Assembly (NCBI RefSeq): GCF_003797835.1
Contig: NZ_RKMF01000005.1
Coordinates: forward strand, 62,001 to 126,000
Length of the DNA stretch: 64,000 nt
Direction of reading: 5' to 3'
Source of the DNA: Kocuria soli
GTDB taxonomy: Bacteria > Actinomycetota > Actinomycetes > Actinomycetales > Micrococcaceae
Shown: piece after piece, positions 1 through 64,000 of the stretch
Layout: each line of letters begins with the position of its first letter
How positions within the stretch are numbered: the first letter of the stretch is position 1
Notes under the pieces: generated by a model
What the model was told of the DNA's origin: nothing
The model's input: the letters and a program-made list of their open reading frames with translations, nothing else
Database searches by the model: none
Position numbers and translations under genes: made by a program

Positions 1-201
1 AGCTTCCCGCTCGAGGAGCTCGAGGAGGACGCCGAGGCCTGGGAGCGCGGTGTCAACGAACTGGCCGAGGACGACCCCGAGATTGCGGCGTACGTCGCCA
101 AACTCGAGGAGGCCAAGGACACGACGGACCTCCCGGAAGCCAGTGGCGACGCCATCGCGCAGGAGTTCGAACGCTTCCTGCGACGTCGCGAGCAGGATTG
201 A
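1..201 (+). CDS. PAC2 family protein, C-terminal fragment
   Basis: Only the last 66 codons are in the window; the gene starts upstream of base 1. The visible peptide is acidic and helical and ends in an Arg-rich tail (FLRRREQD). It matches my memory of the C-terminus of actinobacterial PAC2 (proteasome assembly chaperone 2-like) proteins, which often lie beside mshC. Their biochemical role is not settled. The stop at 199-201 is followed directly by a strong hairpin. The family call rests on a short tail plus context, so it is moderate. Confidence 0.6.
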   Translation, partial: SFPLEELEEDAEAWERGVNELAEDDPEIAAYVAKLEEAKDTTDLPEASGDAIAQEFERFLRRREQD

Positions 202-204
202 GAA

Positions 205-239
205 CCGCCCGGCACCAAAGAGGGGTGCCGGGCGGCTTT
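205..239 (+). terminator. Rho-independent-type terminator after the PAC2 gene
   Basis: A perfect 12-bp GC-rich stem (205-216 with 224-235) has a 7-nt loop and is followed by a short CTTTC tail. It starts three bases after the PAC2 stop codon. It lies between this gene and the convergent mshC and could serve both strands. Confidence 0.75.
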
Positions 240-309
240 CAGGACCGCGCTTTCCAGGGCAGGGCCTTCCAGAACAGGGCCTTCCACGAACGAGGGGCCC
301 GGGTGGGGA

Positions 310-1653
310 TCAGAGCGTGATGCCCAGACGAGCTTCGACCGCCGCCCGTGCCAGGGCGTCGCCGTTGCCGGGGGCACCGGCGATGGCTGCCTGCGCCCAT
401 TCGTCGACCGCTGCGAGCGCGGCGGGGGTGTCCAGATCGGTGGCCAGCGCGGTCCGCAGCTTCTCCAGCGCGACGTCGAAGGACCTGGCGGGCGCCAGAT
501 CGGCGGCCTGCCGCCACAGTGCCAGACGCTTGCGCGCCGTCTCCAAGAGTTCGTCCGTCCAGAACCAGTCGGTGCGGTAGTGCTGGGACATGATGGCCAG
601 GCGGATCGCGTTGGGGTCCTCACCCTGCGCGCGTAGCTTGGAGACCAGCACCAGATTACCCAGCGACTTGGACATCTTCTCCCCGTCCAGGCCCACCATG
701 CCGGTGTGCATGAAGCTGCGCGCCATGGGGTGCCCGGAGATGGACCAGCTGTGTCCGGCCCCCATTTCGTGATGCGGGAAGACCAGGTCGGACCCGCCGC
801 CCTGCACCGTGAACGGAGCGGGAAGGTGGCGCAGCGAGATCAACGAGCACTCGATGTGCCAGCCCGGGCGCCCCCGGCCGAGGTCGCCACCGTCCCATGA
901 CGGTTCCCCGGGTCGTTCGACTCGCCACAACAGGGGGTCCAGGGGGTCCCGCTTGCCGTCCCGCTGCGGGTCGCCCCCGCGTTCAGCGAACAGGTGAAGC
1001 ATGTCTTCCCGGCTCAGGTTCGAAATCTGGCCCAGGTGCCACGACCCGGGGCAGGCACCGGTTCCGCCGTCGTCGGGACCGCACGGTGCGGCCAGCTCCG
1101 AGAGCGGGGTGTCAGGGGTGTTCTGGTCCTCCGTCAGGGCGCTCGCGGCGGCGACGTCGAAGTAGACGTCACCGTCCGGCTCCCCCGCCGCGCCCGGAAC
1201 ACGATATGCAAGCCCACGGGCCAGAAGGTCTTCGACGGCGGGCACGATCCACTCGACGGACTCCGTGGCCCCCACGTAGTGCGCCGGCGGAAGCACGTTC
1301 AAGGCCGTCATGTCGGTGCGGAACAGCTGGATCTGGTCGGCGGCGAGGTCCCGCCAGTCGATCCCGTCACGTTCAGCCCGCTCGAGGAGGGGGTCGTCAA
1401 CGTCGGTCACGTTCTGCACGTAGTCGACCGGCATGTCGGCGTCCAACCAGGCGCGGTGGAGGACGTCGAACGCGACGTAGGTGGCCGCGTGTCCCATGTG
1501 CGTGGCGTCGTACGGGGTGATGCCGCAGACGTAAAGACTCGCGCGCTCCTGCCGGGGCAACTGCTCGACCCGCTGGGTGCGCGTGTCGAAAACTGTGGGA
1601 ACGGGGGCACGGCCCGGAAGTTCGGGGGCAGGGCGTGCGGACCAGGACTGCAT
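310..1653 (-). CDS. mshC: Cysteine:1D-myo-inosityl 2-amino-2-deoxy-alpha-D-glucopyranoside ligase (MshC)
   Basis: MshC joins cysteine to GlcN-inositol in an ATP-dependent step of mycothiol synthesis. Mycothiol is the actinobacterial counterpart of glutathione. The protein is a cysteinyl-tRNA-synthetase-like class I enzyme. It has a HIGH-type motif in the context YDATHMGHA near the N-terminus, a conserved HIECS segment in the middle, and a KMSKSLGN motif further on. I prefer the ATG at 1653 because GAGGTG lies just upstream; an in-frame GTG at 1659 is possible. The length of about 447 residues is slightly long for the family (about 410-430). uppP lies upstream on the same strand with a 59-bp gap, so the two may be co-transcribed. 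Confidence 0.93.
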
Positions 1654-1712
1654 GGGCACCTCGGATCGAAAGGGAAGCTCTTCTGGCTGCGGGGGGATGG
1701 AGAGGGACGACG

Positions 1713-2567
1713 TCAGGCTGCGCCGACGGCCGCGGGCACGGCGGAGATCACGCCGAAGCCCAGCAGGACGAACAGCACGATACCCAGCCCGATCCGGTAC
1801 CAGACGAACAGGGCATAGGACCGACTGGAGATGTAGCCCATGAACCAGCCGATGATCACGTAGGCGATGACGAACGCGACGACCGTGGCCACCAGCGTCT
1901 GAGGCATCGAGTACGCCGCCGGCGAGGGGTCGGTGATCTCGGAGGCTAGCTTGTAGAGCCCGGAGGCGAACACGGCGGGAATGGCCAGCAGGAAGGCGTA
2001 ACGGGCGGCGTCTTCACGCTTGTAGCCCATGAGCAGTCCCGCGGTGATGGTGCCGCCCGAGCGTGAGACACCCGGGATCAGGGCCAACGCCTGGGCGAAA
2101 CCGTAGATCAGACCGTGCTTCACGGACAGGTTCTCCAGCGTCCGGACCTGCTTGCCGACCTTGTCCGCGATGCCCAGGAAGACACCGAAGACGATCAACA
2201 TGGTGGCCGTGACCCAGAGGCTGCGGAACGACGTGTCGATCCAGTCCTCGAGCAGGAGGCCCAGCACGGAGATCGGCAGTGAACCGACGATGATCAACCA
2301 GCCCATGCGCGCGTCGGGGTCCGAGCGGTCCACCTTGCCGACCAGGGACAGGGCCCAGTGCTTGATGATCCGCACGATGTCGCGCCAGAAGTAGATCACC
2401 ACGGCGGTCTCCGTACCCAGCTGCGTGATCGCGGTGAACGCCGCGCCGGGGTCGCCGCTTCCGGGTAGGAATTCACCGACGATGCGCAGGTGGGCAGACG
2501 AAGAAACCGGAAGGAACTCCGTCAGACCTTGCACCAGGCCAAGAATGATTGTTGATAGCCAGTCCAC
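1713..2567 (-). CDS. uppP: Undecaprenyl-diphosphate phosphatase (UppP/BacA)
   Basis: This integral membrane phosphatase recycles undecaprenyl diphosphate to undecaprenyl phosphate, the lipid carrier for peptidoglycan and wall polymers; it also gives bacitracin resistance. The N-terminal signature [17 protein letters not shown] and the later PGVSRSGGT motif are the two hallmark active-site segments. Several hydrophobic helices follow, ending near residue 284, close to the usual 270-280. The GTG start at 2565-2567 has an AAGGTGG ribosome-binding site. The enzyme would also support the surface-polymer locus further right, but no physical link is implied. Confidence 0.96.
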
Positions 2568-2624
2568 CCGGCCACCTTAGAGCACGAAGTCAGAGCGACG
2601 GCCGTGCACGTCCTGCGTGGTGCC

Positions 2625-2981
2625 TCACAGTTGGGCCGACAAGTTGCCCCGAGAATCATCCGAGTCGTCGTCCGAATCCTCGGAGTCCTGGTCGTCCAGG
2701 TCGTCGTAGTCGTCCTCGTCCAACAGCGAGGTGTCGTCGTCGTCCTCGTCGAGGTCTTCGAACGCGGCGTCCTCATCGTCCTCGGCGAACACCGTGAGCG
2801 GCGTGACCTCGTCGAAGTTGTCGTACAGTGCCTCTTCATAGACGTCGAAGGCGTCGGCAATCGCCACGTAGGCGCTGTCGACGGCGGGGTCCTGGTCGCT
2901 GCGACGGTTGGAGAGTGCAGCGAGGTGCTCTTCAAGGGCGGAGACGAGGGACTGCAGTGCGACGCGCGGATCGGTGCTCAT
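2625..2981 (-). CDS. Small acidic protein of unknown function
   Basis: The 118-residue protein has an ordinary helical N-terminal half of about 65 residues (VALQSLVSALEEHLAAL). The C-terminal half is an extremely acidic, low-complexity Asp/Glu tract. I recognise no domain; proteins of this shape recur in Micrococcales near mshC and uppP. The ATG at 2979-2981 leaves 57 bp to the uppP start, so it may head the acidic gene-uppP-mshC string. The acidic tail suggests a soluble binding or scaffold role, but no function can be named. Confidence 0.75.
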   Translation of the reverse strand: MSTDPRVALQSLVSALEEHLAALSNRRSDQDPAVDSAYVAIADAFDVYEEALYDNFDEVTPLTVFAEDDEDAAFEDLDEDDDDTSLLDEDDYDDLDDQDSEDSDDDSDDSRGNLSAQL

Positions 2982-3032
2982 GGTCCTGACGTTACCCGTC
3001 CGCGGTCAGAATGGACAGAACCAGGGAGTGAG

Positions 3033-3266
3033 ATGAGAGAGCAAATCGCCCAGAGCACCGCCCGGATCAGCGTGGACCCGGACCAGCGCTTCGAATACCT
3101 GGTTCTGACCGTGGCCGCCGGCGAACGTGTGTCCGACGCGCGGGCCCGGTTGGTCGAGCACGCGGAGTACGGGAAGTGGGAACTCACGCGTTCCGTCCAC
3201 CTCTACGGAGGGACCCGCAAGTACTGGATGCGCCGGCGCGTGATGCGCGTTCAGCGGACGTTGTGA
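3033..3266 (+). CDS. DUF5703 family protein
   Basis: This is a 77-residue basic protein. It contains the segment FEYLVLTVAAGE and ends in GTRKYWMRRRVMR, the pattern I associate with DUF5703 small actinobacterial proteins of unknown role. The ATG at 3033 is chosen over longer in-frame starts because GGGAGTGAG sits immediately upstream. The gene is divergent from the acidic-protein gene and convergent with the M20 peptidase, only 13 bp away. Confidence 0.8.
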   Translation: MREQIAQSTARISVDPDQRFEYLVLTVAAGERVSDARARLVEHAEYGKWELTRSVHLYGGTRKYWMRRRVMRVQRTL

Positions 3267-3279
3267 GCGCGCGGTCCCG

Positions 3280-4593
3280 TCAGTAGTTCGTCAGCAAGGT
3301 GTGGAGGACGTCCGCACCGAACTCCAAGGAGTCCACGGGGACGCGCTCGTCGACACCGTGGAACATGGCCGGGAAGTCGAGTTCCTCCGGCAGACGCAAC
3401 GGGACGAACCCGTACCCCGTGATTCCCAGAGGATCCAGTGACTTGTTGTCAGTCCCGGCCGACAGCATGTAGGGCAGGACGACGGCCTCCGGGTCGTGAA
3501 CCTCCAAGGCGTCGACCATGGCGTCCACGACCGTCCCGGAGAACGGGACCTCCAGGCCGATCTGGTCGGACTCGAATTCGATACGGACCTTCTCCCCCGC
3601 CAACTCCTGCAGCTTGGTCAGGACCAGCTCGCGTTGCTCCGGCAGGTACCGGACGTCCAGCCCGGCCTCGGCCGAACCGGGGATCACGTTGGTCTTGTAC
3701 CCGCCCGTGAGCATGGTCGGGTTGGCCGTGTTCTGCAGCGTCGCCCCGACGAACCGCGCCACGGAGCCGAGTTCCTTCAAGAGCCGCTGCGGGTTCTGCG
3801 GATCGAATTCCACCCCGGTCAGCTCCGTGACCGCGTCGAGGAACTGACGCGTGGTCTTGGTGAGTTCGATCGGCCACTGGTGCTCGCCGATGTTGGCCAT
3901 GGCGCGGGACAACGTGGTGACGGGGTTGTCGGTGTTGACCTGGGACCCGTGGCCGGCGGTCCCCTCGGCGTGCAGCCGCAGCCACATGAGGCCCTTCTCC
4001 GCGGTCTGCAGCAGGTACGCGCGGCGCCCGCCGATCGATGCGGAGTACCCGCCCACTTCACTGATCGCGTCCGTCACGCCGTCGAAGAGTTCGGGATGGT
4101 TCTCGACGACCCACTTGGACCCGTACTCCATCCCCGCTTCCTCGTCGGCGAAGAACCCGATCACGATGTCGCGGCGGGGCCGCTGACCGGTGCGTTGCAT
4201 GTGCCGGACCGTGGACAGCATCATCGCGTCCATGTCCTTCATGTCCACGGCCCCGCGGCCCCAGATCATGCCGTCCTTGAGCTCGGCGGCGAACGGGTCC
4301 ACGGACCAGTCCTCCGCCATGGCCGGGACGACGTCGAGATGGCCGTGGACCAGGAGCCCGTTCGCGCTCGGATCAGTGCCCGGGATCCGAGCGAAGACGT
4401 TGGCGCGCCCGGGAGCGGATTCCAGGAGCGTGGTCTCCAGCCCGACCTCTTCCAGTAGCCCCGCGGCGTACTCCGCGGCGCGGCGCTCGCCCTTGGAATC
4501 CCCGCTGCCGTAGTTGGAGGTGTCGATGCGAATGAGGTTTCGGGCGATCTCCACGGCCTCGTCGTGGGCGGTGGGGTTTGCCTCGGTGCTCAT
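3280..4593 (-). CDS. M20-family metallopeptidase (ArgE/DapE/ACY1/CPG2-like)
   Basis: This is a cytoplasmic dinuclear zinc amidohydrolase of 437 residues. The expected metal and catalytic motifs are all visible in order: GHLDVVP, GRGAVDMKD, FADEEAG with the general-base glutamates, and a late histidine in the FHGVDERVP segment. Members hydrolyse N-acyl amino acids, dipeptides or succinyl-diaminopimelate. The substrate here is not decided by sequence, and there is no arginine or lysine operon nearby. The start has a GAGGAGC-type ribosome-binding site. Confidence 0.9.
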   Translation of the reverse strand: MSTEANPTAHDEAVEIARNLIRIDTSNYGSGDSKGERRAAEYAAGLLEEVGLETTLLESAPGRANVFARIPGTDPSANGLLVHGHLDVVPAMAEDWSVDPFAAELKDGMIWGRGAVDMKDMDAMMLSTVRHMQRTGQRPRRDIVIGFFADEEAGMEYGSKWVVENHPELFDGVTDAISEVGGYSASIGGRRAYLLQTAEKGLMWLRLHAEGTAGHGSQVNTDNPVTTLSRAMANIGEHQWPIELTKTTRQFLDAVTELTGVEFDPQNPQRLLKELGSVARFVGATLQNTANPTMLTGGYKTNVIPGSAEAGLDVRYLPEQRELVLTKLQELAGEKVRIEFESDQIGLEVPFSGTVVDAMVDALEVHDPEAVVLPYMLSAGTDNKSLDPLGITGYGFVPLRLPEELDFPAMFHGVDERVPVDSLEFGADVLHTLLTNY

Positions 4594-4799
4594 GCGCTGC
4601 TCCTCGTCGCGGATGTCGGGTCACGGGTCCGGCCATGCTAACGCGGTCGGCCCGAACCCCATCTTGGGGACATAGCACGTAACTGTAGGCACTATGGGGG
4701 ATAAAACCGTTATGCTGACACGAGCGTGCCTCGCATCGACGCAGATGAGAGCACGGACCCCGGTAACAAGCCAGCCCCGCCTGGCCCCCAGGAGAAACC

Positions 4800-5096
4800 G
4801 TGAACGACCGCCTTGAATCCCCCGACCCGGGTCAGTACGCACAGACCGGGCAGGTGCCGCATCGCCGTGGCACCGTCGCTGTGGACACCACTGACGCGTT
4901 GCCCACCGTGGAGATCACCACGGGTTGGTTCGCGGGCCTGCGCCGTCGTCCCCGCTGGAGCATGACCGTGCACGACGCCGACGGCGCCCTGGTCACCCGA
5001 CAGTGCCACCCCAGTTACCGGGAAGCCCTGGACGCCGCATTCACCGTGTGCCGCGACCTCGGGTACGGATCCTCCGTGCACGGGCTCGCCGCCTGA
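4800..5096 (+). CDS. Conserved small protein of unknown function
   Basis: This 98-residue protein uses a GTG start with an excellent ribosome-binding site (CAGGAG, 5 nt spacing). A disordered N-terminus of about 35 residues precedes a compact part with GWFAGLRRRPRWSMTV and a C-terminal helix carrying CRDLGYG. It has no signal peptide or membrane segment, and I do not recognise the family. The 206-bp upstream region is shared with the divergent M20 gene and contains a TATGCT -10-like element near 4712. A strong terminator follows, so it is probably monocistronic. Confidence 0.7.
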   Translation: MNDRLESPDPGQYAQTGQVPHRRGTVAVDTTDALPTVEITTGWFAGLRRRPRWSMTVHDADGALVTRQCHPSYREALDAAFTVCRDLGYGSSVHGLAA

Positions 5097-5113
5097 ACCC
5101 CGACACCCAACAT

Positions 5114-5148
5114 GTTCGGGGGCCCGTCCGCGGACGGGCCCCCCGAAC
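5114..5148 (+). terminator. Strong hairpin terminator between the 98-aa gene and pafA
   Basis: This is a near-perfect inverted repeat. GTTCGGGGG-type and CCCCCGAAC-type arms flank a GTCCGCGGAC palindrome, with one bulged C and a CTTTCC tail. It is placed 18 bp after the stop at 5096 and upstream of the convergent pafA end, so it could stop transcription from both sides. Confidence 0.75.
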
Positions 5149-5155
5149 TTTCCCC

Positions 5156-5215
5156 ACAGATCATCGGACCTCAGATCATCGGACCACAGATCATCGGATC
5201 ACAGATCATCGGACC
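5156..5215. repeat. Four tandem copies of a 15-bp repeat
   Basis: The unit ACAGATCATCGGACC is repeated four times with one or two substitutions (5156-5170, 5171-5185, 5186-5200, 5201-5215). It lies between the terminator and the pafA stop. The 15-bp unit is a multiple of three but lies outside any supported gene. The final pafA codons also read as ATCAGATGATGG-like sequence, so the array may have expanded from that end. Confidence 0.85.
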
Positions 5216-5232
5216 TCGGGTGGAGAGAACCA

Positions 5233-6687
5233 TCAGATGATGGGCGGCGCCGGGGGCTCCTCCTGACGTGACGCGGCCACGGCCTGGAGATCGGCCAACA
5301 TGGCATCCGCCCCGTCGTCCTGGGTGAGGAACGGGTCACGCAGCGTGACGATCTGCTGGGTGGGCCCGTTGATCTTCACGTTGACCCAGTCGATCGTCGA
5401 ATGCTTTCCCGCCTCGATGGCCGCTCGCACCAGTGCGCCACGGATCTTGGCCCGGGTCTCGGGCGGTTGATCGGTGGCCTGCTCGGCCTCCGACCCGTCG
5501 GTGCCGGGAAGCCTGGCGGCCATCCCCCGCTCCTCCAGGATGCGGAACAGTCCGCGGCCCGGTGCGATGTCGTGATAGGCCAGGTCCATCTGGGCCACCC
5601 GCGGCGCGGAATAGTCCGCGCCGTTGCGGGCCACCCAAGAATCCAACAGCTTCTTCTTGATCGCCCAGTCGATCTCCGTGTCGATCGCAGTCAGGTCCTG
5701 GGACTCGACGGCGGTCAGGGTGCGTTCCCAGAGATCCAGGACCCACTCCACGCGGTCATGATGTGCGCCGTTGGCCTGCACGAACCGCTGCACCGTCTCC
5801 AGGTACTCCCGCTGCAGGTCCAGCGCGGAGCGTTTGGAACCGTCGGATAGCTCGATCGGAGTGGTGCCCGTCAGATCGTGGGAGATCTGCCGCAGGGCCA
5901 GTGCAGGGTCCACAAGCGTGCGGTCGTTCATGGCGTTGCCGGCTTCGACCATGCGCAGCATGAGATCCGTGGCGCCCAGCCGCAGGGCGGTCGTTGTCGT
6001 GGACATCGTGGAATCGCCCACGATCACGTGCAGGCGTCGGAAGCGTTCCGAGTCCGCGTGCGGTTCGTCGCGTGTGTTGATCAGCGGACGGGCACGGGTG
6101 GTCGACGACGACGAGTCCTCCCAGATGTGATCGGCGCGCTGGGAGAACGAATAGGACGGCTCCCCCGCGTTCTGCGTGAAGCTGCGCTGACCGAAGGCCA
6201 CGGGGCCCGTGGGATGGACCCGTCCGGCGCCCGCGATGAGCTGGCGGGTGACCAGGAACGGGATGAGGTGGGCGATCAGCCGTGCGAACCGGGTGGTCCG
6301 GGCGATCATGTAGTTCTCGTGGGAACCAAAGGAGTTGCCCGCCGAATCCACGTTGTTCTTGAACAGGTAGACCGATCCCCCGGTGCGCTCCGCCGCGAGC
6401 TTCGCTTTGAGCTTCCGGCGCATGTCGTCCACGATCAGCTCACCGGCGCGGTCGTGGGCCACGGCGTCGTCGATCGAGGCACACTCCGCCGTCGCGTACT
6501 CGGGGTGTGAGCCGACGTCCAGGTAGAGCCGGGCCCCGTTGGGGAGGAACACGTTGGAGGACCGTCCCCACTCGACGATGGGGCGAAAGAGCAGACGCGC
6601 GGTGTCGTCCGGGGTCATGGGGGTGCCGTCGGGAACGCGGTGAACGATCCCGAACTCGGTCTCTAGACCCATGATCCTGCGATCCAT
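5233..6687 (-). CDS. pafA: Pup-protein ligase PafA
   Basis: PafA attaches the C-terminal glutamate of Pup to substrate lysines in an ATP-dependent reaction. The protein starts MDRRIMGLETEFG, the glutamine-synthetase-like N-terminal hallmark shared with Dop. NGARLYLDVGSHPEYAT, LFKNNVDSAGNSFGSHENY and NTRDEPHAD follow, covering the ATP/Mg and Pup-binding surfaces. At 484 residues it is some 30 longer than typical (about 450), with extra Ala/Pro-rich sequence at the C-terminus. It follows pup with a 3-bp gap, so it is the last gene of the arc-dop-pup-pafA operon. Confidence 0.97.
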   Translation of the reverse strand: MDRRIMGLETEFGIVHRVPDGTPMTPDDTARLLFRPIVEWGRSSNVFLPNGARLYLDVGSHPEYATAECASIDDAVAHDRAGELIVDDMRRKLKAKLAAERTGGSVYLFKNNVDSAGNSFGSHENYMIARTTRFARLIAHLIPFLVTRQLIAGAGRVHPTGPVAFGQRSFTQNAGEPSYSFSQRADHIWEDSSSSTTRARPLINTRDEPHADSERFRRLHVIVGDSTMSTTTTALRLGATDLMLRMVEAGNAMNDRTLVDPALALRQISHDLTGTTPIELSDGSKRSALDLQREYLETVQRFVQANGAHHDRVEWVLDLWERTLTAVESQDLTAIDTEIDWAIKKKLLDSWVARNGADYSAPRVAQMDLAYHDIAPGRGLFRILEERGMAARLPGTDGSEAEQATDQPPETRAKIRGALVRAAIEAGKHSTIDWVNVKINGPTQQIVTLRDPFLTQDDGADAMLADLQAVAASRQEEPPAPPII

Positions 6688-6690
6688 GGG

Positions 6691-6903
6691 TTACTGGCCG
6701 CCCTTCTGCACGAAGCCCTTGACGAACTCCTCGGCGTTGGCCTCCAGGACGGCGTCGATGTCGGCCAACAGGTCGTCAGCCTGGGTGGCCTGCGCCTGGG
6801 CCGCAGCGGACGGGCCGCTCGGCGCGGGAGTGGGGGCGGAATCGGGAAGCGGGGCGTCCTCTTCCCGCTTGGATCCGGAGGAGGAAATGCGTTCCTGGGC
6901 CAT
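6691..6903 (-). CDS. pup: Prokaryotic ubiquitin-like protein Pup
   Basis: This 70-residue modifier is intrinsically disordered at its N-terminus. A helix-prone segment (ADDLLADIDAVLEANAEEF) follows, and the C-terminal tail ends GGQ. The terminal Gln means Dop must deamidate it to Glu before ligation, as in mycobacteria. The ATG at 6901-6903 starts 2 bp after the dop stop and the gene ends 3 bp before pafA, so translation is probably coupled. In proteasome-bearing actinobacteria prcB and prcA usually lie between pup and pafA; here they are absent. Confidence 0.97.
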   Translation of the reverse strand: MAQERISSSGSKREEDAPLPDSAPTPAPSGPSAAAQAQATQADDLLADIDAVLEANAEEFVKGFVQKGGQ

Positions 6904-6905
6904 GG

Positions 6906-8552
6906 TCAATCTCCTGATGTGTCGTCTGTGGCGGCGCCGGAGGCAACCACCCATTCGGGATGAACGTGTTCGAAGCGGCGGATGAAGTCCTCCACGGAGT
7001 CGGCCGCCCACCAGTCCCGGGTCTCCTCCCGCGTGAGCGCGGTGGGTTCGGGCCAGATCATGCGGGCTCCCCGGCGTACGCCCGGGAACTGAACCGCCGC
7101 GGTGTCCCATCCGGCGGCGATCACGTCGTCGGGGAACGCGGCCACCAGCCGTCCACGGAAGTCCGCCCGGGTGTCCGGTGGCGGTGCCCAGGCCGCGGCG
7201 GCGATCTGGTCCGCGGAGAACAAGGTCCGGATGCGTCCGGCGGCGGCCAGCCGGTGGTAAAGACCCTTGTCGGGGTTGACGTCGTGGTACTGCAGGTCGA
7301 TCGCCGCGAGCTGGGGTGCGGTCCAGCCGAGGTTGCCCCGTTGCCGGTAGGACTCCAGGACCTGGAGCTTGGCCACCCAGTCCAGTCGGTCGGCCAGAGA
7401 ACCGGGATCGGTCTCGAGGGCGTCCAGGACCTCTCGCCACAGCTGGAGAATCTCGGCCGTGTCCTGGTCCGGAGACGGCCCTTCGAGTTCCTCGGATGCT
7501 TCCAGGAACAGCCGCTGGATCTGCACGCCGGTGAGGGATCCTCCGTCCTTGAGCGGCACGGTGGCCTGCAGGCTCGGATCGTGGCTGATGGTGTGCATGG
7601 CGGCCACGGGGTCGTAGAGCTCGATCGCGGGAACCGCCTTGTTCTCCACGAGCCGCAGGACCAGCGACGTCGTGCCGAACTTGAGCAATTCGGACACGTG
7701 CGAAAGGTTGGCGTCGCCGACGATCACGTGTAGGCGACGGTACCGGGACTCATCGGCGTGTGGCTCGTCGCGGGTGTTGACGATGGGGCGTCGCACCGTG
7801 GTCTCGAGCCCGACCAGCCGCTCGAAGAAGTCGGCCCGCTGACTGATCTGGAACCCCGGTGTCCTGCCGTCCTGCCCGATGCCCACGCGACCCGCGCCGC
7901 ACACGACCTGGCGGGAGGCGAAGAACGGCAGCAGGGCCGAGTTCAGCCGGTCCAGGTTGGTCTCCCGTGGGATGAGGTAGTTCTCGTGGGAACCGTAGGA
8001 GGCCGACTTCCCGTCCGTGTTGTTCTTGTAGAGATGGATCGGTGCCAGGCCGGTGTTCTCCACGGAGTCCTGGAGGGTCTTCACCACGGTGGCTGCCACG
8101 GCGTCACCGGCCAGGTCGTAGAGCACGGCGTCCCGGGGCGTCATGACCTCGGGTGAGGAGTACTCCGGGTGGGAGTGGTCCACGTACAACCGTGCGCCGT
8201 TGGGCAGCACCGTGTTCATCACGATCCGGGCCGCGTAGTCCTCCCACAGCCCCTGCTCCGCCAGCGCCTCGGCCGCAATCTCCTCACTGGTCAGCACCGG
8301 AGCGGAGTCCGTCAGCTGGGTGGGATGGGCCTGGGCACGGTCCATGGTGAAGCCGCGGGCGTCCTGCAGCGGTGCTTCCGAGCTGTAGTCGAAGTCCGGG
8401 ACGGAGTCCCCCGTGGCTCCCAGCTCTCGTCGCACCAGTGCGGCGTAGGCGGTGACCACGCGGGTGGACAGGACCGTGGCGTTGGCCTTCGGGTTGTTGG
8501 GTTCGAGGACGCCGAACTCCGTTTCGGCGCCCATGACCCGGCGGACGCTCAC
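6906..8552 (-). CDS. dop: Pup deamidase/depupylase Dop
   Basis: Dop converts the Pup C-terminal Gln to Glu and removes Pup from conjugates. It shares the PafA fold: MGAETEFG at the N-terminus, then NGARLYVDHSHPEYSSPE, YKNNTDGKSASYGSHENY and NTRDEPHADESRYRRLHV. The start is the GTG at 8550-8552, whose bases overlap the arc stop codon (GTGA), giving a 4-bp coupling; longer upstream starts run through arc and are rejected. The resulting 548 residues are longer than the roughly 500 of mycobacterial Dop, partly through a Dop-loop-type insertion around ARGFTMDRAQAHPTQ. Confidence 0.96.
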   Translation of the reverse strand: MSVRRVMGAETEFGVLEPNNPKANATVLSTRVVTAYAALVRRELGATGDSVPDFDYSSEAPLQDARGFTMDRAQAHPTQLTDSAPVLTSEEIAAEALAEQGLWEDYAARIVMNTVLPNGARLYVDHSHPEYSSPEVMTPRDAVLYDLAGDAVAATVVKTLQDSVENTGLAPIHLYKNNTDGKSASYGSHENYLIPRETNLDRLNSALLPFFASRQVVCGAGRVGIGQDGRTPGFQISQRADFFERLVGLETTVRRPIVNTRDEPHADESRYRRLHVIVGDANLSHVSELLKFGTTSLVLRLVENKAVPAIELYDPVAAMHTISHDPSLQATVPLKDGGSLTGVQIQRLFLEASEELEGPSPDQDTAEILQLWREVLDALETDPGSLADRLDWVAKLQVLESYRQRGNLGWTAPQLAAIDLQYHDVNPDKGLYHRLAAAGRIRTLFSADQIAAAAWAPPPDTRADFRGRLVAAFPDDVIAAGWDTAAVQFPGVRRGARMIWPEPTALTREETRDWWAADSVEDFIRRFEHVHPEWVVASGAATDDTSGD

Positions 8553-10309
8553 GAATCGGTCCGATCGTCCGTGGCGGAGGTCACGACGGCGTCGTCGGGA
8601 CGGGGGCCGCGGTGCATGACGATGCGCAGGTCCGCGATGGTGTCGCCCCGGCGCCCCGAAATGCGTGCCCAGTCGTCCGGGTCCGAGGTGTCCGGGAGGT
8701 CCTGCTGCTCCATGAACTCCTGGGCGACGGCGTTGCGCACGTGCTGCCGGGTGATACCGCGGACCTGCTTGGTCAGGAGGTCCTTGATGGCCTGTTTCTT
8801 GGCGCGGTCCACGATGTTGCGGATCACCGCACCGGAGACGAAGTCCGAGAACCACAAGGTTTCGCGCTTGCCGTCCTTGTACGTGATCTCCAGGAAGCGC
8901 GTGGCGTCGGTCTGCGCGTACATCGCCTCGACCCCGTCGTCGATCAGGGCTTCGATCGCGGCTTCACGCGACCCGGCACTGATGATCTCCTCCTGGTGCA
9001 GGGGCAGGTCGGGCGTGAGGTACAGGGCGAAGATCTGTCGGGCGCCCTCGGCATCCGGGCGGTCGATGCGGATCTTGACGTCCAGACGACCCGGGCGCAG
9101 CACGGCGGGGTCGATCATGTCCTCGCGGTTGGTCGCCCCCACGATGATCACGTTGTCGAGCTTCTCCACTCCGTCGATCTCCGTGAGCAGCTGCGGGACG
9201 ATCGTGGTCTCCACGTCGGAGGAGAGTCCCGAGCCGCGGGTACGGAACAGGGAATCCATCTCGTCGAAGAAGACCACGACCGGAATGCCGGCGGCTGCCT
9301 GCTCGCGGGCGCGGGTGAAGATCTGGCGGATCTGGCGTTCCGTCTCCCCCACGAACTTGTCGAGCAGTTCGGGGCCCTTGATGTTGAGGAAGTACCCCTT
9401 GGCCTGGTCACGCCCCGACTTCTCCGCGGCACGTTCGGCCAGCGAGCGCGCCACGGCCTTGGCGATCATGGTCTTGCCGTTGCCGGGAGGGCCGTACAGC
9501 AGGATGCCCTTGGGCGGGGCCAGCTTGTGCTGGCGGTACAGCTCGGGGTGGACGAACGGGAGTTCGACGGCGTCCTGGATCTGCTCGATCTCCTCCCCGA
9601 GTCCGCCGATGTCCTGGTACCGGACGTTGGGGACTTCCTCGAGGACGAGTTCCTCCATGCCGGTCCGGTTCACGATTTCCAGGGCGAACCCGTTGCGGTG
9701 GTCGATGGTGACCGTCTGGCCCGGCTGCGGCGGGTTCTTGCGCAGGGCCCCGGACAGGCGCAGCACGCGTTCTTCGTCCGAGCGCCCCACGGTGACCACG
9801 CGGGCGGCGTCGACGACCTCGCGCACCGTGGCCAGTTCTCCGGTGGGTTCGTAGCCCAGGACGGAGACGACGACGGAGCGTTCGTCCACCAGGATCTGGC
9901 GCCCCGGTTCCAGGGCGCCCTGTGGAACCAACGGGGAGACGGGGCAGCGGACGTTGCGGCCGGAGACCACGACGTCTGCACTGAGGTCCTTGGTCCCGGC
10001 AGAGTCCCCGGCGGGGATCGTGCGAATGAGCGTGGCGACCGACAACGGGAGCTCGAGGTCGTGCTCCAGGGCCTTCTTGAGCCGGGTGATCTGGTCGCGG
10101 GCTCCTTCGAGTGCGGTGCGCAGCTTCTGGTTCTGCTGCCCGGCGGAGGAGAGCTGCCGGTCCAGGTTGCGCTTCTCGTCGCGCACGATGGCCACCTGGC
10201 GATGGGCGGTCGCCAACTGCTGCGTGAAGTGGTCCGATCCCTGTGCGGGCCCGGGGTTCGTCCCTGCCTCTGAAGGTGTGTTCTGGCCGCTGGATGTGGT
10301 GTCGGTCAT
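8549..10309 (-). CDS. arc: Proteasome-activating AAA+ ATPase ARC/Mpa
   Basis: This hexameric AAA+ unfoldase recognises pupylated proteins. An N-terminal coiled coil (residues about 25-75) binds Pup. OB-fold domains follow, then one AAA domain with Walker A (GPPGNGKT), Walker B (VVFFDEMD) and downstream sensor/arginine-finger segments (ATNRED, RPGRLD). The ATG at 10307-10309 gives 586 residues. The C-terminus reads ATDDRTDS and lacks the GQYL-type tail that docks Mpa onto the 20S core. Together with the missing prcBA genes this suggests a proteasome-independent unfoldase, as known for some corynebacterial ARCs. It is the first gene of the operon. Confidence 0.95.
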   Translation of the reverse strand: MTDTTSSGQNTPSEAGTNPGPAQGSDHFTQQLATAHRQVAIVRDEKRNLDRQLSSAGQQNQKLRTALEGARDQITRLKKALEHDLELPLSVATLIRTIPAGDSAGTKDLSADVVVSGRNVRCPVSPLVPQGALEPGRQILVDERSVVVSVLGYEPTGELATVREVVDAARVVTVGRSDEERVLRLSGALRKNPPQPGQTVTIDHRNGFALEIVNRTGMEELVLEEVPNVRYQDIGGLGEEIEQIQDAVELPFVHPELYRQHKLAPPKGILLYGPPGNGKTMIAKAVARSLAERAAEKSGRDQAKGYFLNIKGPELLDKFVGETERQIRQIFTRAREQAAAGIPVVVFFDEMDSLFRTRGSGLSSDVETTIVPQLLTEIDGVEKLDNVIIVGATNREDMIDPAVLRPGRLDVKIRIDRPDAEGARQIFALYLTPDLPLHQEEIISAGSREAAIEALIDDGVEAMYAQTDATRFLEITYKDGKRETLWFSDFVSGAVIRNIVDRAKKQAIKDLLTKQVRGITRQHVRNAVAQEFMEQQDLPDTSDPDDWARISGRRGDTIADLRIVMHRGPRPDDAVVTSATDDRTDS

Positions 10310-10487
10310 CGTCGTCGTCAATCCTGATCCCGCCCGGCGTGGGGCACTCGCGTACCCTCCCACTGTATGCCCGCGGTGGGCGATGTCACCTCTGAGGCGC
10401 TCGCAGGACCCGCGCAGGGTCGGGGCGACGACGTGCGTCGGGTGTGCACAATGGCCGGTGGAAGCAGCCGAAAGGAGCCATAGAAGG

Positions 10488-11696
10488 GTGACGACGCGAG
10501 TGCCTGCCGGGGGCTTTGCCGCCGGTTCCGCTCAGTACCGCCGCATTCTGTCGGTGTTGGCGCTCGGGGGGTTGGCCAACTTCGCCCTGATCTACTTCGT
10601 CCAGCCGTTGCTTCCCCAGTTCGCCAGGTCCTTCGAGGTGCCCGAGGGGGTAACGGGGGCGGCGCTGTCCGCGGCGACGGTGGCGATGATGGTTGGGCTG
10701 CTGCTGGCCGGACCCTTGGGAGACGTGATCGGCAGGGTCTGGGTCATGGCCGGATCCTTGGCGGTCTCCGGTGTGTTCACCATCGCCTGCGCCATGGCGC
10801 CCACCTGGGAGGTCTTCCTGACCTTCCGCGCCGTCTCAGGCCTGGCGCTGGCCGGCCTTCCTGCCATGGCACTCGCCTACCTGCGCGAGAAGCTGGACAA
10901 CGCCGCCCACCCCAAGGCCAATGCGCTCTACATCGCGGGCACGGCCATGGGAGGCGCACTGGGACGGCTGGCGCCAGGGCCACTGTCCGAGCTGGGAGGG
11001 TGGCAGGTTTCCGCGTACGTGCTCGGCGTCCTGTCCGTGGTGATCGGCGCAGTGGTGGCCTTCGCGCTCCCCCTGGACCGACCGGGTGGCACGGACATTC
11101 GTCTGCACGACGTGCTGTTCGGGACCTTCGGGGTGCTCAGGAACACGCAGGTGGCGTTGCTGTGCGCCCTGGGCTTGGCCGCGATGGCAGTGTTCGTGGG
11201 GGCCTACAACGCGGTGTCTCTGCGCCTGGAAGCGCCCCCGTTCTCGATGGGCAGCGAATCCGCCGTGGTGTACCTGGCCTATCCCGTCGGCATTCTCGCC
11301 CCGGCGGTGTTCCGACGGGTCGCGGACCGGGTGGGGCGGGCGCTCGTCGTGGTCCTGGGTCTGGTGGCCATGGGGGCCGTCGTCGGGGTGACCACCCCCG
11401 TGTCCGTGGCCGGGGTGCTGATCGGACTGGGTATGTTGACGTTCGCGTTCATGGGCACCCACGCGATTCTGAGCGGGTGGGTCGTGGACCGTGCGCACCG
11501 CCTGGGACTGAGCGCGGCCAAGGCCTCGAGTGCCTACCTGGTGTTCTACTACGCCGGATCCAGCCTGTCCGGGACCCTGTCCACGCACCTGTGGAGTGCG
11601 TTCGGATGGGGGTCCGTGGTGGTGTGGTCGGCGGGCGTCGTCGTGGCCGGCCTGCTGTGCGCGGTCAGCGTCATGCTGCTCCAACGGCGCGGCTGA
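10488..11696 (+). CDS. MFS transporter (YnfM-like drug/sugar exporter family)
   Basis: This is a 402-residue protein with about 12 hydrophobic helices. A major-facilitator loop-2 motif (GPLGDVIGR) lies between helices 2 and 3, with a related GRAL element in the second half. It resembles YnfM/arabinose-efflux-type exporters. The GTG at 10488 is preferred over the long in-frame extension, which overlaps arc on the other strand; GAAGG lies just upstream but close. The 178-bp gap to the divergent arc must carry both promoters. The substrate is unknown. Confidence 0.85.
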   Translation: MTTRVPAGGFAAGSAQYRRILSVLALGGLANFALIYFVQPLLPQFARSFEVPEGVTGAALSAATVAMMVGLLLAGPLGDVIGRVWVMAGSLAVSGVFTIACAMAPTWEVFLTFRAVSGLALAGLPAMALAYLREKLDNAAHPKANALYIAGTAMGGALGRLAPGPLSELGGWQVSAYVLGVLSVVIGAVVAFALPLDRPGGTDIRLHDVLFGTFGVLRNTQVALLCALGLAAMAVFVGAYNAVSLRLEAPPFSMGSESAVVYLAYPVGILAPAVFRRVADRVGRALVVVLGLVAMGAVVGVTTPVSVAGVLIGLGMLTFAFMGTHAILSGWVVDRAHRLGLSAAKASSAYLVFYYAGSSLSGTLSTHLWSAFGWGSVVVWSAGVVVAGLLCAVSVMLLQRRG

Positions 11697-11745
11697 ACGT
11701 CACTGAGGCATCCCGCCGGGAGCTACGACATCGCACCTCTGGGGA

Positions 11746-12213
11746 TCACTCGAGAACGAAGACGTCGATCTCCACGCGGTCCTGGAGTCGACGTCCGGTG
11801 CCGACCAGGATTCGTTCCGCCAGCCATCCCCAGCGTGGTCCCGGGGATTCCAGACGCGGCGTGCAGCGGAAGTAGATCCGTTCGGGATCCACGGCCTCGC
11901 CACGAACCAAACGGGCGATGTCCTCGGCACTGCCGGTACGGATGCCCCAGTTCGTGATGTAGAGCCGCTCACCGGCGTCGGACTTCAAGACGTACTTGGC
12001 CTCGAGGTGGGTGGTGGTCTCGTCGATCAGGAGCTGGAAATCAGCCCCCACCGGGTCGATGACGCCGTTCAACTCCGGACCGGTGGCCGTGCCCCCGGTG
12101 ATGGGGATGACCCTCCGGTACCCCTCCGCCGTGGGGCCCACCTCGAGCGGCATGCCGACGGACACGGACAGCGTGGTCAGGAAGGACAGTGCGGGTGCCT
12201 GTGGCGTACTCAT
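11746..12213 (-). CDS. DUF3237 domain-containing protein
   Basis: This is a small cytoplasmic beta-barrel-like protein of 155 residues. The DUF3237 pattern is visible: RRVIPITGGTATGPELNG, then a GADFQLLIDETT segment, an AKYVLKSDAGERLYITNWG-type strand run, and YFRCTPRLE near the C-terminus. Members are widespread in bacteria and fungi without an established activity. It is convergent with the MFS exporter (49-bp gap) and divergent from the following membrane-protein gene. Confidence 0.88.
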   Translation of the reverse strand: MSTPQAPALSFLTTLSVSVGMPLEVGPTAEGYRRVIPITGGTATGPELNGVIDPVGADFQLLIDETTTHLEAKYVLKSDAGERLYITNWGIRTGSAEDIARLVRGEAVDPERIYFRCTPRLESPGPRWGWLAERILVGTGRRLQDRVEIDVFVLE

Positions 12214-12327
12214 GTACCGGTTCTACCACTGCCGCTCAGGGATCGGCCGTGCGGTGTTCCGAACGGCACAGGGGATCTAGGGCTGTCCGGCACGGCGTAC
12301 TCAGAGACACTAAGTAGCTTTAGCGGT

Positions 12328-13434
12328 ATGAGTCAGAATGTCGGCGCCGGGCCTCGCACCGTCCTGGTCATCAGCGATCCTGGGCTCCCCACCCGCAGAC
12401 TCGAGAGACTCCAGGGTCGCTTGGAATCCCGTCTGGGCATCCTGTACCACTGCGACGTCCACGTGATCACCAGGACCGAGACCATCCGACTGCGTCCCGA
12501 CAACACGTTGGACGTCACGGCTGCCGGGCGCCTTGCCGACGAGTACGACGCCGTGGACGCCGTGCTCCTGCTGACTGAGATCCCACGGCATTCGGGCGAA
12601 GACCCGCTGGTGGCAGAAGTCGTTCCCGAGTACAACGTCGGGGTGATCTCCTGCCCCACTTTGGGGGCGGTGGCCACCAAGAGTCGGATTCTGACGGTCC
12701 TGCTGGACTGCCTCACCCGGCTCATGCCACTCGACCATCCGAAGGACGGGTCGACGGTGGCGGCCGGACTCGGTCCCGGTCGCAAAGTCGGCTTGCGGTG
12801 GACCCGCTGGCGCCAGGATTCCGGAGGCCACCTCGCACTGCGCGCAGACCGGCTCCTGGGCTCCGCGCGGACCGTCATGGGCATGACCGTGGCCAACGAC
12901 CCGTGGCGGACCGCTCCCCGGCTGTCGAGCGCGCTCGCGGCCGCAGCCGCCACGGGTGCCTTCGGAATCTTCTACAGCTCGATCTGGCAGATGGCCGAGT
13001 ACCTGTCCACGGCACGTCTGCTGTCCATCGGCGCCGTGGCGGTCGCCGTCATGATCACGTGGTTGATCGTCAGCAACGGCCTGTGGGACAAGCCGGTCCA
13101 CGAACGGCTGACCCGCGTGGTGGTGCTGTACAACTTCTCCACCGTGCTGACCTTGCTGGTCTGCGTGGTCGCGCTCTACCTGGCGTTGGTGGTGATGATC
13201 TTCGCCGGCGGCCTGATCATCATCGATCCGGGATTCATGTCGACGCTGTTGGCCAGTTCGGACGTGCAGCTGACCAACTACCTGGACATCGCGTGGCTCA
13301 GTGCGGCCATGGGGGTCGTGGCGGGTGGCCTGGGGTCCAGCTTCGACAGTCGGACGGATCTGAAGAAGCTCACCCACGGGCAGCGTGAGAGACAGCGCCG
13401 CTACGCGACCGACGACGACCCGCAGGAAGCCTGA
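12328..13434 (+). CDS. Membrane protein of unknown function with N-terminal soluble domain
   Basis: This 368-residue protein starts with an alpha/beta-like domain of about 130 residues (TVLVISDPGLPTRRLERL, then VDAVLLLTEIPRH). At least four transmembrane helices follow in the second half, and the tail is charged. I recognise the general shape from Micrococcales genomes but no named domain. No ribosome-binding site precedes the ATG. A TAGCTT -10-like hexamer lies seven bases upstream, so the mRNA may be leaderless. Confidence 0.75.
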   Translation: MSQNVGAGPRTVLVISDPGLPTRRLERLQGRLESRLGILYHCDVHVITRTETIRLRPDNTLDVTAAGRLADEYDAVDAVLLLTEIPRHSGEDPLVAEVVPEYNVGVISCPTLGAVATKSRILTVLLDCLTRLMPLDHPKDGSTVAAGLGPGRKVGLRWTRWRQDSGGHLALRADRLLGSARTVMGMTVANDPWRTAPRLSSALAAAAATGAFGIFYSSIWQMAEYLSTARLLSIGAVAVAVMITWLIVSNGLWDKPVHERLTRVVVLYNFSTVLTLLVCVVALYLALVVMIFAGGLIIIDPGFMSTLLASSDVQLTNYLDIAWLSAAMGVVAGGLGSSFDSRTDLKKLTHGQRERQRRYATDDDPQEA

Positions 13435-13517
13435 CCCGATCGACGCCAAGCGGTGTCGTCGGTGCCGGATGCGTAGTCCGGCTGAGCCGAGTGGTCGACA
13501 ACCCTGCCGCGCATGAC

Positions 13518-13550
13518 AAAACCCCCGAACCCATGAGGGTTCGGGGGTTT
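13518..13550. terminator. Bidirectional terminator between the 368-aa gene and tRNA-Leu
   Basis: The inverted repeat AAAACCCCCGAACCC-ATGA-GGGTTCGGGGGTTT has a 14-bp stem, a tetraloop and a T-tail on each strand. It sits downstream of the tRNA on the minus strand and downstream of the membrane-protein gene on the plus strand. Confidence 0.85.
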
Positions 13551-13575
13551 CACATGTCGTGAGACATCACAAGTG

Positions 13576-13661
13576 TGCGCGGAGGGGGACTTGAACCCCC
13601 ACCCTCTAATACGAGGACTAGCACCTCAAGCTAGCGCGTCTGCCTATTCCGCCACCCGCGC
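13576..13661 (-). tRNA. tRNA-Leu (anticodon GAG)
   Basis: The minus strand folds into a class II (long variable arm) tRNA. The 7-bp acceptor stem pairs GCGCGGG with TCCGCGC, with a closing G-T pair. The anticodon stem CTAGC/GCTAG carries the loop TTGAGGT, giving anticodon GAG for CUC codons. The variable arm is extended, and the T-loop GTTCAAG is followed by its stem. The discriminator is A and CCA is not encoded. The terminator at 13518-13550 follows. Confidence 0.95.
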
Positions 13662-13812
13662 AGGTGACCGGACGGACCTTCACGGGCATCAAATAACCGC
13701 GTCAGCCGCCGAGCAACGACGACGACTTTAGCACAGACCGGCCGTCCAGGTGTTCACCGCGAGGGTGGGCTGAGCGGCAGTGCCGGTGTCCGTTCCCCCG
13801 CGGTCAGGACGG

Positions 13813-15009
13813 TCAGGGAAGGACCGAGCGATACACCTCAAGGGTGCGTTCGGCGATGGACTCCCAGGAGAAGTGTTCCTCGGCCCGCTGTCTGCCCGCT
13901 TCACCCATGCGGCGCGCGCGCTCCGGGTCGGAAATCACCTCGGTCAGGGCGGCGGCGAAGTCGTTGACGAACTTGTCGGGATCCAGCGGGGTGCCGGATC
14001 CGTCGTCGACCTGCTCGATCTCCACCAACCGGCCCGTCTCGCCGTCGACCACGACCTCCGGGATGCCACCGGTGGCGGTGGCCACCACGGCGGCCCCGCA
14101 CGCCATGGCCTCCAGGTTGACGATCCCGAGGGGTTCGTAGATCGAGGGGCAGGCGAAGGCCGTGGCGTGGGACAGGATCTGGATGACCTCCCGGCGCGGG
14201 AGCATCTGCTCGATGAGGACCACGCCGTCACGGGTGGCCTTGAGCTCGTCGATCAGACCGTTGACCTCGGCGGCCAGCTCGGGGGTGTCTGCCGCACCGG
14301 CGCACAGCACGAGTTGGACCTCCGGCGGCAGCTGCAGTGCGGCACGCAGCAGGAACGGCACACCCTTCTGCCGGGTCACGCGGCCCACGAAGACCACGGA
14401 CGGCTTGGCGGGGTCAATGCCGTGGGCTTCCAGGACGTCGGTACCTTCGTCCCGATTCCACTGCGCGACGTCGATGCCGTTGTGCACGACCTGGACCTTG
14501 GCCGGGTCGATCTCCGGGTAGCAGCGCAGGATGTCGTTGCGCATTCCGTCCGAGACGGCGATGACCGCAGCGGCGTTGAGGTACGCGGTCTTCTCCACGA
14601 ACGAGGAGATGGCGTACCCGCCGCCGAGCTGCTCGGCCTTCCACGGCCGCAACGGTTCAAGCGAGTGGGCGGAGATCACGTGCGGGATGCCGTGCATGAG
14701 GGAGGCCAGGTGACCGGCCATGTTGGCGTACCACGTGTGCGAATGCACCAGATCCGCTCCCCCGATGTCGCCCACCATGCCCAGGTCCGTGCCCAAGGTC
14801 TCGATCGTCGCGTTCTGACCGCGAAGGTCTCCGGGGACCCGGTAGGCCTGGACATGGGCTCCGTGGAAATCCGGTTCACGGGGTTCCCCGAAGCAGCGGA
14901 CATTCAGCTCGACCAGCGGCGCCAGGACACGCGAGAGCTCGGCGACGTGAACGCCGGCACCCCCGTAGATCGCCGGTGGGAACTCCTTGGACACGATGTC
15001 GATACGCAC
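13813..15009 (-). CDS. glgA: Actinobacterial GlgA/GlgM-type glycogen glycosyltransferase (GT4)
   Basis: This retaining GT4 enzyme transfers glucose from ADP-glucose. Actinobacterial members act as glycogen synthase and/or make alpha-maltose-1-phosphate (GlgM). It begins VRIDIVSKEFPPAIYGGAG with the donor-loop glycines, has VVHNGIDVAQW in the middle, and carries CPSIYEPLGIVNLEAMACG with the paired acidic EX7E motif. The GTG at 15007-15009 is chosen because the protein start then matches the conserved N-terminus; upstream codons add only an unrelated 11-residue leader. At 398 residues it has normal length. It is divergent from glgC, with which it would work. Confidence 0.92.
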   Translation of the reverse strand: MRIDIVSKEFPPAIYGGAGVHVAELSRVLAPLVELNVRCFGEPREPDFHGAHVQAYRVPGDLRGQNATIETLGTDLGMVGDIGGADLVHSHTWYANMAGHLASLMHGIPHVISAHSLEPLRPWKAEQLGGGYAISSFVEKTAYLNAAAVIAVSDGMRNDILRCYPEIDPAKVQVVHNGIDVAQWNRDEGTDVLEAHGIDPAKPSVVFVGRVTRQKGVPFLLRAALQLPPEVQLVLCAGAADTPELAAEVNGLIDELKATRDGVVLIEQMLPRREVIQILSHATAFACPSIYEPLGIVNLEAMACGAAVVATATGGIPEVVVDGETGRLVEIEQVDDGSGTPLDPDKFVNDFAAALTEVISDPERARRMGEAGRQRAEEHFSWESIAERTLEVYRSVLP

Positions 15010-15225
15010 GTGATCGAGACTACAGTCCGGGCTCTCTGGCACCCACTCCGGCCGCTAATTTCTGAAACCTTTGCGACGCTTGCCGAAATCTGACCGCGCC
15101 AACTTCCCAGAACGGCCCGATTCACGATTGAGTGGACTCTGTATCGTGGCGATCCGACGAATCGGCCGCCGACGGCATCGGGCCCCCGCCCGGATTCAAG
15201 ACGACGACGTCTGGAGAGGTTGAAC

Positions 15226-16464
15226 ATGGCACGCGAAAAGGTGCTGGCAATTGTTCTGGCCGGTGGCGAAGGCAAGCGCCTGATGCCCCTGACCGAGGAC
15301 CGTGCCAAGCCCGCCGTCCCCTTCGGTGGCACCTACCGGTTGATCGACTTTGCACTCTCGAACCTGGTGAACTCCAGGTACCTGCAGATCGTGGTCCTGA
15401 CCCAGTACAAGTCCCACTCCCTGGACCGGCACCTGTCCGAAACCTGGCGGTTGTCGACGCTGCTGGGCAACTACATCGCCTCGGTGCCCGCGCAGCAGCG
15501 CCACGGCAAGGACTGGTTCCTGGGGTCGGCCAACGCGATCTTCCAGTCGATGAACCTGATCGACGACGCCCGTCCGGACATCGTGGTGGTCGTGGGCGCC
15601 GATCACGTCTACCGCATGGACTTTTCCCAGATGGTCGACTTCCACATCGCCTCCGGCGCCAAGGCGACGGTGGCCGGTGTTCGCCAGCCGCTCGAGCTGG
15701 TCAAGTCCTTCGGTGTGATCGAAACGGACCCGAACGATCCCACCAAGATCACCCAGTTCGTGGAGAAGCCGGACTCGACCCGTCCCCTGGAGGATGACCC
15801 GACCCAGTTCCTGGCGTCCATGGGCAACTACGTGTTCTCCACCGACGCCCTGGTCGAGGCGCTGCGTCAGGACGAGGCCCGCGAGGACACCGACCACGAC
15901 ATGGGCGGCGACATCATGCCGTACTTCGCCGACCGCGGTGAAGCCGTGGTCTACGACTTCACGAACAACGACGTGCCCGGGTCCACCGATCGTGACCGCC
16001 AATACTGGCGCGACGTCGGCACCTTGGATTCGTACTACGACTCCCACATGGACCTGTTGCGCCCCATGCCCGTGTTCAACCTCTACAACGAGGCCTGGCC
16101 GCTCTACACCCACCAGGTCACCGCACCGCCCGCCAAGCTGGTCCGCGGCCCGTACCAGGAGGGTGGCGTGGCAACGGACTCGATCCTGTCCCCCGGTGTG
16201 ATCGTGGCGGGCAGCCGGGTCCAGGAGTCGGTGCTCTCCCCCAACGTCTTCGTGGGCAACCACGCCCGGGTGGACAAGTCCGTGCTCCTGCAGGGTGTGC
16301 GGGTGGAGGAGGACGCCGTCGTGGAACGCTGCATCGTGGACAAGAACGTCGTGGTTCCGCCCGGAGTCCGGGTGGGCGTCAGCGCCGAAGAGGACCGTGC
16401 CCGTGGTCTCCACGTGACCGACTCGGGCATCACGGTGATCCCCAAGAACTACAAGTTCGAGTAG
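15226..16464 (+). CDS. glgC: Glucose-1-phosphate adenylyltransferase (ADP-glucose pyrophosphorylase)
   Basis: GlgC makes ADP-glucose from ATP and glucose-1-phosphate, the committed step of glycogen synthesis. The N-terminal nucleotidyl-transferase motif [25 protein letters not shown] is intact (given here as adjoining parts [12 protein letters not shown] and KPAVPFGG). GADHVYRMD and the substrate lysine segment FVEKPD follow, and a left-handed beta-helix forms the C-terminal third. The ATG at 15226 has GGAGAGG six bases upstream; a TTG six bases earlier is less likely. The 412-residue length is normal. The 216-bp divergent gap with glgA should hold both promoters. Confidence 0.96.
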
Positions 16465-16505
16465 GCACGCGACCCCACGCACTATGGGGCGGCGGTGTGC
16501 AACGC

Positions 16506-16542
16506 GGAAGGGCCCGGTCCACGGCGGTGGACGGGCCCTTCC
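16506..16542 (+). terminator. Terminator-like hairpin after glgC
   Basis: GGAAGGGCCC and GGGCCCTTCC arms enclose GTCCAC/GTGGAC with a GGCG loop and one bulged G. It starts 42 bp after the glgC stop. The 3' tail is GTCGTCG rather than T-rich, so efficiency is uncertain. Confidence 0.6.
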
Positions 16543-16575
16543 GTCGTCGTCGCTGGTCGTTCGTAGACTGTGCGC

Positions 16576-19257
16576 GTGCCTCACTACGACCTGACCCGCG
16601 TTGACGCAGCCCGTCGCTCCCGTGACCTGACCCTGCTGGGTGCCGAAGTCCAACTGGACCTCACGGGCGCCTCCGACCCCGACATGTCGACCTTCCCGGT
16701 GACCGCTCGATGGGAGTTCGAAGTCGCCAACGGAGTCGAGGCCACGTTCCTGGACTTCATCGGCGAGGTGGACTCCCTGGAGGTCAACGGCCAGCCGCGG
16801 ACCGGGGCCGACCTGAAACAGTGCGTGTCGGAGGGGCGGATCGAGCTCTCGGGTCTTCAACCGACGAACACCGTGACCGTCCGTGGTCGCGGCCGGTACT
16901 CGCGGTCCGGTGAGGGAATGCATCGGTACGTGGACCCGGAGGACGGTGCCACCTACCTCTACACGCAGTACGAACCGACCGACGCGCGTCGTGTGGTCCC
17001 CTGCTTCGACCAGCCCGATCTGCGTGCCCCCTGGCGGTTCACGGTCGACGCCCCGGCCGGGTGGTCGGTTTCGTCCAACGCGGCAGATGTACGCATCAGT
17101 CCCCTTCCGGCCGCGTCGGGTCACGCGGCAGCGGCGCGTCACGAGTTCTCCGCCACGGCCGCCATCCCGAGCTACCTGACCACTGTCCTGGCCGGGCCCT
17201 ACCACCGGGTCACGGGCACGTGGGAATCTTCGGTGCCTGGACGCGATCAGCGGCTGCCGTTGACCCTGTGGTGCCGGGCCAGCATGGCGCCGCACCTTCC
17301 GGCCGAGGAACTGTTCGAGCTGACCAGGCAAGGACTGGACTTCTACACCGGCCTGTTCGACCTCGACTTCCCGTTCGACTCCTACGAACAGGCATTCGTC
17401 CCCGAGTACAACCTGGGTGCCATGGAGAACCCCGGGTTGGTCACCTTCACCGAGGACTACCTGTTCCCCGACGGCCCCACCCACCAACAGCGCGCGGCCC
17501 GGGCCAACACGGTCCTGCACGAGATGGCGCACATGTACTTCGGCGATCTGGTGACCATCCGCTGGTGGGAGGACCTGTGGCTCAAGGAGTCCTTCGCGGA
17601 GTACATGGGGGCATACGCCTCGGCCGAGGCCACGGAGTTCACGAGCGCCTGGGCGGGATTCGCGGTGCGCCGCAAGGCCTGGGCCTACCGGCAGGACGCG
17701 CTGAGCACGACTCACCCGATCCTCGCCGACATTCCGGACGTGGCCGCCGCCCGGCAGAACTTCGACGGCATCACCTACGCCAAGGGTGCCGCAGCGCTCA
17801 AGCAGCTGGTGGCCTTCGTCGGGCAGGACGCATTCTTCGCGGCGTGCCGGGCGTACTTCCGACGGCACGCCTGGGGATCAGCCGATCTGTCCGACTTCCT
17901 GGCCGCGCTCGAGGAGGCCTCCCACCAGGACACACGGGCCTGGGCCCGGCACTGGCTAGACACGACGGGCGCCACCCGGGTCGACGTCACGGTCACCCGA
18001 GGGGACACAGGTTTGGACTCTCCGATCGAATCGGTCGTGCTGGTGCCTCGCGGGACCCCGCAGGACCCGGCCTCCGCCCGACCACACCAGCTGGCCATCG
18101 GCCTCTACGGCACCGATCGCATTTCCACGCCCTCGGATTCAGCGAGCGATGCCGTCGCGTCCTTGGCGACTGCCTGGGCGCGCACCCGGCGGGTCCTGGT
18201 GGAGATACCGGCGGGTCATCAGCCGGGCGACCCGCTGCCGGTCCCGGCGTTGACCGGCGCGCACGGCCTGGTCCTGGTCAACGACGACGACCTGGACTAC
18301 GCCGAGTACCGGCTGGATGCCGGGCAGGCAGAGCACTTGATGGAGCACCTGGGACACCTCCCGGATCCCATGGCGCGCTCCGTGGCCTGGGCACAGCTGT
18401 GGTCGGCCGTGCGCTCCGGGGAGGTGGACCCCGGAGACTTCCTCACCGCTGTCCTGCAGCACATCTTCCAGGAAGAGGAATCGGTGGTCTTCGAGACCGT
18501 CCTGGACCGTGCACTGGAAGTCCTGGACGACCATCTCCCTGTGACCCGTCGAGCCCGTCACAGCACCGACCTGACGCGAGCCGTCGTCACCCAGCTGGAG
18601 TCCGCCCCGCCCGGATCCGACCGGCAGAGCGCTCTGGCCCGAGTGTTCGGGCACCTCCTGGTTCATGATCGGACCTTCTCCGCCTGGGCCGGTGATCTGC
18701 TGGCCGGCTCCGTGGCACTTCCGGATCTGCGGCTCGGGCCCACCCTCCGTTGGCGTCTGCTCACGGGGCTGGTGGCCTCGGGCCACGCCGATGACACCTG
18801 TATCCGCTCGGAGTCGGATCGCGACAGTTCCAGGCCCGCGCAGATCGGGCGGGCCCGCGCGGAAGCGGCCAGGCCCACGGCCGAAGCCAAACAGGAGGCA
18901 TGGGACCGTGTCCTGGGCCCGGACCTCACCAACGACCTGCTCAGCGCCACCGCGGCGGGATTCCAGCTGGGCGACGACGACCTTCTGGCTCCCTTCCGCG
19001 CTCGGTACTTCGAAGTCATCCAGGAGCAGTGGGCAAGTCGGTCGATCGGCATGGCCACCCGAGTGGTCGCGGGCCTGTATCCCCGGACCGCACCGGACCC
19101 TGCCGCGGGCGTCGAGAACGATGCCGTTCTGCAAGCCACGGAGGAATGGCTCACCACCCACTCGGACGCACCAGCAGCGCTCCTGCGTGTGGTCCGAGAG
19201 CAAGCCGACGAACGCCGACGTCGACTCACCATCCAGGCGCGCGCAAGGCCCGCGTAA
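16576..19257 (+). CDS. pepN: Aminopeptidase N (M1 family zinc metallopeptidase)
   Basis: This cytoplasmic M1 aminopeptidase trims N-terminal residues from peptides. It has the substrate-anchoring GAMEN motif (LGAMENPGLVTF) followed by the zinc site HEMAHMYFGD with the downstream glutamate in WLKESFAEYMG. An ERAP1-like C-terminal helical domain completes the roughly 893 residues. Two in-frame GTGs compete (16570, 16576). A TAGACT -10-like element ends at 16569, exactly six bases before the second, with no ribosome-binding site, so a leaderless start at 16576 is my choice. The gene is monocistronic by spacing. Confidence 0.95.
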   Translation: MPHYDLTRVDAARRSRDLTLLGAEVQLDLTGASDPDMSTFPVTARWEFEVANGVEATFLDFIGEVDSLEVNGQPRTGADLKQCVSEGRIELSGLQPTNTVTVRGRGRYSRSGEGMHRYVDPEDGATYLYTQYEPTDARRVVPCFDQPDLRAPWRFTVDAPAGWSVSSNAADVRISPLPAASGHAAAARHEFSATAAIPSYLTTVLAGPYHRVTGTWESSVPGRDQRLPLTLWCRASMAPHLPAEELFELTRQGLDFYTGLFDLDFPFDSYEQAFVPEYNLGAMENPGLVTFTEDYLFPDGPTHQQRAARANTVLHEMAHMYFGDLVTIRWWEDLWLKESFAEYMGAYASAEATEFTSAWAGFAVRRKAWAYRQDALSTTHPILADIPDVAAARQNFDGITYAKGAAALKQLVAFVGQDAFFAACRAYFRRHAWGSADLSDFLAALEEASHQDTRAWARHWLDTTGATRVDVTVTRGDTGLDSPIESVVLVPRGTPQDPASARPHQLAIGLYGTDRISTPSDSASDAVASLATAWARTRRVLVEIPAGHQPGDPLPVPALTGAHGLVLVNDDDLDYAEYRLDAGQAEHLMEHLGHLPDPMARSVAWAQLWSAVRSGEVDPGDFLTAVLQHIFQEEESVVFETVLDRALEVLDDHLPVTRRARHSTDLTRAVVTQLESAPPGSDRQSALARVFGHLLVHDRTFSAWAGDLLAGSVALPDLRLGPTLRWRLLTGLVASGHADDTCIRSESDRDSSRPAQIGRARAEAARPTAEAKQEAWDRVLGPDLTNDLLSATAAGFQLGDDDLLAPFRARYFEVIQEQWASRSIGMATRVVAGLYPRTAPDPAAGVENDAVLQATEEWLTTHSDAPAALLRVVREQADERRRRLTIQARARPA

Positions 19258-19411
19258 CGGGCCGTCGCCCACCCGGCCCACCGCGGCCACAATCCGCGGA
19301 AATGCATGTAATCCGTGAAAGACTGTTCTGCGTCCGGACTCGTCCGGACACCAACGTCCCGTGGCTGGCCAGCGGGCCACGCTTCCCCATCTCTCAGGCC
19401 TAAGGGAGACC

Positions 19412-20674
19412 ATGACCACCTATGCCCTGAACGACCGCGGTTCTCTGGAGATCGTGACGGAGAACTTCTACGACGCGGAGATCCTGCGCGTGTTCGGTTC
19501 GTTGCCGTACGGGATGGTGGAGACTTTTGCCGGGACCGCAACCCTGGTTCCCGAACCTGACAATCCGTTCGATTCACAGACCATTTCCGTGCGCGTGGAC
19601 GACAACCAGGTGGGGCACCTCGCCAAGGACGACGCCGTCCGGTACTGGCCGGCCGTGACTCGCGTGGTGGCATCCGGATACGCCGCGACGGCGCCCGTGA
19701 TCATCAAGGCATCGCTGGTGGATGCCGACGGGACTCCGGAAGTCGATGCGTCGGCACGCGTGCAGCTTTCCCCTCCGGACCTGCTGTTTCCCGTCAACTC
19801 ACCCCCGCAGCGCTCGACCGTGCTCCCCCAGGGCCCTTCGATCAAGGTGCTCGACGAACAGGACCACGCCGCCTACCTCCACGCGATTCTGCCCAAGTCC
19901 GGAGAAGCCCGGCTGTTCCTGACCCTTGAGGTCAACCAGGTCCGGACCGCCCACGGTGAACACGTGGACATCGTGGAGGTGCTGCACGAACGTCAGGTGG
20001 TCGGGCGCTTCTCCACTCAGCTCTCGGAACAGTTCATTCCGGTCATCCGCCATGCCTTCGAACACAACCTGCTGACAGCGGCCTGGGGCACCATCCGGGG
20101 ATCGGCTTACGAGGTCTCGCTGACCGTTCAGGCGGCTCGCCCCGAGGCGATCGACGCGGCCTGGTTCGAAGAGCTGCCGCGGGTGGGCGACGAGTTGGTG
20201 CCCGAAGCGGATGACTACGAGATTCCCAATGCCTACGTGCCGACCGACGCCGAGCGCGGGAAGAACTCCCGGAAGTGGCGCAAGGGCATGGCTGCCTCCG
20301 GGCATCCCGTGGCCCCCGCCCGGTCGACCGGCAACACCCACACGGGGTCGACGTCCACGGCCGGGTCAAGTGCGTGGGCGGCATCGGACGCGACCTGGAC
20401 CCGACGCAGCCGGGCAACGGTGTGGGTGCTTCTGGCAGCCACCGTGCTGTTGGTGCTGGCGGCCGTGCTCTTCCTGGGGCGTGAGCCGCTGGTGTCCGCC
20501 CTGGCGCTGATCGTGGCCGCCGCCACGGGCGGGATGGCGGCGTACCTGCGCTCTTTGTTCGGGCCCCTCAAGTCCCCCACGACCAAGGTCTCCACACCGG
20601 GGAACACTACCTCCACCTCGGCGAACACCACCTCCACTCCGGCGGAGATCCCCGCCGAGCGCGACGATTCCTGA
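19412..20674 (+). CDS. HIRAN-like domain protein with C-terminal membrane segments
   Basis: This is a 420-residue protein. Residues about 15-80 (AEILRVFGS, VPEPDNPFDSQTISVRVDD, VGHLAKDDAVRY) match the HIRAN pattern, a DNA-end or single-strand-binding module usually found on helicases or nucleases. No helicase or nuclease motif is present. The middle is a mixed alpha/beta region. Two hydrophobic helices follow (about 336-380), then a Thr/Ser-rich tail. The ATG at 19412 with GGGAGA upstream is preferred to a start 51 bp earlier. It lies 45 bp before the ABC1-kinase gene and may be co-transcribed. Confidence 0.7.
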   Translation: MTTYALNDRGSLEIVTENFYDAEILRVFGSLPYGMVETFAGTATLVPEPDNPFDSQTISVRVDDNQVGHLAKDDAVRYWPAVTRVVASGYAATAPVIIKASLVDADGTPEVDASARVQLSPPDLLFPVNSPPQRSTVLPQGPSIKVLDEQDHAAYLHAILPKSGEARLFLTLEVNQVRTAHGEHVDIVEVLHERQVVGRFSTQLSEQFIPVIRHAFEHNLLTAAWGTIRGSAYEVSLTVQAARPEAIDAAWFEELPRVGDELVPEADDYEIPNAYVPTDAERGKNSRKWRKGMAASGHPVAPARSTGNTHTGSTSTAGSSAWAASDATWTRRSRATVWVLLAATVLLVLAAVLFLGREPLVSALALIVAAATGGMAAYLRSLFGPLKSPTTKVSTPGNTTSTSANTTSTPAEIPAERDDS

Positions 20675-20719
20675 CCCCGACCGACAGACAGGGCTGACAC
20701 GGATGACTGACAGAGACGG

Positions 20720-22411
20720 ATGATCTCCAGGCGAGAACGACTTCTTCAGATCCTCGAAGTGCTCTCGAAGCACGGCTTCGGGTTCGCGCTGGGTGGGCTC
20801 AAGCCCGAGTGGCGTTCGTACCTGGGCAAGGTTCGTCTGATCGATCCTCAGAAGATCCAGCCTCAGCCGGAGCACCTGCGGTTGGCTCTGGAGGAACTCG
20901 GCCCGACGTTCGTCAAGTTGGGGCAGTTGGCCTCCACCCGTCCCGACCTGCTCCCGCCGGCGTACGCCGCAGAACTGGCGCTCCTGCAGGATTCCTCCCC
21001 TCCCATCCCACCCGACGTGATCCGCGAGATGCTGGGCGAGGAACCCGAATCAGCGGCCGAGGAGATCCTGCAACACATCGACCCGGTGCCGTTGGCGACG
21101 GGTTCGATCGGTCAGGCGCACCTGGCTACCTTCCGCGGCGCCGAGGTCGTGGTCAAGATTCGGCGGCCGAACATCGTCGGCGAGGTGAACCGGGATCTGG
21201 AGATCCTGCGTGAGCTTGCCGTCCTGCTCACCAGGTACTGGCCGGGAGTCCAGTACCAGGACCTCATCGGGCTGGTCGACGAGTTCGCGGCCTCCATGCG
21301 TGACGAGATGGACTACCTCACGGAAGCCCGCAACACGGAGCGCATGCGGGAGATCTTCGGCGCCCACCCTTCCGTGATCGTCCCGGAGGTGTTCTGGGAG
21401 GCGACGTCCACGCGCATCCTGACCACCGAGCGCATGACCGGGCTCAAGATCAGCGACATCGCAGCGCTCGACGACGCCGGACTCGACCGCCACGAGGTGG
21501 CCGTGACCGCCACGGACGCGTTGTGCAAGATGATCTTCGAGGACGGGTTCTTCCACGCCGATCCGCATCCGGGCAACCTGTTCGTCCAACCGGACGGGTC
21601 GATCGCCATGATCGATTTCGGCATGGTGGGAACGCTGTCCGAGGAGTTCCGTGACTCACTGGTCACACTGATGATGGGTGTGGTCCAGGGCAACGTCCGC
21701 CGGGCTGCAAGCGGATTGTTGGCCCTGACGGAGACTTCCGGGGAACAGCTTGACCGCGCCAAGCTCGAGCGCGACATCGAAGCGATGCTGCGGCGATACG
21801 CCAACCGGCCGCTCCAGGAAGTGCGGATCGGCGCCCTCATGACGGATCTGGTGGCCACCCTGCGCCGCCACCGGCTCCGGTTGCCCCGCCAATCCGCACT
21901 GTTCCTGCGCATGGTTCTGACGGCGGAAGCCATCGGGACAAGCCTGGACCCGGAGTTCGACCTGGTTGCGGTCATGCAGCCGTACGCTCAACGGTTCGTG
22001 CTCAAGCGTCTGTCCCCGGACGCGTTGGTGGGCCGGGTCCGTGACCTCTTGCAGGACGCCGTGCAGATGGGGGCCGAGGCGCCGGACGTGATGCGCCGCG
22101 TGCTCACGGTGCTCGAACACGGAGGGTTCGACGTCCACCTGCGCGGTGACGAACTGCAGCCGCTGCTCGACCAGACCGAGAAGATCGGACATCAACTCAT
22201 TGCGGGTGCCGTGATCGCTGCCACCGTCAACGGGATGTCCCACGTGGTCGCCTCCGACCCGGACCGATTCAGCGGGCTCCGCATTCCCCTGCTCGTCGGT
22301 GGAACCGGCACCATCGGGGTGCTCTCCGGCTACCTCGCGGTTTCGACGGCGGCTCCGCGCACCCGTCGACTGGTCGCAGGACTGCGTGCGCGTCGTCGTC
22401 GAACCAGCTGA
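20720..22411 (+). CDS. ABC1/AarF/UbiB-family atypical kinase
   Basis: UbiB-like proteins are membrane-associated atypical kinase/ATPases linked to isoprenoid-lipid (quinone) metabolism. The family-specific KxGQ motif is at residues 66-69 (FVKLGQLASTRPDLLP). The Ala-rich loop follows (ATGSIGQAHLA), then the invariant lysine in VVVKIRRP, the catalytic HADPHPGNL segment and the IDFGMVG metal site. Two C-terminal hydrophobic helices are typical. It has 563 residues. The quinone partner is not decided by context. The ribosome-binding site is weak. Confidence 0.93.
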   Translation: MISRRERLLQILEVLSKHGFGFALGGLKPEWRSYLGKVRLIDPQKIQPQPEHLRLALEELGPTFVKLGQLASTRPDLLPPAYAAELALLQDSSPPIPPDVIREMLGEEPESAAEEILQHIDPVPLATGSIGQAHLATFRGAEVVVKIRRPNIVGEVNRDLEILRELAVLLTRYWPGVQYQDLIGLVDEFAASMRDEMDYLTEARNTERMREIFGAHPSVIVPEVFWEATSTRILTTERMTGLKISDIAALDDAGLDRHEVAVTATDALCKMIFEDGFFHADPHPGNLFVQPDGSIAMIDFGMVGTLSEEFRDSLVTLMMGVVQGNVRRAASGLLALTETSGEQLDRAKLERDIEAMLRRYANRPLQEVRIGALMTDLVATLRRHRLRLPRQSALFLRMVLTAEAIGTSLDPEFDLVAVMQPYAQRFVLKRLSPDALVGRVRDLLQDAVQMGAEAPDVMRRVLTVLEHGGFDVHLRGDELQPLLDQTEKIGHQLIAGAVIAATVNGMSHVVASDPDRFSGLRIPLLVGGTGTIGVLSGYLAVSTAAPRTRRLVAGLRARRRRTS

Positions 22412-22595
22412 GCCGACAGGCCCCGGCAAGCCAATCTCGAGCGGGTCACACACCGATTATTTGCAGTCTAATGAATACATCTCTCCCGTGACGACCGTAA
22501 ACTCACTGCGTAGCTGCCTGCCGCCCCAACGGCACGCAGTCCGTTATTCAAGCGACTCGGCCGTGCACTGCCCGCCGGCCGACGAGGAGAGCCGT

Positions 22596-23375
22596 ATGAG
22601 TCAACTACGGCGCGGTGAAGCCCTGCTCGCCCGTGTCGACGCCGAGGTGCGGTTTGAAGGGGCCGACGGGCCCGTCACCCCGGAGGACGCCGTCCTGGAA
22701 AGGACCCGCCACGGAATGCTGGGGTTGATGAACCGCAGTTTGGTCCGTCTTGCCAAGGAGGACGGACTCGAAGACCATCTGCCCGAACTCCGGATCAGTT
22801 ACCGTTCGACGACCCCGGGCACCTACATGATCGACATGGACCTCATGGACCCCCGCCCCCCGTTGACCCGGGCGATCGCACCCGTGCCTGCAGCCAAACG
22901 CGACCAGATGGCCCGGTGGGTCCGGTGGGGTGCTGAATTGGTGTCCGTGACCGTGCAGATCCTCCCGCTGATCCTGGTGGCAACCAAGGTCCGCATCAGT
23001 TCGGAGCCCGATGCGGACGGCTTTTCCACCATGGTGATCGACGACCGCCGTACCGTCCGGGTCCCCGGGTTCATCTCGAACTTGTTCGACGGGACGCCGG
23101 AGGCAGCCGCGACCCATAGGGCCTTGCTGGCCACGTTGTATGACCCCGGGTTGCGCTCACTCGTGCTCGTGAATGACCCGTCGGACCCAGCGAGGCGAAT
23201 GGAGACCGTCGTGGATCTGCCTGAAGGGTTCCATCACATTCTGGCGGCCGCAGACTTCCACAGCATCGATGCCATGATCGAGATGGACGACGTCCCCCTG
23301 CGGGAGATGCTGACTCGCACAACCCGGCGCCAGGCCTTCAGCACGGGTATTGCGGGGATGGGGCGGCCGAACTAA
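22596..23375 (+). CDS. Uncharacterised protein (259 aa)
   Basis: I do not recognise a family. The ATG at 22596 follows GAGGAGAG and gives a soluble protein. It has an N-terminal helical region with GMLGLMNRSLVRLAKEDG, a hydrophobic helix near VSVTVQILPLILVA, and a C-terminal segment LRSLVLVNDPSDPARRMETVVDLP. That segment resembles part of the convergent neighbour (SIVIGLEPNAPERRVEFVV). Its stop codon overlaps the neighbour's stop by three bases. The 184-bp upstream region is AT-richer than its surroundings and probably carries the promoter. Confidence 0.65.
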   Translation: MSQLRRGEALLARVDAEVRFEGADGPVTPEDAVLERTRHGMLGLMNRSLVRLAKEDGLEDHLPELRISYRSTTPGTYMIDMDLMDPRPPLTRAIAPVPAAKRDQMARWVRWGAELVSVTVQILPLILVATKVRISSEPDADGFSTMVIDDRRTVRVPGFISNLFDGTPEAAATHRALLATLYDPGLRSLVLVNDPSDPARRMETVVDLPEGFHHILAAADFHSIDAMIEMDDVPLREMLTRTTRRQAFSTGIAGMGRPN

Positions 23376-24043
23376 GCCGATGTCAGGGGGCCGCCCTCGA
23401 CGAACCGGATCACGTCGTCGGCGGCCGGCACCACGAATTCGACCCTGCGTTCGGGTGCGTTGGGCTCCAGGCCGATGACGATCGACGCCACGCCCTCCTC
23501 TCGCACGGCCACGAACAACTCCCGCAGTACCCGTTGGATGTAGGGGTCGCCCAAGGCTTCGGCAACTGCATTGGGCAAGCGAAGACGCTGCGGCCCAAGC
23601 GAACTCAACAGATCGCTCAGTCCGGGCGTGGACGTGGGAACACTGCGGGGCGACTTGCTCTCGATCACAAACGATGCCGCGTGGGCCAGGAGTACCGCGT
23701 CGCGCAGGGCCGTTCCGGCAGCCACGGGCCATGCGGCTTTCGCCGGCCTGGCGGGGAACCTGGAGAGCCGTCCCAGTGTCGGCAATATGTGTCGCGCGCG
23801 GCGCAGGTCGGGAGGTTCGATCGTGAACACGACGGAGCCGTTCTGGGACTCGATGAACGAGATCGCAAAGGGAGGACGCGCACCGTCGGCGGAGACCGAG
23901 GACTCGTAGAAGTGACCCACGAGAACCTTGAGGGAGCTGTACGTACGACGCAACACGTCCCGGTTGACCATCACATTGTGGCCGGTGGCATCCTGGATCT
24001 TGAGCTGGATCGTTGAGTAACCGACGGACTGACTGAGCTTCAT
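23372..24043 (-). CDS. Uncharacterised protein (223 aa)
   Basis: No known domain is recognised. The ATG at 24041-24043 gives a start of MKLSQSVGYSTIQLKIQD; a longer frame adds 23 unlikely residues. Strand-rich sequence (FAISFIESQNGSVVFTIEPP) precedes helical regions, and the C-terminus carries SIVIGLEPNAPERRVEFVV, similar to the facing gene. A role coupled to that neighbour is possible but unproven. Its own stop (23372-23374) lies inside the last codons of the convergent gene. Confidence 0.65.
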   Translation of the reverse strand: MKLSQSVGYSTIQLKIQDATGHNVMVNRDVLRRTYSSLKVLVGHFYESSVSADGARPPFAISFIESQNGSVVFTIEPPDLRRARHILPTLGRLSRFPARPAKAAWPVAAGTALRDAVLLAHAASFVIESKSPRSVPTSTPGLSDLLSSLGPQRLRLPNAVAEALGDPYIQRVLRELFVAVREEGVASIVIGLEPNAPERRVEFVVPAADDVIRFVEGGPLTSA

Positions 24044-24152
24044 GAGGTGACCATTGGGCTTGTACGGATCGATGGTTGTGCGGTCTCGTGGCGGTCCGGC
24101 GCACGGTCGCAAGGTGACCTCAGTATGACGGCGCAGGTGCCTGCCCCTGCGA

Positions 24153-25472
24153 TCATCGGAGGTCGATCTCCTGAAGAGGCAGACGTGCCCGGACGATCCA
24201 CCGTCCGTCTATCGGACCACTCATCAGCTCCCCGCCGAAGACCGACACACGTTCACGGAGACCGAGAAGCCCGAATCCTCCGGTGCTCAGCACGGCCTCC
24301 GGGGTGGTCTTCTCACGACGACGGGTGCGGGCGAGGGCATTGGACACTTCGACTTCCGCTCGGGCATCCGTTCCGGATTCCCCCGTGATCTCCACGCGGA
24401 TCCGCACCGGCCCGGACGTGGATCCGTGCCGGATGATGTTCGCGCACGCTTCCTGGACCACTCGCTGACATGCGGAGCGCACGGAGGTCGCGACGCGCTC
24501 CCACCCCGTGCCCTCCCGCACCTCGATGTCTTCGAAGCCGGAGTCCTTGAGGGACTGGACACTACTGGTGAGCACAGAGGACATGGTGGGAGTGGGTGGG
24601 GCCAGGCCACCGGAGCGTGGGCCTTGGGCGCCGTCGTCGTTCGCGGAAACCCGTGTGGCGGAGATGCCCACGGGTTCTTCCCGCAGGATGCTCACCAGGC
24701 GCCGCAGGTCCGCGATGGTTCCGCTGGCACCGGTGGCGATGTCTCGCAGGGCCGTGCGCTGGAGTTCAGGGTCCTCGGAGAGCAGTCCGGCGTTGGCACG
24801 CAGGGCCGTGGCCGTCACGTCATGGGCCACGAGGTCGTGAAGCTCGCGGGCAAGGTCCTGGCGCTCGGCCGTGCGGACCATGGCGGCCTCATGCTCCAAG
24901 CGGGCGATGGTGCGCGCGGACAGGAGGGTCCGGCACCTGAAGAAGCGAATGGTGAAACCCAGGAGAGCCGCGAAGCCGACTAAAACCGACAAAGCAAGGG
25001 CCTCGGCCCACGTGTTCGGGTCCCGGACGAACGTTCCCAGACCCAGTGCAGCCAGCCACTGAGTGGCAACGACAGTGGTGCCAACGCCCCACCGGAGCCA
25101 CATGCAAAGAATCAGGGTACAGGCCACGCCCGGGACAATCACCGTGAAGGTTGATTGTGTGACCAGCGCCATAGCATAGGCGAACGTCATGGTTGCCGTC
25201 CCCAACCGTGGGCCGATGAGCGTGGCGATCAGGGGAATGTAGGACCCTGCCACGATTGCGAGCAGTTCGAGCCACGGGGTGCCGCCGGTCATGGAAAAGA
25301 ACTGCAGATCGCTGGTCAACCGCATCAGGTCGAAGAGGCCGAGGATCCCGACCAGAACACTGGCCACGATGCGTAGGAAGCCTGGGACCGGCAACGGGTC
25401 CGTGACGCGTAATTCAGGCCAACGGCGATGAATTACGGCCAACGGACCCGTTGAGGCAGATACTGTCCTCAC
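24153..25472 (-). CDS. NarL/DesK-type sensor histidine kinase
   Basis: This membrane sensor kinase has 439 residues. About six hydrophobic helices occupy residues 30-180, followed by a short coiled coil. The HisKA_3 H-box RELHDLVAHDVT has the phospho-accepting His near 212. The ATPase domain carries an N-box-like segment (VVQEACANIIRHG) and a G-box (TGGFGLLGLRERV). There is no large extracellular domain, so the membrane region probably senses the signal. The GTG start at 25470-25472 is one base from the stop of the small secreted-peptide gene, so both are translated together. The cognate regulator is divergent at 25.9 kb. Confidence 0.92.
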   Translation of the reverse strand: MRTVSASTGPLAVIHRRWPELRVTDPLPVPGFLRIVASVLVGILGLFDLMRLTSDLQFFSMTGGTPWLELLAIVAGSYIPLIATLIGPRLGTATMTFAYAMALVTQSTFTVIVPGVACTLILCMWLRWGVGTTVVATQWLAALGLGTFVRDPNTWAEALALSVLVGFAALLGFTIRFFRCRTLLSARTIARLEHEAAMVRTAERQDLARELHDLVAHDVTATALRANAGLLSEDPELQRTALRDIATGASGTIADLRRLVSILREEPVGISATRVSANDDGAQGPRSGGLAPPTPTMSSVLTSSVQSLKDSGFEDIEVREGTGWERVATSVRSACQRVVQEACANIIRHGSTSGPVRIRVEITGESGTDARAEVEVSNALARTRRREKTTPEAVLSTGGFGLLGLRERVSVFGGELMSGPIDGRWIVRARLPLQEIDLR

Positions 25473-25473
25473 G

Positions 25474-25680
25474 TCACCTGCTGCAGCGGCCGAAAGCCTG
25501 GCACAGGAGGCTCACAAAGACCCCCGGCTCGGCCTCCACCACGGACGAGGAGGTTGTAGGGGACGGGGTGGCACCGATGGACGGTGCGATGGCAGCGGTG
25601 GCCAGGCCACCGCTGATGAACAACGATCCAGCAACTGCGGCCGCGGCTGCGGCCTTCCGGGAACGGTTGAGAATGGACAT
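25474..25680 (-). CDS. Small secreted peptide, possible signal or accessory for the sensor kinase
   Basis: This is a 68-residue peptide with a clear signal sequence. A basic start (MSILNRSRKA), a hydrophobic Ala/Val core and an A-x-A-like region near ATAAIA precede a Thr/Ser/Pro-rich linker. The mature end carries two cysteines in LLCQAFGRCSR, spaced CX5C. AGGAG precedes the ATG at a good distance. The stop codon lies one base from the kinase GTG, so it is the promoter-proximal gene of a peptide-kinase operon. This layout suggests the peptide feeds or tunes the kinase, but nothing in the sequence proves it. Confidence 0.75.
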   Translation of the reverse strand: MSILNRSRKAAAAAAVAGSLFISGGLATAAIAPSIGATPSPTTSSSVVEAEPGVFVSLLCQAFGRCSR

Positions 25681-25865
25681 CGGTAACTCCTGCTCGAGTG
25701 GGAGACTTGACTCGCGTGCGGGTCTCGCAGGGACTGTTCCTACTGGTCAGCACCCTGTGCGCACGCCCTAAGGATATTCTGGTGATGGAGAAAAACACCC
25801 GCTTGACCTGCGTTTGTGTCACGGGCTAGGCAAATATCTCGAAACCCGTCGGTGAGGGCGTGAAA

Positions 25866-26552
25866 ATGGAGGCACATCTGGAGCGGCAGACCCGGGCATC
25901 CAGGACTCAGTACCGGGTCCTGATCGCCGATGACGAGGCGGTGGTCAGGGAGACGCTGTCGGTCTACGTCGGTAGTGCCGATGACATGGAGGTGGTGGGA
26001 ACCGCTTCGGATGGACGCGGAGCGGTGCAGATGGCCGAGAGCCTCCGCCCGGACATTGTCCTGATGGACATCCAGATGCCCCGTGTGGACGGTGTGGAGG
26101 CCACGGCGGAACTTCTGCGGGTGTTGCCCAGGACCCGGGTGGTCATGATCACCACGTTCACGACCGCCGACGCCGTCGTGCCGGCTCTGCGCGCCGGCGC
26201 CCTGGGGTACGTCCTCAAGTCCGATCCCCCGGAGCGGATTCTGACGACCGTGCGGCGCGCAGTCTCGGGCCGGGCCGAACTCTCCCCCACCGCGTTGGAC
26301 GCCGTTGTGGGGCACCTGAGGGACTCCGACAAACGCGACGAACTGCCGCCCGCCGTCACCCTGACTGCACGGGAGGCGGAAGTCCTGCGGCAGTTGGCCA
26401 CAGGTTGCCGGAACAAGGAGATTGCGGAAACTTTGGGCATCACGGAAAAGTCCGTGAAATTACACGTAACGCATCTGGTCAACAAGTTTGGCGTCCGTGA
26501 CCGGTTGCAGTTGGTTATTTCTGCCCACAGGGCCGGCATGGTCGAATTGTGA
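25866..26552 (+). CDS. NarL/FixJ-type response regulator
   Basis: This two-domain regulator begins with a receiver domain: acidic pair LIADDEAVVR, phosphoacceptor Asp in DIVLMDIQMP, and the conserved Thr and Lys in the ITTFTT and YVLKSDPP segments. A LuxR-type helix-turn-helix follows (LTAREAEVLRQLA, then NKEIAETLGITEKSVKLHV). It is divergent from the peptide-kinase operon, and the 185-bp intergenic region probably carries its own binding sites. The ATG at 25866 follows GAGGG; an in-frame GTG two codons earlier is possible. Confidence 0.93.
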   Translation: MEAHLERQTRASRTQYRVLIADDEAVVRETLSVYVGSADDMEVVGTASDGRGAVQMAESLRPDIVLMDIQMPRVDGVEATAELLRVLPRTRVVMITTFTTADAVVPALRAGALGYVLKSDPPERILTTVRRAVSGRAELSPTALDAVVGHLRDSDKRDELPPAVTLTAREAEVLRQLATGCRNKEIAETLGITEKSVKLHVTHLVNKFGVRDRLQLVISAHRAGMVEL

Positions 26553-26651
26553 CGAACCCGCGGCAGTCTGCGGCATGTAGGGTTGCTTGTGCTTCATGAC
26601 AGCCCCGTCTCTCGACCGATTTGCTGAATTCAGCGGAGGAAAGAGATCTCC

Positions 26652-27809
26652 ATGACCTTGACGATCATGCCCATCTACGGAACTCGACCGGAAGCCATCA
26701 AAATGGCCCCGATCGTGAAGGCCCTGCAGGAGTCGAGTTCGTTCGATTGCGTGGTGACCGTGACAGGGCAGCACCGCGAAATGCTGGATCAGGTCAACGA
26801 GATCTTCGACATCACGCCCGATCACGACCTCAACATCATCCAGCCACGGCAGACGCTCAACGGTGTGCTCACCCGGACTGTCGAAGGCCTTGACGCGATC
26901 TTTGAAGAGTCTGCACCGGATGCGGTGATCGTTCAGGGTGACACGACGACGTCGACGGCCGGCGCGATCGCCGCCTTCTACCGGGGTATCCCGGTCATTC
27001 ACGCCGAAGCCGGGTTGAGGTCCTTCGATCTGTTCTCCCCCTTCCCCGAGGAAGCCAACCGGAGGATCACCTCGCAGATCACCAGCCTGCACCTGGCGCC
27101 CACGGACATCTCCAAGCGAAACCTCCAGGCGGAGTCGATCAACGGCGACGACGTCGTGGTCACGGGCAACACCGTGATCGACGCCCTGCATCACACGGTG
27201 GCAAAAGCGTTGCCTTTCACCGATCCGCAGCTCGAGGAGATCGCCCAGCGGTCGGGCAAGACGCTCCTGGTGACCACGCACCGTCGTGAGAACCAAGGAG
27301 AGGCCATGCGCGGCGTGGGGCGGGCGTTGGCGCGGATCGCCGACGCCGAACCGGACCTGACCATCGTCCTGCCGGCCCACCGGAACCCGGTCGTTCGCGA
27401 AGCCGTGCTTCCCGCCATTGAAGGCAAGCCCAACGTTCACGTCACCGAACCCCTGGCCTACGGCGAGTTCACCCGCATGCTGTCCGTGGCCGACGTGGTC
27501 CTCACGGACTCCGGTGGGGTGCAGGAGGAGGCGCCGTCGCTGGGGAAGCCCGTATTGGTCATGCGCGAGAACACGGAACGTCCGGAGGCCGTGACCGCCG
27601 GAACGGTCAAGCTCATCGGAACGGACGAGGAGCGGATCGTCGAGGAGGTCGACACGCTCCTGCACAACCATGCGATCTACGACGCCATGGCCAATGCGGT
27701 GAATCCCTACGGCGACGGCAAAGCGGCGGCGCGTACCATTGCAGCCATCGAGAAGATGTTCGACCTGGGCGACCGGTTGGAGGACTTCAACCCGGGGGTC
27801 AGTGGATAA
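26652..27809 (+). CDS. wecB: UDP-N-acetylglucosamine 2-epimerase (non-hydrolysing)
   Basis: WecB interconverts UDP-GlcNAc and UDP-ManNAc in the cytoplasm. Diagnostic motifs are GTRPEAIKMAP at the N-terminus, VQGDTTTSTAG, IHAEAGLRS, FPEEANRR and DSGGVQEEAPSLG with the UDP-binding glutamates. The length is 385 residues, normal for the family. GCGGAGGAAAG precedes the start. With wecC at 42.4-43.7 kb it provides UDP-ManNAcA, the precursor of teichuronic-acid-type and enterobacterial-common-antigen-type polymers. It opens a three-gene plus-strand operon (9-bp and 1-bp gaps) that converges on the main polysaccharide operon. Confidence 0.96.
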   Translation: MTLTIMPIYGTRPEAIKMAPIVKALQESSSFDCVVTVTGQHREMLDQVNEIFDITPDHDLNIIQPRQTLNGVLTRTVEGLDAIFEESAPDAVIVQGDTTTSTAGAIAAFYRGIPVIHAEAGLRSFDLFSPFPEEANRRITSQITSLHLAPTDISKRNLQAESINGDDVVVTGNTVIDALHHTVAKALPFTDPQLEEIAQRSGKTLLVTTHRRENQGEAMRGVGRALARIADAEPDLTIVLPAHRNPVVREAVLPAIEGKPNVHVTEPLAYGEFTRMLSVADVVLTDSGGVQEEAPSLGKPVLVMRENTERPEAVTAGTVKLIGTDEERIVEEVDTLLHNHAIYDAMANAVNPYGDGKAAARTIAAIEKMFDLGDRLEDFNPGVSG

Positions 27810-27818
27810 GGGGTAGTC

Positions 27819-29900
27819 GTGCATCCGAAGACCTACGCGTACGGGTTCTGTCTGGCGCCGGCCGGTCTGGCGAAAAACCTGCCGCCCAGCTTTCGAAGAC
27901 TGCCCTTGAGCCGTGGGTTCGAGCTGCACTACGACTCCAGACGCCCGCTTCAGCGAGCCGAAGCTGAGGACGGCACCATCGTGCTGGTCCACGGGCGAGC
28001 GTATTACCTCGGTGAGGACACCGACGAGAACCTGAGCCGCACAAAAGACGCAGCCGCTCGTTTGGCCGACGCCTTGAACGATTCGGAATCGGCGTTCCTC
28101 GAGTGCTTGGACCTGATGGCGGGCCGCCATCTGATCCTGGTGGTGAGTCGGACCGGACTATGGATCTATCACGATGCAGTTGGGTCCCGTTCCGTGTACT
28201 ACATGGCGGGAGGCGGCGGAGCAGCTTCTCATGCTCATCTCCTGGCATCCACTTTCGGTCTGAAACCATCCGGAGTGGTAAAGGCCTCGCACACCTGGGA
28301 TCTTTCCCCATTCACGGGTGGAAAAGCATTACCTCCCAACCACCGGATCGAGGTCCTGTCCGGCCAGGTTGAGCGCCATTGGCCCTTCCGACCGAACCCA
28401 TGGATTGCCCGCTCCGAGGAAGACCGCCTGGTACGGGTGCAGCAGCTGTGGCAACGTCAGATGGAACTCGTGGCGCGAGGGGTGACGCCCCTGCGCTTTG
28501 CGCTGAGTGGAGGTGCCGATTCCCGGTGTGTCCTTGCGCTGTCCCTGCCCTGGATGTCGGCGATCCCCTGCTTCACCTACGGGGGTAGTCCTGCGGCAGA
28601 TGACGGCGAGGACCATGCCCTCAACGGTGATGTCCGATTGGTCCGGCCCTTGGTGGATCTACTGGGATTGGATCATCGGGTCATCTACCGTGCCGACAAG
28701 AGTGTTCGTCCGCTGACTCCGGAAGAATCTCTGGCCTGCGACCGTAACAGCCTCGGCGTGCACGGCCGCTGGCTCTTGCCGCACTACCTGACCAACTTTT
28801 CGGAACCGGACCTGCTGGTCGTGCGCGGCAATGCCTTCGAGATAGCGCAGCACAAATGGGCTGCTCCCGAAGACACGGATGTTGTGGCCGCGGTCAGGTC
28901 GAGGTTGGTCAAACGCGCGACAGCGACCGGCGTCCAGATTCCGAAGGAGAGCCTTGCAGATCACTTCGACCGGTCCTTGGAGACCTATCTCCTCTCCTCT
29001 GACCTGCACGGGTATCTTCCCAGCGACCTGACGCACTGGGAATACCGCAACGGTCGCTGGGCCAGCGAGGTCTACAACGAAATCGATCTGGCGTTCGACA
29101 CGCACGTGCCGATCGGTGCACGTGCAATCTTGGAGCCTTTGTTGGCGTTCAGCCGACGGCAACGCGCGGAGTCGTACGCGTTCGGGGAACTGATCAATTC
29201 CACTGTCCCCGTGCTGAACTTCTTCGGCATGAGTGACACCAGGAACCTCTACGAAGTGGCGCGGGACACCCGCTTGTCCGCCGGCAGTTTGGCAACCGAG
29301 CACCCTGGACCGGCCCGTCCTGCGGCGTCGGTGGTCCCCAGCGCGGCAGTCACGGAGGAGCCGTGGCCCATGGATCACCCGTTGATCGTCCGTGACCCCT
29401 CCGGGCGAGAGCATGCCGTGGCGGTGCCGGAGGACATGAAATCCTGGTCCGCGTACGTCCCCTTGGAAAACTTCATTGCCGGAACCCAGGTGCACCGCAC
29501 CGTGCATGTTTGCACGGAGAACGGGGACCTCTTCTTCGACATGCACAAGACCTGGTCCGGGGACGGCAAGGACCGCTCCTTCTCCTACAGCGTGACGGTC
29601 GATGACCGCGTGGTGCTGACCCTCCCCGGGGCGTACCGCGTCGGGCGAATTCCCATCGCGGTACACGATGTTCGATGCGGCCAACGGATCCGGTTGTGCA
29701 TAACGGTTCACAAAGCTCGGGACAGGCTGTCTTGGCAGAACGCTACCCGGATCCAACTGTCCCACCTGCGCTTCGACCCTGGAGGTATCGGCGGTGGAAC
29801 ACCCACAGGCACGGCACCTTGCCTGCCCGATGTCGACTCGCTGAGGGACGACGAGGGGCTCGGTACGGTTCCCATGCCAACCACCGATAAAATGGGTTGA
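27819..29900 (+). CDS. Asparagine-synthetase-like enzyme, candidate uronic-acid amidotransferase
   Basis: This 693-residue protein carries an asparagine-synthetase ATP-pyrophosphatase motif at residues 229-236 (LSGGADSR). The preceding region of about 190 residues resembles a glutaminase-like N-terminal domain but lacks the catalytic Cys2 of class II amidotransferases (it starts MHPK). Ammonia may therefore come from elsewhere, or the domain is structural. The last 190 residues look strand-rich and are not part of AsnB. In polysaccharide loci such enzymes can amidate uronic acids. Here ManNAcA is the likely target, by inference from wecB and wecC. A GTG start is used, 9 bp after wecB. Confidence 0.7.
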   Translation: MHPKTYAYGFCLAPAGLAKNLPPSFRRLPLSRGFELHYDSRRPLQRAEAEDGTIVLVHGRAYYLGEDTDENLSRTKDAAARLADALNDSESAFLECLDLMAGRHLILVVSRTGLWIYHDAVGSRSVYYMAGGGGAASHAHLLASTFGLKPSGVVKASHTWDLSPFTGGKALPPNHRIEVLSGQVERHWPFRPNPWIARSEEDRLVRVQQLWQRQMELVARGVTPLRFALSGGADSRCVLALSLPWMSAIPCFTYGGSPAADDGEDHALNGDVRLVRPLVDLLGLDHRVIYRADKSVRPLTPEESLACDRNSLGVHGRWLLPHYLTNFSEPDLLVVRGNAFEIAQHKWAAPEDTDVVAAVRSRLVKRATATGVQIPKESLADHFDRSLETYLLSSDLHGYLPSDLTHWEYRNGRWASEVYNEIDLAFDTHVPIGARAILEPLLAFSRRQRAESYAFGELINSTVPVLNFFGMSDTRNLYEVARDTRLSAGSLATEHPGPARPAASVVPSAAVTEEPWPMDHPLIVRDPSGREHAVAVPEDMKSWSAYVPLENFIAGTQVHRTVHVCTENGDLFFDMHKTWSGDGKDRSFSYSVTVDDRVVLTLPGAYRVGRIPIAVHDVRCGQRIRLCITVHKARDRLSWQNATRIQLSHLRFDPGGIGGGTPTGTAPCLPDVDSLRDDEGLGTVPMPTTDKMG

Positions 29901-29901
29901 C

Positions 29902-30732
29902 ATGAACTGGTTGAAGGCCGTTGAATCCGCGCTAACCGTCGCGCTCGACGACGTTGCAGCGCTGACGGCCGAGTCTTTCCCCTTGGACGAGCCTGTCAGG
30001 GTGGATGTCGCCTTACCCGAGTCAATACTTCCCCTGCTCGTCGTGCGCCGGGACAGTCCTCGACTCGTGATCCTGCACAACGGTGCGGTCGACCTGGAAC
30101 GTTCCGAGGGTCGGCCGATCTTCCAGCGTTCTTCCTGGTGGCCGGACATCCAGGCCAGCCAGATCTTCGTGTGTGACCCCGGTACGGTGGGACCGGAAGC
30201 CATCTCGCTCAACTGGTTGCAGGCCGGTCCCCCTGTGTGGCCTGCGCACCTGACCACCAAGGTCATCCTCTTGCTGGCCAAGTCCCTCGGCGCCCCGCGG
30301 CCGGAGCAGCGGACCTACTTCGGGTCTTCGGCCGGTGGATTTGGCGCTTTGGCTTGCCTGGCCTACGACGTCCGAGCCCGAGCAATCGTGAACAACGCCC
30401 AGTTCGACTGGACGCGGTGGTACCCCCACCAGGTCCGTGATGTCCTGACGCGGCGGTTTCCGGGGCATCTGGCCGCTGACGTCCGGAGAAAATGGCCCTA
30501 TCGGACGAATGTTCTTCGCCATTTGTCGAGGGGGCGGGTTCCGCTCCAGATCGACTTTTGGGTGAACCTGGCGAGCCAGTACGACCGGGACATTCAAATG
30601 CCCATTTGGGTGGACTTCCTGAAGAAAAGTCCATTGGTGGCTGGTAACTCGACATTGCACACGTATTTTGATGAGGAGTCCGGTCACAATCCCTTGTCGC
30701 GGGAGAAGACCCTCGAATTGCTGAACGGGTGA
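29902..30732 (+). CDS. Alpha/beta-hydrolase-like protein of the polysaccharide locus
   Basis: This 276-residue protein has a nucleophile-elbow motif (YFGSSAGGFGAL, Ser143) and a late His in ESGHNPLS (about residue 262). Between them lies NNAQFDWTRWYP, which matches N-x-Q-x-D-x-x-R-x-Y-type segments in two other products of this locus (30811-33693 C-terminal domain and 33744-34634). All three form one local family, so esterase or acyltransferase action on the glycan is a fair guess. It has no signal peptide. It starts one base after the upstream stop, so translation is coupled. Confidence 0.65.
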   Translation: MNWLKAVESALTVALDDVAALTAESFPLDEPVRVDVALPESILPLLVVRRDSPRLVILHNGAVDLERSEGRPIFQRSSWWPDIQASQIFVCDPGTVGPEAISLNWLQAGPPVWPAHLTTKVILLLAKSLGAPRPEQRTYFGSSAGGFGALACLAYDVRARAIVNNAQFDWTRWYPHQVRDVLTRRFPGHLAADVRRKWPYRTNVLRHLSRGRVPLQIDFWVNLASQYDRDIQMPIWVDFLKKSPLVAGNSTLHTYFDEESGHNPLSREKTLELLNG

Positions 30733-30810
30733 ATCCGACGACGTGGCCCCGTAAGTGATTCCGGAGATCTGAATTCGAAGGGCTCCAGGCGAACTGACAG
30801 GAGCAACCTT

Positions 30811-33693
30811 TCAAGACGTGAGTTGCTGATACACGGAGGTCATGATCTCTGCGTACTTGTCGTTGTCGACGGGCTTGTGTCCGTCTCCTAGGTACAAGTC
30901 CACCCGGTTGACTGTCGTGCCAACGCCCATGTCTTCCAGGGCCTCAAGGAGTGGGAGTTCATGGTTGGCCACGTGGATTCGGTCTCCGGAGTTGCTCACG
31001 TAGGTCAGGGACTGTCCCAACGTGCCGGTCGTCCGGCACCGGTGGGCCACGCTCACGCGCGCGAGCTCGTCGTCACGCGTTGGGTCTGACCGGTCTCCGA
31101 AGGCTGCTTCAAAGGCCCGCCGCGCATGCGCAGCAGAGTAGCGTCGAATGTCAGTTTGTGGGTTGAAGACGACCGCGTGCGCTTCGGGCATCTGAGCGGC
31201 CACTTGCATAGCAGCGAACCCCCCACCGGAATTGCCCTGAAGGACTACGTGCTCTGTTCCCCACGTCGCGGCGGCCCCACGGATCACGTCAACCATCGCG
31301 GTCGTGAGGTCCCAGAATCCGGCCCCCAGATACCACCCGAGTCGCATTTGAGCGTCGAGATCGAGCGTTGCGTCGCTGAAACCAAGAATCGGGCCCATGG
31401 CCAGGCTCCGTTGGAGGGCAACTCTTTGAAAGAGTGGCAATCTGGACTTGGTTCGGTTTATGGCTCCGTGGAAAAGGACCGTCAATGTGTTCCCCGGGTA
31501 CGGTTCCACAAGTGTCGGAAGGACCAGCGGTCCGAATTCCACGGTGTGGAGACCGGCCTGATTCAAAGTTGTGGTGTGATTCCAACCCCCGAGGTGAGTC
31601 TTGATCGGAAGGTCGTAGTAGGTGGGGCGCCACGTCTCGTCCTGAGCCCAGTTGATCAACGGGGCCCGATTCGCAACCATCGCGGCAGACCGCCCGCTCC
31701 TGGCCTGCCGAAGATCACTCAGGCAAGCTTCAAGGCCGAGGTCGAAGTCACCGCCCGGTAGCTCGGGCCGGAGTTCGGATTCGAGTTCGTCTGCGAAGGC
31801 CTGTCGCTCAGCGGAGTCGAGGTGGGCCGCGTCCGCACGTGCCCGTGCGAGTCTCTCGAGCACGCTGGCGTGTTCCTCACGAGTGAGCTGGCGTGCGGGG
31901 CCAGTGGCGTGTCCGGCTGACGCGGGACGGCCCGGAACGGCAGAAGCTGGAGCAGGGGCTAGATCCAGCGCAGCCGCGGCGTCCTCCGTCGAGGCCGGGC
32001 CCGAGAGAACACGGACGTCGCGGTCACGAATCACCATGGTTTCCGCGGAGAATCCGTTGTCCACGGTCAGCCCGAGGACTCCCGCCGGTAGACCTTTGAC
32101 AGTAGAGAACTTCGGTGCCGTCTTCTGACCCGCTGAAAGGACGGTGACGAATCGGAAGGACTTTCCGTGCTTGGTCATCTCGACAACTGGCGCGGGCACA
32201 CTCTGCTTCCAGGCGGTTGCAATACGACCTTCCGGTAGCCACGGTGCCGTGTTGCGAATGATGGACGTGTCGGCCTTGGTCCCAGAGGCATAGAGCGCGG
32301 CGGATTTCTCCCCGCTGCTCAACGCCACGACATTCTTTGTGGACTCGGCCTCCACGCCCGCACCCAGTTGCCAGCGCTGAACTGCGACGACGTCACGATC
32401 AGCGCGCACAGTGTCCACCACAACGAGGTACTCCCCACTGGTGGAGAACAAGACTCTGCGCGTCAGGTCTACGTCTGCGTAGCCCTGGTCAGCGACCGTG
32501 ATGTCCCAGTGGCTGTCGGCCTCTTGATGGGCCAGGAGCGCCACGTCTGCGTTCCGGTCACGGTGCTCGTCCGGGAGATACACCAGGCTGTGACTGGAGT
32601 GCGCGATGACGTACTTCCGGATCGGGTCCTCGTGCGTGTAGGAGTACTTCCCTGGATCCGTGATCCAGTTGACTCCCCCGGCGGCGAATGTCAGGGATCC
32701 GCCGTCCGGGTGGCCATGGACCTTGAAGCGTCCGAACGGCATCGAGAAGAACGTCTCCTCTGCCATGTCCCGTTCAAACTCCCCCCACCCACTGCGGCCG
32801 AAGGCATACCCGTCGCGGTAGAGCTTGAACAATTCCTGGGGTGGTTCTCCCTCGCTGCCCTGAGATGTCACATAGCGACATGCTGGGTGGTCCACACCGT
32901 CGGCCGAACCACCATCGGTGTCCCCGATCGGGACGAACAAGCCGTCGGGACGTGTCGCATGTGCAAGGGCCACTGGCGTGGCCTCCAGGGATTCGGCACC
33001 CGCCGGGTAATCCAGCCCGGCCAACTCCAGCCGAGCGAGCAGCCGCTGCCACCAGATGTAGTTGTTGCGGTGGTATGCGATGGCACCTTCTGCGTTGATG
33101 CCTTCTGCATCCCATTGTTCTCGTAAGAGTTGCCCGATCCGCTCGACCGCCAACTCTGTCCAGTCGTGTCGGCCCAGGGCGATGCCGCACAGGAGCAGAC
33201 CTTCGTGTTGGTGCAGGGCATGATTGGAATGGCCCAGATGCCTGGGGTCGGCGATCCAGGCTCCGTGTTCGGTGATCGTCTTCTCCAGAACGGGGAGGGA
33301 GTCCGGAAACAGCTCACTGATCATGGGCACGCCGAGGACGAGATGCGTGGCGCGGATCCCGTCGACCATGTTGGCCCAAGCCGCTATGCATTTGGACCTT
33401 CCAGGCGGATTGTTCCGTGCCCAGTCGGTCGCATGGCGGAGCCACAGCTCGGCAGCGGGGACGTCGCCGGCCCGTCCCGCTTGGGCAAGGGGCGCCATCC
33501 AGCGCAGCATGTGCAACTGATGGATCCAGTTCTTGTCGTTGAACGGGTCTTCGGTCCATGTCAGGTGCTTCGGCATTGACCAGGTCGGGTGGGGCCTGAG
33601 AGTCAGTTCGCCACGCAGCAGGGCACTGGAGAATTGGTTCTTCCTGGCCGGAGCCGTGATCTGCTGCGAAATCGCAGCGATGTCCAATGCCAA
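30811..33693 (-). CDS. Heparinase II/III-like lyase fused to an alpha/beta hydrolase domain
   Basis: This is a 960-residue fusion. Residues about 1-570 resemble heparinase II/III-type polysaccharide lyases. An all-alpha toroid carries NHALHQHEGLL and AIAYHRNN, and a beta-sandwich carries KVHGHPDGGSLTF and NWITDPGKY. A low-complexity Ala/Pro linker and a charged helix (about 575-640) lead to a hydrolase domain with GNSGGGFAAM (Ser822), NPQTDIRRYS and LGDGHKP (His939). There is no signal peptide, so it is cytoplasmic or secreted unconventionally. It may cleave or edit uronic-acid glycans. It is the last gene of the minus-strand operon. Confidence 0.8.
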   Translation of the reverse strand: MALDIAAISQQITAPARKNQFSSALLRGELTLRPHPTWSMPKHLTWTEDPFNDKNWIHQLHMLRWMAPLAQAGRAGDVPAAELWLRHATDWARNNPPGRSKCIAAWANMVDGIRATHLVLGVPMISELFPDSLPVLEKTITEHGAWIADPRHLGHSNHALHQHEGLLLCGIALGRHDWTELAVERIGQLLREQWDAEGINAEGAIAYHRNNYIWWQRLLARLELAGLDYPAGAESLEATPVALAHATRPDGLFVPIGDTDGGSADGVDHPACRYVTSQGSEGEPPQELFKLYRDGYAFGRSGWGEFERDMAEETFFSMPFGRFKVHGHPDGGSLTFAAGGVNWITDPGKYSYTHEDPIRKYVIAHSSHSLVYLPDEHRDRNADVALLAHQEADSHWDITVADQGYADVDLTRRVLFSTSGEYLVVVDTVRADRDVVAVQRWQLGAGVEAESTKNVVALSSGEKSAALYASGTKADTSIIRNTAPWLPEGRIATAWKQSVPAPVVEMTKHGKSFRFVTVLSAGQKTAPKFSTVKGLPAGVLGLTVDNGFSAETMVIRDRDVRVLSGPASTEDAAAALDLAPAPASAVPGRPASAGHATGPARQLTREEHASVLERLARARADAAHLDSAERQAFADELESELRPELPGGDFDLGLEACLSDLRQARSGRSAAMVANRAPLINWAQDETWRPTYYDLPIKTHLGGWNHTTTLNQAGLHTVEFGPLVLPTLVEPYPGNTLTVLFHGAINRTKSRLPLFQRVALQRSLAMGPILGFSDATLDLDAQMRLGWYLGAGFWDLTTAMVDVIRGAAATWGTEHVVLQGNSGGGFAAMQVAAQMPEAHAVVFNPQTDIRRYSAAHARRAFEAAFGDRSDPTRDDELARVSVAHRCRTTGTLGQSLTYVSNSGDRIHVANHELPLLEALEDMGVGTTVNRVDLYLGDGHKPVDNDKYAEIMTSVYQQLTS

Positions 33694-33743
33694 CTGTCAC
33701 ACCTTTCATTGCCCGCCCGGTCATTGACCGGTGGCGGGGTCGG

Positions 33744-34634
33744 TTATCCGCGCTCAAGGTCCTGGAACGGACGACGATACTCATGCGCGGTCCGAAATCC
33801 GGCTTCGCTCCAGGCCGGTGAGTCCCAGGACTCGGTCAAGGCCATGTCCAGAGTGTGCACGATGAGTTCCTTGGGTGGGGCCTTGTGGCCATCTCCCCAG
33901 TCGCCCAGCATGAATCGCACATCTGGATTCTCGCGGGTGGCTTCGATGAAAGGTACGAAGTGCGGTGCAACGTGGTCGGCGTCGCCGGCGTTCTGCATGT
34001 ACACCACTCGGTTGGGCGACCCTTGCGCATAGAGGGACACGAGGTCGGTGCAGGGCGGGACGCGCGCCAGGTCCGCTGGGATGTCCACACCTGAGGTTTT
34101 CCAGCAGATTTTCAACCAGCGGCGGACCAATCCGGTGTTGTAGTTCCGCAGATCGGTCTGCGGGTTGGAAACAACCGCGATGCTTCCGGGGAGACGGTGT
34201 CCGTTGACCAGGCTCGCGAAGGCCCGTGCGGACCCGCCGTACAAGACCGTGCGGGCACGCGGTGCGGCGCTTTGGTAGTGGGCGATGATGCGGGGCAGCA
34301 CCTCGGCCAACGGTTGTCGCACGCTTCCCGTGTACCGGGCAAGAAAGACTTCCGGCGCCAACGCCGTCGACGGGTCGGAGAAGTGCAGGCCGTTCGTGTT
34401 CAAGGTTCGACTGATACCGAACCCGGTGAACCTTGGTGCCAAAGAATCCTTGGGTACCGCCGCAGTGAAGAACACCGTGAGGTTCTCGCTACCGCGTGCG
34501 ATGTAGCGGAAGTCGAGCGGAACGGGCTGCAGGTTGATTCGGATCACCCTGGACTGTCGATCATCCCGGGCAAGGAATTCCTCCAGGCTGCCGTAGATCA
34601 CATCGGGTTCGTGGTGCGGGTCCAGGGCAACCAT
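33744..34634 (-). CDS. Alpha/beta-hydrolase-like protein, paralogue of the fused domain
   Basis: This 296-residue protein aligns by eye with the C-terminal domain of the neighbouring fusion. LYGGSARAFASL holds the putative nucleophile Ser135 in a GGS-x-R setting. SNPQTDLRNYN matches the fusion's FNPQTDIRRYS, and LGDWGDGHKAPP supplies the histidine. The nucleophile context is less canonical than G-x-S-x-G, so activity is not assured. Its ATG shares one base with the TGA of the 1818-residue gene (TGATG), implying coupled translation. Substrate unknown; probably acts on the same polymer. Confidence 0.65.
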   Translation of the reverse strand: MVALDPHHEPDVIYGSLEEFLARDDRQSRVIRINLQPVPLDFRYIARGSENLTVFFTAAVPKDSLAPRFTGFGISRTLNTNGLHFSDPSTALAPEVFLARYTGSVRQPLAEVLPRIIAHYQSAAPRARTVLYGGSARAFASLVNGHRLPGSIAVVSNPQTDLRNYNTGLVRRWLKICWKTSGVDIPADLARVPPCTDLVSLYAQGSPNRVVYMQNAGDADHVAPHFVPFIEATRENPDVRFMLGDWGDGHKAPPKELIVHTLDMALTESWDSPAWSEAGFRTAHEYRRPFQDLERG

Positions 34635-37600
34635 CAGACGTCACTGCTTCCAAGGTCGGGCCGCGTGTCGTCCGTCAAGGAATGGTTCTGGTCGTATGAA
34701 ACATGCGCAGGATTCTGGTGGCCTTCCTCGCTTTCGAAGACGAACTCGGTGCGAGTACGTGCCTCCCCTTGGAACTCACCCGTCCAACGGACGGACCATG
34801 CCGGTTCAGTTCTTCGGTCCTCGCGGGATCGGACCCCTTCCACCTCTTCCCAGGTGTCGCCTATGCGGTTGGTGCGGACGGTGAGTTCTTCGTCAAGACC
34901 AGATATGCGCTTGAGGTGCAATGGTCCACCCCACTTCATGGACCTGATTCCGAGACCCTTCCCTTGCGCGTCCTCGCCTTGCATCCCCTGCTCGTCCGTG
35001 ATCTCGAGGCCGCCGTCGAGCAAGAACCAGGAATGCAGCGTGTGGCGCTCATCGTCCTGTGTCACGACGTGGTCCTCGATGACGAGCCGACGGCCCGGAT
35101 GGTACGTGACGGTTCGTTCAGATTCCCATCCGTCGTGGGGCACCGCAGTCACGATCCGGTATCCGCCGTCGTCAAGACGATCGAAGGAGACCAGCCCGGA
35201 TCCGTACGGCGCACGACGGCGGTCATGGAGCCTCGAGTCGACACTCACGGTTGAATGGGCAGCGCAGGATTCCATGTACTGGCGAATAGGATCTGAGTAA
35301 TAGAAGCCGTTGCTGCGCAATGGCGAGTCCTGCGGCAGCAGATCGCCATAGCGGTATCGGCCCCCGTCCACCAGAATTTCCTGGCCGTCTTCGAACCACA
35401 CCAGGCTTTGATCGTCACAGTGCTTATGCGTCCGGGAGTGGAATCCCGCCGTGACAGCCAGGTAGCTCGCATTTCTCCCCTCCTGCTCATCGGCATTGAG
35501 CCGACGCACGATCGCATAGCCCGTCTCCGGGAGGACCAAGGCGTCGTCGGTCGGGGCGACACCGCGGGCACCCTTGGACAGGACCCAGTCCGTTGTTGCC
35601 GACGAGGACGTGTCGGTGGCGTCCAGACGGCCTTGGGCAGAGTCCCCCAACTGAAGCACCTGGCCTTGCGGCAGGATCATCCAGCCCAGAGCGTCGGCGG
35701 CCTTCCCAATGCGGCTCACAACCTCGGGATCCTGTACGGCACCGAGGCTTATGGCGCCCTCGAAGGAGTTCAAGAGCATCCGGTGGTACTCCGGGGAATG
35801 CTCGGCGTGGCCGCCGTCGGACAGGAACTGTGTGGCCGTCATGATGCGAAGTCGGGAATCGCCCTGAGCCTTGAGGGCTTTCATTCCCGGAAGTTGCGGA
35901 AATGCCCGGGACAGGACCACCTGGCTGACGGCCGAGTAGTACCCGTGATTGTTCCGGGGGTTGAAGGAATCGGGACGCCAATGGGCATCGCGCTGACGCA
36001 GTGTCGACGCCACCAATGTGTTGAAGTCGGAATCGGAGACCGCAGAGGACCCTGCCACGGCGCGGATCAGCCCCTGCAAAGCCACGGATCGGTACGCCAA
36101 GGCCATGTCGTACCACGCCATGGTGGATGGATCGATGACCGGGAAGTACGTTGCCCACCGCAAAGCCCGTTGAACCGCCCACTCGAGATAGTGTGCGCTG
36201 CCAGTCTCTTCCCAGGCTTCAAGGACTGGTGTGAGGAACTCCCAGCTGTGCAGGTACATCTGCAACGTCCGGTCAAGTTCCTCGACCTGGAGCCAGTCGA
36301 AGTCTTCCGGGATGGCAATGGCCGGGAATCCGTGATTGGACCAGCCGTCCGCAATGATCTCGTCGGCGGTCCGGACGGGGTCGTACTGCGGCTGGCCCGT
36401 ATGGACGGTGAGATACCGAAGTGCCTCATGACGGCTGAGATTGCGCAGATCATTGCGCAGCGCAAGCGCATCGTATGGCTCGGAGAGTGGATCATCGGCG
36501 GGCCTGAACGGCAGAAACCCGACGTTCTCGTACGGAGCGTCGTAGAGGTCTGCAATGGCCGCCCAGGACCGTGCTTGGCGTACCCACTCCGCCCCCTTGA
36601 CCGACATGGCCAGGCGCCTTTCAGGATCATTCAGCAGTTCGTTGAGCACCTGCGCCAGGTCGGCCGGGTCACCTGCAGTGAAAGTTGCGGCAGCTCCGCT
36701 CTGGTCGGCGATTTCCCGTAGGGCATCGACGTCGGAGACCACAACGGCCCGGCCCGTGGAAAAGGCTTCGAAGGGTTTGAGGGGTGTGACCAGGCGGCAC
36801 ACGGTCCGGTCCTTGCGTGGCACCACGAAGAGGTCGATCAAGCTGTAGTAGTTGAGAACGCTCTCGTGCGGGACCCGTCCCGTGAAGATCACACGATCCG
36901 CGACGCCCAGGTTCTTGGCCAGGTGCTCCAGTGAAGACCGCACCGGTCCGTCTCCGACGAGCAGTAACCATGTCTCCGGTTGTTCTTGTAGGACGGTTCG
37001 GAATGCAGTGAGCAGCGTGTCAATGCCCTCGTACTCGACCACGGACGTGATGTACCCGATCACCGGGGCCTCAGGCGGAATCCCCAGTTCGGCCTTGAGT
37101 GTCAGGTCCGGTTCGATAACCGGGAACTCGTCCGGCTGGACGCCGTTGGGGGTCACGGAGACCTTGGCGGCTTCCTCACCGCGCTCGACGATGTGGTCCT
37201 TCATGACCTCGGCGAGCGTGGTCACCCGGTCCGAAAGCGCCCGAGCAGCATCCTCCCGCGCGCGGCGCAGCGTGTAGGCCTCGGGCAGACCGTAGCGGTC
37301 GTAGTCGCGAGTCAGGTCTCGGCCCGACTTGGTCTCGATGCGGGAGAGCCACGATTCTTCCCAGAACCCGCGGCTCTCGTAGACCACAGGGAGTCCGAAG
37401 GCCTGGGCCACCGGGTGGGCGATCATGTGATTCACGAAATCCGAATGGCAGTGCAGCACGCTTGGGCGCACGCGCGCCACCAACTCGGACAATTCTCGGA
37501 CGTTCAGTTCCAACCATTCGTCCCACGGCAGGGTTCCGCGCGGTTGCCCTTCGGGTAGGTGATAGGTCACCCCGTCCAGAAGCACTTCGGGTTCTTCGAC

Positions 37601-40090
37601 GGCCTCGGGGACACCCCCGGCCTGCCGGAAGGCGTGGACGTCGTAACCCTTCTGCACCTGCGCTTGGGCAAGGTAGTGCGTGCGTAGGGTGTAGCCGGTT
37701 TGAGTCTCCGGAATGGCCTTTCCGACGACGTGCAGCACACGACCGGCCACAGGCTCGAAAGATTCCGGGGGCTCACAGTTCAGAGTGATCTCACCGCGCA
37801 TCATGGCGATTTCCGAGGTTCGGATCTCGATGGTCCGGCGGTCCTTGTCGCTGCCCGTCACCGTGAGCACGCTGTTGAGCAATTCCAGGCTGCGGAGCCA
37901 GTAACCGCGTGAGTAGAGGTCCTTGGCCAGGTGACGTCGCTGGGCGAGCGTCAGCGGGATCGCGTCGGTCTTGTGGCGCCACTGCTCGTAGACGTACAGC
38001 GGATCCTGGATGTACGGCAGGTACTGGGCGAAGTCTGCTCCCCCGAGGATCGTGCGACGTGGGACATCGGGCGGCAACAGCGGCAGGATGGCGGCGACCA
38101 GCTTGAGTTCACGTTCCAGATCGTCCTGGTGGACCTTGGCCAGTTGCTTGACCTTCTTGGAGGTCGACGCCAGTTTCTGCTCGACGTCTTCGACACCCCT
38201 GTTCTCGACAGCGGTGGCCTCGGCCTGACGGGCGCTCACGAGCGCGAGTCTCTGCTCGAGTGCGTCCAGCCGTGTCCGTAGCACCGCCGCCTCGAAGTCG
38301 GATTTGATTTCGGGCACTTCAACCCCCTTGTAGACAGGGTCCTGTTCGACGGTCACACCGTCCTGGTCGATGGTGATGCCCCAGATCTGACCGGCCCGCT
38401 GGACCCTGAGCCAGGCGGTATCGGCCTTCACCCGGCTCGAAACCACCGACCAAGGATCCTGGGTCGACTCACCGAGCACCGTGGTGAAGAAGCCCCGGCG
38501 GGCCTTCTGCTCCACGTGGAAGCCTGCGGCCTTGTTCTTCTTGCCCCAGCGGCCCGAGACCCAATTCTCGGGTCGGCCGTCCTCCGCATAGGACACCTTG
38601 GGTCGGGCACCACCGGCCAGCCAGTTGACCGTGAACCGGCGGCCGTCAGCGGTCTGCAGTTCCAACGCTTGGTCTCGATAGCGTGGTTTGACCCCTGAGT
38701 CCGTGTGCCAGAGCTGTCTGGCCACCACCTCGTCAGTGCTGTCGAAGACATCCGTGACCACCATGAGGTCCAGAGCCGGCAGATAGACGATCCGGCGGGT
38801 GAGTCGCACGCCGTCGTAGTTCGAGTCCACCACGGTCATGTCGTGCACGGTGTCCGTGAAGTCCACCGATTGCAGGGTCACGTGCCCTTCGCGGTCGTAG
38901 TCCTTGCCGTCGATCACGACGAGGTTGTGGCCTGCCCGGGAACGGAGATACCGGCGGAACGGGTCCTTGGGCTCGTACATGTACGACCCGGGATCGGTGA
39001 TCCAGTCGAAGCCGTTGGCGAAGAAGGTCAGACCGCCCCTGTCCTCGTGGTGGTGGGCCGAATAGGCCCTGCCGAACCGAAGGCTGTAGTGACTGTGTTC
39101 TGCGAAGGATCCGTCCTGCTCACCCCAGCCCGAGCGTCCCATGACGTAGCCATTTGAGGCGGCAACGGCAGTAGCGGCCGGTGGCATGCCTGCAGTTCCC
39201 TGGCTGGCCACGTACTCGAGTTCCGGGAACCCCATATCCGTGACCTCACGGAGGTGAGTGTCCCCGATCGGCACCATCGTTCCATCGGGTCTCGTGGCGT
39301 GCGCCAGGAACGTAGCGGCCTGAGCGAGTTGGGCGGCAACGGACTCAGGAACCCTTCCCCCTTCCTGGGCGACACGGTCCCACGTCTTCTGCCACCACGA
39401 GATGTTCATCCGGTGGTAGTCGATCGAGCCTTCGTCGTTGGCACCGTTCTCGTCGAAAGACACCTCGAAGAGACGGGCCAATCGACCGATGCTCAGGTCG
39501 CGCCACTTGTCATGTCGCAGAAAGCTCGAGAGCACGAACAGTCCAATGTTCTGGTGCAGGGCGTGATTGGCGTGGGACTGGTGCTCCTCGTCGGCCAGCC
39601 ATTCGCCGTGGGTCTCGAGCGCACCGAGGAGCACGCCCCGTTCCTCGTCGGTCTTGGCCAGCGGCCAGCCAAACACCAGTTCCTGGGCCCGCAGGCCGTC
39701 TGCCATGTCCACCCAAGAAAACTGGGAGGCCGGCGCATCGGGATGGTTGTGCTCGATCCAGGACCGCACCGTGGCAAGCCAGAACTGGCGGGCCTCCTCC
39801 GAACCGTCTGTCGCGGAATGGCGTACGGGTGAGAGCCAGCGCAGAGCGTGGAACTGGAACTGCCAGTTGCGTGAGCCGAAGGGGTCGGCCGACCAGTCGT
39901 CGTAGCCATCGGTCTTCCACACAGCGTGCGGGGCCAGCTGCAAGGAGCCGGACATGACCTTGGCAGCCCGATCGTCGTTGTTGTCCCGGCGTTCGAACCC
40001 GGCTCCCACACACTGCCGCGTGCAGACGTCCTCGTTGACGTCGTAGCGCTGTAGCAGATCCTGGATCGTGCCGCTGTCGGTGTCTGTCAT
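34634..40090 (-). CDS. Giant three-part protein: heparinase II/III-like, GT4 glycosyltransferase, heparinase II/III-like
   Basis: This is an 1818-residue single reading frame. Residues about 45-590 form a heparinase II/III-like lyase (NHALHQNIGLF at 175, DYHRMN at 224, HHHEDRGGLTF at 346). A charged coiled coil spans about 598-665. Residues about 783-1180 are a GT4 glycosyltransferase (IPETQTGYTLRTH near 793, SVTPNGVQPDEF near 978, LKPFEAFSTGRAVVVSD with the acidic EX7-type site at 1104). A second, divergent lyase module fills about 1250-1790 (HAEHSPEYHRM at 1428, HKHCDDQSLVWF at 1555). There is no signal peptide. The ATG at 40088-40090 excludes an unrelated 50-codon extension. Build-and-cut of one polymer is the inferred role. 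Confidence 0.85.
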   Translation of the reverse strand: MTDTDSGTIQDLLQRYDVNEDVCTRQCVGAGFERRDNNDDRAAKVMSGSLQLAPHAVWKTDGYDDWSADPFGSRNWQFQFHALRWLSPVRHSATDGSEEARQFWLATVRSWIEHNHPDAPASQFSWVDMADGLRAQELVFGWPLAKTDEERGVLLGALETHGEWLADEEHQSHANHALHQNIGLFVLSSFLRHDKWRDLSIGRLARLFEVSFDENGANDEGSIDYHRMNISWWQKTWDRVAQEGGRVPESVAAQLAQAATFLAHATRPDGTMVPIGDTHLREVTDMGFPELEYVASQGTAGMPPAATAVAASNGYVMGRSGWGEQDGSFAEHSHYSLRFGRAYSAHHHEDRGGLTFFANGFDWITDPGSYMYEPKDPFRRYLRSRAGHNLVVIDGKDYDREGHVTLQSVDFTDTVHDMTVVDSNYDGVRLTRRIVYLPALDLMVVTDVFDSTDEVVARQLWHTDSGVKPRYRDQALELQTADGRRFTVNWLAGGARPKVSYAEDGRPENWVSGRWGKKNKAAGFHVEQKARRGFFTTVLGESTQDPWSVVSSRVKADTAWLRVQRAGQIWGITIDQDGVTVEQDPVYKGVEVPEIKSDFEAAVLRTRLDALEQRLALVSARQAEATAVENRGVEDVEQKLASTSKKVKQLAKVHQDDLERELKLVAAILPLLPPDVPRRTILGGADFAQYLPYIQDPLYVYEQWRHKTDAIPLTLAQRRHLAKDLYSRGYWLRSLELLNSVLTVTGSDKDRRTIEIRTSEIAMMRGEITLNCEPPESFEPVAGRVLHVVGKAIPETQTGYTLRTHYLAQAQVQKGYDVHAFRQAGGVPEAVEEPEVLLDGVTYHLPEGQPRGTLPWDEWLELNVRELSELVARVRPSVLHCHSDFVNHMIAHPVAQAFGLPVVYESRGFWEESWLSRIETKSGRDLTRDYDRYGLPEAYTLRRAREDAARALSDRVTTLAEVMKDHIVERGEEAAKVSVTPNGVQPDEFPVIEPDLTLKAELGIPPEAPVIGYITSVVEYEGIDTLLTAFRTVLQEQPETWLLLVGDGPVRSSLEHLAKNLGVADRVIFTGRVPHESVLNYYSLIDLFVVPRKDRTVCRLVTPLKPFEAFSTGRAVVVSDVDALREIADQSGAAATFTAGDPADLAQVLNELLNDPERRLAMSVKGAEWVRQARSWAAIADLYDAPYENVGFLPFRPADDPLSEPYDALALRNDLRNLSRHEALRYLTVHTGQPQYDPVRTADEIIADGWSNHGFPAIAIPEDFDWLQVEELDRTLQMYLHSWEFLTPVLEAWEETGSAHYLEWAVQRALRWATYFPVIDPSTMAWYDMALAYRSVALQGLIRAVAGSSAVSDSDFNTLVASTLRQRDAHWRPDSFNPRNNHGYYSAVSQVVLSRAFPQLPGMKALKAQGDSRLRIMTATQFLSDGGHAEHSPEYHRMLLNSFEGAISLGAVQDPEVVSRIGKAADALGWMILPQGQVLQLGDSAQGRLDATDTSSSATTDWVLSKGARGVAPTDDALVLPETGYAIVRRLNADEQEGRNASYLAVTAGFHSRTHKHCDDQSLVWFEDGQEILVDGGRYRYGDLLPQDSPLRSNGFYYSDPIRQYMESCAAHSTVSVDSRLHDRRRAPYGSGLVSFDRLDDGGYRIVTAVPHDGWESERTVTYHPGRRLVIEDHVVTQDDERHTLHSWFLLDGGLEITDEQGMQGEDAQGKGLGIRSMKWGGPLHLKRISGLDEELTVRTNRIGDTWEEVEGVRSREDRRTEPAWSVRWTGEFQGEARTRTEFVFESEEGHQNPAHVSYDQNHSLTDDTRPDLGSSDV

Positions 40091-40097
40091 GGAGAAC

Positions 40098-42350
40098 CTA
40101 TCCCGCAGGGGTCGACGCGCGTCGGCCTCCGAGCTGATCGTAGATATCGGACACGATGCCTGCCACGCCGGACCATTGGCGGTTTTCAACCACCCAGGTG
40201 CGGCCGCGTTCGGCGAGATCCTGGCGTTGCTGCGGGTCATTCAGCAGCTGCTCCAGGACCCGTACCAGGTCGTCGGTGTCACCCTTGCGGTGCAACAGGC
40301 CGTTGACACCGGGTGTGATGATTTCGGCCAGGGCCGCGACGTCCGAGGCGACCACGGCCTTCTGCATGGCCAGGGCCTCAAACGGCTTGAGTGGCGAGAC
40401 CATCTCGCAGACCGGAAGCGGGAGTCGCGGGAACGGGGCAATGTCCACCAGCGAGTAATACCGCTCGACGTCCTGGTGAGGTACCCGGCCTGTGAACCGC
40501 ACCAAGCCCTCCAGTCCTCGCTCCTGGACGATCCCCTGGAACTTCTCCAACTCCGCACCGTCGCCCACGATCAGCACGGCGAAGTCGTCGCGGTTTCGGC
40601 CCAGGATCTCCGCGGCGTCGATCAGCAGACCGAGACCCTCGTAGTCCAGAACCGATCCCACGTAGCCGATCACTGTCTTGCCCTGCAGACCCAGCTCAGC
40701 CTCCAGACCGGAGTCGCGGTCCTGAGGCTGGAACCGGTCTCCGTTGACGGCGTTGGGCACCACCGTGATCTTGTCGCCGTCCACCCCGCGGCTGATGAGT
40801 TCGTCCTTGAGCGCCTGGGTGATGGCCAGGACGTGGGTGGCCTCGGCTGCGGCGTCGGCCTCCATACGGGCCATGAACTTGTACATGCCACCCTGTGCCC
40901 ACTCGGGATCGCGTGATCCTCGGGTGACTTCCCAGAGCCCGCGCACTTCGTAAATGGACGGAATCCCCAGGCGATTGGCGGTGGCCACGGCGGCCAGTCC
41001 GTTCCAGTGGTTGGAGGCCGCGTGCAGGATCGCGGGGCGCTCGGACCGCGCCGTCCTCTCCAGAGCGCGGGAGTAGCGCTCCACGTAGGAGGTGATGGGG
41101 CTCTTCTTCTCGATTCCCGCGGTGATGCTGAGCCGGTGGTACGGGACACCGTCCACCACGTCGGTCTCCGGAATGGGACCGAGTTCGGCCATGCCCGGCA
41201 TGTCGTACGGATACCCGAGTCGGGTCACGCCGCGAACGTCCCAGCCCTGGTCCCGCAGTCCGGTCAGAAGACCGTGCGTTCGGGTGCTGTAGCCGGCGGA
41301 GTGATACGGCAAGGAGTTGTGCAGCAGGTAGAAGATCCGATCCCCCACCGCGTCGTATGCACTGCGGTCCCGACGATGCGGGAACGGAAAACCTTGCTTG
41401 GCCAGCTGATAGTTGGACGGGGTCGAGTTCTTCCGCAACCGTTCGTCGTGCTGCCGTGCCCAACCGTCCTCCGGCTCCAGACGACGGTACTCCGCCAGCA
41501 ACCGCCGGGCACCTGGCAACCGGTTGTCCCTCAGATCACGACGGATCGCCAGACGTAGGGACCAACGGGACACGGCCCGGTCCGGCAACTGGTGCATGAG
41601 TTCGATGGCCCGGGTCCGCCGCCCTCGTTGCAGACTGAACAGCAGCTTGGCAAGGACGTACTCGTCCTCCGACAACCACGCGGGCTTGGGATAGTCCCAG
41701 GCGGCCTCCGGCTCAAGGGCCTGTTCCACGACGGCGCGGGTGATGCGGTCGGGGCTTTCGGCAAGGATCGGCAAGGCCGCGTCCAATGACGACGGGATGA
41801 CGAAGTCCAGTGAACGCCGGTGCTGGTCCGGACGCTGCTCAAGTGCTGCCACCAGTGCGTCATACGCCTCGAGAACGGCCGGCATACGTTCCTTGTCGCC
41901 GGTGCCGGCGTCGACCAACAACTCCAGGGCGTCCAGGTTGGCCGGGTCCTCCGCCAACGCGTTCTTGAGGGCTTCGAAGGCTGCCCCGTAGTTGCGCGAC
42001 TCCATGAGCCGGAGTGCGTACAGTTGCCAGGCCGTCGAATCGTGCGGCTGATCCAACAGCAACCGACGGAGATGGTCGACCGCCTCGGCAGAGTTTCCAC
42101 CGTCACGGGCCTCCGCGGAACGTCCGAGGGCTTGTGCCCGCACACTAGCCGCGCGTTCGGCCTCCCGTTCACGGTCGGCCTCGAGCTCTGCGGCCACCCG
42201 TTCGGCGAGCGTCTCGGCCGCCAGGCTCGCGTCGGCGTCGGGGGCGGAAGTAGCCTGCACCTCGAGTCCGGAGGGGGTCAACCACTGAGCCGTGGTCCGA
42301 CGCAGGTGCCAGAGTCGACGTCGTGCGTCGTCGTACATGGGGGGTGCCAT
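40098..42350 (-). CDS. GT4 glycosyltransferase with N-terminal helical/TPR region
   Basis: This 750-residue protein has a coiled-coil and TPR-like N-terminal third (a charged Glu/Arg/Ala helix, then YALRLMESRNYGAAFEALKNAL). The GT4 part begins near LHNSLPYHSAGYSTRTHGL and has VVPNAVNGDRF, VGDGAELEKF and LKPFEALAMQKAVVASD. It is closely related to the glycosyltransferase module of the downstream giant protein, 7 bp away. The ATG at 42348-42350 follows AAGGAC. It lies in the same operon and probably adds one sugar of the repeat unit; donor and linkage are unknown. Confidence 0.85.
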   Translation of the reverse strand: MAPPMYDDARRRLWHLRRTTAQWLTPSGLEVQATSAPDADASLAAETLAERVAAELEADREREAERAASVRAQALGRSAEARDGGNSAEAVDHLRRLLLDQPHDSTAWQLYALRLMESRNYGAAFEALKNALAEDPANLDALELLVDAGTGDKERMPAVLEAYDALVAALEQRPDQHRRSLDFVIPSSLDAALPILAESPDRITRAVVEQALEPEAAWDYPKPAWLSEDEYVLAKLLFSLQRGRRTRAIELMHQLPDRAVSRWSLRLAIRRDLRDNRLPGARRLLAEYRRLEPEDGWARQHDERLRKNSTPSNYQLAKQGFPFPHRRDRSAYDAVGDRIFYLLHNSLPYHSAGYSTRTHGLLTGLRDQGWDVRGVTRLGYPYDMPGMAELGPIPETDVVDGVPYHRLSITAGIEKKSPITSYVERYSRALERTARSERPAILHAASNHWNGLAAVATANRLGIPSIYEVRGLWEVTRGSRDPEWAQGGMYKFMARMEADAAAEATHVLAITQALKDELISRGVDGDKITVVPNAVNGDRFQPQDRDSGLEAELGLQGKTVIGYVGSVLDYEGLGLLIDAAEILGRNRDDFAVLIVGDGAELEKFQGIVQERGLEGLVRFTGRVPHQDVERYYSLVDIAPFPRLPLPVCEMVSPLKPFEALAMQKAVVASDVAALAEIITPGVNGLLHRKGDTDDLVRVLEQLLNDPQQRQDLAERGRTWVVENRQWSGVAGIVSDIYDQLGGRRASTPAG

Positions 42351-42409
42351 GGTGGGGTCCTTGTCCTAACCGGCGGGGAGGGGGTGGTACGGAGGGGCAA
42401 AGAAAGGCG

Positions 42410-42440
42410 GTGGGGTGCGGGCTTGGTGCCCGCACCCCAC
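42410..42440 (-). terminator. Terminator-like hairpin downstream of wecC
   Basis: A perfect 13-bp stem GTGGGGTGCGGGC/GCCCGCACCCCAC has a 5-nt loop. On the minus strand it begins 4 bp after the wecC stop and is followed by CGCCTTTCTTTG. It would partly insulate wecC from the glycosyltransferase genes below; read-through is possible. Confidence 0.65.
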
Positions 42441-42444
42441 GGGC

Positions 42445-43707
42445 TCAGCGCCAGAGGCCCTTCGTGTCGACGACGGCCTTGCCTGCCAGGGCCGTCGCGG
42501 GAAGATCCTTGAACTCGTCGTGGTCCACGAGCAACAGCACGACGTCGGCGCGTTCGATTGCGTCGCGGTATTCCGCGAACTCGACGTTGGCCAGTCCCTC
42601 GAGTGCCTTCGGGAGGGCCTGGACATTGGGCTCGACGGCGAGCACGGTGGCATCGGGCGTGGAGCCGGCAAGCTCCTTGGTGATGTCCAGTGCCGGAGAC
42701 TCGCGCAGGTCGTCGATGTTGGCCTTGAACGCGAGTCCGAGGGCCGCGACCACGGGCGAAGCCTTGTGGGACACAGCGTCCCTGACTTTGTTGATCACCC
42801 AGTGGGGCTTGCCGTCGTTGACTTCACGGGCGGTCCGGATGAGGTTCGAGTTCTCGCGGTCGGAGGAGACGATGAACCACGGGTCGACGGCGATGCAGTG
42901 GCCACCCACGCCGGGGCCCGGCTGCAGGATGTTCACCCGGGGGTGGTGGTTGGCTAGCTCTATGAGCTCCCAGACGTCGATCCCGAGCTTGTCCGAAATC
43001 AGGGAGAGCTCGTTGGCGAAGGCGATGTTGACATCGCGGAAGGAGTTCTCCGTGAGTTTGGCCATCTCGGCCGTGACGTCGTCGGTCTCCAGGAGCTCGC
43101 CCTTGCAGAACGTCTCGTACACCGCCCGTCCGCGCTTGGCGGCTTCCGGGGTCATGCCGCCGATGATGCGGTCGTTGGTGATCAGTTCCTCCATCGCGCG
43201 CCCCGGAAGGATGCGCTCCGGGCAGTAGGCCAGGTGGATGAGCTTCTTGTCGCCCTGCGCCGCTTCCTCCGGATCGACCGTGAGATCGGGGCGGGCGCTG
43301 GTGAGCACCTCGGCGAGCTTCCGGGTGGTCAGCGGAGGCGAGGTCGACTCCAGGATCACGAGTTCATCGCCCTGCAGCAACGGAGCGATGTTGGCGGCTG
43401 CGGCCTCGATGAAGGAGGTGTCGCCCTCGTAGTTCTCCTTGAACGGAGTGGGAACCGCGATCACGTAGGCGTCCCCCGACTGCATGTCCGTGTGCGCGGT
43501 GAGGCTCCCGGAATCGACGGCCTTCTTGAGTTCCTCCTCCAAACCCGGCTCCACGATGGTGACCTCACCGCGAGACACACGGTCCACGACGGATTGATTC
43601 ACGTCGACGCCGCGGACCTGCACGCCACTGTTGGCCAGGGTCACGGCCGTGGGAAGGCCGATGTAACCGAGGCCGACGAAAACGACTGTCTGGAGATTCT
43701 GCGCCAT
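42445..43707 (-). CDS. wecC: UDP-N-acetyl-D-mannosamine dehydrogenase (UDP-ManNAcA forming)
   Basis: WecC oxidises UDP-ManNAc to UDP-ManNAcA with two NAD+. It has an N-terminal Rossmann motif (VGLGYIGLPTA), the TENSFRDVNIAFANEL helix, a GVGGHCIAVDP segment with the catalytic Cys, and a C-terminal UDP-binding domain (GLAFKANIDDLRESP). The 420-residue length is normal. WecC rather than a UDP-glucose dehydrogenase is preferred because wecB is present and the motif details fit. It has its own upstream gap of 125 bp and a terminator after it, so it may be transcribed separately from its neighbours. Confidence 0.93.
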   Translation of the reverse strand: MAQNLQTVVFVGLGYIGLPTAVTLANSGVQVRGVDVNQSVVDRVSRGEVTIVEPGLEEELKKAVDSGSLTAHTDMQSGDAYVIAVPTPFKENYEGDTSFIEAAAANIAPLLQGDELVILESTSPPLTTRKLAEVLTSARPDLTVDPEEAAQGDKKLIHLAYCPERILPGRAMEELITNDRIIGGMTPEAAKRGRAVYETFCKGELLETDDVTAEMAKLTENSFRDVNIAFANELSLISDKLGIDVWELIELANHHPRVNILQPGPGVGGHCIAVDPWFIVSSDRENSNLIRTAREVNDGKPHWVINKVRDAVSHKASPVVAALGLAFKANIDDLRESPALDITKELAGSTPDATVLAVEPNVQALPKALEGLANVEFAEYRDAIERADVVLLLVDHDEFKDLPATALAGKAVVDTKGLWR

Positions 43708-43832
43708 GGAAGGTTTTCCTTAGGGGTAGACGTTCATGACTGATCTTGACCGGCGGCCGAGATCACGGGCGGGTTGCCGGGGAAGCTATTGAAGGCAGAA
43801 AGCAATAGCAATGAATGCAGAACGCTTTGTCG

Positions 43833-45812
43833 TCATAATCTCACGTGCTCCTGCCAATCCCCCATGGAAACGACCACCCCGGTTGAGACGACGTGTTGGT
43901 CCGTAACATTCCAGGTGTGACCGTGCCCTCCGCGGAACTGGCGGAAATTGAATCGATCGGTTGCATAGATCCGGAGCCCGGAATTGGCCACGGAGTCCAG
44001 GAAAGCGCTGTCCTCGCCCGTCGTTCTGGATTCGAACGGGTGTTGTTCGAAGACTTCGCGGCGGGCCATCAGCGTGGGTCCCAGGACGAAATCCGTCCAC
44101 CGGTGCTCCCGCTCGGCAAATCGCAGCAACGTCACGTTGTAAGACTCGACGTACATGAAGCTCGCCTGTTTGCCCACGACGTCTGCACCCGTGACCCGGA
44201 GCATGGCCAACTGGTCGCGGAGGTAGTTCGGTCCGTACCAGTCGTCGTCGTCCATCTTCGTTATGACCTCGCCGGTGGCGGCGGCCACTCCCGCGTTGAA
44301 GCACTCCCCCAGCGTCCAGTCTTCCGGGGCGTCGACGATCCTGAGCTTCTCGATCCCGTAGGCCGTGGCCATGTCCGTCAGCGACTGCTCGCCGGCGCCG
44401 GTGTCCGCACCGAATCCGTGGCAGACCACCACGAGTTCAAGATCAACGCCGATCTGCGCGCCGATGGTCTGCAGCGCAACAGGGAGGTTCTTGGGACGGT
44501 TGGTGCACAGGACCGCGGAAACCGTGGGGTCGGACGGCAGCCAGGGCTTGCCGTCGGGTCGGGTTCCCAGCGCCGCGCTCAGCACCTCGGCGGCGCGATG
44601 CGTGTAGGTGTGGTGCGCCCAGATCCGCCTCTGCCCCAGCCGAACGGTCCGCGCGGCCAACTCGGGACTGCGGACGAGGGTCCGGATGACGTCTGCCGCG
44701 GAGGACCGGTCGGTCACCACGGGGAGTTCCTCCTGGGGGAAGTACTCCCCCACGGCTGCGGAGGGGGTGGACACCACGGGAGTCCCGCGGGAGATGATCT
44801 CGAAGATCCGACGCGCGCACATCGACGGCGAATCCACCACGGAGTTCACGTTCAGGAACACCTTGTACGCCTGATAGGCCGTCAGCATCTGGCGGTAGTT
44901 CAGGGAACCCACGACCCGACGGTCCAGGGGCGGGGGGAACTGGTACCTCTCGTCGTCGCCGAGGTAGCGGGAGAAGATCTCCAGCCCGCGGTTCATGCGG
45001 AAGGAGACGTCGTCGGCCCCACCCAGCAGCAGGTCCATCTGCTCGCGGCGTTCAGGGTACTTGTGGGCGAAGTACATGCCGCCGAAGGCAACGTCCCGCT
45101 CGTGGAACCCGTGCGCCGGGCGGGCCGGTGAGTGGATGGCCGGCTGCGCGGCGAACGGGAGTACGGCCACCCGGTCGTGGCCAAGGGCCTCCCGGTAGGC
45201 GGGGATCAGGTTGACGTCGGAGGTGAACACGTGGTCGAAGAGATTGGCACATTCCAGGAAGTCCTCGTAGTGCGGCGGATCTTCCTTGTTCCAGAACACC
45301 GTGGGGATTCCACGGCGCCGGAACTCGGCCACCAGTTCCTTGAACGGTTCCTTGACCCCACTGGCGCCGGTGAGCTGGTACTGCCACTGGTCGTTGTTGC
45401 CGTGCCAGGCCGACTCCACAAACAGTAGGTCCGGTTGGGTTTCCTCCAGCTGAGTGCGCCAGCCCGTGCGGGTCAACGGCACCTGCTGCCATTCGTACCC
45501 GAAGGCCTGCGCGGAGAACCCGTCCAGGATGGTGGCCACGACGACGTCCTCATAGGGTCGCCGCCACGCTTCCGGAAGCGGTGCCTCCGGGAAGCTGAGC
45601 CCGGTGCCGCCGGAGGCGGTGGCCTGGGCCGTGGTGTTCGGAAGACGACGACGGCGCAAGTGCTTGCGTAACTGTTGCACGCCGCCTTCGCGCAGGTGCC
45701 ACATGGCGGTGCGAGCGCCCTGAGTCAGCCCCTGGGCCTTGCCGCCGAGCCCGGCAGCGGGTCTGCCCGGCGTGTTCGGGGAGGATGAGGAATCGACCGG
45801 TTCCAGGGTCAC
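43833..45812 (-). CDS. Two-module glycosyltransferase: CgeB/DUF3880-like plus GT2
   Basis: In this 659-residue protein, residues about 75-400 resemble CgeB/DUF3880-type GT-B proteins (FVESAWHGNNDQW, FWNKEDPPHYEDF, then SPSMCARRIFEIISRGTPVVS with the EX7-like donor site). Residues about 425-640 are a GT2 (GT-A) domain (SAVLCTNRPKNL, DDDDWYGPNYL metal site, GEDSAF). Two catalytic modules in one chain suggest sequential sugar additions. The GTG start overlaps the stop of the ABC-ATPase gene (GTGA, 4 bp), so it belongs to the exporter operon. Sugar donors are unknown. Confidence 0.85.
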   Translation of the reverse strand: MTLEPVDSSSSPNTPGRPAAGLGGKAQGLTQGARTAMWHLREGGVQQLRKHLRRRRLPNTTAQATASGGTGLSFPEAPLPEAWRRPYEDVVVATILDGFSAQAFGYEWQQVPLTRTGWRTQLEETQPDLLFVESAWHGNNDQWQYQLTGASGVKEPFKELVAEFRRRGIPTVFWNKEDPPHYEDFLECANLFDHVFTSDVNLIPAYREALGHDRVAVLPFAAQPAIHSPARPAHGFHERDVAFGGMYFAHKYPERREQMDLLLGGADDVSFRMNRGLEIFSRYLGDDERYQFPPPLDRRVVGSLNYRQMLTAYQAYKVFLNVNSVVDSPSMCARRIFEIISRGTPVVSTPSAAVGEYFPQEELPVVTDRSSAADVIRTLVRSPELAARTVRLGQRRIWAHHTYTHRAAEVLSAALGTRPDGKPWLPSDPTVSAVLCTNRPKNLPVALQTIGAQIGVDLELVVVCHGFGADTGAGEQSLTDMATAYGIEKLRIVDAPEDWTLGECFNAGVAAATGEVITKMDDDDWYGPNYLRDQLAMLRVTGADVVGKQASFMYVESYNVTLLRFAEREHRWTDFVLGPTLMARREVFEQHPFESRTTGEDSAFLDSVANSGLRIYATDRFNFRQFRGGHGHTWNVTDQHVVSTGVVVSMGDWQEHVRL

Positions 45813-46783
45813 CGGTGCGCCCCCACCCAGGTCGGCGGCTGGTACTCGGCGGCGCGTTCGTCGCGGTAGGAGCGGGCGCTCAGCAGGTTCCCGGCGGCCA
45901 GCATCTTCATGTACTCGTCGTAGCGGTCCACGACTTCGTCGGTGTCGCCGTCCATGACCACCTCGCCGTCGTCGAGCCAGACGACCCGGGTGCAGAGTTG
46001 GCGGATTTCGCTCATCGAGTGGGAGACGAAGAGGACGCAGCCGGCGTTCTCACGGATCTCGTGCATTCGCGCCTGGCCCCGGGCTTGGAACTGGGCGTCA
46101 CCCGTGCTGAGCGCTTCGTCCAGGATCAGCACGTGCGGGTTGGTGGCGGTGGCCACGGCGAAACGCAGACGGGCCGCCATGCCGGAGGAGTAGGCCTTCA
46201 TCGGCCAGTGCAGAGCCTTGCCCAGGGCCGCGATCTCCACCAAGTCGTCGAAGACCTCGTCCACCTGCCGCGGATTCATGCCCTGGGCCAGGCAGCCCAG
46301 GCGGATGTTGCGGTCACCGGACAGTGCCGGGACCAGGGCCACGTTGACGCCGAGCTTGGCCGGGCGGTCCACGGCCCACACGCGGCCGCGGGTTGCGTTC
46401 ATCTGCCCGGCGACGATGTTCATCAGCGTCGACTTGCCCGAACCGTTCCTGCCGATGAAGCCGACGAACTCGCCCTGTTCGATCAGCAGGCGCACGTCCG
46501 TGAGTGCCTGGTTGTTCACGATGGGCGGTCGACCCAAGGCCTTGCGGAGCACCCTACGGGGCCCACTGACCTGGTCCTCCGCGTCGGAACCCGTGCTGGT
46601 GACCGTGTAGACCATGGTGACGTCGTCGATGACCACGGCCGGTCGGACGTCGGTGATCGCCGGCATCTGCTGCGTGCCGTTCTCCGCGACGACGGGCAGC
46701 GCCGCCGTCTCGGTGACGTCGGGCACCTCGCCCGTCCCCTGCAGAGGGTCGAGCGGGAGCGGTTCAGCGGCGCTCATTGGCAT
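45809..46783 (-). CDS. Polysaccharide ABC exporter, ATP-binding subunit (Wzt/TagH-like)
   Basis: This ATPase of a Wzm/Wzt-type exporter flips lipid-linked glycan across the membrane. Walker A is GRNGSGKST, the signature-region segment YSSGMAARLRFA is the variant typical of this exporter class, and Walker B is VLILDEALSTGD. A Q-loop region and the H-loop (VSHSM) are present. At 324 residues it has an extended N-terminus of about 70 residues and lacks the large carbohydrate-binding C-terminal domain of O9a-type Wzt. It overlaps the permease gene by 20 bp and the downstream glycosyltransferase gene by 4 bp. Confidence 0.92.
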   Translation of the reverse strand: MPMSAAEPLPLDPLQGTGEVPDVTETAALPVVAENGTQQMPAITDVRPAVVIDDVTMVYTVTSTGSDAEDQVSGPRRVLRKALGRPPIVNNQALTDVRLLIEQGEFVGFIGRNGSGKSTLMNIVAGQMNATRGRVWAVDRPAKLGVNVALVPALSGDRNIRLGCLAQGMNPRQVDEVFDDLVEIAALGKALHWPMKAYSSGMAARLRFAVATATNPHVLILDEALSTGDAQFQARGQARMHEIRENAGCVLFVSHSMSEIRQLCTRVVWLDDGEVVMDGDTDEVVDRYDEYMKMLAAGNLLSARSYRDERAAEYQPPTWVGAHR

Positions 46784-47759
46784 AGCTTTCTTCGTTGGTC
46801 CAAAACACGATCAGCCCGATCAGCCAGACGCCTCCGGCCCACACCACCAGCAGTGCCCACTGGCCGAGAGACGGAACGACGTCGTACAGCAGGATGTCGC
46901 GGGTCATCTGGAGAATTTGGTACAGCGGGTTGAGGTGGAACAGGGCCAGGATGGTCGGGTCGTCCGTGAACCGTGAAGGGTCGTAGAACAGCCCGGAACC
47001 GTACATCCACAGCCGGGTGACCACCGAGAGGATGTTTCCGACGTCGGGAATCTTGTGGACCAACGGAGCGAAAAGCATTCCCAAGCCCCAGTTGAACACT
47101 GATTGAAGAATGAAGATGGGAATGATCAACAACCAGTGCAGGCCCACGGGTTCGCTCGGCGGAATCGCCAGGACCAGAAGCACCATGGCAATCAGGACGT
47201 ACACCTGGCTCAGGGCCTGACGCACCGTGATGGCCAGGGGAAGTGCTGCCCGGGGGAAGGAGAATCCCCGGATCAGGTTCTGTCCCGTGGCGATCGAACG
47301 AGCTCCCGTCACGAACGAGCGTGTCGTGTAGAAGAACATCATGAAGCCGATGACCACATAGCCGGTGAAGTTCTCGATCCCGCGGCTGGTCTGCAGCAGC
47401 AGGCCGAAGATGAGGTAGAACGTCAAGCCGAACAGAATCGGGTTGAGGACCAGCCACATCTTCCCCAGCAGGGTGTGGTCCTGGCTCACGGCCAGTCGCA
47501 CACGCGCGTCGTAGAGCACGAAGTGGCGTGATCCCCACAGGCTCACCAGGTACTCGAGCAGGGGCGGGCGGGCACCGACGGCCACGAGGCGGGAGGTGTC
47601 AAAACTGACCCGCTGGTTGGAGCTGTGGGCGACCGCCTGGGTCAGGCCCTCCCAGGGCGGTGCGTCCGGAGCGGTGAACTTGGTCTTGGCCTTGGTGGGC
47701 CGGGAACGTCGCGTCTCACCGGCGTACGCGGAGGAAGCGTCATCCTGTTGGGTGCTCAC
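46764..47759 (-). CDS. Polysaccharide ABC exporter, permease subunit (Wzm/TagG-like)
   Basis: This ABC-2-type permease has about six membrane helices after a cytoplasmic N-terminus of some 100 residues. The order of helices (LNPILFGLTFYLIFGLLL, then FTGYVVIGFMMFF and later VWAGGVWLIGLIVFW) and the amphipathic segment before helix 1 match TagG/Wzm. It pairs with the ATPase at 45809-46783, whose start lies inside its last codons. It has 331 residues and a GTG start. The substrate is presumably the ManNAcA-containing polymer of this locus. Confidence 0.92.
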   Translation of the reverse strand: MSTQQDDASSAYAGETRRSRPTKAKTKFTAPDAPPWEGLTQAVAHSSNQRVSFDTSRLVAVGARPPLLEYLVSLWGSRHFVLYDARVRLAVSQDHTLLGKMWLVLNPILFGLTFYLIFGLLLQTSRGIENFTGYVVIGFMMFFYTTRSFVTGARSIATGQNLIRGFSFPRAALPLAITVRQALSQVYVLIAMVLLVLAIPPSEPVGLHWLLIIPIFILQSVFNWGLGMLFAPLVHKIPDVGNILSVVTRLWMYGSGLFYDPSRFTDDPTILALFHLNPLYQILQMTRDILLYDVVPSLGQWALLVVWAGGVWLIGLIVFWTNEESYANERR

Positions 47760-49617
47760 GGTGTCCTCCTCGTTCGCGAGATGCTGCCGATGTCAGTTGG
47801 TCGTACCGTCCGATGGTGCCCGCAGCCACGGCCGACCAGGTCCGATCGCGGAGCACCGCATCCCGACCAGCCCGACCGAGTCTATGCGCCAGCCCCCGAT
47901 CCGCCCACAATTGCAGGACCGCGTCGGCCAGCTCGGCCGGGTTCTCCGGGGGCACCAGCAGTCCCGTGACGCCGTGGCGGACGGTCTCCTGGATGGCCGG
48001 CAGTCGGGAGGCGACCACGGGAATCGCGCTGGCTCCGGCTTCCACGATCTTGAGCGGGGTGACGGCCCTGGTGACTGCTCGGTCGCGTCGAGGCACGACG
48101 AACACGTCCAGGGCACGCTGCCAGTCCTTGGCTTCGGCCTTGGTCACTCGGCCGGTGAAGACCACCCGGTCGGCAACGCCGAGTTGACGGGCCAGTTCCT
48201 GGAGGCCCGGACGGGCCGTGCCCTCCCCCACGATCACCGTTGTGATGCCCTCGGGCCATCGCGCGGTGGCGCGGATCAGGTCATCCAGTCCCTCGTAGTC
48301 GACCACGCTGGTCACTGTTCCGACCAGGAATCCCGCGTCCGGAACGGACCAGCGGTCGGTGCTCAGGCGACGTCGCACATCGGCCACCGGCTCGGGCTCC
48401 GCCTCGTATTCGGGACCCACGGCATTGGGCGCCAGTCGGACGTCACCGACGCGCACGGCGCCATGGGTGATCTCCTCGATGCGTTCGGCCATGGCACCAC
48501 CCAGGGCGGCGACGTCGTCCGCCTGGCGCAGCACCTGCGCCTCACGACCGGTGAAGCTCAGGTACCGTTCGGAGGCCTCCGCGGCCGCCGGACGCCGGGA
48601 GGCCCAGGTGTCGGCCAGTTGCCCGCGGACTTCATAGACCCACGGGATGCCGAGCACCCGTGCGACCTCGCCGACCACCATGGCATTGACGAAATGCGTT
48701 GTGGTGTGCAGGACAGCCGGGCGCGTGAGCAGGCAACGGACCATGAGCTCCCGAGCGAACAGGTCCAGCCGCCCGGTGGCGGTCTCCGGCAACCGACCGG
48801 GGTTGATCCGGTGGTACGTGACACCGTCGATCACGTCCTGGTCGCGAGCCTGGATCCGACCCACCTGTACCGGGTAACCCGGGCGGGTCATCGCATGTAC
48901 GTCCCATCCGGCGCGCGCTTGAGCGGAAAGCAACGCGTGGGATCGTAGGGCGTACCCGCTGGAGGTGTGCGGGACGGAATTGGTCAGCACGTGCAGCACG
49001 GTCTGCGGTTGTGGCTGGTACGTGCCGGCCAACTGATTCTCGTCCGAGCCCAGGAAACTGCGGAGGTCAGGGGCTGTGCCGTGGAACTGCGCGCGTTCGT
49101 CCACCAGGCGCAGAAGTTGTCGTTTCTCGGCGCGAGTGGCTCGTCCGGAGAGCCACCCACGTTGGAGATTCTCGACCGCGGACCCCATGTCGCCCAGGTA
49201 CCAGTCCCGACGCGCCAACGTTCCTGCCGACCGGCGCAGTCCCCCGGGAAGTTCCGCGGTGAGCCTGAAAGCGTGGTCCACGGCGTCCACGGCCTGGGCG
49301 ACTTCTGCCAGCCGACGACGCCGTTGGTGGTCGCGCCGTAGCACCGCGGGTTCGCGCACAGCCCGGTCGAAGAGCTCCTCGAGTTCGTCGTCACGACCTC
49401 TGATGTGCAGACCGAGGCCACCCATTCCCGGTGCCCACGGGTGCGCGGCGGCCAGTGGCCGAGCCAGGCGGTAGGACAAGGAGGACGGGAGCCGACGGGA
49501 CACCTGCAGACCGAAGACCACGGGATCCGTGCCGACATGCTCCAAAGCGGTCGAAAGGACCAAGCGGAGGTGTCGGCCCCAGTGGATCTTGCCGACAGGC
49601 TCGGCGGAGAGTGTCAT
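47740..49617 (-). CDS. GT4 glycosyltransferase, paralogue of the two other large GT4 proteins
   Basis: This 625-residue protein has an uncharacterised helical N-terminal half (about 1-210) and a C-terminal GT4 domain. The GT4 domain carries VLTNSVPHTSSGYALRSHALL, LAPNAVGPEYE, TVTSVVDYEGLDDL, VGEGTARPGL and TPLKIVEAGASAIPVVAS. The GT4 signatures match those of the 750- and 1818-residue proteins closely, so the three arose by duplication. It overlaps its upstream neighbour by 4 bp and the permease by 20 bp, a tight operon. Donor and acceptor are unknown. Confidence 0.88.
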   Translation of the reverse strand: MTLSAEPVGKIHWGRHLRLVLSTALEHVGTDPVVFGLQVSRRLPSSLSYRLARPLAAAHPWAPGMGGLGLHIRGRDDELEELFDRAVREPAVLRRDHQRRRRLAEVAQAVDAVDHAFRLTAELPGGLRRSAGTLARRDWYLGDMGSAVENLQRGWLSGRATRAEKRQLLRLVDERAQFHGTAPDLRSFLGSDENQLAGTYQPQPQTVLHVLTNSVPHTSSGYALRSHALLSAQARAGWDVHAMTRPGYPVQVGRIQARDQDVIDGVTYHRINPGRLPETATGRLDLFARELMVRCLLTRPAVLHTTTHFVNAMVVGEVARVLGIPWVYEVRGQLADTWASRRPAAAEASERYLSFTGREAQVLRQADDVAALGGAMAERIEEITHGAVRVGDVRLAPNAVGPEYEAEPEPVADVRRRLSTDRWSVPDAGFLVGTVTSVVDYEGLDDLIRATARWPEGITTVIVGEGTARPGLQELARQLGVADRVVFTGRVTKAEAKDWQRALDVFVVPRRDRAVTRAVTPLKIVEAGASAIPVVASRLPAIQETVRHGVTGLLVPPENPAELADAVLQLWADRGLAHRLGRAGRDAVLRDRTWSAVAAGTIGRYDQLTSAASRERGGHREHPTG

Positions 49618-50885
49618 GAAGCGGACTCGCGGTGCTCGTCGGGGTTCTGCTCATTCGGCTTCCGGCCCTCGTTGGCGGGCTGCAGATCGTGGTCGCCGGG
49701 CGTGGCGCCGAGCAGGTCGGTCAACAGGTCGTCGTACTGATCGGCCAGATCTTTGTAATCGGCATGGGCACTCACCCACCGTCGGCCGGCGTCATCAACC
49801 GCCAACAGCCCACGGTCCTCAGCCAGACGACGCCAGAGCTGGGCGATCTCCTCGGCTGTCCCGCCGACGATGTGACCCGTGCCGGCCGCTTCGAGGATAC
49901 GGGCGGCCTCTCCCTTGACCACACCTGTGATGTGGCGGCCGACCGCCATGACCTCGTACGTCTTGGACGGAATGGTCGCCTCGAAGGAGCGCCAGTCATC
50001 CCGTAGCGAGATCACCAGCGAGTCTGCTGCCTCGTAATGAGCGAAGACCTCGTCCCGGAACACGGGATCGAGGAAACGCACATCCACTCCCCGCGATTGT
50101 GCGTAGGCCTTGAGGATCGCCTTCTGCGACCCCTGACCGACCATGGTCAGTCGCATGTCCTCTCCGACCAGGCGGGCGGCGTCGATGAGTCGTTCGAGTC
50201 GCTGGCTCTCACCGTGGTTGCCGAGGTAGAGCACCTCCAGGCGGGACCGGAGCGGGACGGGGGGTAAAGCGGGGGTACGGGAGAGCATCACGCCGTTGCG
50301 CACGGTCGCAACCGACGTGACCCCACGCTCCCGCAAGGTTTCGGCAAAGCCCTCCGTGACGGTCACGACCAGGTCGGCGTGATTCTGGACGAACTCCACG
50401 GCCCAGTTGATCACCGACTGGGCCAGGCCCAGCGCCACCCCGGAATCCGTGACCAGGTTCGGCCAGGCGTCACGCATTTCCACGACCAGCGGTACCCGGC
50501 GCAATTTGGCAGCGGCCCAGGCGGCTGCCATCAGGGGAAGCGAGGGTGCGGTGATCACCACGACGTCGGGCCTGGGGCAGGTCAAGGCACGCACGCAGCT
50601 TCCCGCTGCGGTGAAGAGCTGGTCCAAGAGTTTGGAGAGCCGGTCGTCACGGCCCGTGATGAAGGGAACGCGGAGAATCCGTTCACCCAACGGGCCAGTC
50701 TGGCGACGCAGCACCCGGCCGCGCGTCGTCGGCGAGTAATCGGGCCCGAAGCTGTAATGCGCGACGGGGGCGACGACGGTGAGTGCCCACCCGCGATTCC
50801 GAAGATGGCGGGTGAGTGCCTGCCAGCGCCGCTGCGGAGGGGAATGCTCGGGCCAGTAGGAGTGGGTGAGGAGGAGGACGTTCAT
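49614..50885 (-). CDS. GT4 glycosyltransferase (WbuB/Fuc4NAc-transferase-like)
   Basis: This 423-residue GT-B protein begins MNVLLLTHSYWPEHSPPQRR, the WbuB-like pattern. VVEMRDAWPNL, VRNGVMLSR and VLYLGNHGESQ follow, then IPSKTYEVMAVGRHITGV with the donor-binding glutamate pair. The tail is charged and disordered. It probably acts early in repeat-unit assembly, by analogy to WbuB-like enzymes. It is the first gene of the exporter operon as judged by overlaps (ATGA with the next gene), and 55 bp below the LCP gene. Confidence 0.9.
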   Translation of the reverse strand: MNVLLLTHSYWPEHSPPQRRWQALTRHLRNRGWALTVVAPVAHYSFGPDYSPTTRGRVLRRQTGPLGERILRVPFITGRDDRLSKLLDQLFTAAGSCVRALTCPRPDVVVITAPSLPLMAAAWAAAKLRRVPLVVEMRDAWPNLVTDSGVALGLAQSVINWAVEFVQNHADLVVTVTEGFAETLRERGVTSVATVRNGVMLSRTPALPPVPLRSRLEVLYLGNHGESQRLERLIDAARLVGEDMRLTMVGQGSQKAILKAYAQSRGVDVRFLDPVFRDEVFAHYEAADSLVISLRDDWRSFEATIPSKTYEVMAVGRHITGVVKGEAARILEAAGTGHIVGGTAEEIAQLWRRLAEDRGLLAVDDAGRRWVSAHADYKDLADQYDDLLTDLLGATPGDHDLQPANEGRKPNEQNPDEHRESAS

Positions 50886-50940
50886 GGGGGCAGATGGTCC
50901 TGGGGCTCCCGCGTCGGCCCCGGAGGACCGCGCGGCAGCC

Positions 50941-52023
50941 TTACAGGCCGCTCCCGTCGTTGTCCTTGTTCTGTTCGTAGTACTCGTCCAGGGTGCCGTC
51001 GTCCATGGCGTCCCCGATCTCCTTCATGGCGTCGTAATCGGGCAGGACGACCGACTGGCCGTCGTCCGAGGTCCCGACGCCGTTGGTGTGGACGGTGAAC
51101 ATGTGGATGTCGGAGCTGCTGGTGCCGACCATCTCCGGGACCAGACCGCGGATGTAGCCGGAATCGAGTCCTTCGGAAACCGTGAGGTACGGAGAGATCT
51201 CGTCCACGGTGTCCTGGATACGGCTGGGGTTGGTCAACGTCGAGGAATCCAGGAAGCGGTCCAGCAGCGCGCGGATGTAGGCCCGCTGGTTCTCCACGCG
51301 CGTGTAGTCGCTGTCCGTGAAGGCGTGGCGCTCACGCACGAACTTGAGCGCTTCCTCGCCGTCCATATCCATGGGGCCCTGGGTGAAGGTGGTGCCGTCA
51401 TCCGTGCTGAACGTCTGCGGCACGTCCACGGTCACGCCACCCAGAGCGTCGGTCAGACCCTCGAAGCCCTCGAAGTCCACCGACATGACTTCGTCCACGC
51501 GCGTGCCGAACAGCCCTTCGACGGTTTCGACCATGAGCGGCATCCCGCCGTTCTGGAACGCGGAGTTGATCTTGGACTCACCCACCCCGGGAATGTCCAC
51601 CCAGGTGTCACGCATGATGGACATGACGTAGACCTCACCGCCGTCCGGTGGGATGTGCAACAGCATGATGGAGTCGGCGCGCTCACCCGCACGGCCTTGC
51701 TCACCGCCGCCCTCGGGCCGTTGGTCGGAGCCGAGCAGGAGGATGGTGGTGCCGTCCGAGTCCGCCGGCCGGTCACCCTCGGGAAAAGCCGAAGCGGAGG
51801 GCAAGGCGGTGACATTGTCATCGAAGCTGCGGCTGAGGTTGTTGACGTACAGGAAGACCGCGGTGACCACGCCGACCAGGACGACCAGGAAGAAGATCAG
51901 AAAACCCAGGAGCACCTTGCGACCGCGTCGCTTGGGACGTGCACCGTCCCCCGCCTCGGACGATCCCCCGGAGGAATTCTCGGAGGCGTCACCGAACAGG
52001 TCGTCTTGGATGTCACGGGCCAC
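50941..52023 (-). CDS. LytR-CpsA-Psr (LCP) family glycopolymer ligase
   Basis: LCP enzymes transfer lipid-linked wall polymers onto peptidoglycan outside the cell. This one has a cytoplasmic N-terminus, one membrane helix (VLLGFLIFFLVVLVGVV), and an extracellular LCP domain. The domain carries LLLGSDQR, SIMRDTWVDIPG with the lipid-phosphate arginine, and DYTRVENQRAYIRAL. I choose the GTG at 52023, seven bases after AAAGGA, over the GTG at 52029. Its position at the head of the exporter operon fits attachment of the ManNAcA polymer as its job. Confidence 0.93.
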   Translation of the reverse strand: MARDIQDDLFGDASENSSGGSSEAGDGARPKRRGRKVLLGFLIFFLVVLVGVVTAVFLYVNNLSRSFDDNVTALPSASAFPEGDRPADSDGTTILLLGSDQRPEGGGEQGRAGERADSIMLLHIPPDGGEVYVMSIMRDTWVDIPGVGESKINSAFQNGGMPLMVETVEGLFGTRVDEVMSVDFEGFEGLTDALGGVTVDVPQTFSTDDGTTFTQGPMDMDGEEALKFVRERHAFTDSDYTRVENQRAYIRALLDRFLDSSTLTNPSRIQDTVDEISPYLTVSEGLDSGYIRGLVPEMVGTSSSDIHMFTVHTNGVGTSDDGQSVVLPDYDAMKEIGDAMDDGTLDEYYEQNKDNDGSGL

Positions 52024-52103
52024 TGGCACGTCCTTTGGTCACGGGAATGGCATGTTGTCGGCCGCTCGGCGGACAACGAACTACTCAGCGCAAGATTGTC
52101 CCA

Positions 52104-53981
52104 TCATAGGGCTTCGGCCGTGATCACGGACACGGACCCGGGGGCGGTCGTCGTCGTCACATCCGTGTCACCAGGTTCCACCCCGGGGACCTGCGGCTGC
52201 AATCGCGGGGGCAGCAGGGGTAGTCCGTATCCGTCAACGGAAGGGCGTCCGGGCTCCACGGGGGTCACCGCACCACGGACGTCCATGGCCACCCCGTCGC
52301 CGTCGACCGTTGTGGGCGCATTCGTGGATGTGACCGGATGTGACGGCTCGCCCCCGTCGAAAAGGGTGGTGGCCGGGTAGTTCTCGGTCCAGTCGTCGCC
52401 GCTCAGGGTGCTCACGTTCGCCGCGCTGATGCCCTTGGGCAACTTAACGGTCACGGGCAGCTCCTCGGCCGTGGCGGGATCACGGAAATCCACGACGACG
52501 ACGGACGTGGTGCCGTCCTCCTGCTCAATGGCGTAAGCGGTCACCTCCTCGCCCTTCGAACCCTCGGTGGGCTTACCCTTTCCGACCGCGATCTGCGTCT
52601 CCTGGAACTGCCCCGCAGGGAGGCCGCCGACCAGTGCCAGAGCCAGGCCGTTTGTCCGGGGCACGAAGGCCTCCCCCGGCTTCTGTAGCGTTCCGGAGGA
52701 GCAGAGCACCGACATGGGGGCGCCGCCGTTGCACGGTTCCACCGAGGAGTGGAAGCCGATCCGGTCCACGCCCAATTCCTGGGCGCGCATCACGTAGTCG
52801 GCGCTGTAGAGGGCGGCGGCCTGGGTGGTCGTGATGTCGTTGCTGCCGGCGCACGCGGAGACAGAGGTCTCCATGACCCAGGTGTTCATGTCGGCCTCGT
52901 CAGCCAGCCTGACCGCTCGACCCAGGAGGATGTCCACGCGCTGACGGGTTTCGGCGGACACGGTGTTCTGGAGAGTGGGGGCGCTGTTGGCCCGGTACAC
53001 AGGATCGCCCAGACCGTCGCACTCGGAGAGCGGGTACTGGTGAACCGCCAGGGTGGAGTTGTCGACCTCGGCACCGATCACCGCGCGCCACCAGTCCATG
53101 TCGTAGGTCCCGGGGCCGACGATGTTCGCGTCAGGGACTTCCTTCCTGATGGCCTTGACGTAGTCCTCCCACACCCCGATGAACTTCTCTTCGTCCCAGG
53201 AGGCGTCCTTGATGTTGCGATCGTTGTCCGCACCCAGGTAGTAGCCGTTGGGCTCGTTGCCGATCATGATCCCGGTCAGTCGGTCGCCGAAGGCTTCCTC
53301 GGCGTGCGCGGCCACGGAGGCGGCGCGCTCGGGGTCCTCGTCGGCCAGGTTGACGCCGATGATCACCGAGGCGTCGGTGACTTCGGCGAGGCCCGCCACA
53401 CGCTCCAGGTCCTCCGGGGTGACCGTGGTGATCTCCTCGTCCGGACGCAAGGGCCAGTCATCCGGTGGCGTCTCCCCCGCATCGGTGAAGAAGAACCGGC
53501 GGTCGACGGCATTCCCGCCGAATCGCAGGGTGGGCTGATCCATGGAGGACAGGATCCTGACCAGATCGGGATTGTCCTTGCTGATCCGTTCGTCGGCCAG
53601 TTCGGTGGACTCGAGGGACAGGCCAGCGCCGGCCTGTTCGTAGTCCTCGCCCGTGTCCTTGTCGGAGACCTCGACCGTCACGCCCCCGGAAGAGGAACGG
53701 GGCGCGGTAGCCGTGGGGGTTGCTCCTTCCCCGCGGTTGCGTTGCTCGGCGATCCAGCCCAGTGGGTCTTCCGGCGGGGCTTCTAACGGCCAGGGGTCGG
53801 TGGACTCGGGGTTCGGCGCGGCGGTGGAGGAAGCTGACGTGGAGGGCGAACCCTGGCTCTGGGGATCCTCGGTGGAGTCGGGGCCACAGCCGGTCAGAAT
53901 CAACAGTGTGGCCAGCGTCGTGCCGAGCGCGGTCTTGGGCACAGACCTGGGCCGGGAGGGAACGTGGTGTGGGGGGCGCAT
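52104..53981 (-). CDS. Secreted lipoprotein, GH79-like (clan GH-A) glycoside hydrolase
   Basis: The 625-residue precursor starts at the ATG 53979-53981 with a lipoprotein signal; lipobox LTGC, Cys32. A Ser/Thr-rich tether of about 70 residues follows. The catalytic barrel shows a family GH-A acid/base in MIGNEPNGYYLG (Glu243) and a nucleophile in WVMETSVSA (Glu370), an arrangement seen in GH79 heparanase/glucuronidase-like enzymes. A beta-domain and a disordered Pro/Thr tail end the protein. It is anchored outside the membrane and could trim uronic-acid polymers. GH39-like assignment is an alternative. Confidence 0.75.
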   Translation of the reverse strand: MRPPHHVPSRPRSVPKTALGTTLATLLILTGCGPDSTEDPQSQGSPSTSASSTAAPNPESTDPWPLEAPPEDPLGWIAEQRNRGEGATPTATAPRSSSGGVTVEVSDKDTGEDYEQAGAGLSLESTELADERISKDNPDLVRILSSMDQPTLRFGGNAVDRRFFFTDAGETPPDDWPLRPDEEITTVTPEDLERVAGLAEVTDASVIIGVNLADEDPERAASVAAHAEEAFGDRLTGIMIGNEPNGYYLGADNDRNIKDASWDEEKFIGVWEDYVKAIRKEVPDANIVGPGTYDMDWWRAVIGAEVDNSTLAVHQYPLSECDGLGDPVYRANSAPTLQNTVSAETRQRVDILLGRAVRLADEADMNTWVMETSVSACAGSNDITTTQAAALYSADYVMRAQELGVDRIGFHSSVEPCNGGAPMSVLCSSGTLQKPGEAFVPRTNGLALALVGGLPAGQFQETQIAVGKGKPTEGSKGEEVTAYAIEQEDGTTSVVVVDFRDPATAEELPVTVKLPKGISAANVSTLSGDDWTENYPATTLFDGGEPSHPVTSTNAPTTVDGDGVAMDVRGAVTPVEPGRPSVDGYGLPLLPPRLQPQVPGVEPGDTDVTTTTAPGSVSVITAEAL

Positions 53982-54148
53982 CGCGCTCAGTGTATCGGTG
54001 GGGCTGCTGGTGGCGCCCCTGTCGGTCAGGCTGGGTGGACGAACGACGGCGGTCGTCACCGTGCGTACACGGGACAACCGCCGTCGAGATCAGGTCCGGA
54101 CGGATTGAGCCGTCCGACCGGTCGGAGCTGAAGCGCCCCGGGCTGCGA

Positions 54149-54406
54149 TCAGTTGGACTTGCCGAAGTTCTTGAAGCGAGCGTTGAAGCGCTCGACGCGG
54201 CCGGCGGAGTCCATGATCCGCTGCTTGCCGGTGTAGAACGGGTGCGACTCGGAGGAGATTTCCACCTCGATGACGGGGTACTCGTTGCCGTCCTCCCACG
54301 TCTCGGTCTTCTCCGAGGTGGCGGTCGAGCGGGTCAGGAAGGTCTTGCCGGAGGCGAGATCGCGGAACAGGACCGGGTGGTAATCCGGGTGGATGTCGTT
54401 CTTCAT
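54149..54406 (-). CDS. rpmE2: 50S ribosomal protein L31 type B
   Basis: This 85-residue ribosomal protein begins [20 protein letters not shown] and ends [13 protein letters not shown]. It lacks the CxxC zinc-binding cysteines of type A L31, which defines type B. In many bacteria type B L31 replaces the zinc form under zinc limitation through Zur; I could not see a convincing Zur box in the 392-bp upstream region. The gene stands alone. Confidence 0.97.
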
Positions 54407-54798
54407 GAGCGTGTGAATCCTTGGCTCTTGGGTGACTGGATTTTGCCAGGCACGATGACGCTGGGTTGCGGGTGTCCGGGTCGGTCACTGCGGAGCTTCG
54501 AATCCGATGCCCATCGAGTGGGCATCGGCGAGTGCGCAGGAGCGGGACACCAGCGCACCATCGTACAGCAGGGCGTTCCGCCATGTCCCGGGAGGACGGT
54601 TTGCGGACGGGCGCGTCTCGTCGAGTTTCCGTGACGTTACCCACGGCGACCACCGGTTTCGTAGAGTGAAGTGGTGCGTCTCACCGGCGCGCTGGTTCGG
54701 CTCCCCCCGGCTCCTCCTTGCCTGACCAGCGACGACGTTGCACCGACGTCGTGGTGAGCGTTCGCTGTTCCCTCGCTCCCCTTGAAGGACATACCTCC
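54407..54798. other. Divergent intergenic region (rpmE2/subtilase) with a perfect stem-loop
   Basis: These 392 bp contain no supported gene. A perfect 10-bp stem CCGATGCCCA/TGGGCATCGG (54504-54513 with 54519-54528, loop TCGAG) is the one clear structure. It could be a protein-binding palindrome, an attenuator in the subtilase leader or a decayed terminator. GAAGGA at 54784 is the subtilase ribosome-binding site. Nothing else stands out. Confidence 0.5.
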
Positions 54799-56841
54799 AT
54801 GCGCTCTGCCCCGCCGCCCTCGAACCGTCGCCGACCAAAGGCCCCTCTGGCCACGTCAGCCCTCGCCATGGTGCTGACCCTCCTTCTGGCCCCGGCTGCG
54901 GGGACCACTGCGGCCGGAGCCACCGAGCAATCGGAACCGGGGCCCACGTCCCCGGACGGAACCGGAACCGAGGACCAGGCCCCCGCCGCCGCTCAGGCGG
55001 CGGCGGACGCGGCAACCGATGTCCCCGCAGTCGCCGATCCCGGGGAGGTCCCCGAGGAGACGCCTCGCCTCATGGTCAAGTTCACCGAACCCTCGGACGA
55101 ACAGGGCAGCAAGGAGGCTCTGGTGGCGGAGGCCGCCGCGTCCGCCGGGGTGGCCGATGAGGCCGGACTGGCCGAGGCGGAGACTCCCACCACCGTGAAC
55201 ACCCTCGACGACGGCACCGACGTGCTGGCCTTCGATGAAGCACTGACCGCTGAAGAACAGGCCGACGTCATCCACGAGCTCGAGGCCGATCCCCGCGTCG
55301 AGTACGCCGAACCGGACCGGCTGGCCGTTGCTTCCGCTACGCCCGCAACCAATGACCCGCTGCTGAACCAACAGTTCGGGCTGCTCGGACGCAACGTTCC
55401 GGCGGCATGGTCCACCAGCACCGGAGCGGGGCAAACCGTGGCCGTGATCGACACCGGCCTGGCTTCGCACCCGGACCTCCGGGGCAAGACCGTTCCCGGT
55501 CGGGACATGGTGTCCAACTGGCCGGACACCTTCGCGATCGACGGCGACGGCCGCGACGCCGATCCCTCGGATCCAGGCGATCGCCCTGGTGTCTCCGGCT
55601 GCTCCGCGACCTGGCACGGCACCCACGTTGCGGGCATTGCGGCGGCCGGCACGAACAACGGAATCGGCATGGCAGGTGTGGCCAGGGACGCCAAGATCAT
55701 GCCCGTACGCGTCCTGGGTTTCTGCACCTACGGCTACGAGTCAGACATTGCCGCGGGCATCCGGTGGGCGGCCGGCGCGACGATCGACGGCACCACGGCG
55801 GCAGCACCCGCCACGGTCATCAACATGTCCCTGAACCTGGAGGGACGGTGCAGCGCCACCATGCAGGGCGCCATCGACTACGCGACCAACCGCAGCATCC
55901 CCGTCGTGGTGTCCGCCGGCAACGCCAACAAGGACGCGGCCAACTACCCACCGGCCAACTGCACCAACGTCATCGCGGTCGGTGCAGCCGACCAGAACGG
56001 CGCCCGGACCGTGTATTCGAACTGGGGCCCCGCCGTCGACGTCCTGGCACCGGGCGGCACATCGACCGTGCCCGTCATCTCGACCATGAACTCGGGGAGC
56101 ACCACGTACGCCACGGCAAACTACGGACACAAGTACGGGACCTCCATGGCCGCCCCGTTCGTCGCCGGGACCGTGGCCCTCATGAAGCAGGCAGATCCGT
56201 CGCTCACCCCGGCGCAGATCGAGTCGACGCTCAAGTCGACGTCGACCGGTCAACTGGGCTCGCGCCAAGTGGCGCCGGCGCGCGCGGTGGCCTCCGTGGC
56301 CCCCGAACCGCCGTTCCGGGACGTCTCCCTCAGCAACCAGTTCGCCACCGAGATCTCCTGGGTCAAGGACCGCGGCTACCTGAAGGGATGGCCCGACGGC
56401 ACGTTCCGGCCCCTCACCAAGATCGACCGTGACGCGATGGCGGCAGTGGCCTACCGGATGAAGGGCTCCCCCGCCTTCACCCCGCCCAAGACCTCGCCCT
56501 ACAAGGACGTGCCGACCACGCACCAGTTCTACAAGGAGATCACCTGGGCTCGGTCCAACGGGATTCTGACGGGATGGCCGGACGGCACGTTCCGCCCCCA
56601 GAACGACATCACCCGGGATGCCACGGCGGCGATCTTCTACCTGATGGCGGGATCACCGGCCTACACGGCGCCGTCGACCTCCCGGTTCACGGACCTGCAC
56701 CCCGGTCAGCAGTTCTACAAGGAAGTCCACTGGTTGGCCTCCCGTGGTATCACCACGGGGTGGCCGGACGGCACGTTCCGGCCGCTGAACACCACCAACC
56801 GGGATGCCATGGCGGCGTTCATCTACCGCTACTACAACTGA
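54799..56841 (+). CDS. Secreted S8 subtilisin-like protease with three SLH domains
   Basis: This 680-residue precursor has an export signal (basic N-terminus, then ALAMVLTLLLAPAAG) and an Ala/Asp/Glu-rich spacer. An I9-like propeptide (about 88-175) follows, then an S8 domain with catalytic Asp218 (VIDTGLASHPD), His273 (WHGTHVAGI) and Ser449 (GTSMAAPFVAG). Residues 505-680 are three SLH repeats, each with the GWPDGTFRP motif. SLH modules bind secondary cell-wall polymers, so the protease should be wall-anchored. The ATG follows GAAGGA at 8 nt. Cysteines in the S8 domain (268, 309, 351, 388) suggest disulfides. Confidence 0.94.
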   Translation: MRSAPPPSNRRRPKAPLATSALAMVLTLLLAPAAGTTAAGATEQSEPGPTSPDGTGTEDQAPAAAQAAADAATDVPAVADPGEVPEETPRLMVKFTEPSDEQGSKEALVAEAAASAGVADEAGLAEAETPTTVNTLDDGTDVLAFDEALTAEEQADVIHELEADPRVEYAEPDRLAVASATPATNDPLLNQQFGLLGRNVPAAWSTSTGAGQTVAVIDTGLASHPDLRGKTVPGRDMVSNWPDTFAIDGDGRDADPSDPGDRPGVSGCSATWHGTHVAGIAAAGTNNGIGMAGVARDAKIMPVRVLGFCTYGYESDIAAGIRWAAGATIDGTTAAAPATVINMSLNLEGRCSATMQGAIDYATNRSIPVVVSAGNANKDAANYPPANCTNVIAVGAADQNGARTVYSNWGPAVDVLAPGGTSTVPVISTMNSGSTTYATANYGHKYGTSMAAPFVAGTVALMKQADPSLTPAQIESTLKSTSTGQLGSRQVAPARAVASVAPEPPFRDVSLSNQFATEISWVKDRGYLKGWPDGTFRPLTKIDRDAMAAVAYRMKGSPAFTPPKTSPYKDVPTTHQFYKEITWARSNGILTGWPDGTFRPQNDITRDATAAIFYLMAGSPAYTAPSTSRFTDLHPGQQFYKEVHWLASRGITTGWPDGTFRPLNTTNRDAMAAFIYRYYN

Positions 56842-56864
56842 GGGCCACCCCCACCTGAGTCCGC

Positions 56865-57938
<1,074 letters not shown>

Positions 57939-57964
57939 TCAGCGTGGCCCTCACGGTGCCTAGA

Positions 57965-58492
57965 TCAACTCCGGCGTCGGGAGCGCAGGAGCGCAACCAT
58001 GAGCGCCAATCCCCAGAGCAGGAACAGGGGATCCCACAACCAGGCGTGGCCAATCATTGCGTTACGGTCGTAGCCGCCGACCGGATCCACGATGCCCGCG
58101 AGAACAGCGCCACCCGCGATCGTGTTGAGACCGCCCCACAGGATGAGGACCACTGCGCCCAACCAACACAGACCGCGGCTGACCAGCGCACCTGGCCAAT
58201 GCTTGACCGCCAGCCATACGGGTACCACGGCGGCCAAGAGCTTGACGACGGCGACCGGGTACAGGAGCCCCAGACGGTCACCGAAGCTGTTGATGATGCG
58301 CTCACCGAGGGTCCACAAGAGCCATTCGCCACCCGATGCCCAATAGAAACTCGCAGCGGAGTGGAGGACCCCCGCCGCCGCTGCAGCAATTGCCCAGGCC
58401 AAACCTTGCGGCCTCGGGCGGCGGCTGTCGGCGGGGTCATGCGTCCAGGAGCGTGAGGCGGACCATGGCGTGTGCCTTACGTTGTAAGTCAT
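57965..58492 (-). CDS. DUF3995 membrane protein
   Basis: This small protein of 175 residues has about four membrane helices (GLAWAIAAAAAGVLHSAASFYW, LYPVAVVKLLAAVVPVW, GLCWLGAVVLILWGG, WDPLFLLWGLALMVALL), the DUF3995 pattern. Its function is unknown. The ATG at 58490-58492 has no ribosome-binding site. TACAGT lies exactly six bases upstream, so the transcript looks leaderless. It is divergent from a TetR regulator and shares an operator with it, so the two are probably co-regulated. Confidence 0.8.
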   Translation of the reverse strand: MTYNVRHTPWSASRSWTHDPADSRRPRPQGLAWAIAAAAAGVLHSAASFYWASGGEWLLWTLGERIINSFGDRLGLLYPVAVVKLLAAVVPVWLAVKHWPGALVSRGLCWLGAVVLILWGGLNTIAGGAVLAGIVDPVGGYDRNAMIGHAWLWDPLFLLWGLALMVALLRSRRRS

Positions 58493-58506
58493 CCTTACAC
58501 TGTACG
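58476..58506. promoter_or_regulatory. Two tandem operator-like palindromes between DUF3995 and tetR
   Basis: CTTAC-GTT-GTAAG (58476-58488, perfect) and CTTAC-ACT-GTACG (58494-58506, one mismatch) are centred 18 bp apart, about two helical turns. The second overlaps the putative -10 of the DUF3995 gene and the first lies in its first codons. This is the arrangement expected for two TetR dimers on one face of the DNA, repressing both divergent genes. Confidence 0.65.
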
Positions 58507-58549
58507 TGACACTGCCGGCTGGCGTCGGCAGCGATTGAAGGGAGAGCCC

Positions 58550-59119
58550 ATGGTTCGTGTTCGCGAGCCCCTGACCCGTACGGCCGTCCTGGAAAGGGCG
58601 ATCCGGCTCATTGACCACGAGGGCCCGGGCGCGGTGACCATGAGGAGGCTGGCGGCCGAACTCGGTGTCGAGGCGATGTCGCTCTACCACCACGTGAAGA
58701 ACAAGCAGGACATCCTCGACGGCATGGCCGCGCTGCTGATTTCCCGGATGCCGACACTCACCTCAGCGGATGATGCGTCTTGGCGTGAGATCTTGCACGA
58801 TGTCTGCTGGTCCTATCGGAACCTCATGACGGCACACCCGAATGTGTTCGCGGCACAAGGTGGAGGGCGCCCGCTCATCTCCGGAGAGGACCAGCTGGCA
58901 GCTCAACGCATCATCGAGGTTCTCGAACGGGCGGGGTTTCCGCTGGAGATCGCACTGGATCTGTTCCAGGTCGGTTCCTCCTTCACGCGCGGATTCGCGC
59001 TCTCCGACGTCGCCTACCGGGACTCGGAGCGCACTGTGCCCGACGAGTGGGATTCTGACCGCGCGTTCGACCGTGGATTGACCGCCATCATGGACGGATT
59101 TGCCCGCTGGTTGGACTAG
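58550..59119 (+). CDS. TetR/AcrR-family transcriptional regulator
   Basis: In this 189-residue repressor the N-terminal helix-turn-helix is clear: ERAIRLIDHEGPGAVTMRRLAAELGVEAMSLYHHVKNK is the classic TetR pattern (here spanning about residues 13-50). The C-terminal ligand domain resembles the TetR_C tetracycline-repressor type. The ATG at 58550 follows GAAGGGAG. It probably binds the tandem palindromes upstream and controls itself and the divergent DUF3995 gene. Ligand unknown. Confidence 0.92.
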   Translation: MVRVREPLTRTAVLERAIRLIDHEGPGAVTMRRLAAELGVEAMSLYHHVKNKQDILDGMAALLISRMPTLTSADDASWREILHDVCWSYRNLMTAHPNVFAAQGGGRPLISGEDQLAAQRIIEVLERAGFPLEIALDLFQVGSSFTRGFALSDVAYRDSERTVPDEWDSDRAFDRGLTAIMDGFARWLD

Positions 59120-59144
59120 GGGACGCCGTCGACGAGCGCTGTGG

Positions 59145-59567
59145 TCACCGCGTTGCGTAGAAGGCCACAGCAGACGATGCCGCGACGTTGAGGGAGTCCA
59201 CCCCGTGCATCATGGGGATCGTGACTCTCCGATCCAGCCGGCGGTCCGCGCGGTCGGTGAGGCCGCGGCCTTCGGTTCCGAAGATCAGGGCCAGGCGTTC
59301 GTGTTCCTCAGTCACCAGGTCGTCCAGGGTGATGGCGCCCTCCCCCAGGGTCATGCCCGCCACCACGTAACCGGCTTCCTGGAGCACGTTCAGCCCGGCG
59401 GGCCAGGGGTTGATGCGGGTCCAGGGGATCTGGAACACCGTGCCCATCGACACGCGGATGGACCGCCGGGAGAGCGGGTCGGCACAGCGAGGGGTCACCA
59501 GGACGGCGTGCACGCCCAGGGCGGCTGCCGAACGAAACACGGCACCCACGTTGGTCGGGTGTTCTAA
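59145..59567 (-). pseudogene. SpoU/TrmH-family RNA methyltransferase, 5'-truncated
   Basis: About 140 C-terminal residues of a SPOUT 2'-O-ribose methyltransferase remain: HPTNVGAVFRSAAALG (SpoU motif 1), LIFGTEGRGL (motif 2) and IPMMHGVDSLNVAASSAVAFY (motif 3). The N-terminal RNA-binding part, normally some 110-130 residues, is missing. Upstream of about 59567 the sequence becomes unrelated and AT-richer (TTCTAAAATTTG). An in-frame ATG at 59600 would add 11 foreign residues. The truncation point marks one edge of the rearranged segment. Whether the fragment is still expressed is unknown. Confidence 0.8.
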
Positions 59568-59606
59568 AATTTGCGCTCGCGATGGCTGCACCTGGAGCAA
59601 TCTCTG

Positions 59607-59787
59607 CTACCTGTTGAGCTCCAAATGGAGCATCGGATACGGTCGCCCATCTCCGTCGAGCTTGTCGCGGCCCACCTGCGCGAATCCTCGGTTGAGGTAT
59701 ACGCCGCAGGCTCCGGAATTCTGTTCATTCACGTCGACTCCGGTCACTCCGGATTCGATGATGGCTTCATTTAACAGGTCCCTGTCC
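59607..59787 (-). pseudogene. GNAT acetyltransferase, C-terminal remnant
   Basis: About 55 codons encode DVNEQNSGACGVYLNRGFAQVGR and a GDGRPYPMLHLEL-type end (key residues only), the typical C-terminus of a small GNAT acetyltransferase, with a stop at 59607-59609. The acetyl-CoA-binding core is absent. Its upstream side runs into the recombinase remnant on the other strand near 59776-59787. It is the middle piece of a three-fragment scar. Confidence 0.7.
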
Positions 59788-60077
59788 GACGGTATCGACC
59801 CGTCCACCTGCGAGGGCCGGCTCATGCTCAACCTGATGGCGACGTTCACCGAGTCCGAGCGGGAGCTCATCCAGGAGCGCGTCCAGGCCGGTATCGATGC
59901 ACCGAAGGCGCGCGGAGTGAGGATCGGACGACCCGCTCCCGATCCGGACAAGGTCGCGCGGAACCTCCGGACCGTCCAGCACCTCATCGATAGCGAGGGC
60001 CTCGGCGTCGTCGAAGCAGCGAGAACCGTGGCTGGTCGAAGGCGACGTACTACAGGCACGAGGCGGCGGCGGCATAG
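59776..60077 (+). pseudogene. Serine recombinase (resolvase/invertase), truncated and frameshifted
   Basis: The part after the catalytic domain survives: SLSDGIDPSTCEGRLMLNLMATF, then SERELIQERVQAGIDAPKARG and GRPAPDPDK, leading into the C-terminal HTH. The catalytic N-terminus with the active serine is missing. Near 60029 the frame shifts by one base. In the other frame the sequence reads GWSKATYYRHEAAAA followed by a TAG at 60075-60077, which is the usual resolvase ending. The gene is therefore doubly dead. It is a likely relic of the element that brought in the neighbouring Abi gene. Confidence 0.8.
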
Positions 60078-60103
60078 CTCTGGCGGAGGGGCCGTGCTAT
60101 GCT

Positions 60104-60153
60104 CGGACCATCACGATCAGCCCGTTGCCGCAAGGCGCGGGCTGATTTTCTTT
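60104..60153 (+). ncRNA. Structured leader RNA of the Abi gene, possible abiF-type RNA
   Basis: The stem ATCAGCCCG/CGGGCTGAT (60116-60124 with 60138-60146) encloses an inner GCC-GCAA-GGC hairpin with a GNRA tetraloop. A TTTTCTTT tract then ends 12 bp before the abi start codon. An extended -10 element (TGCTATGCT, 60095-60103) lies just upstream. It can act as a short self-terminated RNA of about 45 nt or as an attenuator. From memory, structured RNAs have been reported upstream of abiF-type genes; the match to that motif needs a covariance-model search. Ends are estimated. Confidence 0.6.
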
Positions 60154-60164
60154 GTAGGAGGGTC

Positions 60165-61151
60165 ATGGTCGAGCACAGCAAGCCATGGCTGCCGGTGGAA
60201 GGGCAAGTCGACCGCCTGGTCGAGCACGGGCTCGACGTCGGCGACCGAGAGCATGCTGCGCGGGTGCTGGAGGCGATCGGCTACTACCGGCTCACCGGCT
60301 ACCTGTACCCGTTCCGCGAGTCCGAAGAGTTCGTCGATGATGAGGGCCGCACCCGCATCCGCGTGCTCAGCGACTTCCGTCAGGGAACGCGCCTCGCCCA
60401 CGCCGAGGAGATCATCGACTTCGACCGTCAGCTGCGCATGCTCGTCCTGGACGGTTTGGAGCGGATCGAGGTCGCGGTGCGCATGCGCATGGGCTACGTG
60501 CTCGGGCGGTCGGCCATCTTCGCCTACGAGGATCCGTCCCTCTTCATGAGCGCCTTCACCGCCGATGGCACTGACATCCGTGATCCGACGCCGAGCAAGC
60601 ACGTGCAGTGGCTGCAGCGTGTCCGCGACCGGCAGGCCGGCTCCGACGAGCAGTTCGTCGAGCACTTCCGCACGAAGTACGACGACCGAATGCCGGTGTG
60701 GGCGCTCACGGAGATCCTGGAGCTCGGGCACCTCTCCGTCCTCTACCGCGGGATGAACCAGAAAGACGCCGAGGAGATCGCTCGCGCTTTCGGCGTCCCG
60801 GGCAAGAAGATGATGACCAGCTGGCTCGCAAGCCTCAACTACGTCCGGAACGTCGCAGCCCACCACGCACGACTGTTCAACCGGAAGCTCCAGAACGCGC
60901 CGTCGCGGCCCAAGATCGGCCAGATCCCCTCGCTCGATCACCTGAGACGATCCGAGAACGCCAAGCAGGTCTACGGCACCTACAACGCCCTCGCCGTCAT
61001 CGCCTACCTGCTGCCGTCAATCGACGACCGCTCAACCTGGCCAGCACAGCTCGCAACGCTGCTCCGCCGATTCCCGACCACCGAGGCGCTCACGATCCAG
61101 TCCTTGGGCGCGCCCAAGGACTGGGGGTCGCTCACGCTCTGGCAGTCCTGA
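60165..61151 (+). CDS. Abi family (Abi_2/AbiF/AbiD-like) abortive-infection HEPN protein
   Basis: This is a 328-residue protein of the phage-defence Abi_2 family. N-terminal landmarks are AIGYYRLTGYLYPF and the signature LVLDGLERIEVAVRMRMGY (about 93-111). A HEPN RNase motif R-x4-H is present as RNVAAHH (Arg228, His233). AbiF-like proteins are thought to act as RNA-cleaving toxins and have been proposed as relatives of the Cas13 ancestor. TAGGAGGG gives the ATG at 60165 an ideal ribosome-binding site directly after the hairpin RNA. It lies in the recombined segment; 278 bp downstream to marR hold no recognisable gene. Confidence 0.88.
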   Translation: MVEHSKPWLPVEGQVDRLVEHGLDVGDREHAARVLEAIGYYRLTGYLYPFRESEEFVDDEGRTRIRVLSDFRQGTRLAHAEEIIDFDRQLRMLVLDGLERIEVAVRMRMGYVLGRSAIFAYEDPSLFMSAFTADGTDIRDPTPSKHVQWLQRVRDRQAGSDEQFVEHFRTKYDDRMPVWALTEILELGHLSVLYRGMNQKDAEEIARAFGVPGKKMMTSWLASLNYVRNVAAHHARLFNRKLQNAPSRPKIGQIPSLDHLRRSENAKQVYGTYNALAVIAYLLPSIDDRSTWPAQLATLLRRFPTTEALTIQSLGAPKDWGSLTLWQS

Positions 61152-61429
61152 GTCGACGCAGTCCCAGGAACCCCGTCTCGGTTGGACGCCCGACGAGACC
61201 GACTTACGAAACCGAAGTCCCTGCAAGAGGGATGGGACCTCGTCGCGTCCCGAGAAGGTGATGCCTCCGGGACGACATTGCCTCGTCAGGCGTTGCAATG
61301 AAGCTCGAGAATGCTTGTCTATGGGTTTCGACCGCGCTTCGGACTCGACGGGCGGGGCGGACATGAGCGGCGAGGGTTCGCGCGAGCACGCCGTCGAGCG
61401 CGTGGGTGCCGCGGCGGCGCTGAGACCGT

Positions 61430-61882
61430 TCACTGTTCCGCGGAGTCGTTCATCGCCGCGTCGATCGCGTGGAGCGTGCGGACGGTGGCCAGCACGTCCT
61501 GTGCCGGCAGGCCGATCGCCGACAGCAAGTCGCGGTACATGCCCCGCACGGTCGCCACTGAGCGCTCTGCCTCTCCGGTGAGGTGCAGGCAGACGGCCCG
61601 ACGGTCCGAGGGATCGGGACGCCGTTCGACCTGCCCCTTCTTCACCAGCCCTCGCAGCGCGGTGCTGGCGTTGCTCGAGGTCAGAGAGAGGGTGCTGGCC
61701 AGCGCCGAGGGAGCCACGCCGGGATGGGCGTCGATGTGCAGCAGCACGAGGCACTCCAGCGCCGTCAGCGGCGCGACGCGCTCGTCCTGGAGCGGATAGG
61801 CCCGCAGCTTCCGCCCGACGTGCAGCACCGCGTCGGCCAGCTGCACCAGCGGATCGGTGCTGCTCGGAGCGTCCTGACTCAT
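61430..61882 (-). CDS. MarR-family transcriptional regulator
   Basis: This 150-residue winged-helix repressor has the core TALECLVLLHIDAHPGVAPSALAS, SSNASTALRGLVKKGQVERR and DRRAVCLHLT, which follow the MarR helix/wing order. It is divergent from a Bcr/CflA efflux gene with a perfect palindrome between them, so it probably represses that gene and itself until a toxic ligand binds. The ATG has AGGGAGG-type sequence upstream. Confidence 0.93.
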   Translation of the reverse strand: MSQDAPSSTDPLVQLADAVLHVGRKLRAYPLQDERVAPLTALECLVLLHIDAHPGVAPSALASTLSLTSSNASTALRGLVKKGQVERRPDPSDRRAVCLHLTGEAERSVATVRGMYRDLLSAIGLPAQDVLATVRTLHAIDAAMNDSAEQ

Positions 61883-61905
61883 CGTGCCTCCCTCGACGAC
61901 ATGAA

Positions 61906-61921
61906 GCTATGCTAGCATAGC
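61906..61921. promoter_or_regulatory. Perfect 16-bp palindrome, probable MarR operator
   Basis: GCTATGCTAGCATAGC lies midway in the 81-bp gap between the divergent marR and MFS genes, in the stretch where both promoters must be. A TATAGA-like -10 for the efflux gene follows at about 61930. Size, symmetry and position fit a MarR-dimer site. Confidence 0.7.
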
Positions 61922-61963
61922 GTTGTTTTTATAGATATGTTTGCAGAGGGAGAGGCCTAGCGG

Positions 61964-63211
61964 ATGACGGACACGTGCACGGAGCAGCGGACAGGCACCG
62001 GCCCCGCCGCGGCAGCCGGCAAGACGATCGGCGGCGGGTTGCTGTTCACCCTGGCACTGATGATGGGCCTGGCCTCGTTCGGCATCGATCTGTACCTTCC
62101 CGCCTTCCCGGCCATGACCCGCGAGCTGTCGACCTCGGCCACCGGGGTACAGCTCTCGCTCACGGCGTTCCTCATCGGAGCCGGTGCCGGCCAGCTCGTG
62201 TTCGGGCCGTGGTCGGACCGGGCCGGACGGTTGCTGCCGCTGCTCTTCGGCGCGGTGCTCTTCGTCGCAGCCAGTCTCACTGCGGTCGTCGCGGGGACGA
62301 TCGAGTTGCTGGTCTCGGCTCGTCTGTTGCAGGGCTTAGCCGGTGCGGCGGGCATGGTCATCGGGCGCGCCATCATCCTCGACCGCGCCAGCGGCGCGGC
62401 GGCCGCACGTGCACTGAGCCTGATGATGCTCATCGGCGGCGTGGCCCCGATCATCGCCCCGATCGTCGGCGGGGCGCTGGCCGAGCCGATCGGGTGGCGA
62501 GGCCTGCTGGGCATCGTCGCCGGCCTCGGCATGCTCGCCCTGGTGTGCGCTCTCGCCTTCGTCCGCGAATCTCTGCCCCGTGACATCCGTGCCCAACGAG
62601 CGGAGAGCGCTGAGCCGGGCCGGTGGAAGGGCTTGCTCTCGCGGGCCTATCTCGGCAACCTCGCCGCCTACGCCTTCGGCATGGCGATCATGATGGCCTA
62701 CATCTCCGCCTCACCGTTCGTCTACCAGGACATGATCGGACTGAGCAGCGCGGCCTACGGCATCGCGTTCGCCGTCAACGCCGTCGGCATGATGGCCGCC
62801 ACGACCGTTGCGGCCCGGCTCGCGGGACGGTTCTCCCTGCGCGCCCTCACCCGCACCGGCCTGATCATCAGCCTGGCCGCCGTCGCCGTGATCGTCGCCC
62901 TCTCCCTGTCCAGTGCAAACGCGGTCTGGCTGATGGTGCCGCTGTTTCTCGCGATCGCACCGCTGGGACTGGTCTTCGGCAACGCCACGGCCCTGGCCAT
63001 GTCCGCCGTGCCCTCTGCCGCGACCGGCTCGGGATCGGCGATCCTCGGCGCGGTGCAGTTCGCCCTGGCCGGCGTCGTCGCCGGGCTCGTCGGCATCGCC
63101 GGGGAGAGCACTGCAGTCCCGCTGGGCCTCGTCATGCTCGGCTGCGCGCTCATCGCCCTCGGCGGCTTGATCCTCGCCCAGCCTCGCTCGCGTGACGCGC
63201 AGACCACCTGA
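61964..63211 (+). CDS. Bcr/CflA-family MFS multidrug efflux transporter
   Basis: This is a 415-residue proton-driven exporter with 12 hydrophobic helices. Family markers are LASFGIDLYLPAFPAM in helix 1, a GPWSDRAGR loop motif, and RLLQGLAGAAGMVIGRAIILD in helix 4 (quoted as the adjoining parts RLLQGLAG and GRAIILD). Such pumps export bicyclomycin, chloramphenicol or sulfonamides; the substrate here is unknown. It is controlled, by inference, by the adjacent MarR palindrome. A 48-bp gap separates it from the next gene. Confidence 0.93.
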   Translation: MTDTCTEQRTGTGPAAAAGKTIGGGLLFTLALMMGLASFGIDLYLPAFPAMTRELSTSATGVQLSLTAFLIGAGAGQLVFGPWSDRAGRLLPLLFGAVLFVAASLTAVVAGTIELLVSARLLQGLAGAAGMVIGRAIILDRASGAAAARALSLMMLIGGVAPIIAPIVGGALAEPIGWRGLLGIVAGLGMLALVCALAFVRESLPRDIRAQRAESAEPGRWKGLLSRAYLGNLAAYAFGMAIMMAYISASPFVYQDMIGLSSAAYGIAFAVNAVGMMAATTVAARLAGRFSLRALTRTGLIISLAAVAVIVALSLSSANAVWLMVPLFLAIAPLGLVFGNATALAMSAVPSAATGSGSAILGAVQFALAGVVAGLVGIAGESTAVPLGLVMLGCALIALGGLILAQPRSRDAQTT

Positions 63212-63259
63212 ACCACCGACCCTGTCATCATCCAGATCGACCAGAAGGAGACACAGATC

Positions 63260-63913
63260 ATGACCCGCATCCACGTCCTCGGCGGCACCGGATACGCCGG
63301 CACCCACCTCGTCCGCGAAGCCACCCAGCGCGGCCACCAGGCCGTCTCGTACAGCCGCAGCCTGCCCGACGCGCCGGTCGAGGGAGTCGACTACCGCACC
63401 GGCGACGTCCTCGATGATGCCTTCCTTGCATCGGCGTTCGCCGACGCCGACGTCGTCGTCTCGGCACTGTCCCCCCGCGGCCCCATCGGCGACGAGCACA
63501 CCTTCCGCGAGCTCGTTGCCACCGCCGCCGAAATCGCCGCCGACACCGGCGTACGCTTCGGCATGATCGGCGGCGCGGGCTCCTTGTTGACCGAACCGGG
63601 CGGAAGCCGTTACGTCGACGAGCCGGACTTCATCGAGGAGGCCCGGCCGGAGTCACTGATCCTGGCCTCGGTCCTCGACGACCTGACCGCGAACACCGAC
63701 GAGAGGCTCGACTGGTTCTTCGTCAGCCCTGCCGCGGAGTTCGGAGCCCACGCTCCCGGAACTGCTCGAGGCCACTACCGCCTCGGCGGGGACGTTCTGC
63801 TGCGCGATGCGGACGGCGTCTCGGCGATCTCCGGGGCCGACCTCGCACTGGCGATCGTCGACGAGATCGAGCGCCCGGCTCACCGTCAGACGCGCTTTAC
63901 CGTCGCCTATTGA
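63260..63913 (+). CDS. NAD(P)-binding, NmrA/SDR-like oxidoreductase
   Basis: This 217-residue Rossmann protein has an N-terminal dinucleotide motif (VLGGTGYAGTHLVREA). A second-strand-end basic residue in SYSRS suggests NADP. VVVSALSPRG and MIGGAGSLL match atypical SDR (NmrA/YwnB-like) proteins. AGAAGGAG precedes the ATG at good spacing. It follows the efflux gene by 48 bp and is probably co-expressed, giving a MarR-efflux-reductase cassette. Substrate unknown. Confidence 0.88.
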   Translation: MTRIHVLGGTGYAGTHLVREATQRGHQAVSYSRSLPDAPVEGVDYRTGDVLDDAFLASAFADADVVVSALSPRGPIGDEHTFRELVATAAEIAADTGVRFGMIGGAGSLLTEPGGSRYVDEPDFIEEARPESLILASVLDDLTANTDERLDWFFVSPAAEFGAHAPGTARGHYRLGGDVLLRDADGVSAISGADLALAIVDEIERPAHRQTRFTVAY

Positions 63914-64000
63914 GCGATCGCGGCCGTGCCCCTCGCCGGGCGGCGGCGCGACGGCGACGCCGTGCTCCCGCAGCCTGGCGGCCGGCTTGGGCCTCCCTGC

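Follow-up and report, generated by a model that had tools for sequence, protein, structure and literature searches.

Three CsaC/Asp2-like domains, one fused to a heparinase-like lyase, in a Kocuria soli locus for a putative ManNAcA-containing polymer

Introduction

CsaC (also SacC), an O-acetyltransferase of the Neisseria meningitidis serogroup A capsule, is described as working through a Ser114-His228-Asp198 triad that is unusually extended by His201-Gln138-Tyr79. Acetyl-CoA gives rise to an acetyl-Ser114 intermediate, mutants lose activity, and the D198A substitution removes 99.5% of it (PMC7501274). Asp2, which with Gap2 belongs to the streptococcal accessory-Sec systems, is reported to O-acetylate GlcNAc (PMC5578698). 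Among lyases, heparinase III has Tyr294 and His424 as its assigned catalytic residues and Asn240 as the neutraliser (PMC12088678). The teichuronic acid of Micrococcus luteus is given as [-4-ManNAcA-6-Glc-]n (PMC3005890).

Here we analyse 64,000 nucleotides from Kocuria soli (the window; G+C 66%), in which an earlier note had described three related hydrolase domains, one of them fused to a heparinase-like lyase. We refer to the three proteins as P1, P2 and P3, and to the C-terminal domain of P2 as P2C.

Results and discussion

Genes for a putative ManNAcA-containing wall polymer

The three proteins are encoded within what appears to be the parts list of a ManNAcA-containing, teichuronic-acid-like wall polymer (Table 1). 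The polymer is predicted here from its precursor genes, whereas the ManNAcA-containing wall polymer of M. luteus is described as such and as anchored to peptidoglycan.

Table 1 Features of the surface-polymer locus, in window positions
Feature	Positions	Strand	Remarks
UDP-GlcNAc 2-epimerase (WecB), makes UDP-ManNAc	26652..27809	+	TIGR00236, 453 bits (cutoff 210)
PP-loop protein	27819..29900	+	LSGGADSR motif; ends one base before P1
P1, free CsaC/Asp2-like domain	29902..30732	+	276 aa; variant active site
P2, whole putative lyase-acetyltransferase fusion	30811..33693	-	960 aa; TTG start
P2C, CsaC/Asp2-like putative O-acetyltransferase domain	30817..31683	-	P2 residues 671-959; complete site
P2 N-terminal part, heparinase II/III (PL12-like) lyase module	31954..33693	-	P2 residues 1-580
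P3, free CsaC/Asp2-like domain	33744..34634	-	296 aa; elbow GGSARAF
Heparinase module, GT4 glycosyltransferase, second heparinase module	34634..40240	-	1868 aa
GT4 glycosyltransferase	40098..42350	-	
UDP-ManNAc dehydrogenase, makes UDP-ManNAcA	42445..43707	-	NF008286, 563.7 bits (cutoff 459)
Two-domain glycosyltransferase	43833..45812	-	Glyco_trans_1_2 + GT2
ABC transporter ATPase	45809..46783	-	Wzt/TagH-like
ABC-2 membrane subunit	46764..47759	-	Wzm-like
GT4 glycosyltransferase	47740..49617	-	
LCP (LytR-CpsA-Psr) glycopolymer transferase	50941..52029	-	

Similar surroundings were found elsewhere. In 48 genomes with fetched domain loci, a context sampled around domain matches and thus not an unbiased survey, an epimerase was nearby in 28, a nucleotide-sugar dehydrogenase (any match at E <= 1e-8) in 32 and either of the two in 38; GT4 glycosyltransferases were nearby in 34 and heparinase modules in 18. 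The counts for epimerase, dehydrogenase, GT4 and heparinase were all zero in 20 control regions drawn from 15 of these genomes, where the ABC ATPase was the only query to match (2/20).

P1, P2, P3 and the 1868-aa protein have no N-terminal hydrophobic stretch, and no signal peptide was seen in P2, as expected if the polymer is made and modified inside the cell before export by the ABC transporter.

Near the locus lies a gene for a subtilase with three SLH stretches (54718-56841, +); SLH domains elsewhere bind pyruvylated ManNAc polymers. The window also has an Abi_2 (abortive-infection-like) gene (60099-61151, +).

P1, P3 and the C-terminal third of P2 share one uncatalogued domain

In pairwise BLASTP comparisons, P3 and P1 matched P2 with E-values of 3e-16 and 2e-8, respectively, and P1 matched P3 at only 0.03. 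Given the weak match between P1 and P3, profiles were built without any window sequence. The first, from 53 domains that also excluded every P1-type sequence, was searched against the 591 window ORFs of at least 60 aa (stop to stop) and matched exactly three of them, P1, P2 and P3 (E = 7.8e-72, 1.8e-70 and 1.4e-29, the last being P1). A second profile, from 17 P1-type domains, matched the same three ORFs, and the leave-out control with 20 shuffled versions of each ORF yielded no match at E <= 10. The shared domain is therefore real and far from chance: P1, P3 and the C-terminal third of P2 carry one domain of a single superfamily, as the earlier note had proposed. Its coordinates and its serines (Ser143 of P1, Ser822 of P2, Ser135 of P3) were present as given, and its motifs, namely a Ser elbow, an N-P/A-Q-x-D segment followed by Y or W, and a late Gly-His, had been read correctly.

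The domain is a family uncatalogued in Pfam and NCBIfam. Neither database has a family for P1 or P3, and the heparinase part is the only region of P2 above a Pfam cutoff. Generic matches to SA1320, UPF0227, Hydrolase_4 and Peptidase_S9 stayed below threshold. The XcbB/CpsF family (NF033892) was considered and set aside; it was weakly matched by 4 of the 43 members (best E 2.4e-4), and P1, P2 and P3 had no listed match at E <= 1.

Two sets of domains are used below: an alignment of 43 of the 45 listed domains, two partial ones being left out, and a wider set of 75, which excludes nine short matches and from which the tree was built. In the second domain of one family member (L106:8537-10273), the nucleophilic Ser is replaced by Cys (GSCGGG).

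CsaC and Asp2/Gap2 are the nearest relatives by profile and fold

When the profile of the 43 domains was compared with the PDB, the best match was Asp2 (6lnw, E = 6e-6), followed by CsaC (6yuo, E = 2.6e-4, and a second CsaC entry). Then came a carboxylesterase (9x6a, 0.0079) and a predicted hydrolase/acyltransferase (7dq9, 0.07); Gap2 (6oyc, 0.08) was placed behind these two generic hydrolases.

The AlphaFold model of P2C (pLDDT 75, pTM 0.80) superimposed on the four CsaC entries (6yuo, 6yuq, 6yus and 6yuv) with VIA-align Z of 22.2-22.6 (about 22.5) and rmsd of 2.9-3.1 over 230-233 residues, and on Gap2 with Z of 22.0; the next structure scored 19.3. For the P1 model (pLDDT 82.9), which is not independent because P2C, P3 and family rows were part of its alignment, the values were 20.8-21.6 for CsaC, 19.4 for Gap2 and 18.2 for the next structure. 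P3 was placed by sequence. Structure comparison thus sets P2C and P1 nearest to CsaC and Gap2 by VIA-align Z, but not by Foldseek E-value, which ranks DPP4-type peptidases first, Gap2 29th and CsaC 41st; the Foldseek matches shown are proteins of the alpha/beta-hydrolase fold. Taking profile and fold together, the CsaC and Asp2/Gap2 O-acetyltransferases are the nearest relatives of the domain.

Besides the fold, the locus resembles the CsaC system in that the pathway includes a UDP-GlcNAc 2-epimerase and the polymer would be assembled intracellularly and then exported. It differs in that identity in the structural alignment is 12-13%, and in that CsaC is a stand-alone enzyme acting on a ManNAc-1-phosphate polymer, whereas here the domain is fused to a lyase and present as three paralogues, one with an altered acid. 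With Asp2/Gap2 the domain has in common the Ser elbow and a DP motif. Asp2, however, modifies glycoprotein GlcNAc during SecA2/Y2 export, whereas the present domains lie in a polysaccharide locus with ABC export. SecA2 and SecY2, which mark the accessory Sec operon of Asp2 proper, were not among the 17 window proteins scanned with Pfam.

Active sites are complete in P2C and P3 and variant in P1

In a HMMER alignment, Ser114, Gln138, Asp198, His201 and His228 of CsaC coincide with Ser152, Gln176, Asp234, His237 and His269 in P2C numbering, corresponding to Ser822, Gln846, Asp904, His907 and His939 of full-length P2. The Ser and the late His, which the earlier note expected to be conserved among homologues, are present in all 43 aligned domains, the Gln in 41, the Asp in 35 and the second His in 34. 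P2C has the complete Ser-His-Asp triad (S822/H939/D904) and the Gln138/His201 extension of CsaC (Q846/H907). P3 likewise retains all five residues, both the triad (S135/H250/D218) and the extension (Q159/H221). CsaC Arg148, a polymer contact, is unmatched in P2C, where the sequence has a His.

P1 retains Ser143, Gln167 and His262 and has Ser225 and Asp228 where CsaC has Asp198 and His201. Its triad is incomplete, with an Asp three residues beyond the expected place, and so is its extension, in which Asp228 takes the place of the second His and Q167 alone is kept. Lacking a CsaC-type triad, P1 is therefore classed as a member of a related subfamily and not as a CsaC-type enzyme. The Ser/Asp pattern occurs in 7/7 P1-type rows of the 43-domain alignment and in 18/19 members of the wider set, the 19th (L102:1) lacking residues at the late Gly-His position; it is invariant in 10/10 aligned P1-type members.

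The departure in P3 concerns the elbow. GGSARAF, which stands in place of GGS(A/G)GGF, interrupts the two glycines that would follow the Ser and is found in 1 of 75 domains. The closest relative of P3, in locus L100 of a congener, has GGSGGGF. P3 therefore appears to have been altered in this lineage, and the elbow that the earlier note had singled out does depart from the family.

These variants could mean that P1 and P3 are pseudoenzymes with a regulatory or binding role towards P2, or towards each other, a reading we consider possible though doubtful and one that the earlier note had raised for P3. The regularity of the P1-type pattern and the unique elbow of P3 would fit such a role, as would the presence of P1-type and P3-type genes within one locus in L045, L047, L051, L053, L056 and L100. 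Against it, P1-type domains keep the Ser, Gln and late His, and their invariant shifted Asp could serve as the acid, while the site of P3 is otherwise intact.

The lyase module of P2 retains heparinase III residues

The N-terminal part of P2 matches the two Hepar_II_III families of Pfam, PF07940 (3.1e-14, 53.5 bits, cutoff 24) and PF16889 (1.2e-10, 41.7 bits, cutoff 22), and residues 1-580 match Pedobacter heparinus heparinase III (4mmh) with E = 5.6e-14. In the alignment to 4mmh, Asn157, Tyr207 and His326 of P2 correspond to the published Asn240, Tyr294 and His424 (PMC12088678), with an offset of 24 between chain and residue numbering that was chosen because all three residues then agree. The fusion to a heparinase-like lyase noticed earlier is thereby upheld. 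P2 is like the PL12 heparinases III of known structure (4mmh, 4fnv, 5jmd) in its two-part heparinase II/III fold, as judged by Pfam, and in the Asn/Tyr/His set. It differs from them in lacking a signal peptide, and in that modules of this kind are here fused to an acetyltransferase-like domain or to GT4 and lie in a biosynthetic locus. Both heparinase modules of the 1868-aa protein also keep Asn/Tyr/His. An 1811-aa protein of the same heparinase-GT4-heparinase architecture is encoded in the congener (L100:7858-13293).

Seven strong fusions of a heparinase module with the acetyltransferase-like domain were found. Four keep all three lyase residues (P2, L034:10924, L035 and L036), and three lack them (L034:2377, L037 and L038), the alignment being uncertain for these distant modules; in the latter three the acetyltransferase site is intact despite the lost lyase residues. 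Cutting is therefore not essential to the fusion. An eighth ORF (L058:4305) has a heparinase match and a weak, short match to the domain.

It is accordingly conceivable, if on the unlikely side, that the lyase modules of P2 and of the 1868-aa glycosyltransferase fusion are polymer-binding or chain-length scaffolds, and that P2 is a tethered O-acetyltransferase. The three fusions without Asn/Tyr/His favour this, and so do the modules inside a biosynthetic chain, adjoining a GT4 domain. It is opposed by the retention of all three residues, in aligned motifs, in P2, L034:10924, L035, L036 and both modules of the 1868-aa protein.

P1-type domains accompany a PP-loop protein

The PP-loop protein upstream of P1 looks asparagine-synthetase-like by eye, and neither its sequence nor a profile of it matched Pfam or the PDB. 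Its homologues are fused to P1-type domains in L102, L108, L109, L110 and L111. A P1-type domain is present in 9/9 genomes with the PP-loop protein vs 9/39 without it (Fisher p 3e-5, indicative only, as the genomes are related). Amidation, which the earlier note had raised as one possible activity, finds no support in the three domains themselves; the neighbour of P1 resembles amide-forming PP-loop proteins by eye only.

Other partners were seen among 18 proteins that were scanned. DUF6270 occurred in eight (L042, L048, L049, L052, L057, L058, L062 and L063), the match to the domain being short in the DUF6270 fusion L062:15013; heparinase in three, one of them below the cutoff; and C5-epimerase, hexapeptide repeats and rhamnosyltransferase in one each. 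No paper on DUF6270 was found among the open-licence papers searched.

A model for acetylation and cleavage of one polymer

We consider it likely that P1, P2C and P3 are cytoplasmic CsaC/Asp2-like O-acetyltransferases that act on the ManNAcA-containing wall or capsule polymer of the locus, and that P2 also cuts this polymer. We hypothesize that the locus builds a teichuronic-acid-like polymer in the cytoplasm and that its ABC transporter exports it. P2C, and probably P3, would transfer an acetyl group from acetyl-CoA to the nucleophilic Ser, forming an acyl-enzyme, and then to a sugar hydroxyl. The lyase module of P2 would cut at unprotected uronic acid residues. Because a relative of acetyltransferases is fused to a polymer-cutting lyase, a single P2 chain may act on the same polymer in both ways, by cleavage and by O-acetylation. 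Finished stretches could then be protected by their acetyl groups from the lyases of the locus, which would provide control over chain length and modification. P1 would represent a subfamily whose charge relay is rewired and which acts together with the PP-loop protein encoded next to it.

In alginate synthesis, the lyase AlgL and the O-acetylation proteins AlgI/J/F/X act likewise on chain length and modification. The likeness would lie in a lyase and O-acetylation acting on one nascent uronic acid polymer; the alginate acetyltransferases, however, are unrelated and periplasmic, whereas here the predicted activities are cytoplasmic and lie on one polypeptide.

The earlier note had left open deacylation or acyl transfer on the same polymer. 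Acyl transfer is the favoured half of that proposal; deacylation is less likely, given that both of the closest relatives with solved structures are O-acetyltransferases. If the domains were instead polysaccharide O-deacetylases or esterases, P2 would strip the acetyl groups that block its own lyase and then cut, in remodelling or turnover. This we regard as improbable. In its favour, esterases and hydrolases have the same fold, and esterases, S9 peptidases and S-formylglutathione hydrolases superimpose at Z 16-19; Asp2 (PMC5578698) and CsaC (PMC7501274) are both reported to hydrolyse acetyl donors when no acceptor is supplied; and a lyase joined to the domain within a single chain would suit an 'unblock and cut' scheme. 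Nevertheless, the nearest solved relatives by both sequence and VIA-align Z are transferases, the Gln/second-His pair specific to CsaC is kept in P2C and P3, and the missing signal peptide makes turnover outside the cell unlikely.

A more specialised version of the transferase reading, to which we give little credence, would make P2 a single-chain, cytoplasmic 'cut or protect' editor that sets chain length before export, its lyase trimming those stretches of the nascent uronic acid polymer that its acetyltransferase has not marked, and P1 a shifted-acid acyltransferase that receives its acyl group from a carboxylate activated with ATP by the PP-loop protein, and not from acetyl-CoA. The idea that the likeness of the three domains is a generic alpha/beta-hydrolase signature spread over different families, for which the P1-P3 BLASTP value by itself would speak, is already refuted by the leave-out profile and is at odds with the invariance of Pro83, Asp104, Gly150, Ser152 and His269 (P2C numbering) in 43 domains, the last three showing exceptions in the wider set of 75, and with the occurrence of the family's DP motif in Asp2.

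If the O-acetyltransferase model holds, the CsaC/Asp2 placement offers a testable reaction for many unnamed proteins, including those fused to lyases, DUF6270, C5-epimerase, hexapeptide repeats and PP-loop enzymes. Surface-polymer loci in the order to which the window belongs commonly carry the domain, yet it has no name in Pfam or NCBIfam. The lyase fusion is also a compact system in which to test the coupling of O-acetylation and cleavage in one polymer. No paper joining heparinase with teichuronic acid, Asp2 with CsaC, or broader sets of these subjects was found among the open-licence papers searched.

Origins and spread of the three paralogues

In the maximum-likelihood tree of 75 domains, P1 pairs with its L100 counterpart (support 100) within an 18-tip clade (100), and P3 also pairs with an L100 protein (100). 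P2C forms a 4-tip clade with three other heparinase fusions (100) inside an 8-tip clade (99), of which 7/8 are heparinase fusions. Local tandem duplication is ruled out by this tree, in which the three domains fall into separate clades with support of 99-100. The local expansion suggested by the earlier note is therefore not borne out: each domain sits in a clade of its own together with proteins from other genomes, and P1, P2 and P3 are, on this phylogeny, old paralogues brought together. L100 shows the same gene order as the window (ABC pair, glycosyltransferase, dehydrogenase, GT4, heparinase-GT4-heparinase, P3, P1, PP-loop, epimerase), without P2 and with a GSCFA gene and another small ORF between P3 and P1.

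Within the genus, 16/27 genomes match P2 at E <= 1e-10 by the heparinase part, the domain or both; loci were fetched for 15 of these 16, G297 being left out. Across the order, 32/297 genomes match at E <= 1e-10 and 84/297 at E <= 1e-3. Most order matches beyond 1e-10 come from frames of roughly 690-980 aa that match in part; we take these for S9-type peptidases and did not count them. A phylum-wide sample gave 6/396 genomes at E <= 1e-10, with a different query that makes comparison with the order a rough one. The genus, order and phylum figures at 1e-10 all include the window's own genome. For a Hespellia candidate (L033, 23%), no match was listed when its frames were searched with a profile. 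P1-type relatives were absent from the viral contigs. Nine contigs filed as viral (L067-L075) encode the domain, and these may be prophage-borne or mis-filed host DNA.

Follow-up and report, generated by a model that had tools for sequence, protein, structure and literature searches.

Within the window analysed (the whole 64,000-nucleotide stretch of Kocuria soli DNA), we identified a protein of 1818 amino acids (34634–40090, minus strand) in which a PL12-like heparinase II/III module is followed by a coiled coil, a helical spacer, a GT4 glycosyltransferase (GT) and a second PL12-like module. This three-part protein probably helps to build an acidic cell-wall sugar chain, and its two lyase-fold modules most likely edit or trim that chain inside the cell before export. 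Our preferred reading, to which we assign a probability of roughly 0.45, is that of a single-chain assembly enzyme for a ManNAcA wall polymer of the teichuronic-acid type, with the lyase folds responsible for C5-epimerisation or tailoring on the polymer. No published description of a GT–heparinase fusion was found in the open-access papers searched.

Reading frame and module architecture

A frame scan found no stop codon in the single open frame between 34634 and 40240 on the minus strand. The longest frame opens at 40240, within the upstream GT gene; the ATG at 40090, which the initial annotation had taken as the start, comes 8 bases after that gene ends (40098) and agrees with the N-terminus of the homologue. 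From base composition (approx. 63% GC), 1868 codons in a row without a stop have a chance expectation of approx. 1e-22. In addition, the entire module order is kept, with 63% identity, in another Kocuria genome whose GC content differs. The uninterrupted lyase–GT4–lyase frame described in the initial annotation is thus borne out by the frame scan, the Pfam domains and this homologue. There is next to no chance that the frame reflects an assembly join or a fortuitous reading frame: we found no evidence in favour of it, and it is ruled out by the independent Kocuria homologue together with two-part homologues from other families. In keeping with the initial annotation, a simple hydropathy scan of the protein revealed no signal peptide; it also showed no membrane segment (top 19-residue mean of 1.24).

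The N-terminal (residues 44–551; 38438–39961, minus strand) and C-terminal (residues 1244–1794; 34709–36361, minus strand) lyase-fold modules were delimited by Pfam, structural model and residue alignment. Pfam placed two stretches each of Hepar_II_III_N and Hepar_II_III_C (E values of 1.7e-30 and 6.4e-30; 107 and 104.9 bits against cut-offs of 22 and 24 respectively). AlphaFold models, with pLDDT values of 82.5 for the N module plus coil and 80.5 for the C module, predict an (alpha/alpha) toroid and a beta-sandwich, for which the nearest solved structures are PL12 lyases (TM approx. 0.7), the human dermatan sulfate epimerase 1 (DS-epi1; PDB 6hzn) also being matched (TM approx. 0.5). In sequence, too, PL12 is the nearest family. 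The PL12 heparinase III structures (PDB 5jmd, 4mmh and 4fnv) share the fold, the Hepar_II_III_N/_C pair and the aligned catalytic Asn, Tyr and His, but heparinase III is degradative, acts outside the cytosol, has no GT fusion and is only approx. 16% identical when structurally aligned.

Alignment indicated a complete Asn/Tyr/His/Tyr set in both modules, namely N175-H176, Y225, H346 and Y372, plus H388, in the N module, and N1381-H1382, Y1435, H1555 and Y1581, plus H1612, in the C module. In each, the His–Tyr spacing is 26 residues, equal to that of H444–Y470 in PL33. By fold and domains, therefore, both modules belong to the PL12/heparinase II/III superfamily, with a predicted active site that is complete, and the alternative of an unrelated toroid fold was not borne out. 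The full catalytic set is also kept by a near-complete majority of the strong relatives. The Tyr/Tyr/His of a DS-epi1-type C5-epimerase is present in the modules, with H176 and H1382 as candidate counterparts of DS-epi1 His205, but lyases share these residues too, and because the residue sets overlap, they cannot by themselves tell a lyase from a C5-epimerase.

Between the lyase folds, the AlphaFold model and periodicity define a coiled coil at residues 598–671 (38078–38299, minus strand), made of two long helices (598–628 and 634–671), the second with a heptad-like period of 3.5–3.6. A modelled helical spacer (residues 678–764; 37799–38059, minus strand) precedes the GT4 module (residues 783–1188; 36527–37744, minus strand). 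The Pfam positions of the protein are numbered on the 1868-residue longest frame, in which the GT4 domains span approx. 848–1218 (E value of 3.8e-27) with both GT-B halves found. This module is TIGR04063-like, scoring 296.7 bits against that family of XrtA-associated GTs, below the curated cut-off of 442, which makes it a relative and not a member; we infer its donor from the neighbouring genes only. Comparison of fused proteins delimited a 55-residue linker (36362–36526, minus strand) between the GT and the C-terminal lyase.

A wall-polymer locus with an ABC exporter

Judged by its gene content, the surrounding region is a locus for a ManNAcA (teichuronic-acid-type) wall polymer. It encodes a UDP-GlcNAc 2-epimerase, wecB (26652–27809, plus strand; TIGR00236, 453 bits, cut-off of 210), and a UDP-N-acetyl-D-mannosamine dehydrogenase, wecC (42445–43707, minus strand; NF008286, 563.7 bits, cut-off of 459), and these equivalogs uphold the link to a ManNAcA polymer proposed initially. 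Directly upstream of the three-part gene lies a GT4 with a TPR-like N-terminus (40098–42350), and further GTs are a two-domain protein (Glyco_trans_1_2 plus GT2; 43833–45812) and two GT4 enzymes (47740–49617 and 49614–50885). Export and attachment are represented by a TagH-like ABC exporter ATPase of 322 amino acids (45809–46777), an ABC-2 permease (46764–47759) and a LytR-CpsA-Psr (LCP) wall ligase (50941–52023), all of these genes and those of the GTs being on the minus strand; the exporter as a whole is TagGH-like. At 322 residues, the ATPase comprises the ABC domain only and a C-terminal carbohydrate-binding module (CBM) would not fit.

On the other side of the three-part gene, its stop is overlapped by the start of an alpha/beta-hydrolase-fold protein (33744–34634, minus strand) with a distant Asp2-like match via its family profile. 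Next comes a protein that joins a third PL12-like module to an alpha/beta hydrolase with a GNSGG motif (30811–33693, minus strand); at related loci, some such lyase–hydrolase proteins have lost the catalytic residues. Two plus-strand genes encode a second alpha/beta-hydrolase-like protein (29902–30732; GSSAGG motif in its family) and an asparagine-synthase-like amidotransferase (27906–29900), which has an LTGGxDS motif and a weak match to beta-lactam synthetase. All three lyase domains at the locus have intact catalytic residues.

The initial annotation had seen a paradox in joining a lyase, expected outside the cell, to a cytosolic GT4. This paradox is unneeded, as glycans of the ABC-dependent pathway are completed in the cytosol (PMC11231755) and an ABC exporter is encoded here; joining a lyase fold to a GT within the cytosol therefore poses no topological problem.

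Relatives and their distribution

The complete three-part order is restricted to Kocuria (2 of 27 genomes), whereas the GT4 plus C-lyase half is a conserved two-part enzyme that occurs in four or more families of the same actinobacterial order. Conservation of the complete order thus extends to a second Kocuria, with other families holding only this half, and the initial annotation had overlooked that the second lyase of Kocuria was joined to an older and widely conserved pair. In eight genomes from three other families, the GT plus C-lyase half aligns unbroken across the linker with 40–44% identity, and the gap between GT and lyase is near-constant at 47–57 residues throughout the ten fused proteins that were measured. 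The fused forms make up one clade in both the GT tree and the C-lyase tree, and in the unfused forms (L040 and L041) the GT and lyase genes adjoin each other. At the position of the Kocuria N-lyase, the two-part forms outside Kocuria carry a membrane hairpin, probably N-in/C-in and so placing the enzyme in the cytosol, with a spacer of approx. 120 to 310 residues between hairpin and GT.

Of the 34 lyase-fold genes in the Micrococcaceae, 28 have a UDP-ManNAc dehydrogenase gene no more than 30 kb away, where approx. 0.6 would be expected by chance. The impression that every such locus carries a lyase is nevertheless due to selection bias: a lyase is nearby in 28 of the 107 genomes with the dehydrogenase, and the gene is accessory. 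A phylum-wide search found lyase-fold genes to be rare outside the order and verified no further GT fusion (a 1322-residue frame, G734, being left out).

Possible roles: editing, cutting or holding the chain

The protein is a variant among the multi-module glycan assembly proteins of ABC-dependent pathways. WbbB (Klebsiella pneumoniae O12) and WbdA/WbdD (Escherichia coli O9a) likewise carry, in single or paired proteins, a coiled coil together with GT modules and a module that modifies the chain end (PMC11231755), but there the partner is a Kdo transferase, kinase or methyltransferase, whereas in Kocuria a lyase/epimerase fold stands on both sides of the GT. The coil between N-lyase and GT recalls this ruler–terminator class, with the N-lyase as a putative terminator, but the Kocuria exporter ATPase has no CBM. 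In the same family of organisms, Micrococcus luteus makes a ManNAcA wall polymer by membrane GTs, but its synthetase has two subunits of 52–54 kDa and a lyase is not mentioned in that account (PMC3005890). Similarly, the actinobacterial teichuronic-acid-like (TUA, utr) loci of Streptomyces vary in gene content, and the paper describing them does not mention a heparinase or lyase (PMC13274773).

According to our preferred reading, the GT4 module would add a sugar to a polyprenol-linked chain on the cytosolic side, and the lyase-fold modules would work on that same chain ahead of its export by the ABC transporter, after which the LCP enzyme would join the polymer to peptidoglycan. The modules would be C5-epimerases or tailoring enzymes comparable with DS-epi1, which has the same fold and residues and serves glycosaminoglycan (GAG) biosynthesis (PMC8006597, PMC11848413), acting on a uronate polymer through a His/double-Tyr motif, although it lacks a GT and is the weaker structural match. 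A Tyr, aided by His and the second Tyr, would remove the C5 proton of 4-linked D-ManNAcA, and re-entry of a proton from the opposite face would give L-GulNAcA with the chain unbroken. The initial proposal of a chain that both builds and cuts a glycan holds as regards a lyase fold whose active site is complete, but the cutting may instead be editing. We favour editing over cutting because three lyase domains are intact in a genome without GH88, and several active cytosolic endolyases would counter polymer synthesis; an accessory gene also fits something that sets a chemical variant. Against an epimerase stands the closer structural match to PL12 lyases, and no mention of L-GulNAcA in Kocuria walls was found in the literature searched.

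That closer match also favours a possible, if less probable, role in length control, in which the modules would be true lyases on the nascent chain and the coiled coil a ruler from N-lyase to GT, as in WbdD and WbbB. After beta-elimination, the non-reducing end of the lipid-linked part would be a 4,5-unsaturated uronate; this lacks the O4 acceptor and could not be extended. The N-lyase lies across the coiled coil from the GT, like the terminators of ABC-dependent systems, WbbB holds polymerisation and termination on one chain (PMC11231755), and the spacer in two-part relatives varies as a ruler might. However, the ATPase has no module to recognise a capped end, the majority of related loci have no lyase, the more widely conserved C-lyase is tied tightly to the GT without spacing, and three intact lyases sharing one cytosol seem costly. 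The fuller version of this idea, a self-limiting polymerase in which one polypeptide builds, measures and stops the polymer with no cap donor, the lyase across the coil cutting the chain as it grows and leaving an unsaturated uronate as the cap, we regard as rather doubtful. It is improbable that the lyase folds are mainly clamps holding the glycan for GT processivity, with catalysis lost or incidental: toroid lyases do form a closed tunnel round the chain (PMC11848413), and the lyase–hydrolase proteins without catalytic residues suggest that binding-only forms may exist, but the full set is intact in the two Kocuria modules and in almost every strong relative. Least probable of these roles is the degradation or recycling of acidic glycans, wall-derived or foreign. 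Although folds of this family are typically those of degradative lyases, the protein has no signal peptide and is fused to a GT, no degradative gene occurs at the locus, where the neighbours are synthesis and export genes only and which contains every Hepar_II_III_C domain of the genome, three in total; on this gene content and the absence of GH88, we rejected a degradative locus.

If the modules are epimerases, they would represent a bacterial family that has the DS-epi1 fold, epimerises uronates at C5 within the polymer and is coupled directly to a glycosyltransferase, and a bacterial model for the patterning of GAG-like chains. If they are lyases, they would set the length of a Gram-positive wall polymer through cap-by-cleavage, in a setting where little is understood about how length is controlled. 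In both cases, ‘heparinase’ genes in glycan synthesis loci, named after degradation, become testable as enzymes of synthesis.

Architecture and conservation of the three-part protein

The frame at 34634-40090 (-) encodes 1818 residues (an alternative, longer start at 40240 overlaps the upstream gene), and Pfam matches bear out the lyase-GT4-lyase order read by the initial annotation, with Hepar_II_III_N plus Hepar_II_III_C found twice and GT4 once. The modules are an N-lyase (residues 44-551), a coiled coil (598-671), a helical spacer (678-764), the GT4 glycosyltransferase (GT; 783-1188), a linker of 55 residues and a C-lyase (1244-1794), and AlphaFold gave mean pLDDT values of 82.5 for the N part including the coil and 80.5 for the C part. 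A simple hydropathy scan revealed no membrane segment and, as annotated, no signal peptide.

An artefact is ruled out by a whole-length homologue of 63% identity, found among 200 genomes of the family in Kocuria sp. MAG S28M_Sa_16, in a region of different GC content (~55% vs ~64% in the window) and with the same neighbouring gene order. The three-part order, kept in this second genome, occurs in only two of 27 Kocuria genomes. We found no description of a GT-heparinase fusion in the open-access papers searched; as multi-module assembly proteins of ABC pathways are already known, we regard this form as a variant of these.

The two-part unit and its active sites

An order-wide search of 396 genomes for long lyase-holding frames identified eight (loci L063-L069 and L074; families f11, f6 and f8) encoding GT4 followed by a C-type lyase, which align with the window protein in a single piece (40-44% identity, from its residues ~630-720 to ~1700-1780). 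Nine of ten proteins have 56-57 residues between GT and lyase and the tenth has 47, and modules of the window and two-part proteins form one clade in both the GT tree (100/100) and the C-lyase tree (100/99). The two-part proteins open with a hydrophobic hairpin, and most continue into a coiled region whose length varies; the Kocuria N-lyase occupies the hairpin position and groups in the tree with stand-alone lyases of similar loci. The GT4 and C-lyase pair is the older unit. In G067 and G180 (L040 and L041) the halves are neighbouring separate genes, and their placement among fused forms suggests later splitting. In L077 (7659-10568) and L078 (8419-11238) the C-lyase is joined to a truncated or degenerate GT, of which it carries just a portion of the N-terminal half, and the adjoining GT4 gene has an interrupted domain. 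Sister loci also hold fusions of GT4 with a Glyco_trans_1_2-type GT, ~1450-1540 aa long (L044:8836-13458, L050:11068-15603, L053:7100-11458, L059:2106-6692, L071:9490-13953, L076:10646-15100, L080:6220-10716 and L082:7585-11988).

Both modules are nearest to PL12 heparinase III by profile search (E values of 3.3e-27 for the N-lyase and 2.4e-43 for the C-lyase) and by Foldseek, with a weaker match to human dermatan sulfate epimerase 1 (DS-epi1; 6hzn). Catalysis in PL33 has been assigned to N238, Y291, H444 and a second tyrosine, 470, an apparatus largely common to PL12, PL15, PL17, PL21, PL39 and DS-epi1 (PMC11848413). The suggested alignment to lyase catalytic residues holds for each module (N175, Y225, H346 and Y372; N1381, Y1435, H1555 and Y1581), with the PL33 His-to-Tyr spacing of 26. 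The set is kept in nearly all strong relatives and lost in one lyase-hydrolase group of f11 and f6 loci, so the lyases keeping it are likely, judging from these residues, to be under selection for catalysis. Lyase-hydrolases adjoining the two-part proteins (L063:7876-12420, L064:9390-12299, L065:6331-9600, L066:8594-13159, L067:9383-12700, L068:13948-17028 and L074:4367-7795) have lost Asn, Tyr and the second Tyr, retain the hydrolase GNSGG motif and are probable pseudo-lyases. In divergent lyase-fold proteins of L079 (3756-6356) and L081 (5010-7025) the catalytic His is Lys.

A ManNAcA wall-polymer locus

Close to the three-part gene lie those for a UDP-ManNAc dehydrogenase and a UDP-GlcNAc 2-epimerase, each scoring above its NCBIfam equivalog cut-off, and the locus also holds an LCP ligase, several GTs and an ABC exporter closest to teichoic-acid exporters. 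The predicted gene set is that of a ManNAcA wall polymer with ABC-transporter export, in line with the link first proposed. The compartment conflict between GT and lyase raised by the initial annotation falls away, since ABC-exported chains are finished in the cytosol (PMC11231755). The start of a downstream alpha/beta-hydrolase gene overlaps the three-part gene's stop, and beyond it comes a third lyase, which is fused to a hydrolase. An asparagine-synthase-like amidotransferase with no Pfam match (27906-29900) is a candidate for amidating a uronate, and its L046 counterpart forms a single protein with the adjoining hydrolase-like one. Upstream of the LCP gene, 52104-53942 encodes a protein of 612 aa that gave no family match and has a relative in L066, and a subtilase with three S-layer homology domains (54868-56841) lies just beyond the locus.

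Proposed action on the chain: epimerizing or cutting

Architecture, conservation, locus, exporter type and intact residues are the observed basis of our proposal, in which the GT would extend a lipid-linked ManNAcA chain by a residue and, ahead of export, this chain would also be the target of the lyase folds. Sequence alone cannot separate epimerizing from cutting. We favour epimerization or tailoring (probability roughly 0.45) because three intact lyase domains share one cytosol, degradative partner genes were looked for and none found, distribution is patchy, the GT linker is tight and DS-epi1 provides a precedent for the fold in synthesis (PMC8006597). The main rival, length control by true lyase action that cuts and caps the chain, seems to us a doubtful but serious contender: the nearest relatives are lyases, elimination would yield a non-extendable end and a coiled coil separates the GT from an end module, here the N-lyase, as it does the terminators in WbdD and WbbB, whereas the exporter ATPase lacks a carbohydrate-binding module and the majority of loci have no lyase.

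Outside the phylum, GT4 relatives lie in wecB-wecC clusters on E. coli and Leisingera plasmids; that of the gull-derived E. coli IncF plasmid pCE1537-B (L086) reads wecB-wecC-asparagine synthase-GT4. In a polysaccharide cluster of Cytobacillus, the gene for a lyase-fold protein without a signal peptide overlaps that for a GT. Within the Micrococcaceae, a lyase-fold gene lies ≤30 kb from the UDP-ManNAc dehydrogenase gene in 28 of 34 lyase-fold genomes (~0.6 expected), and only 28 of the 107 genomes with the dehydrogenase have a nearby lyase; the lyase is therefore an accessory part that makes variants of the polymer.
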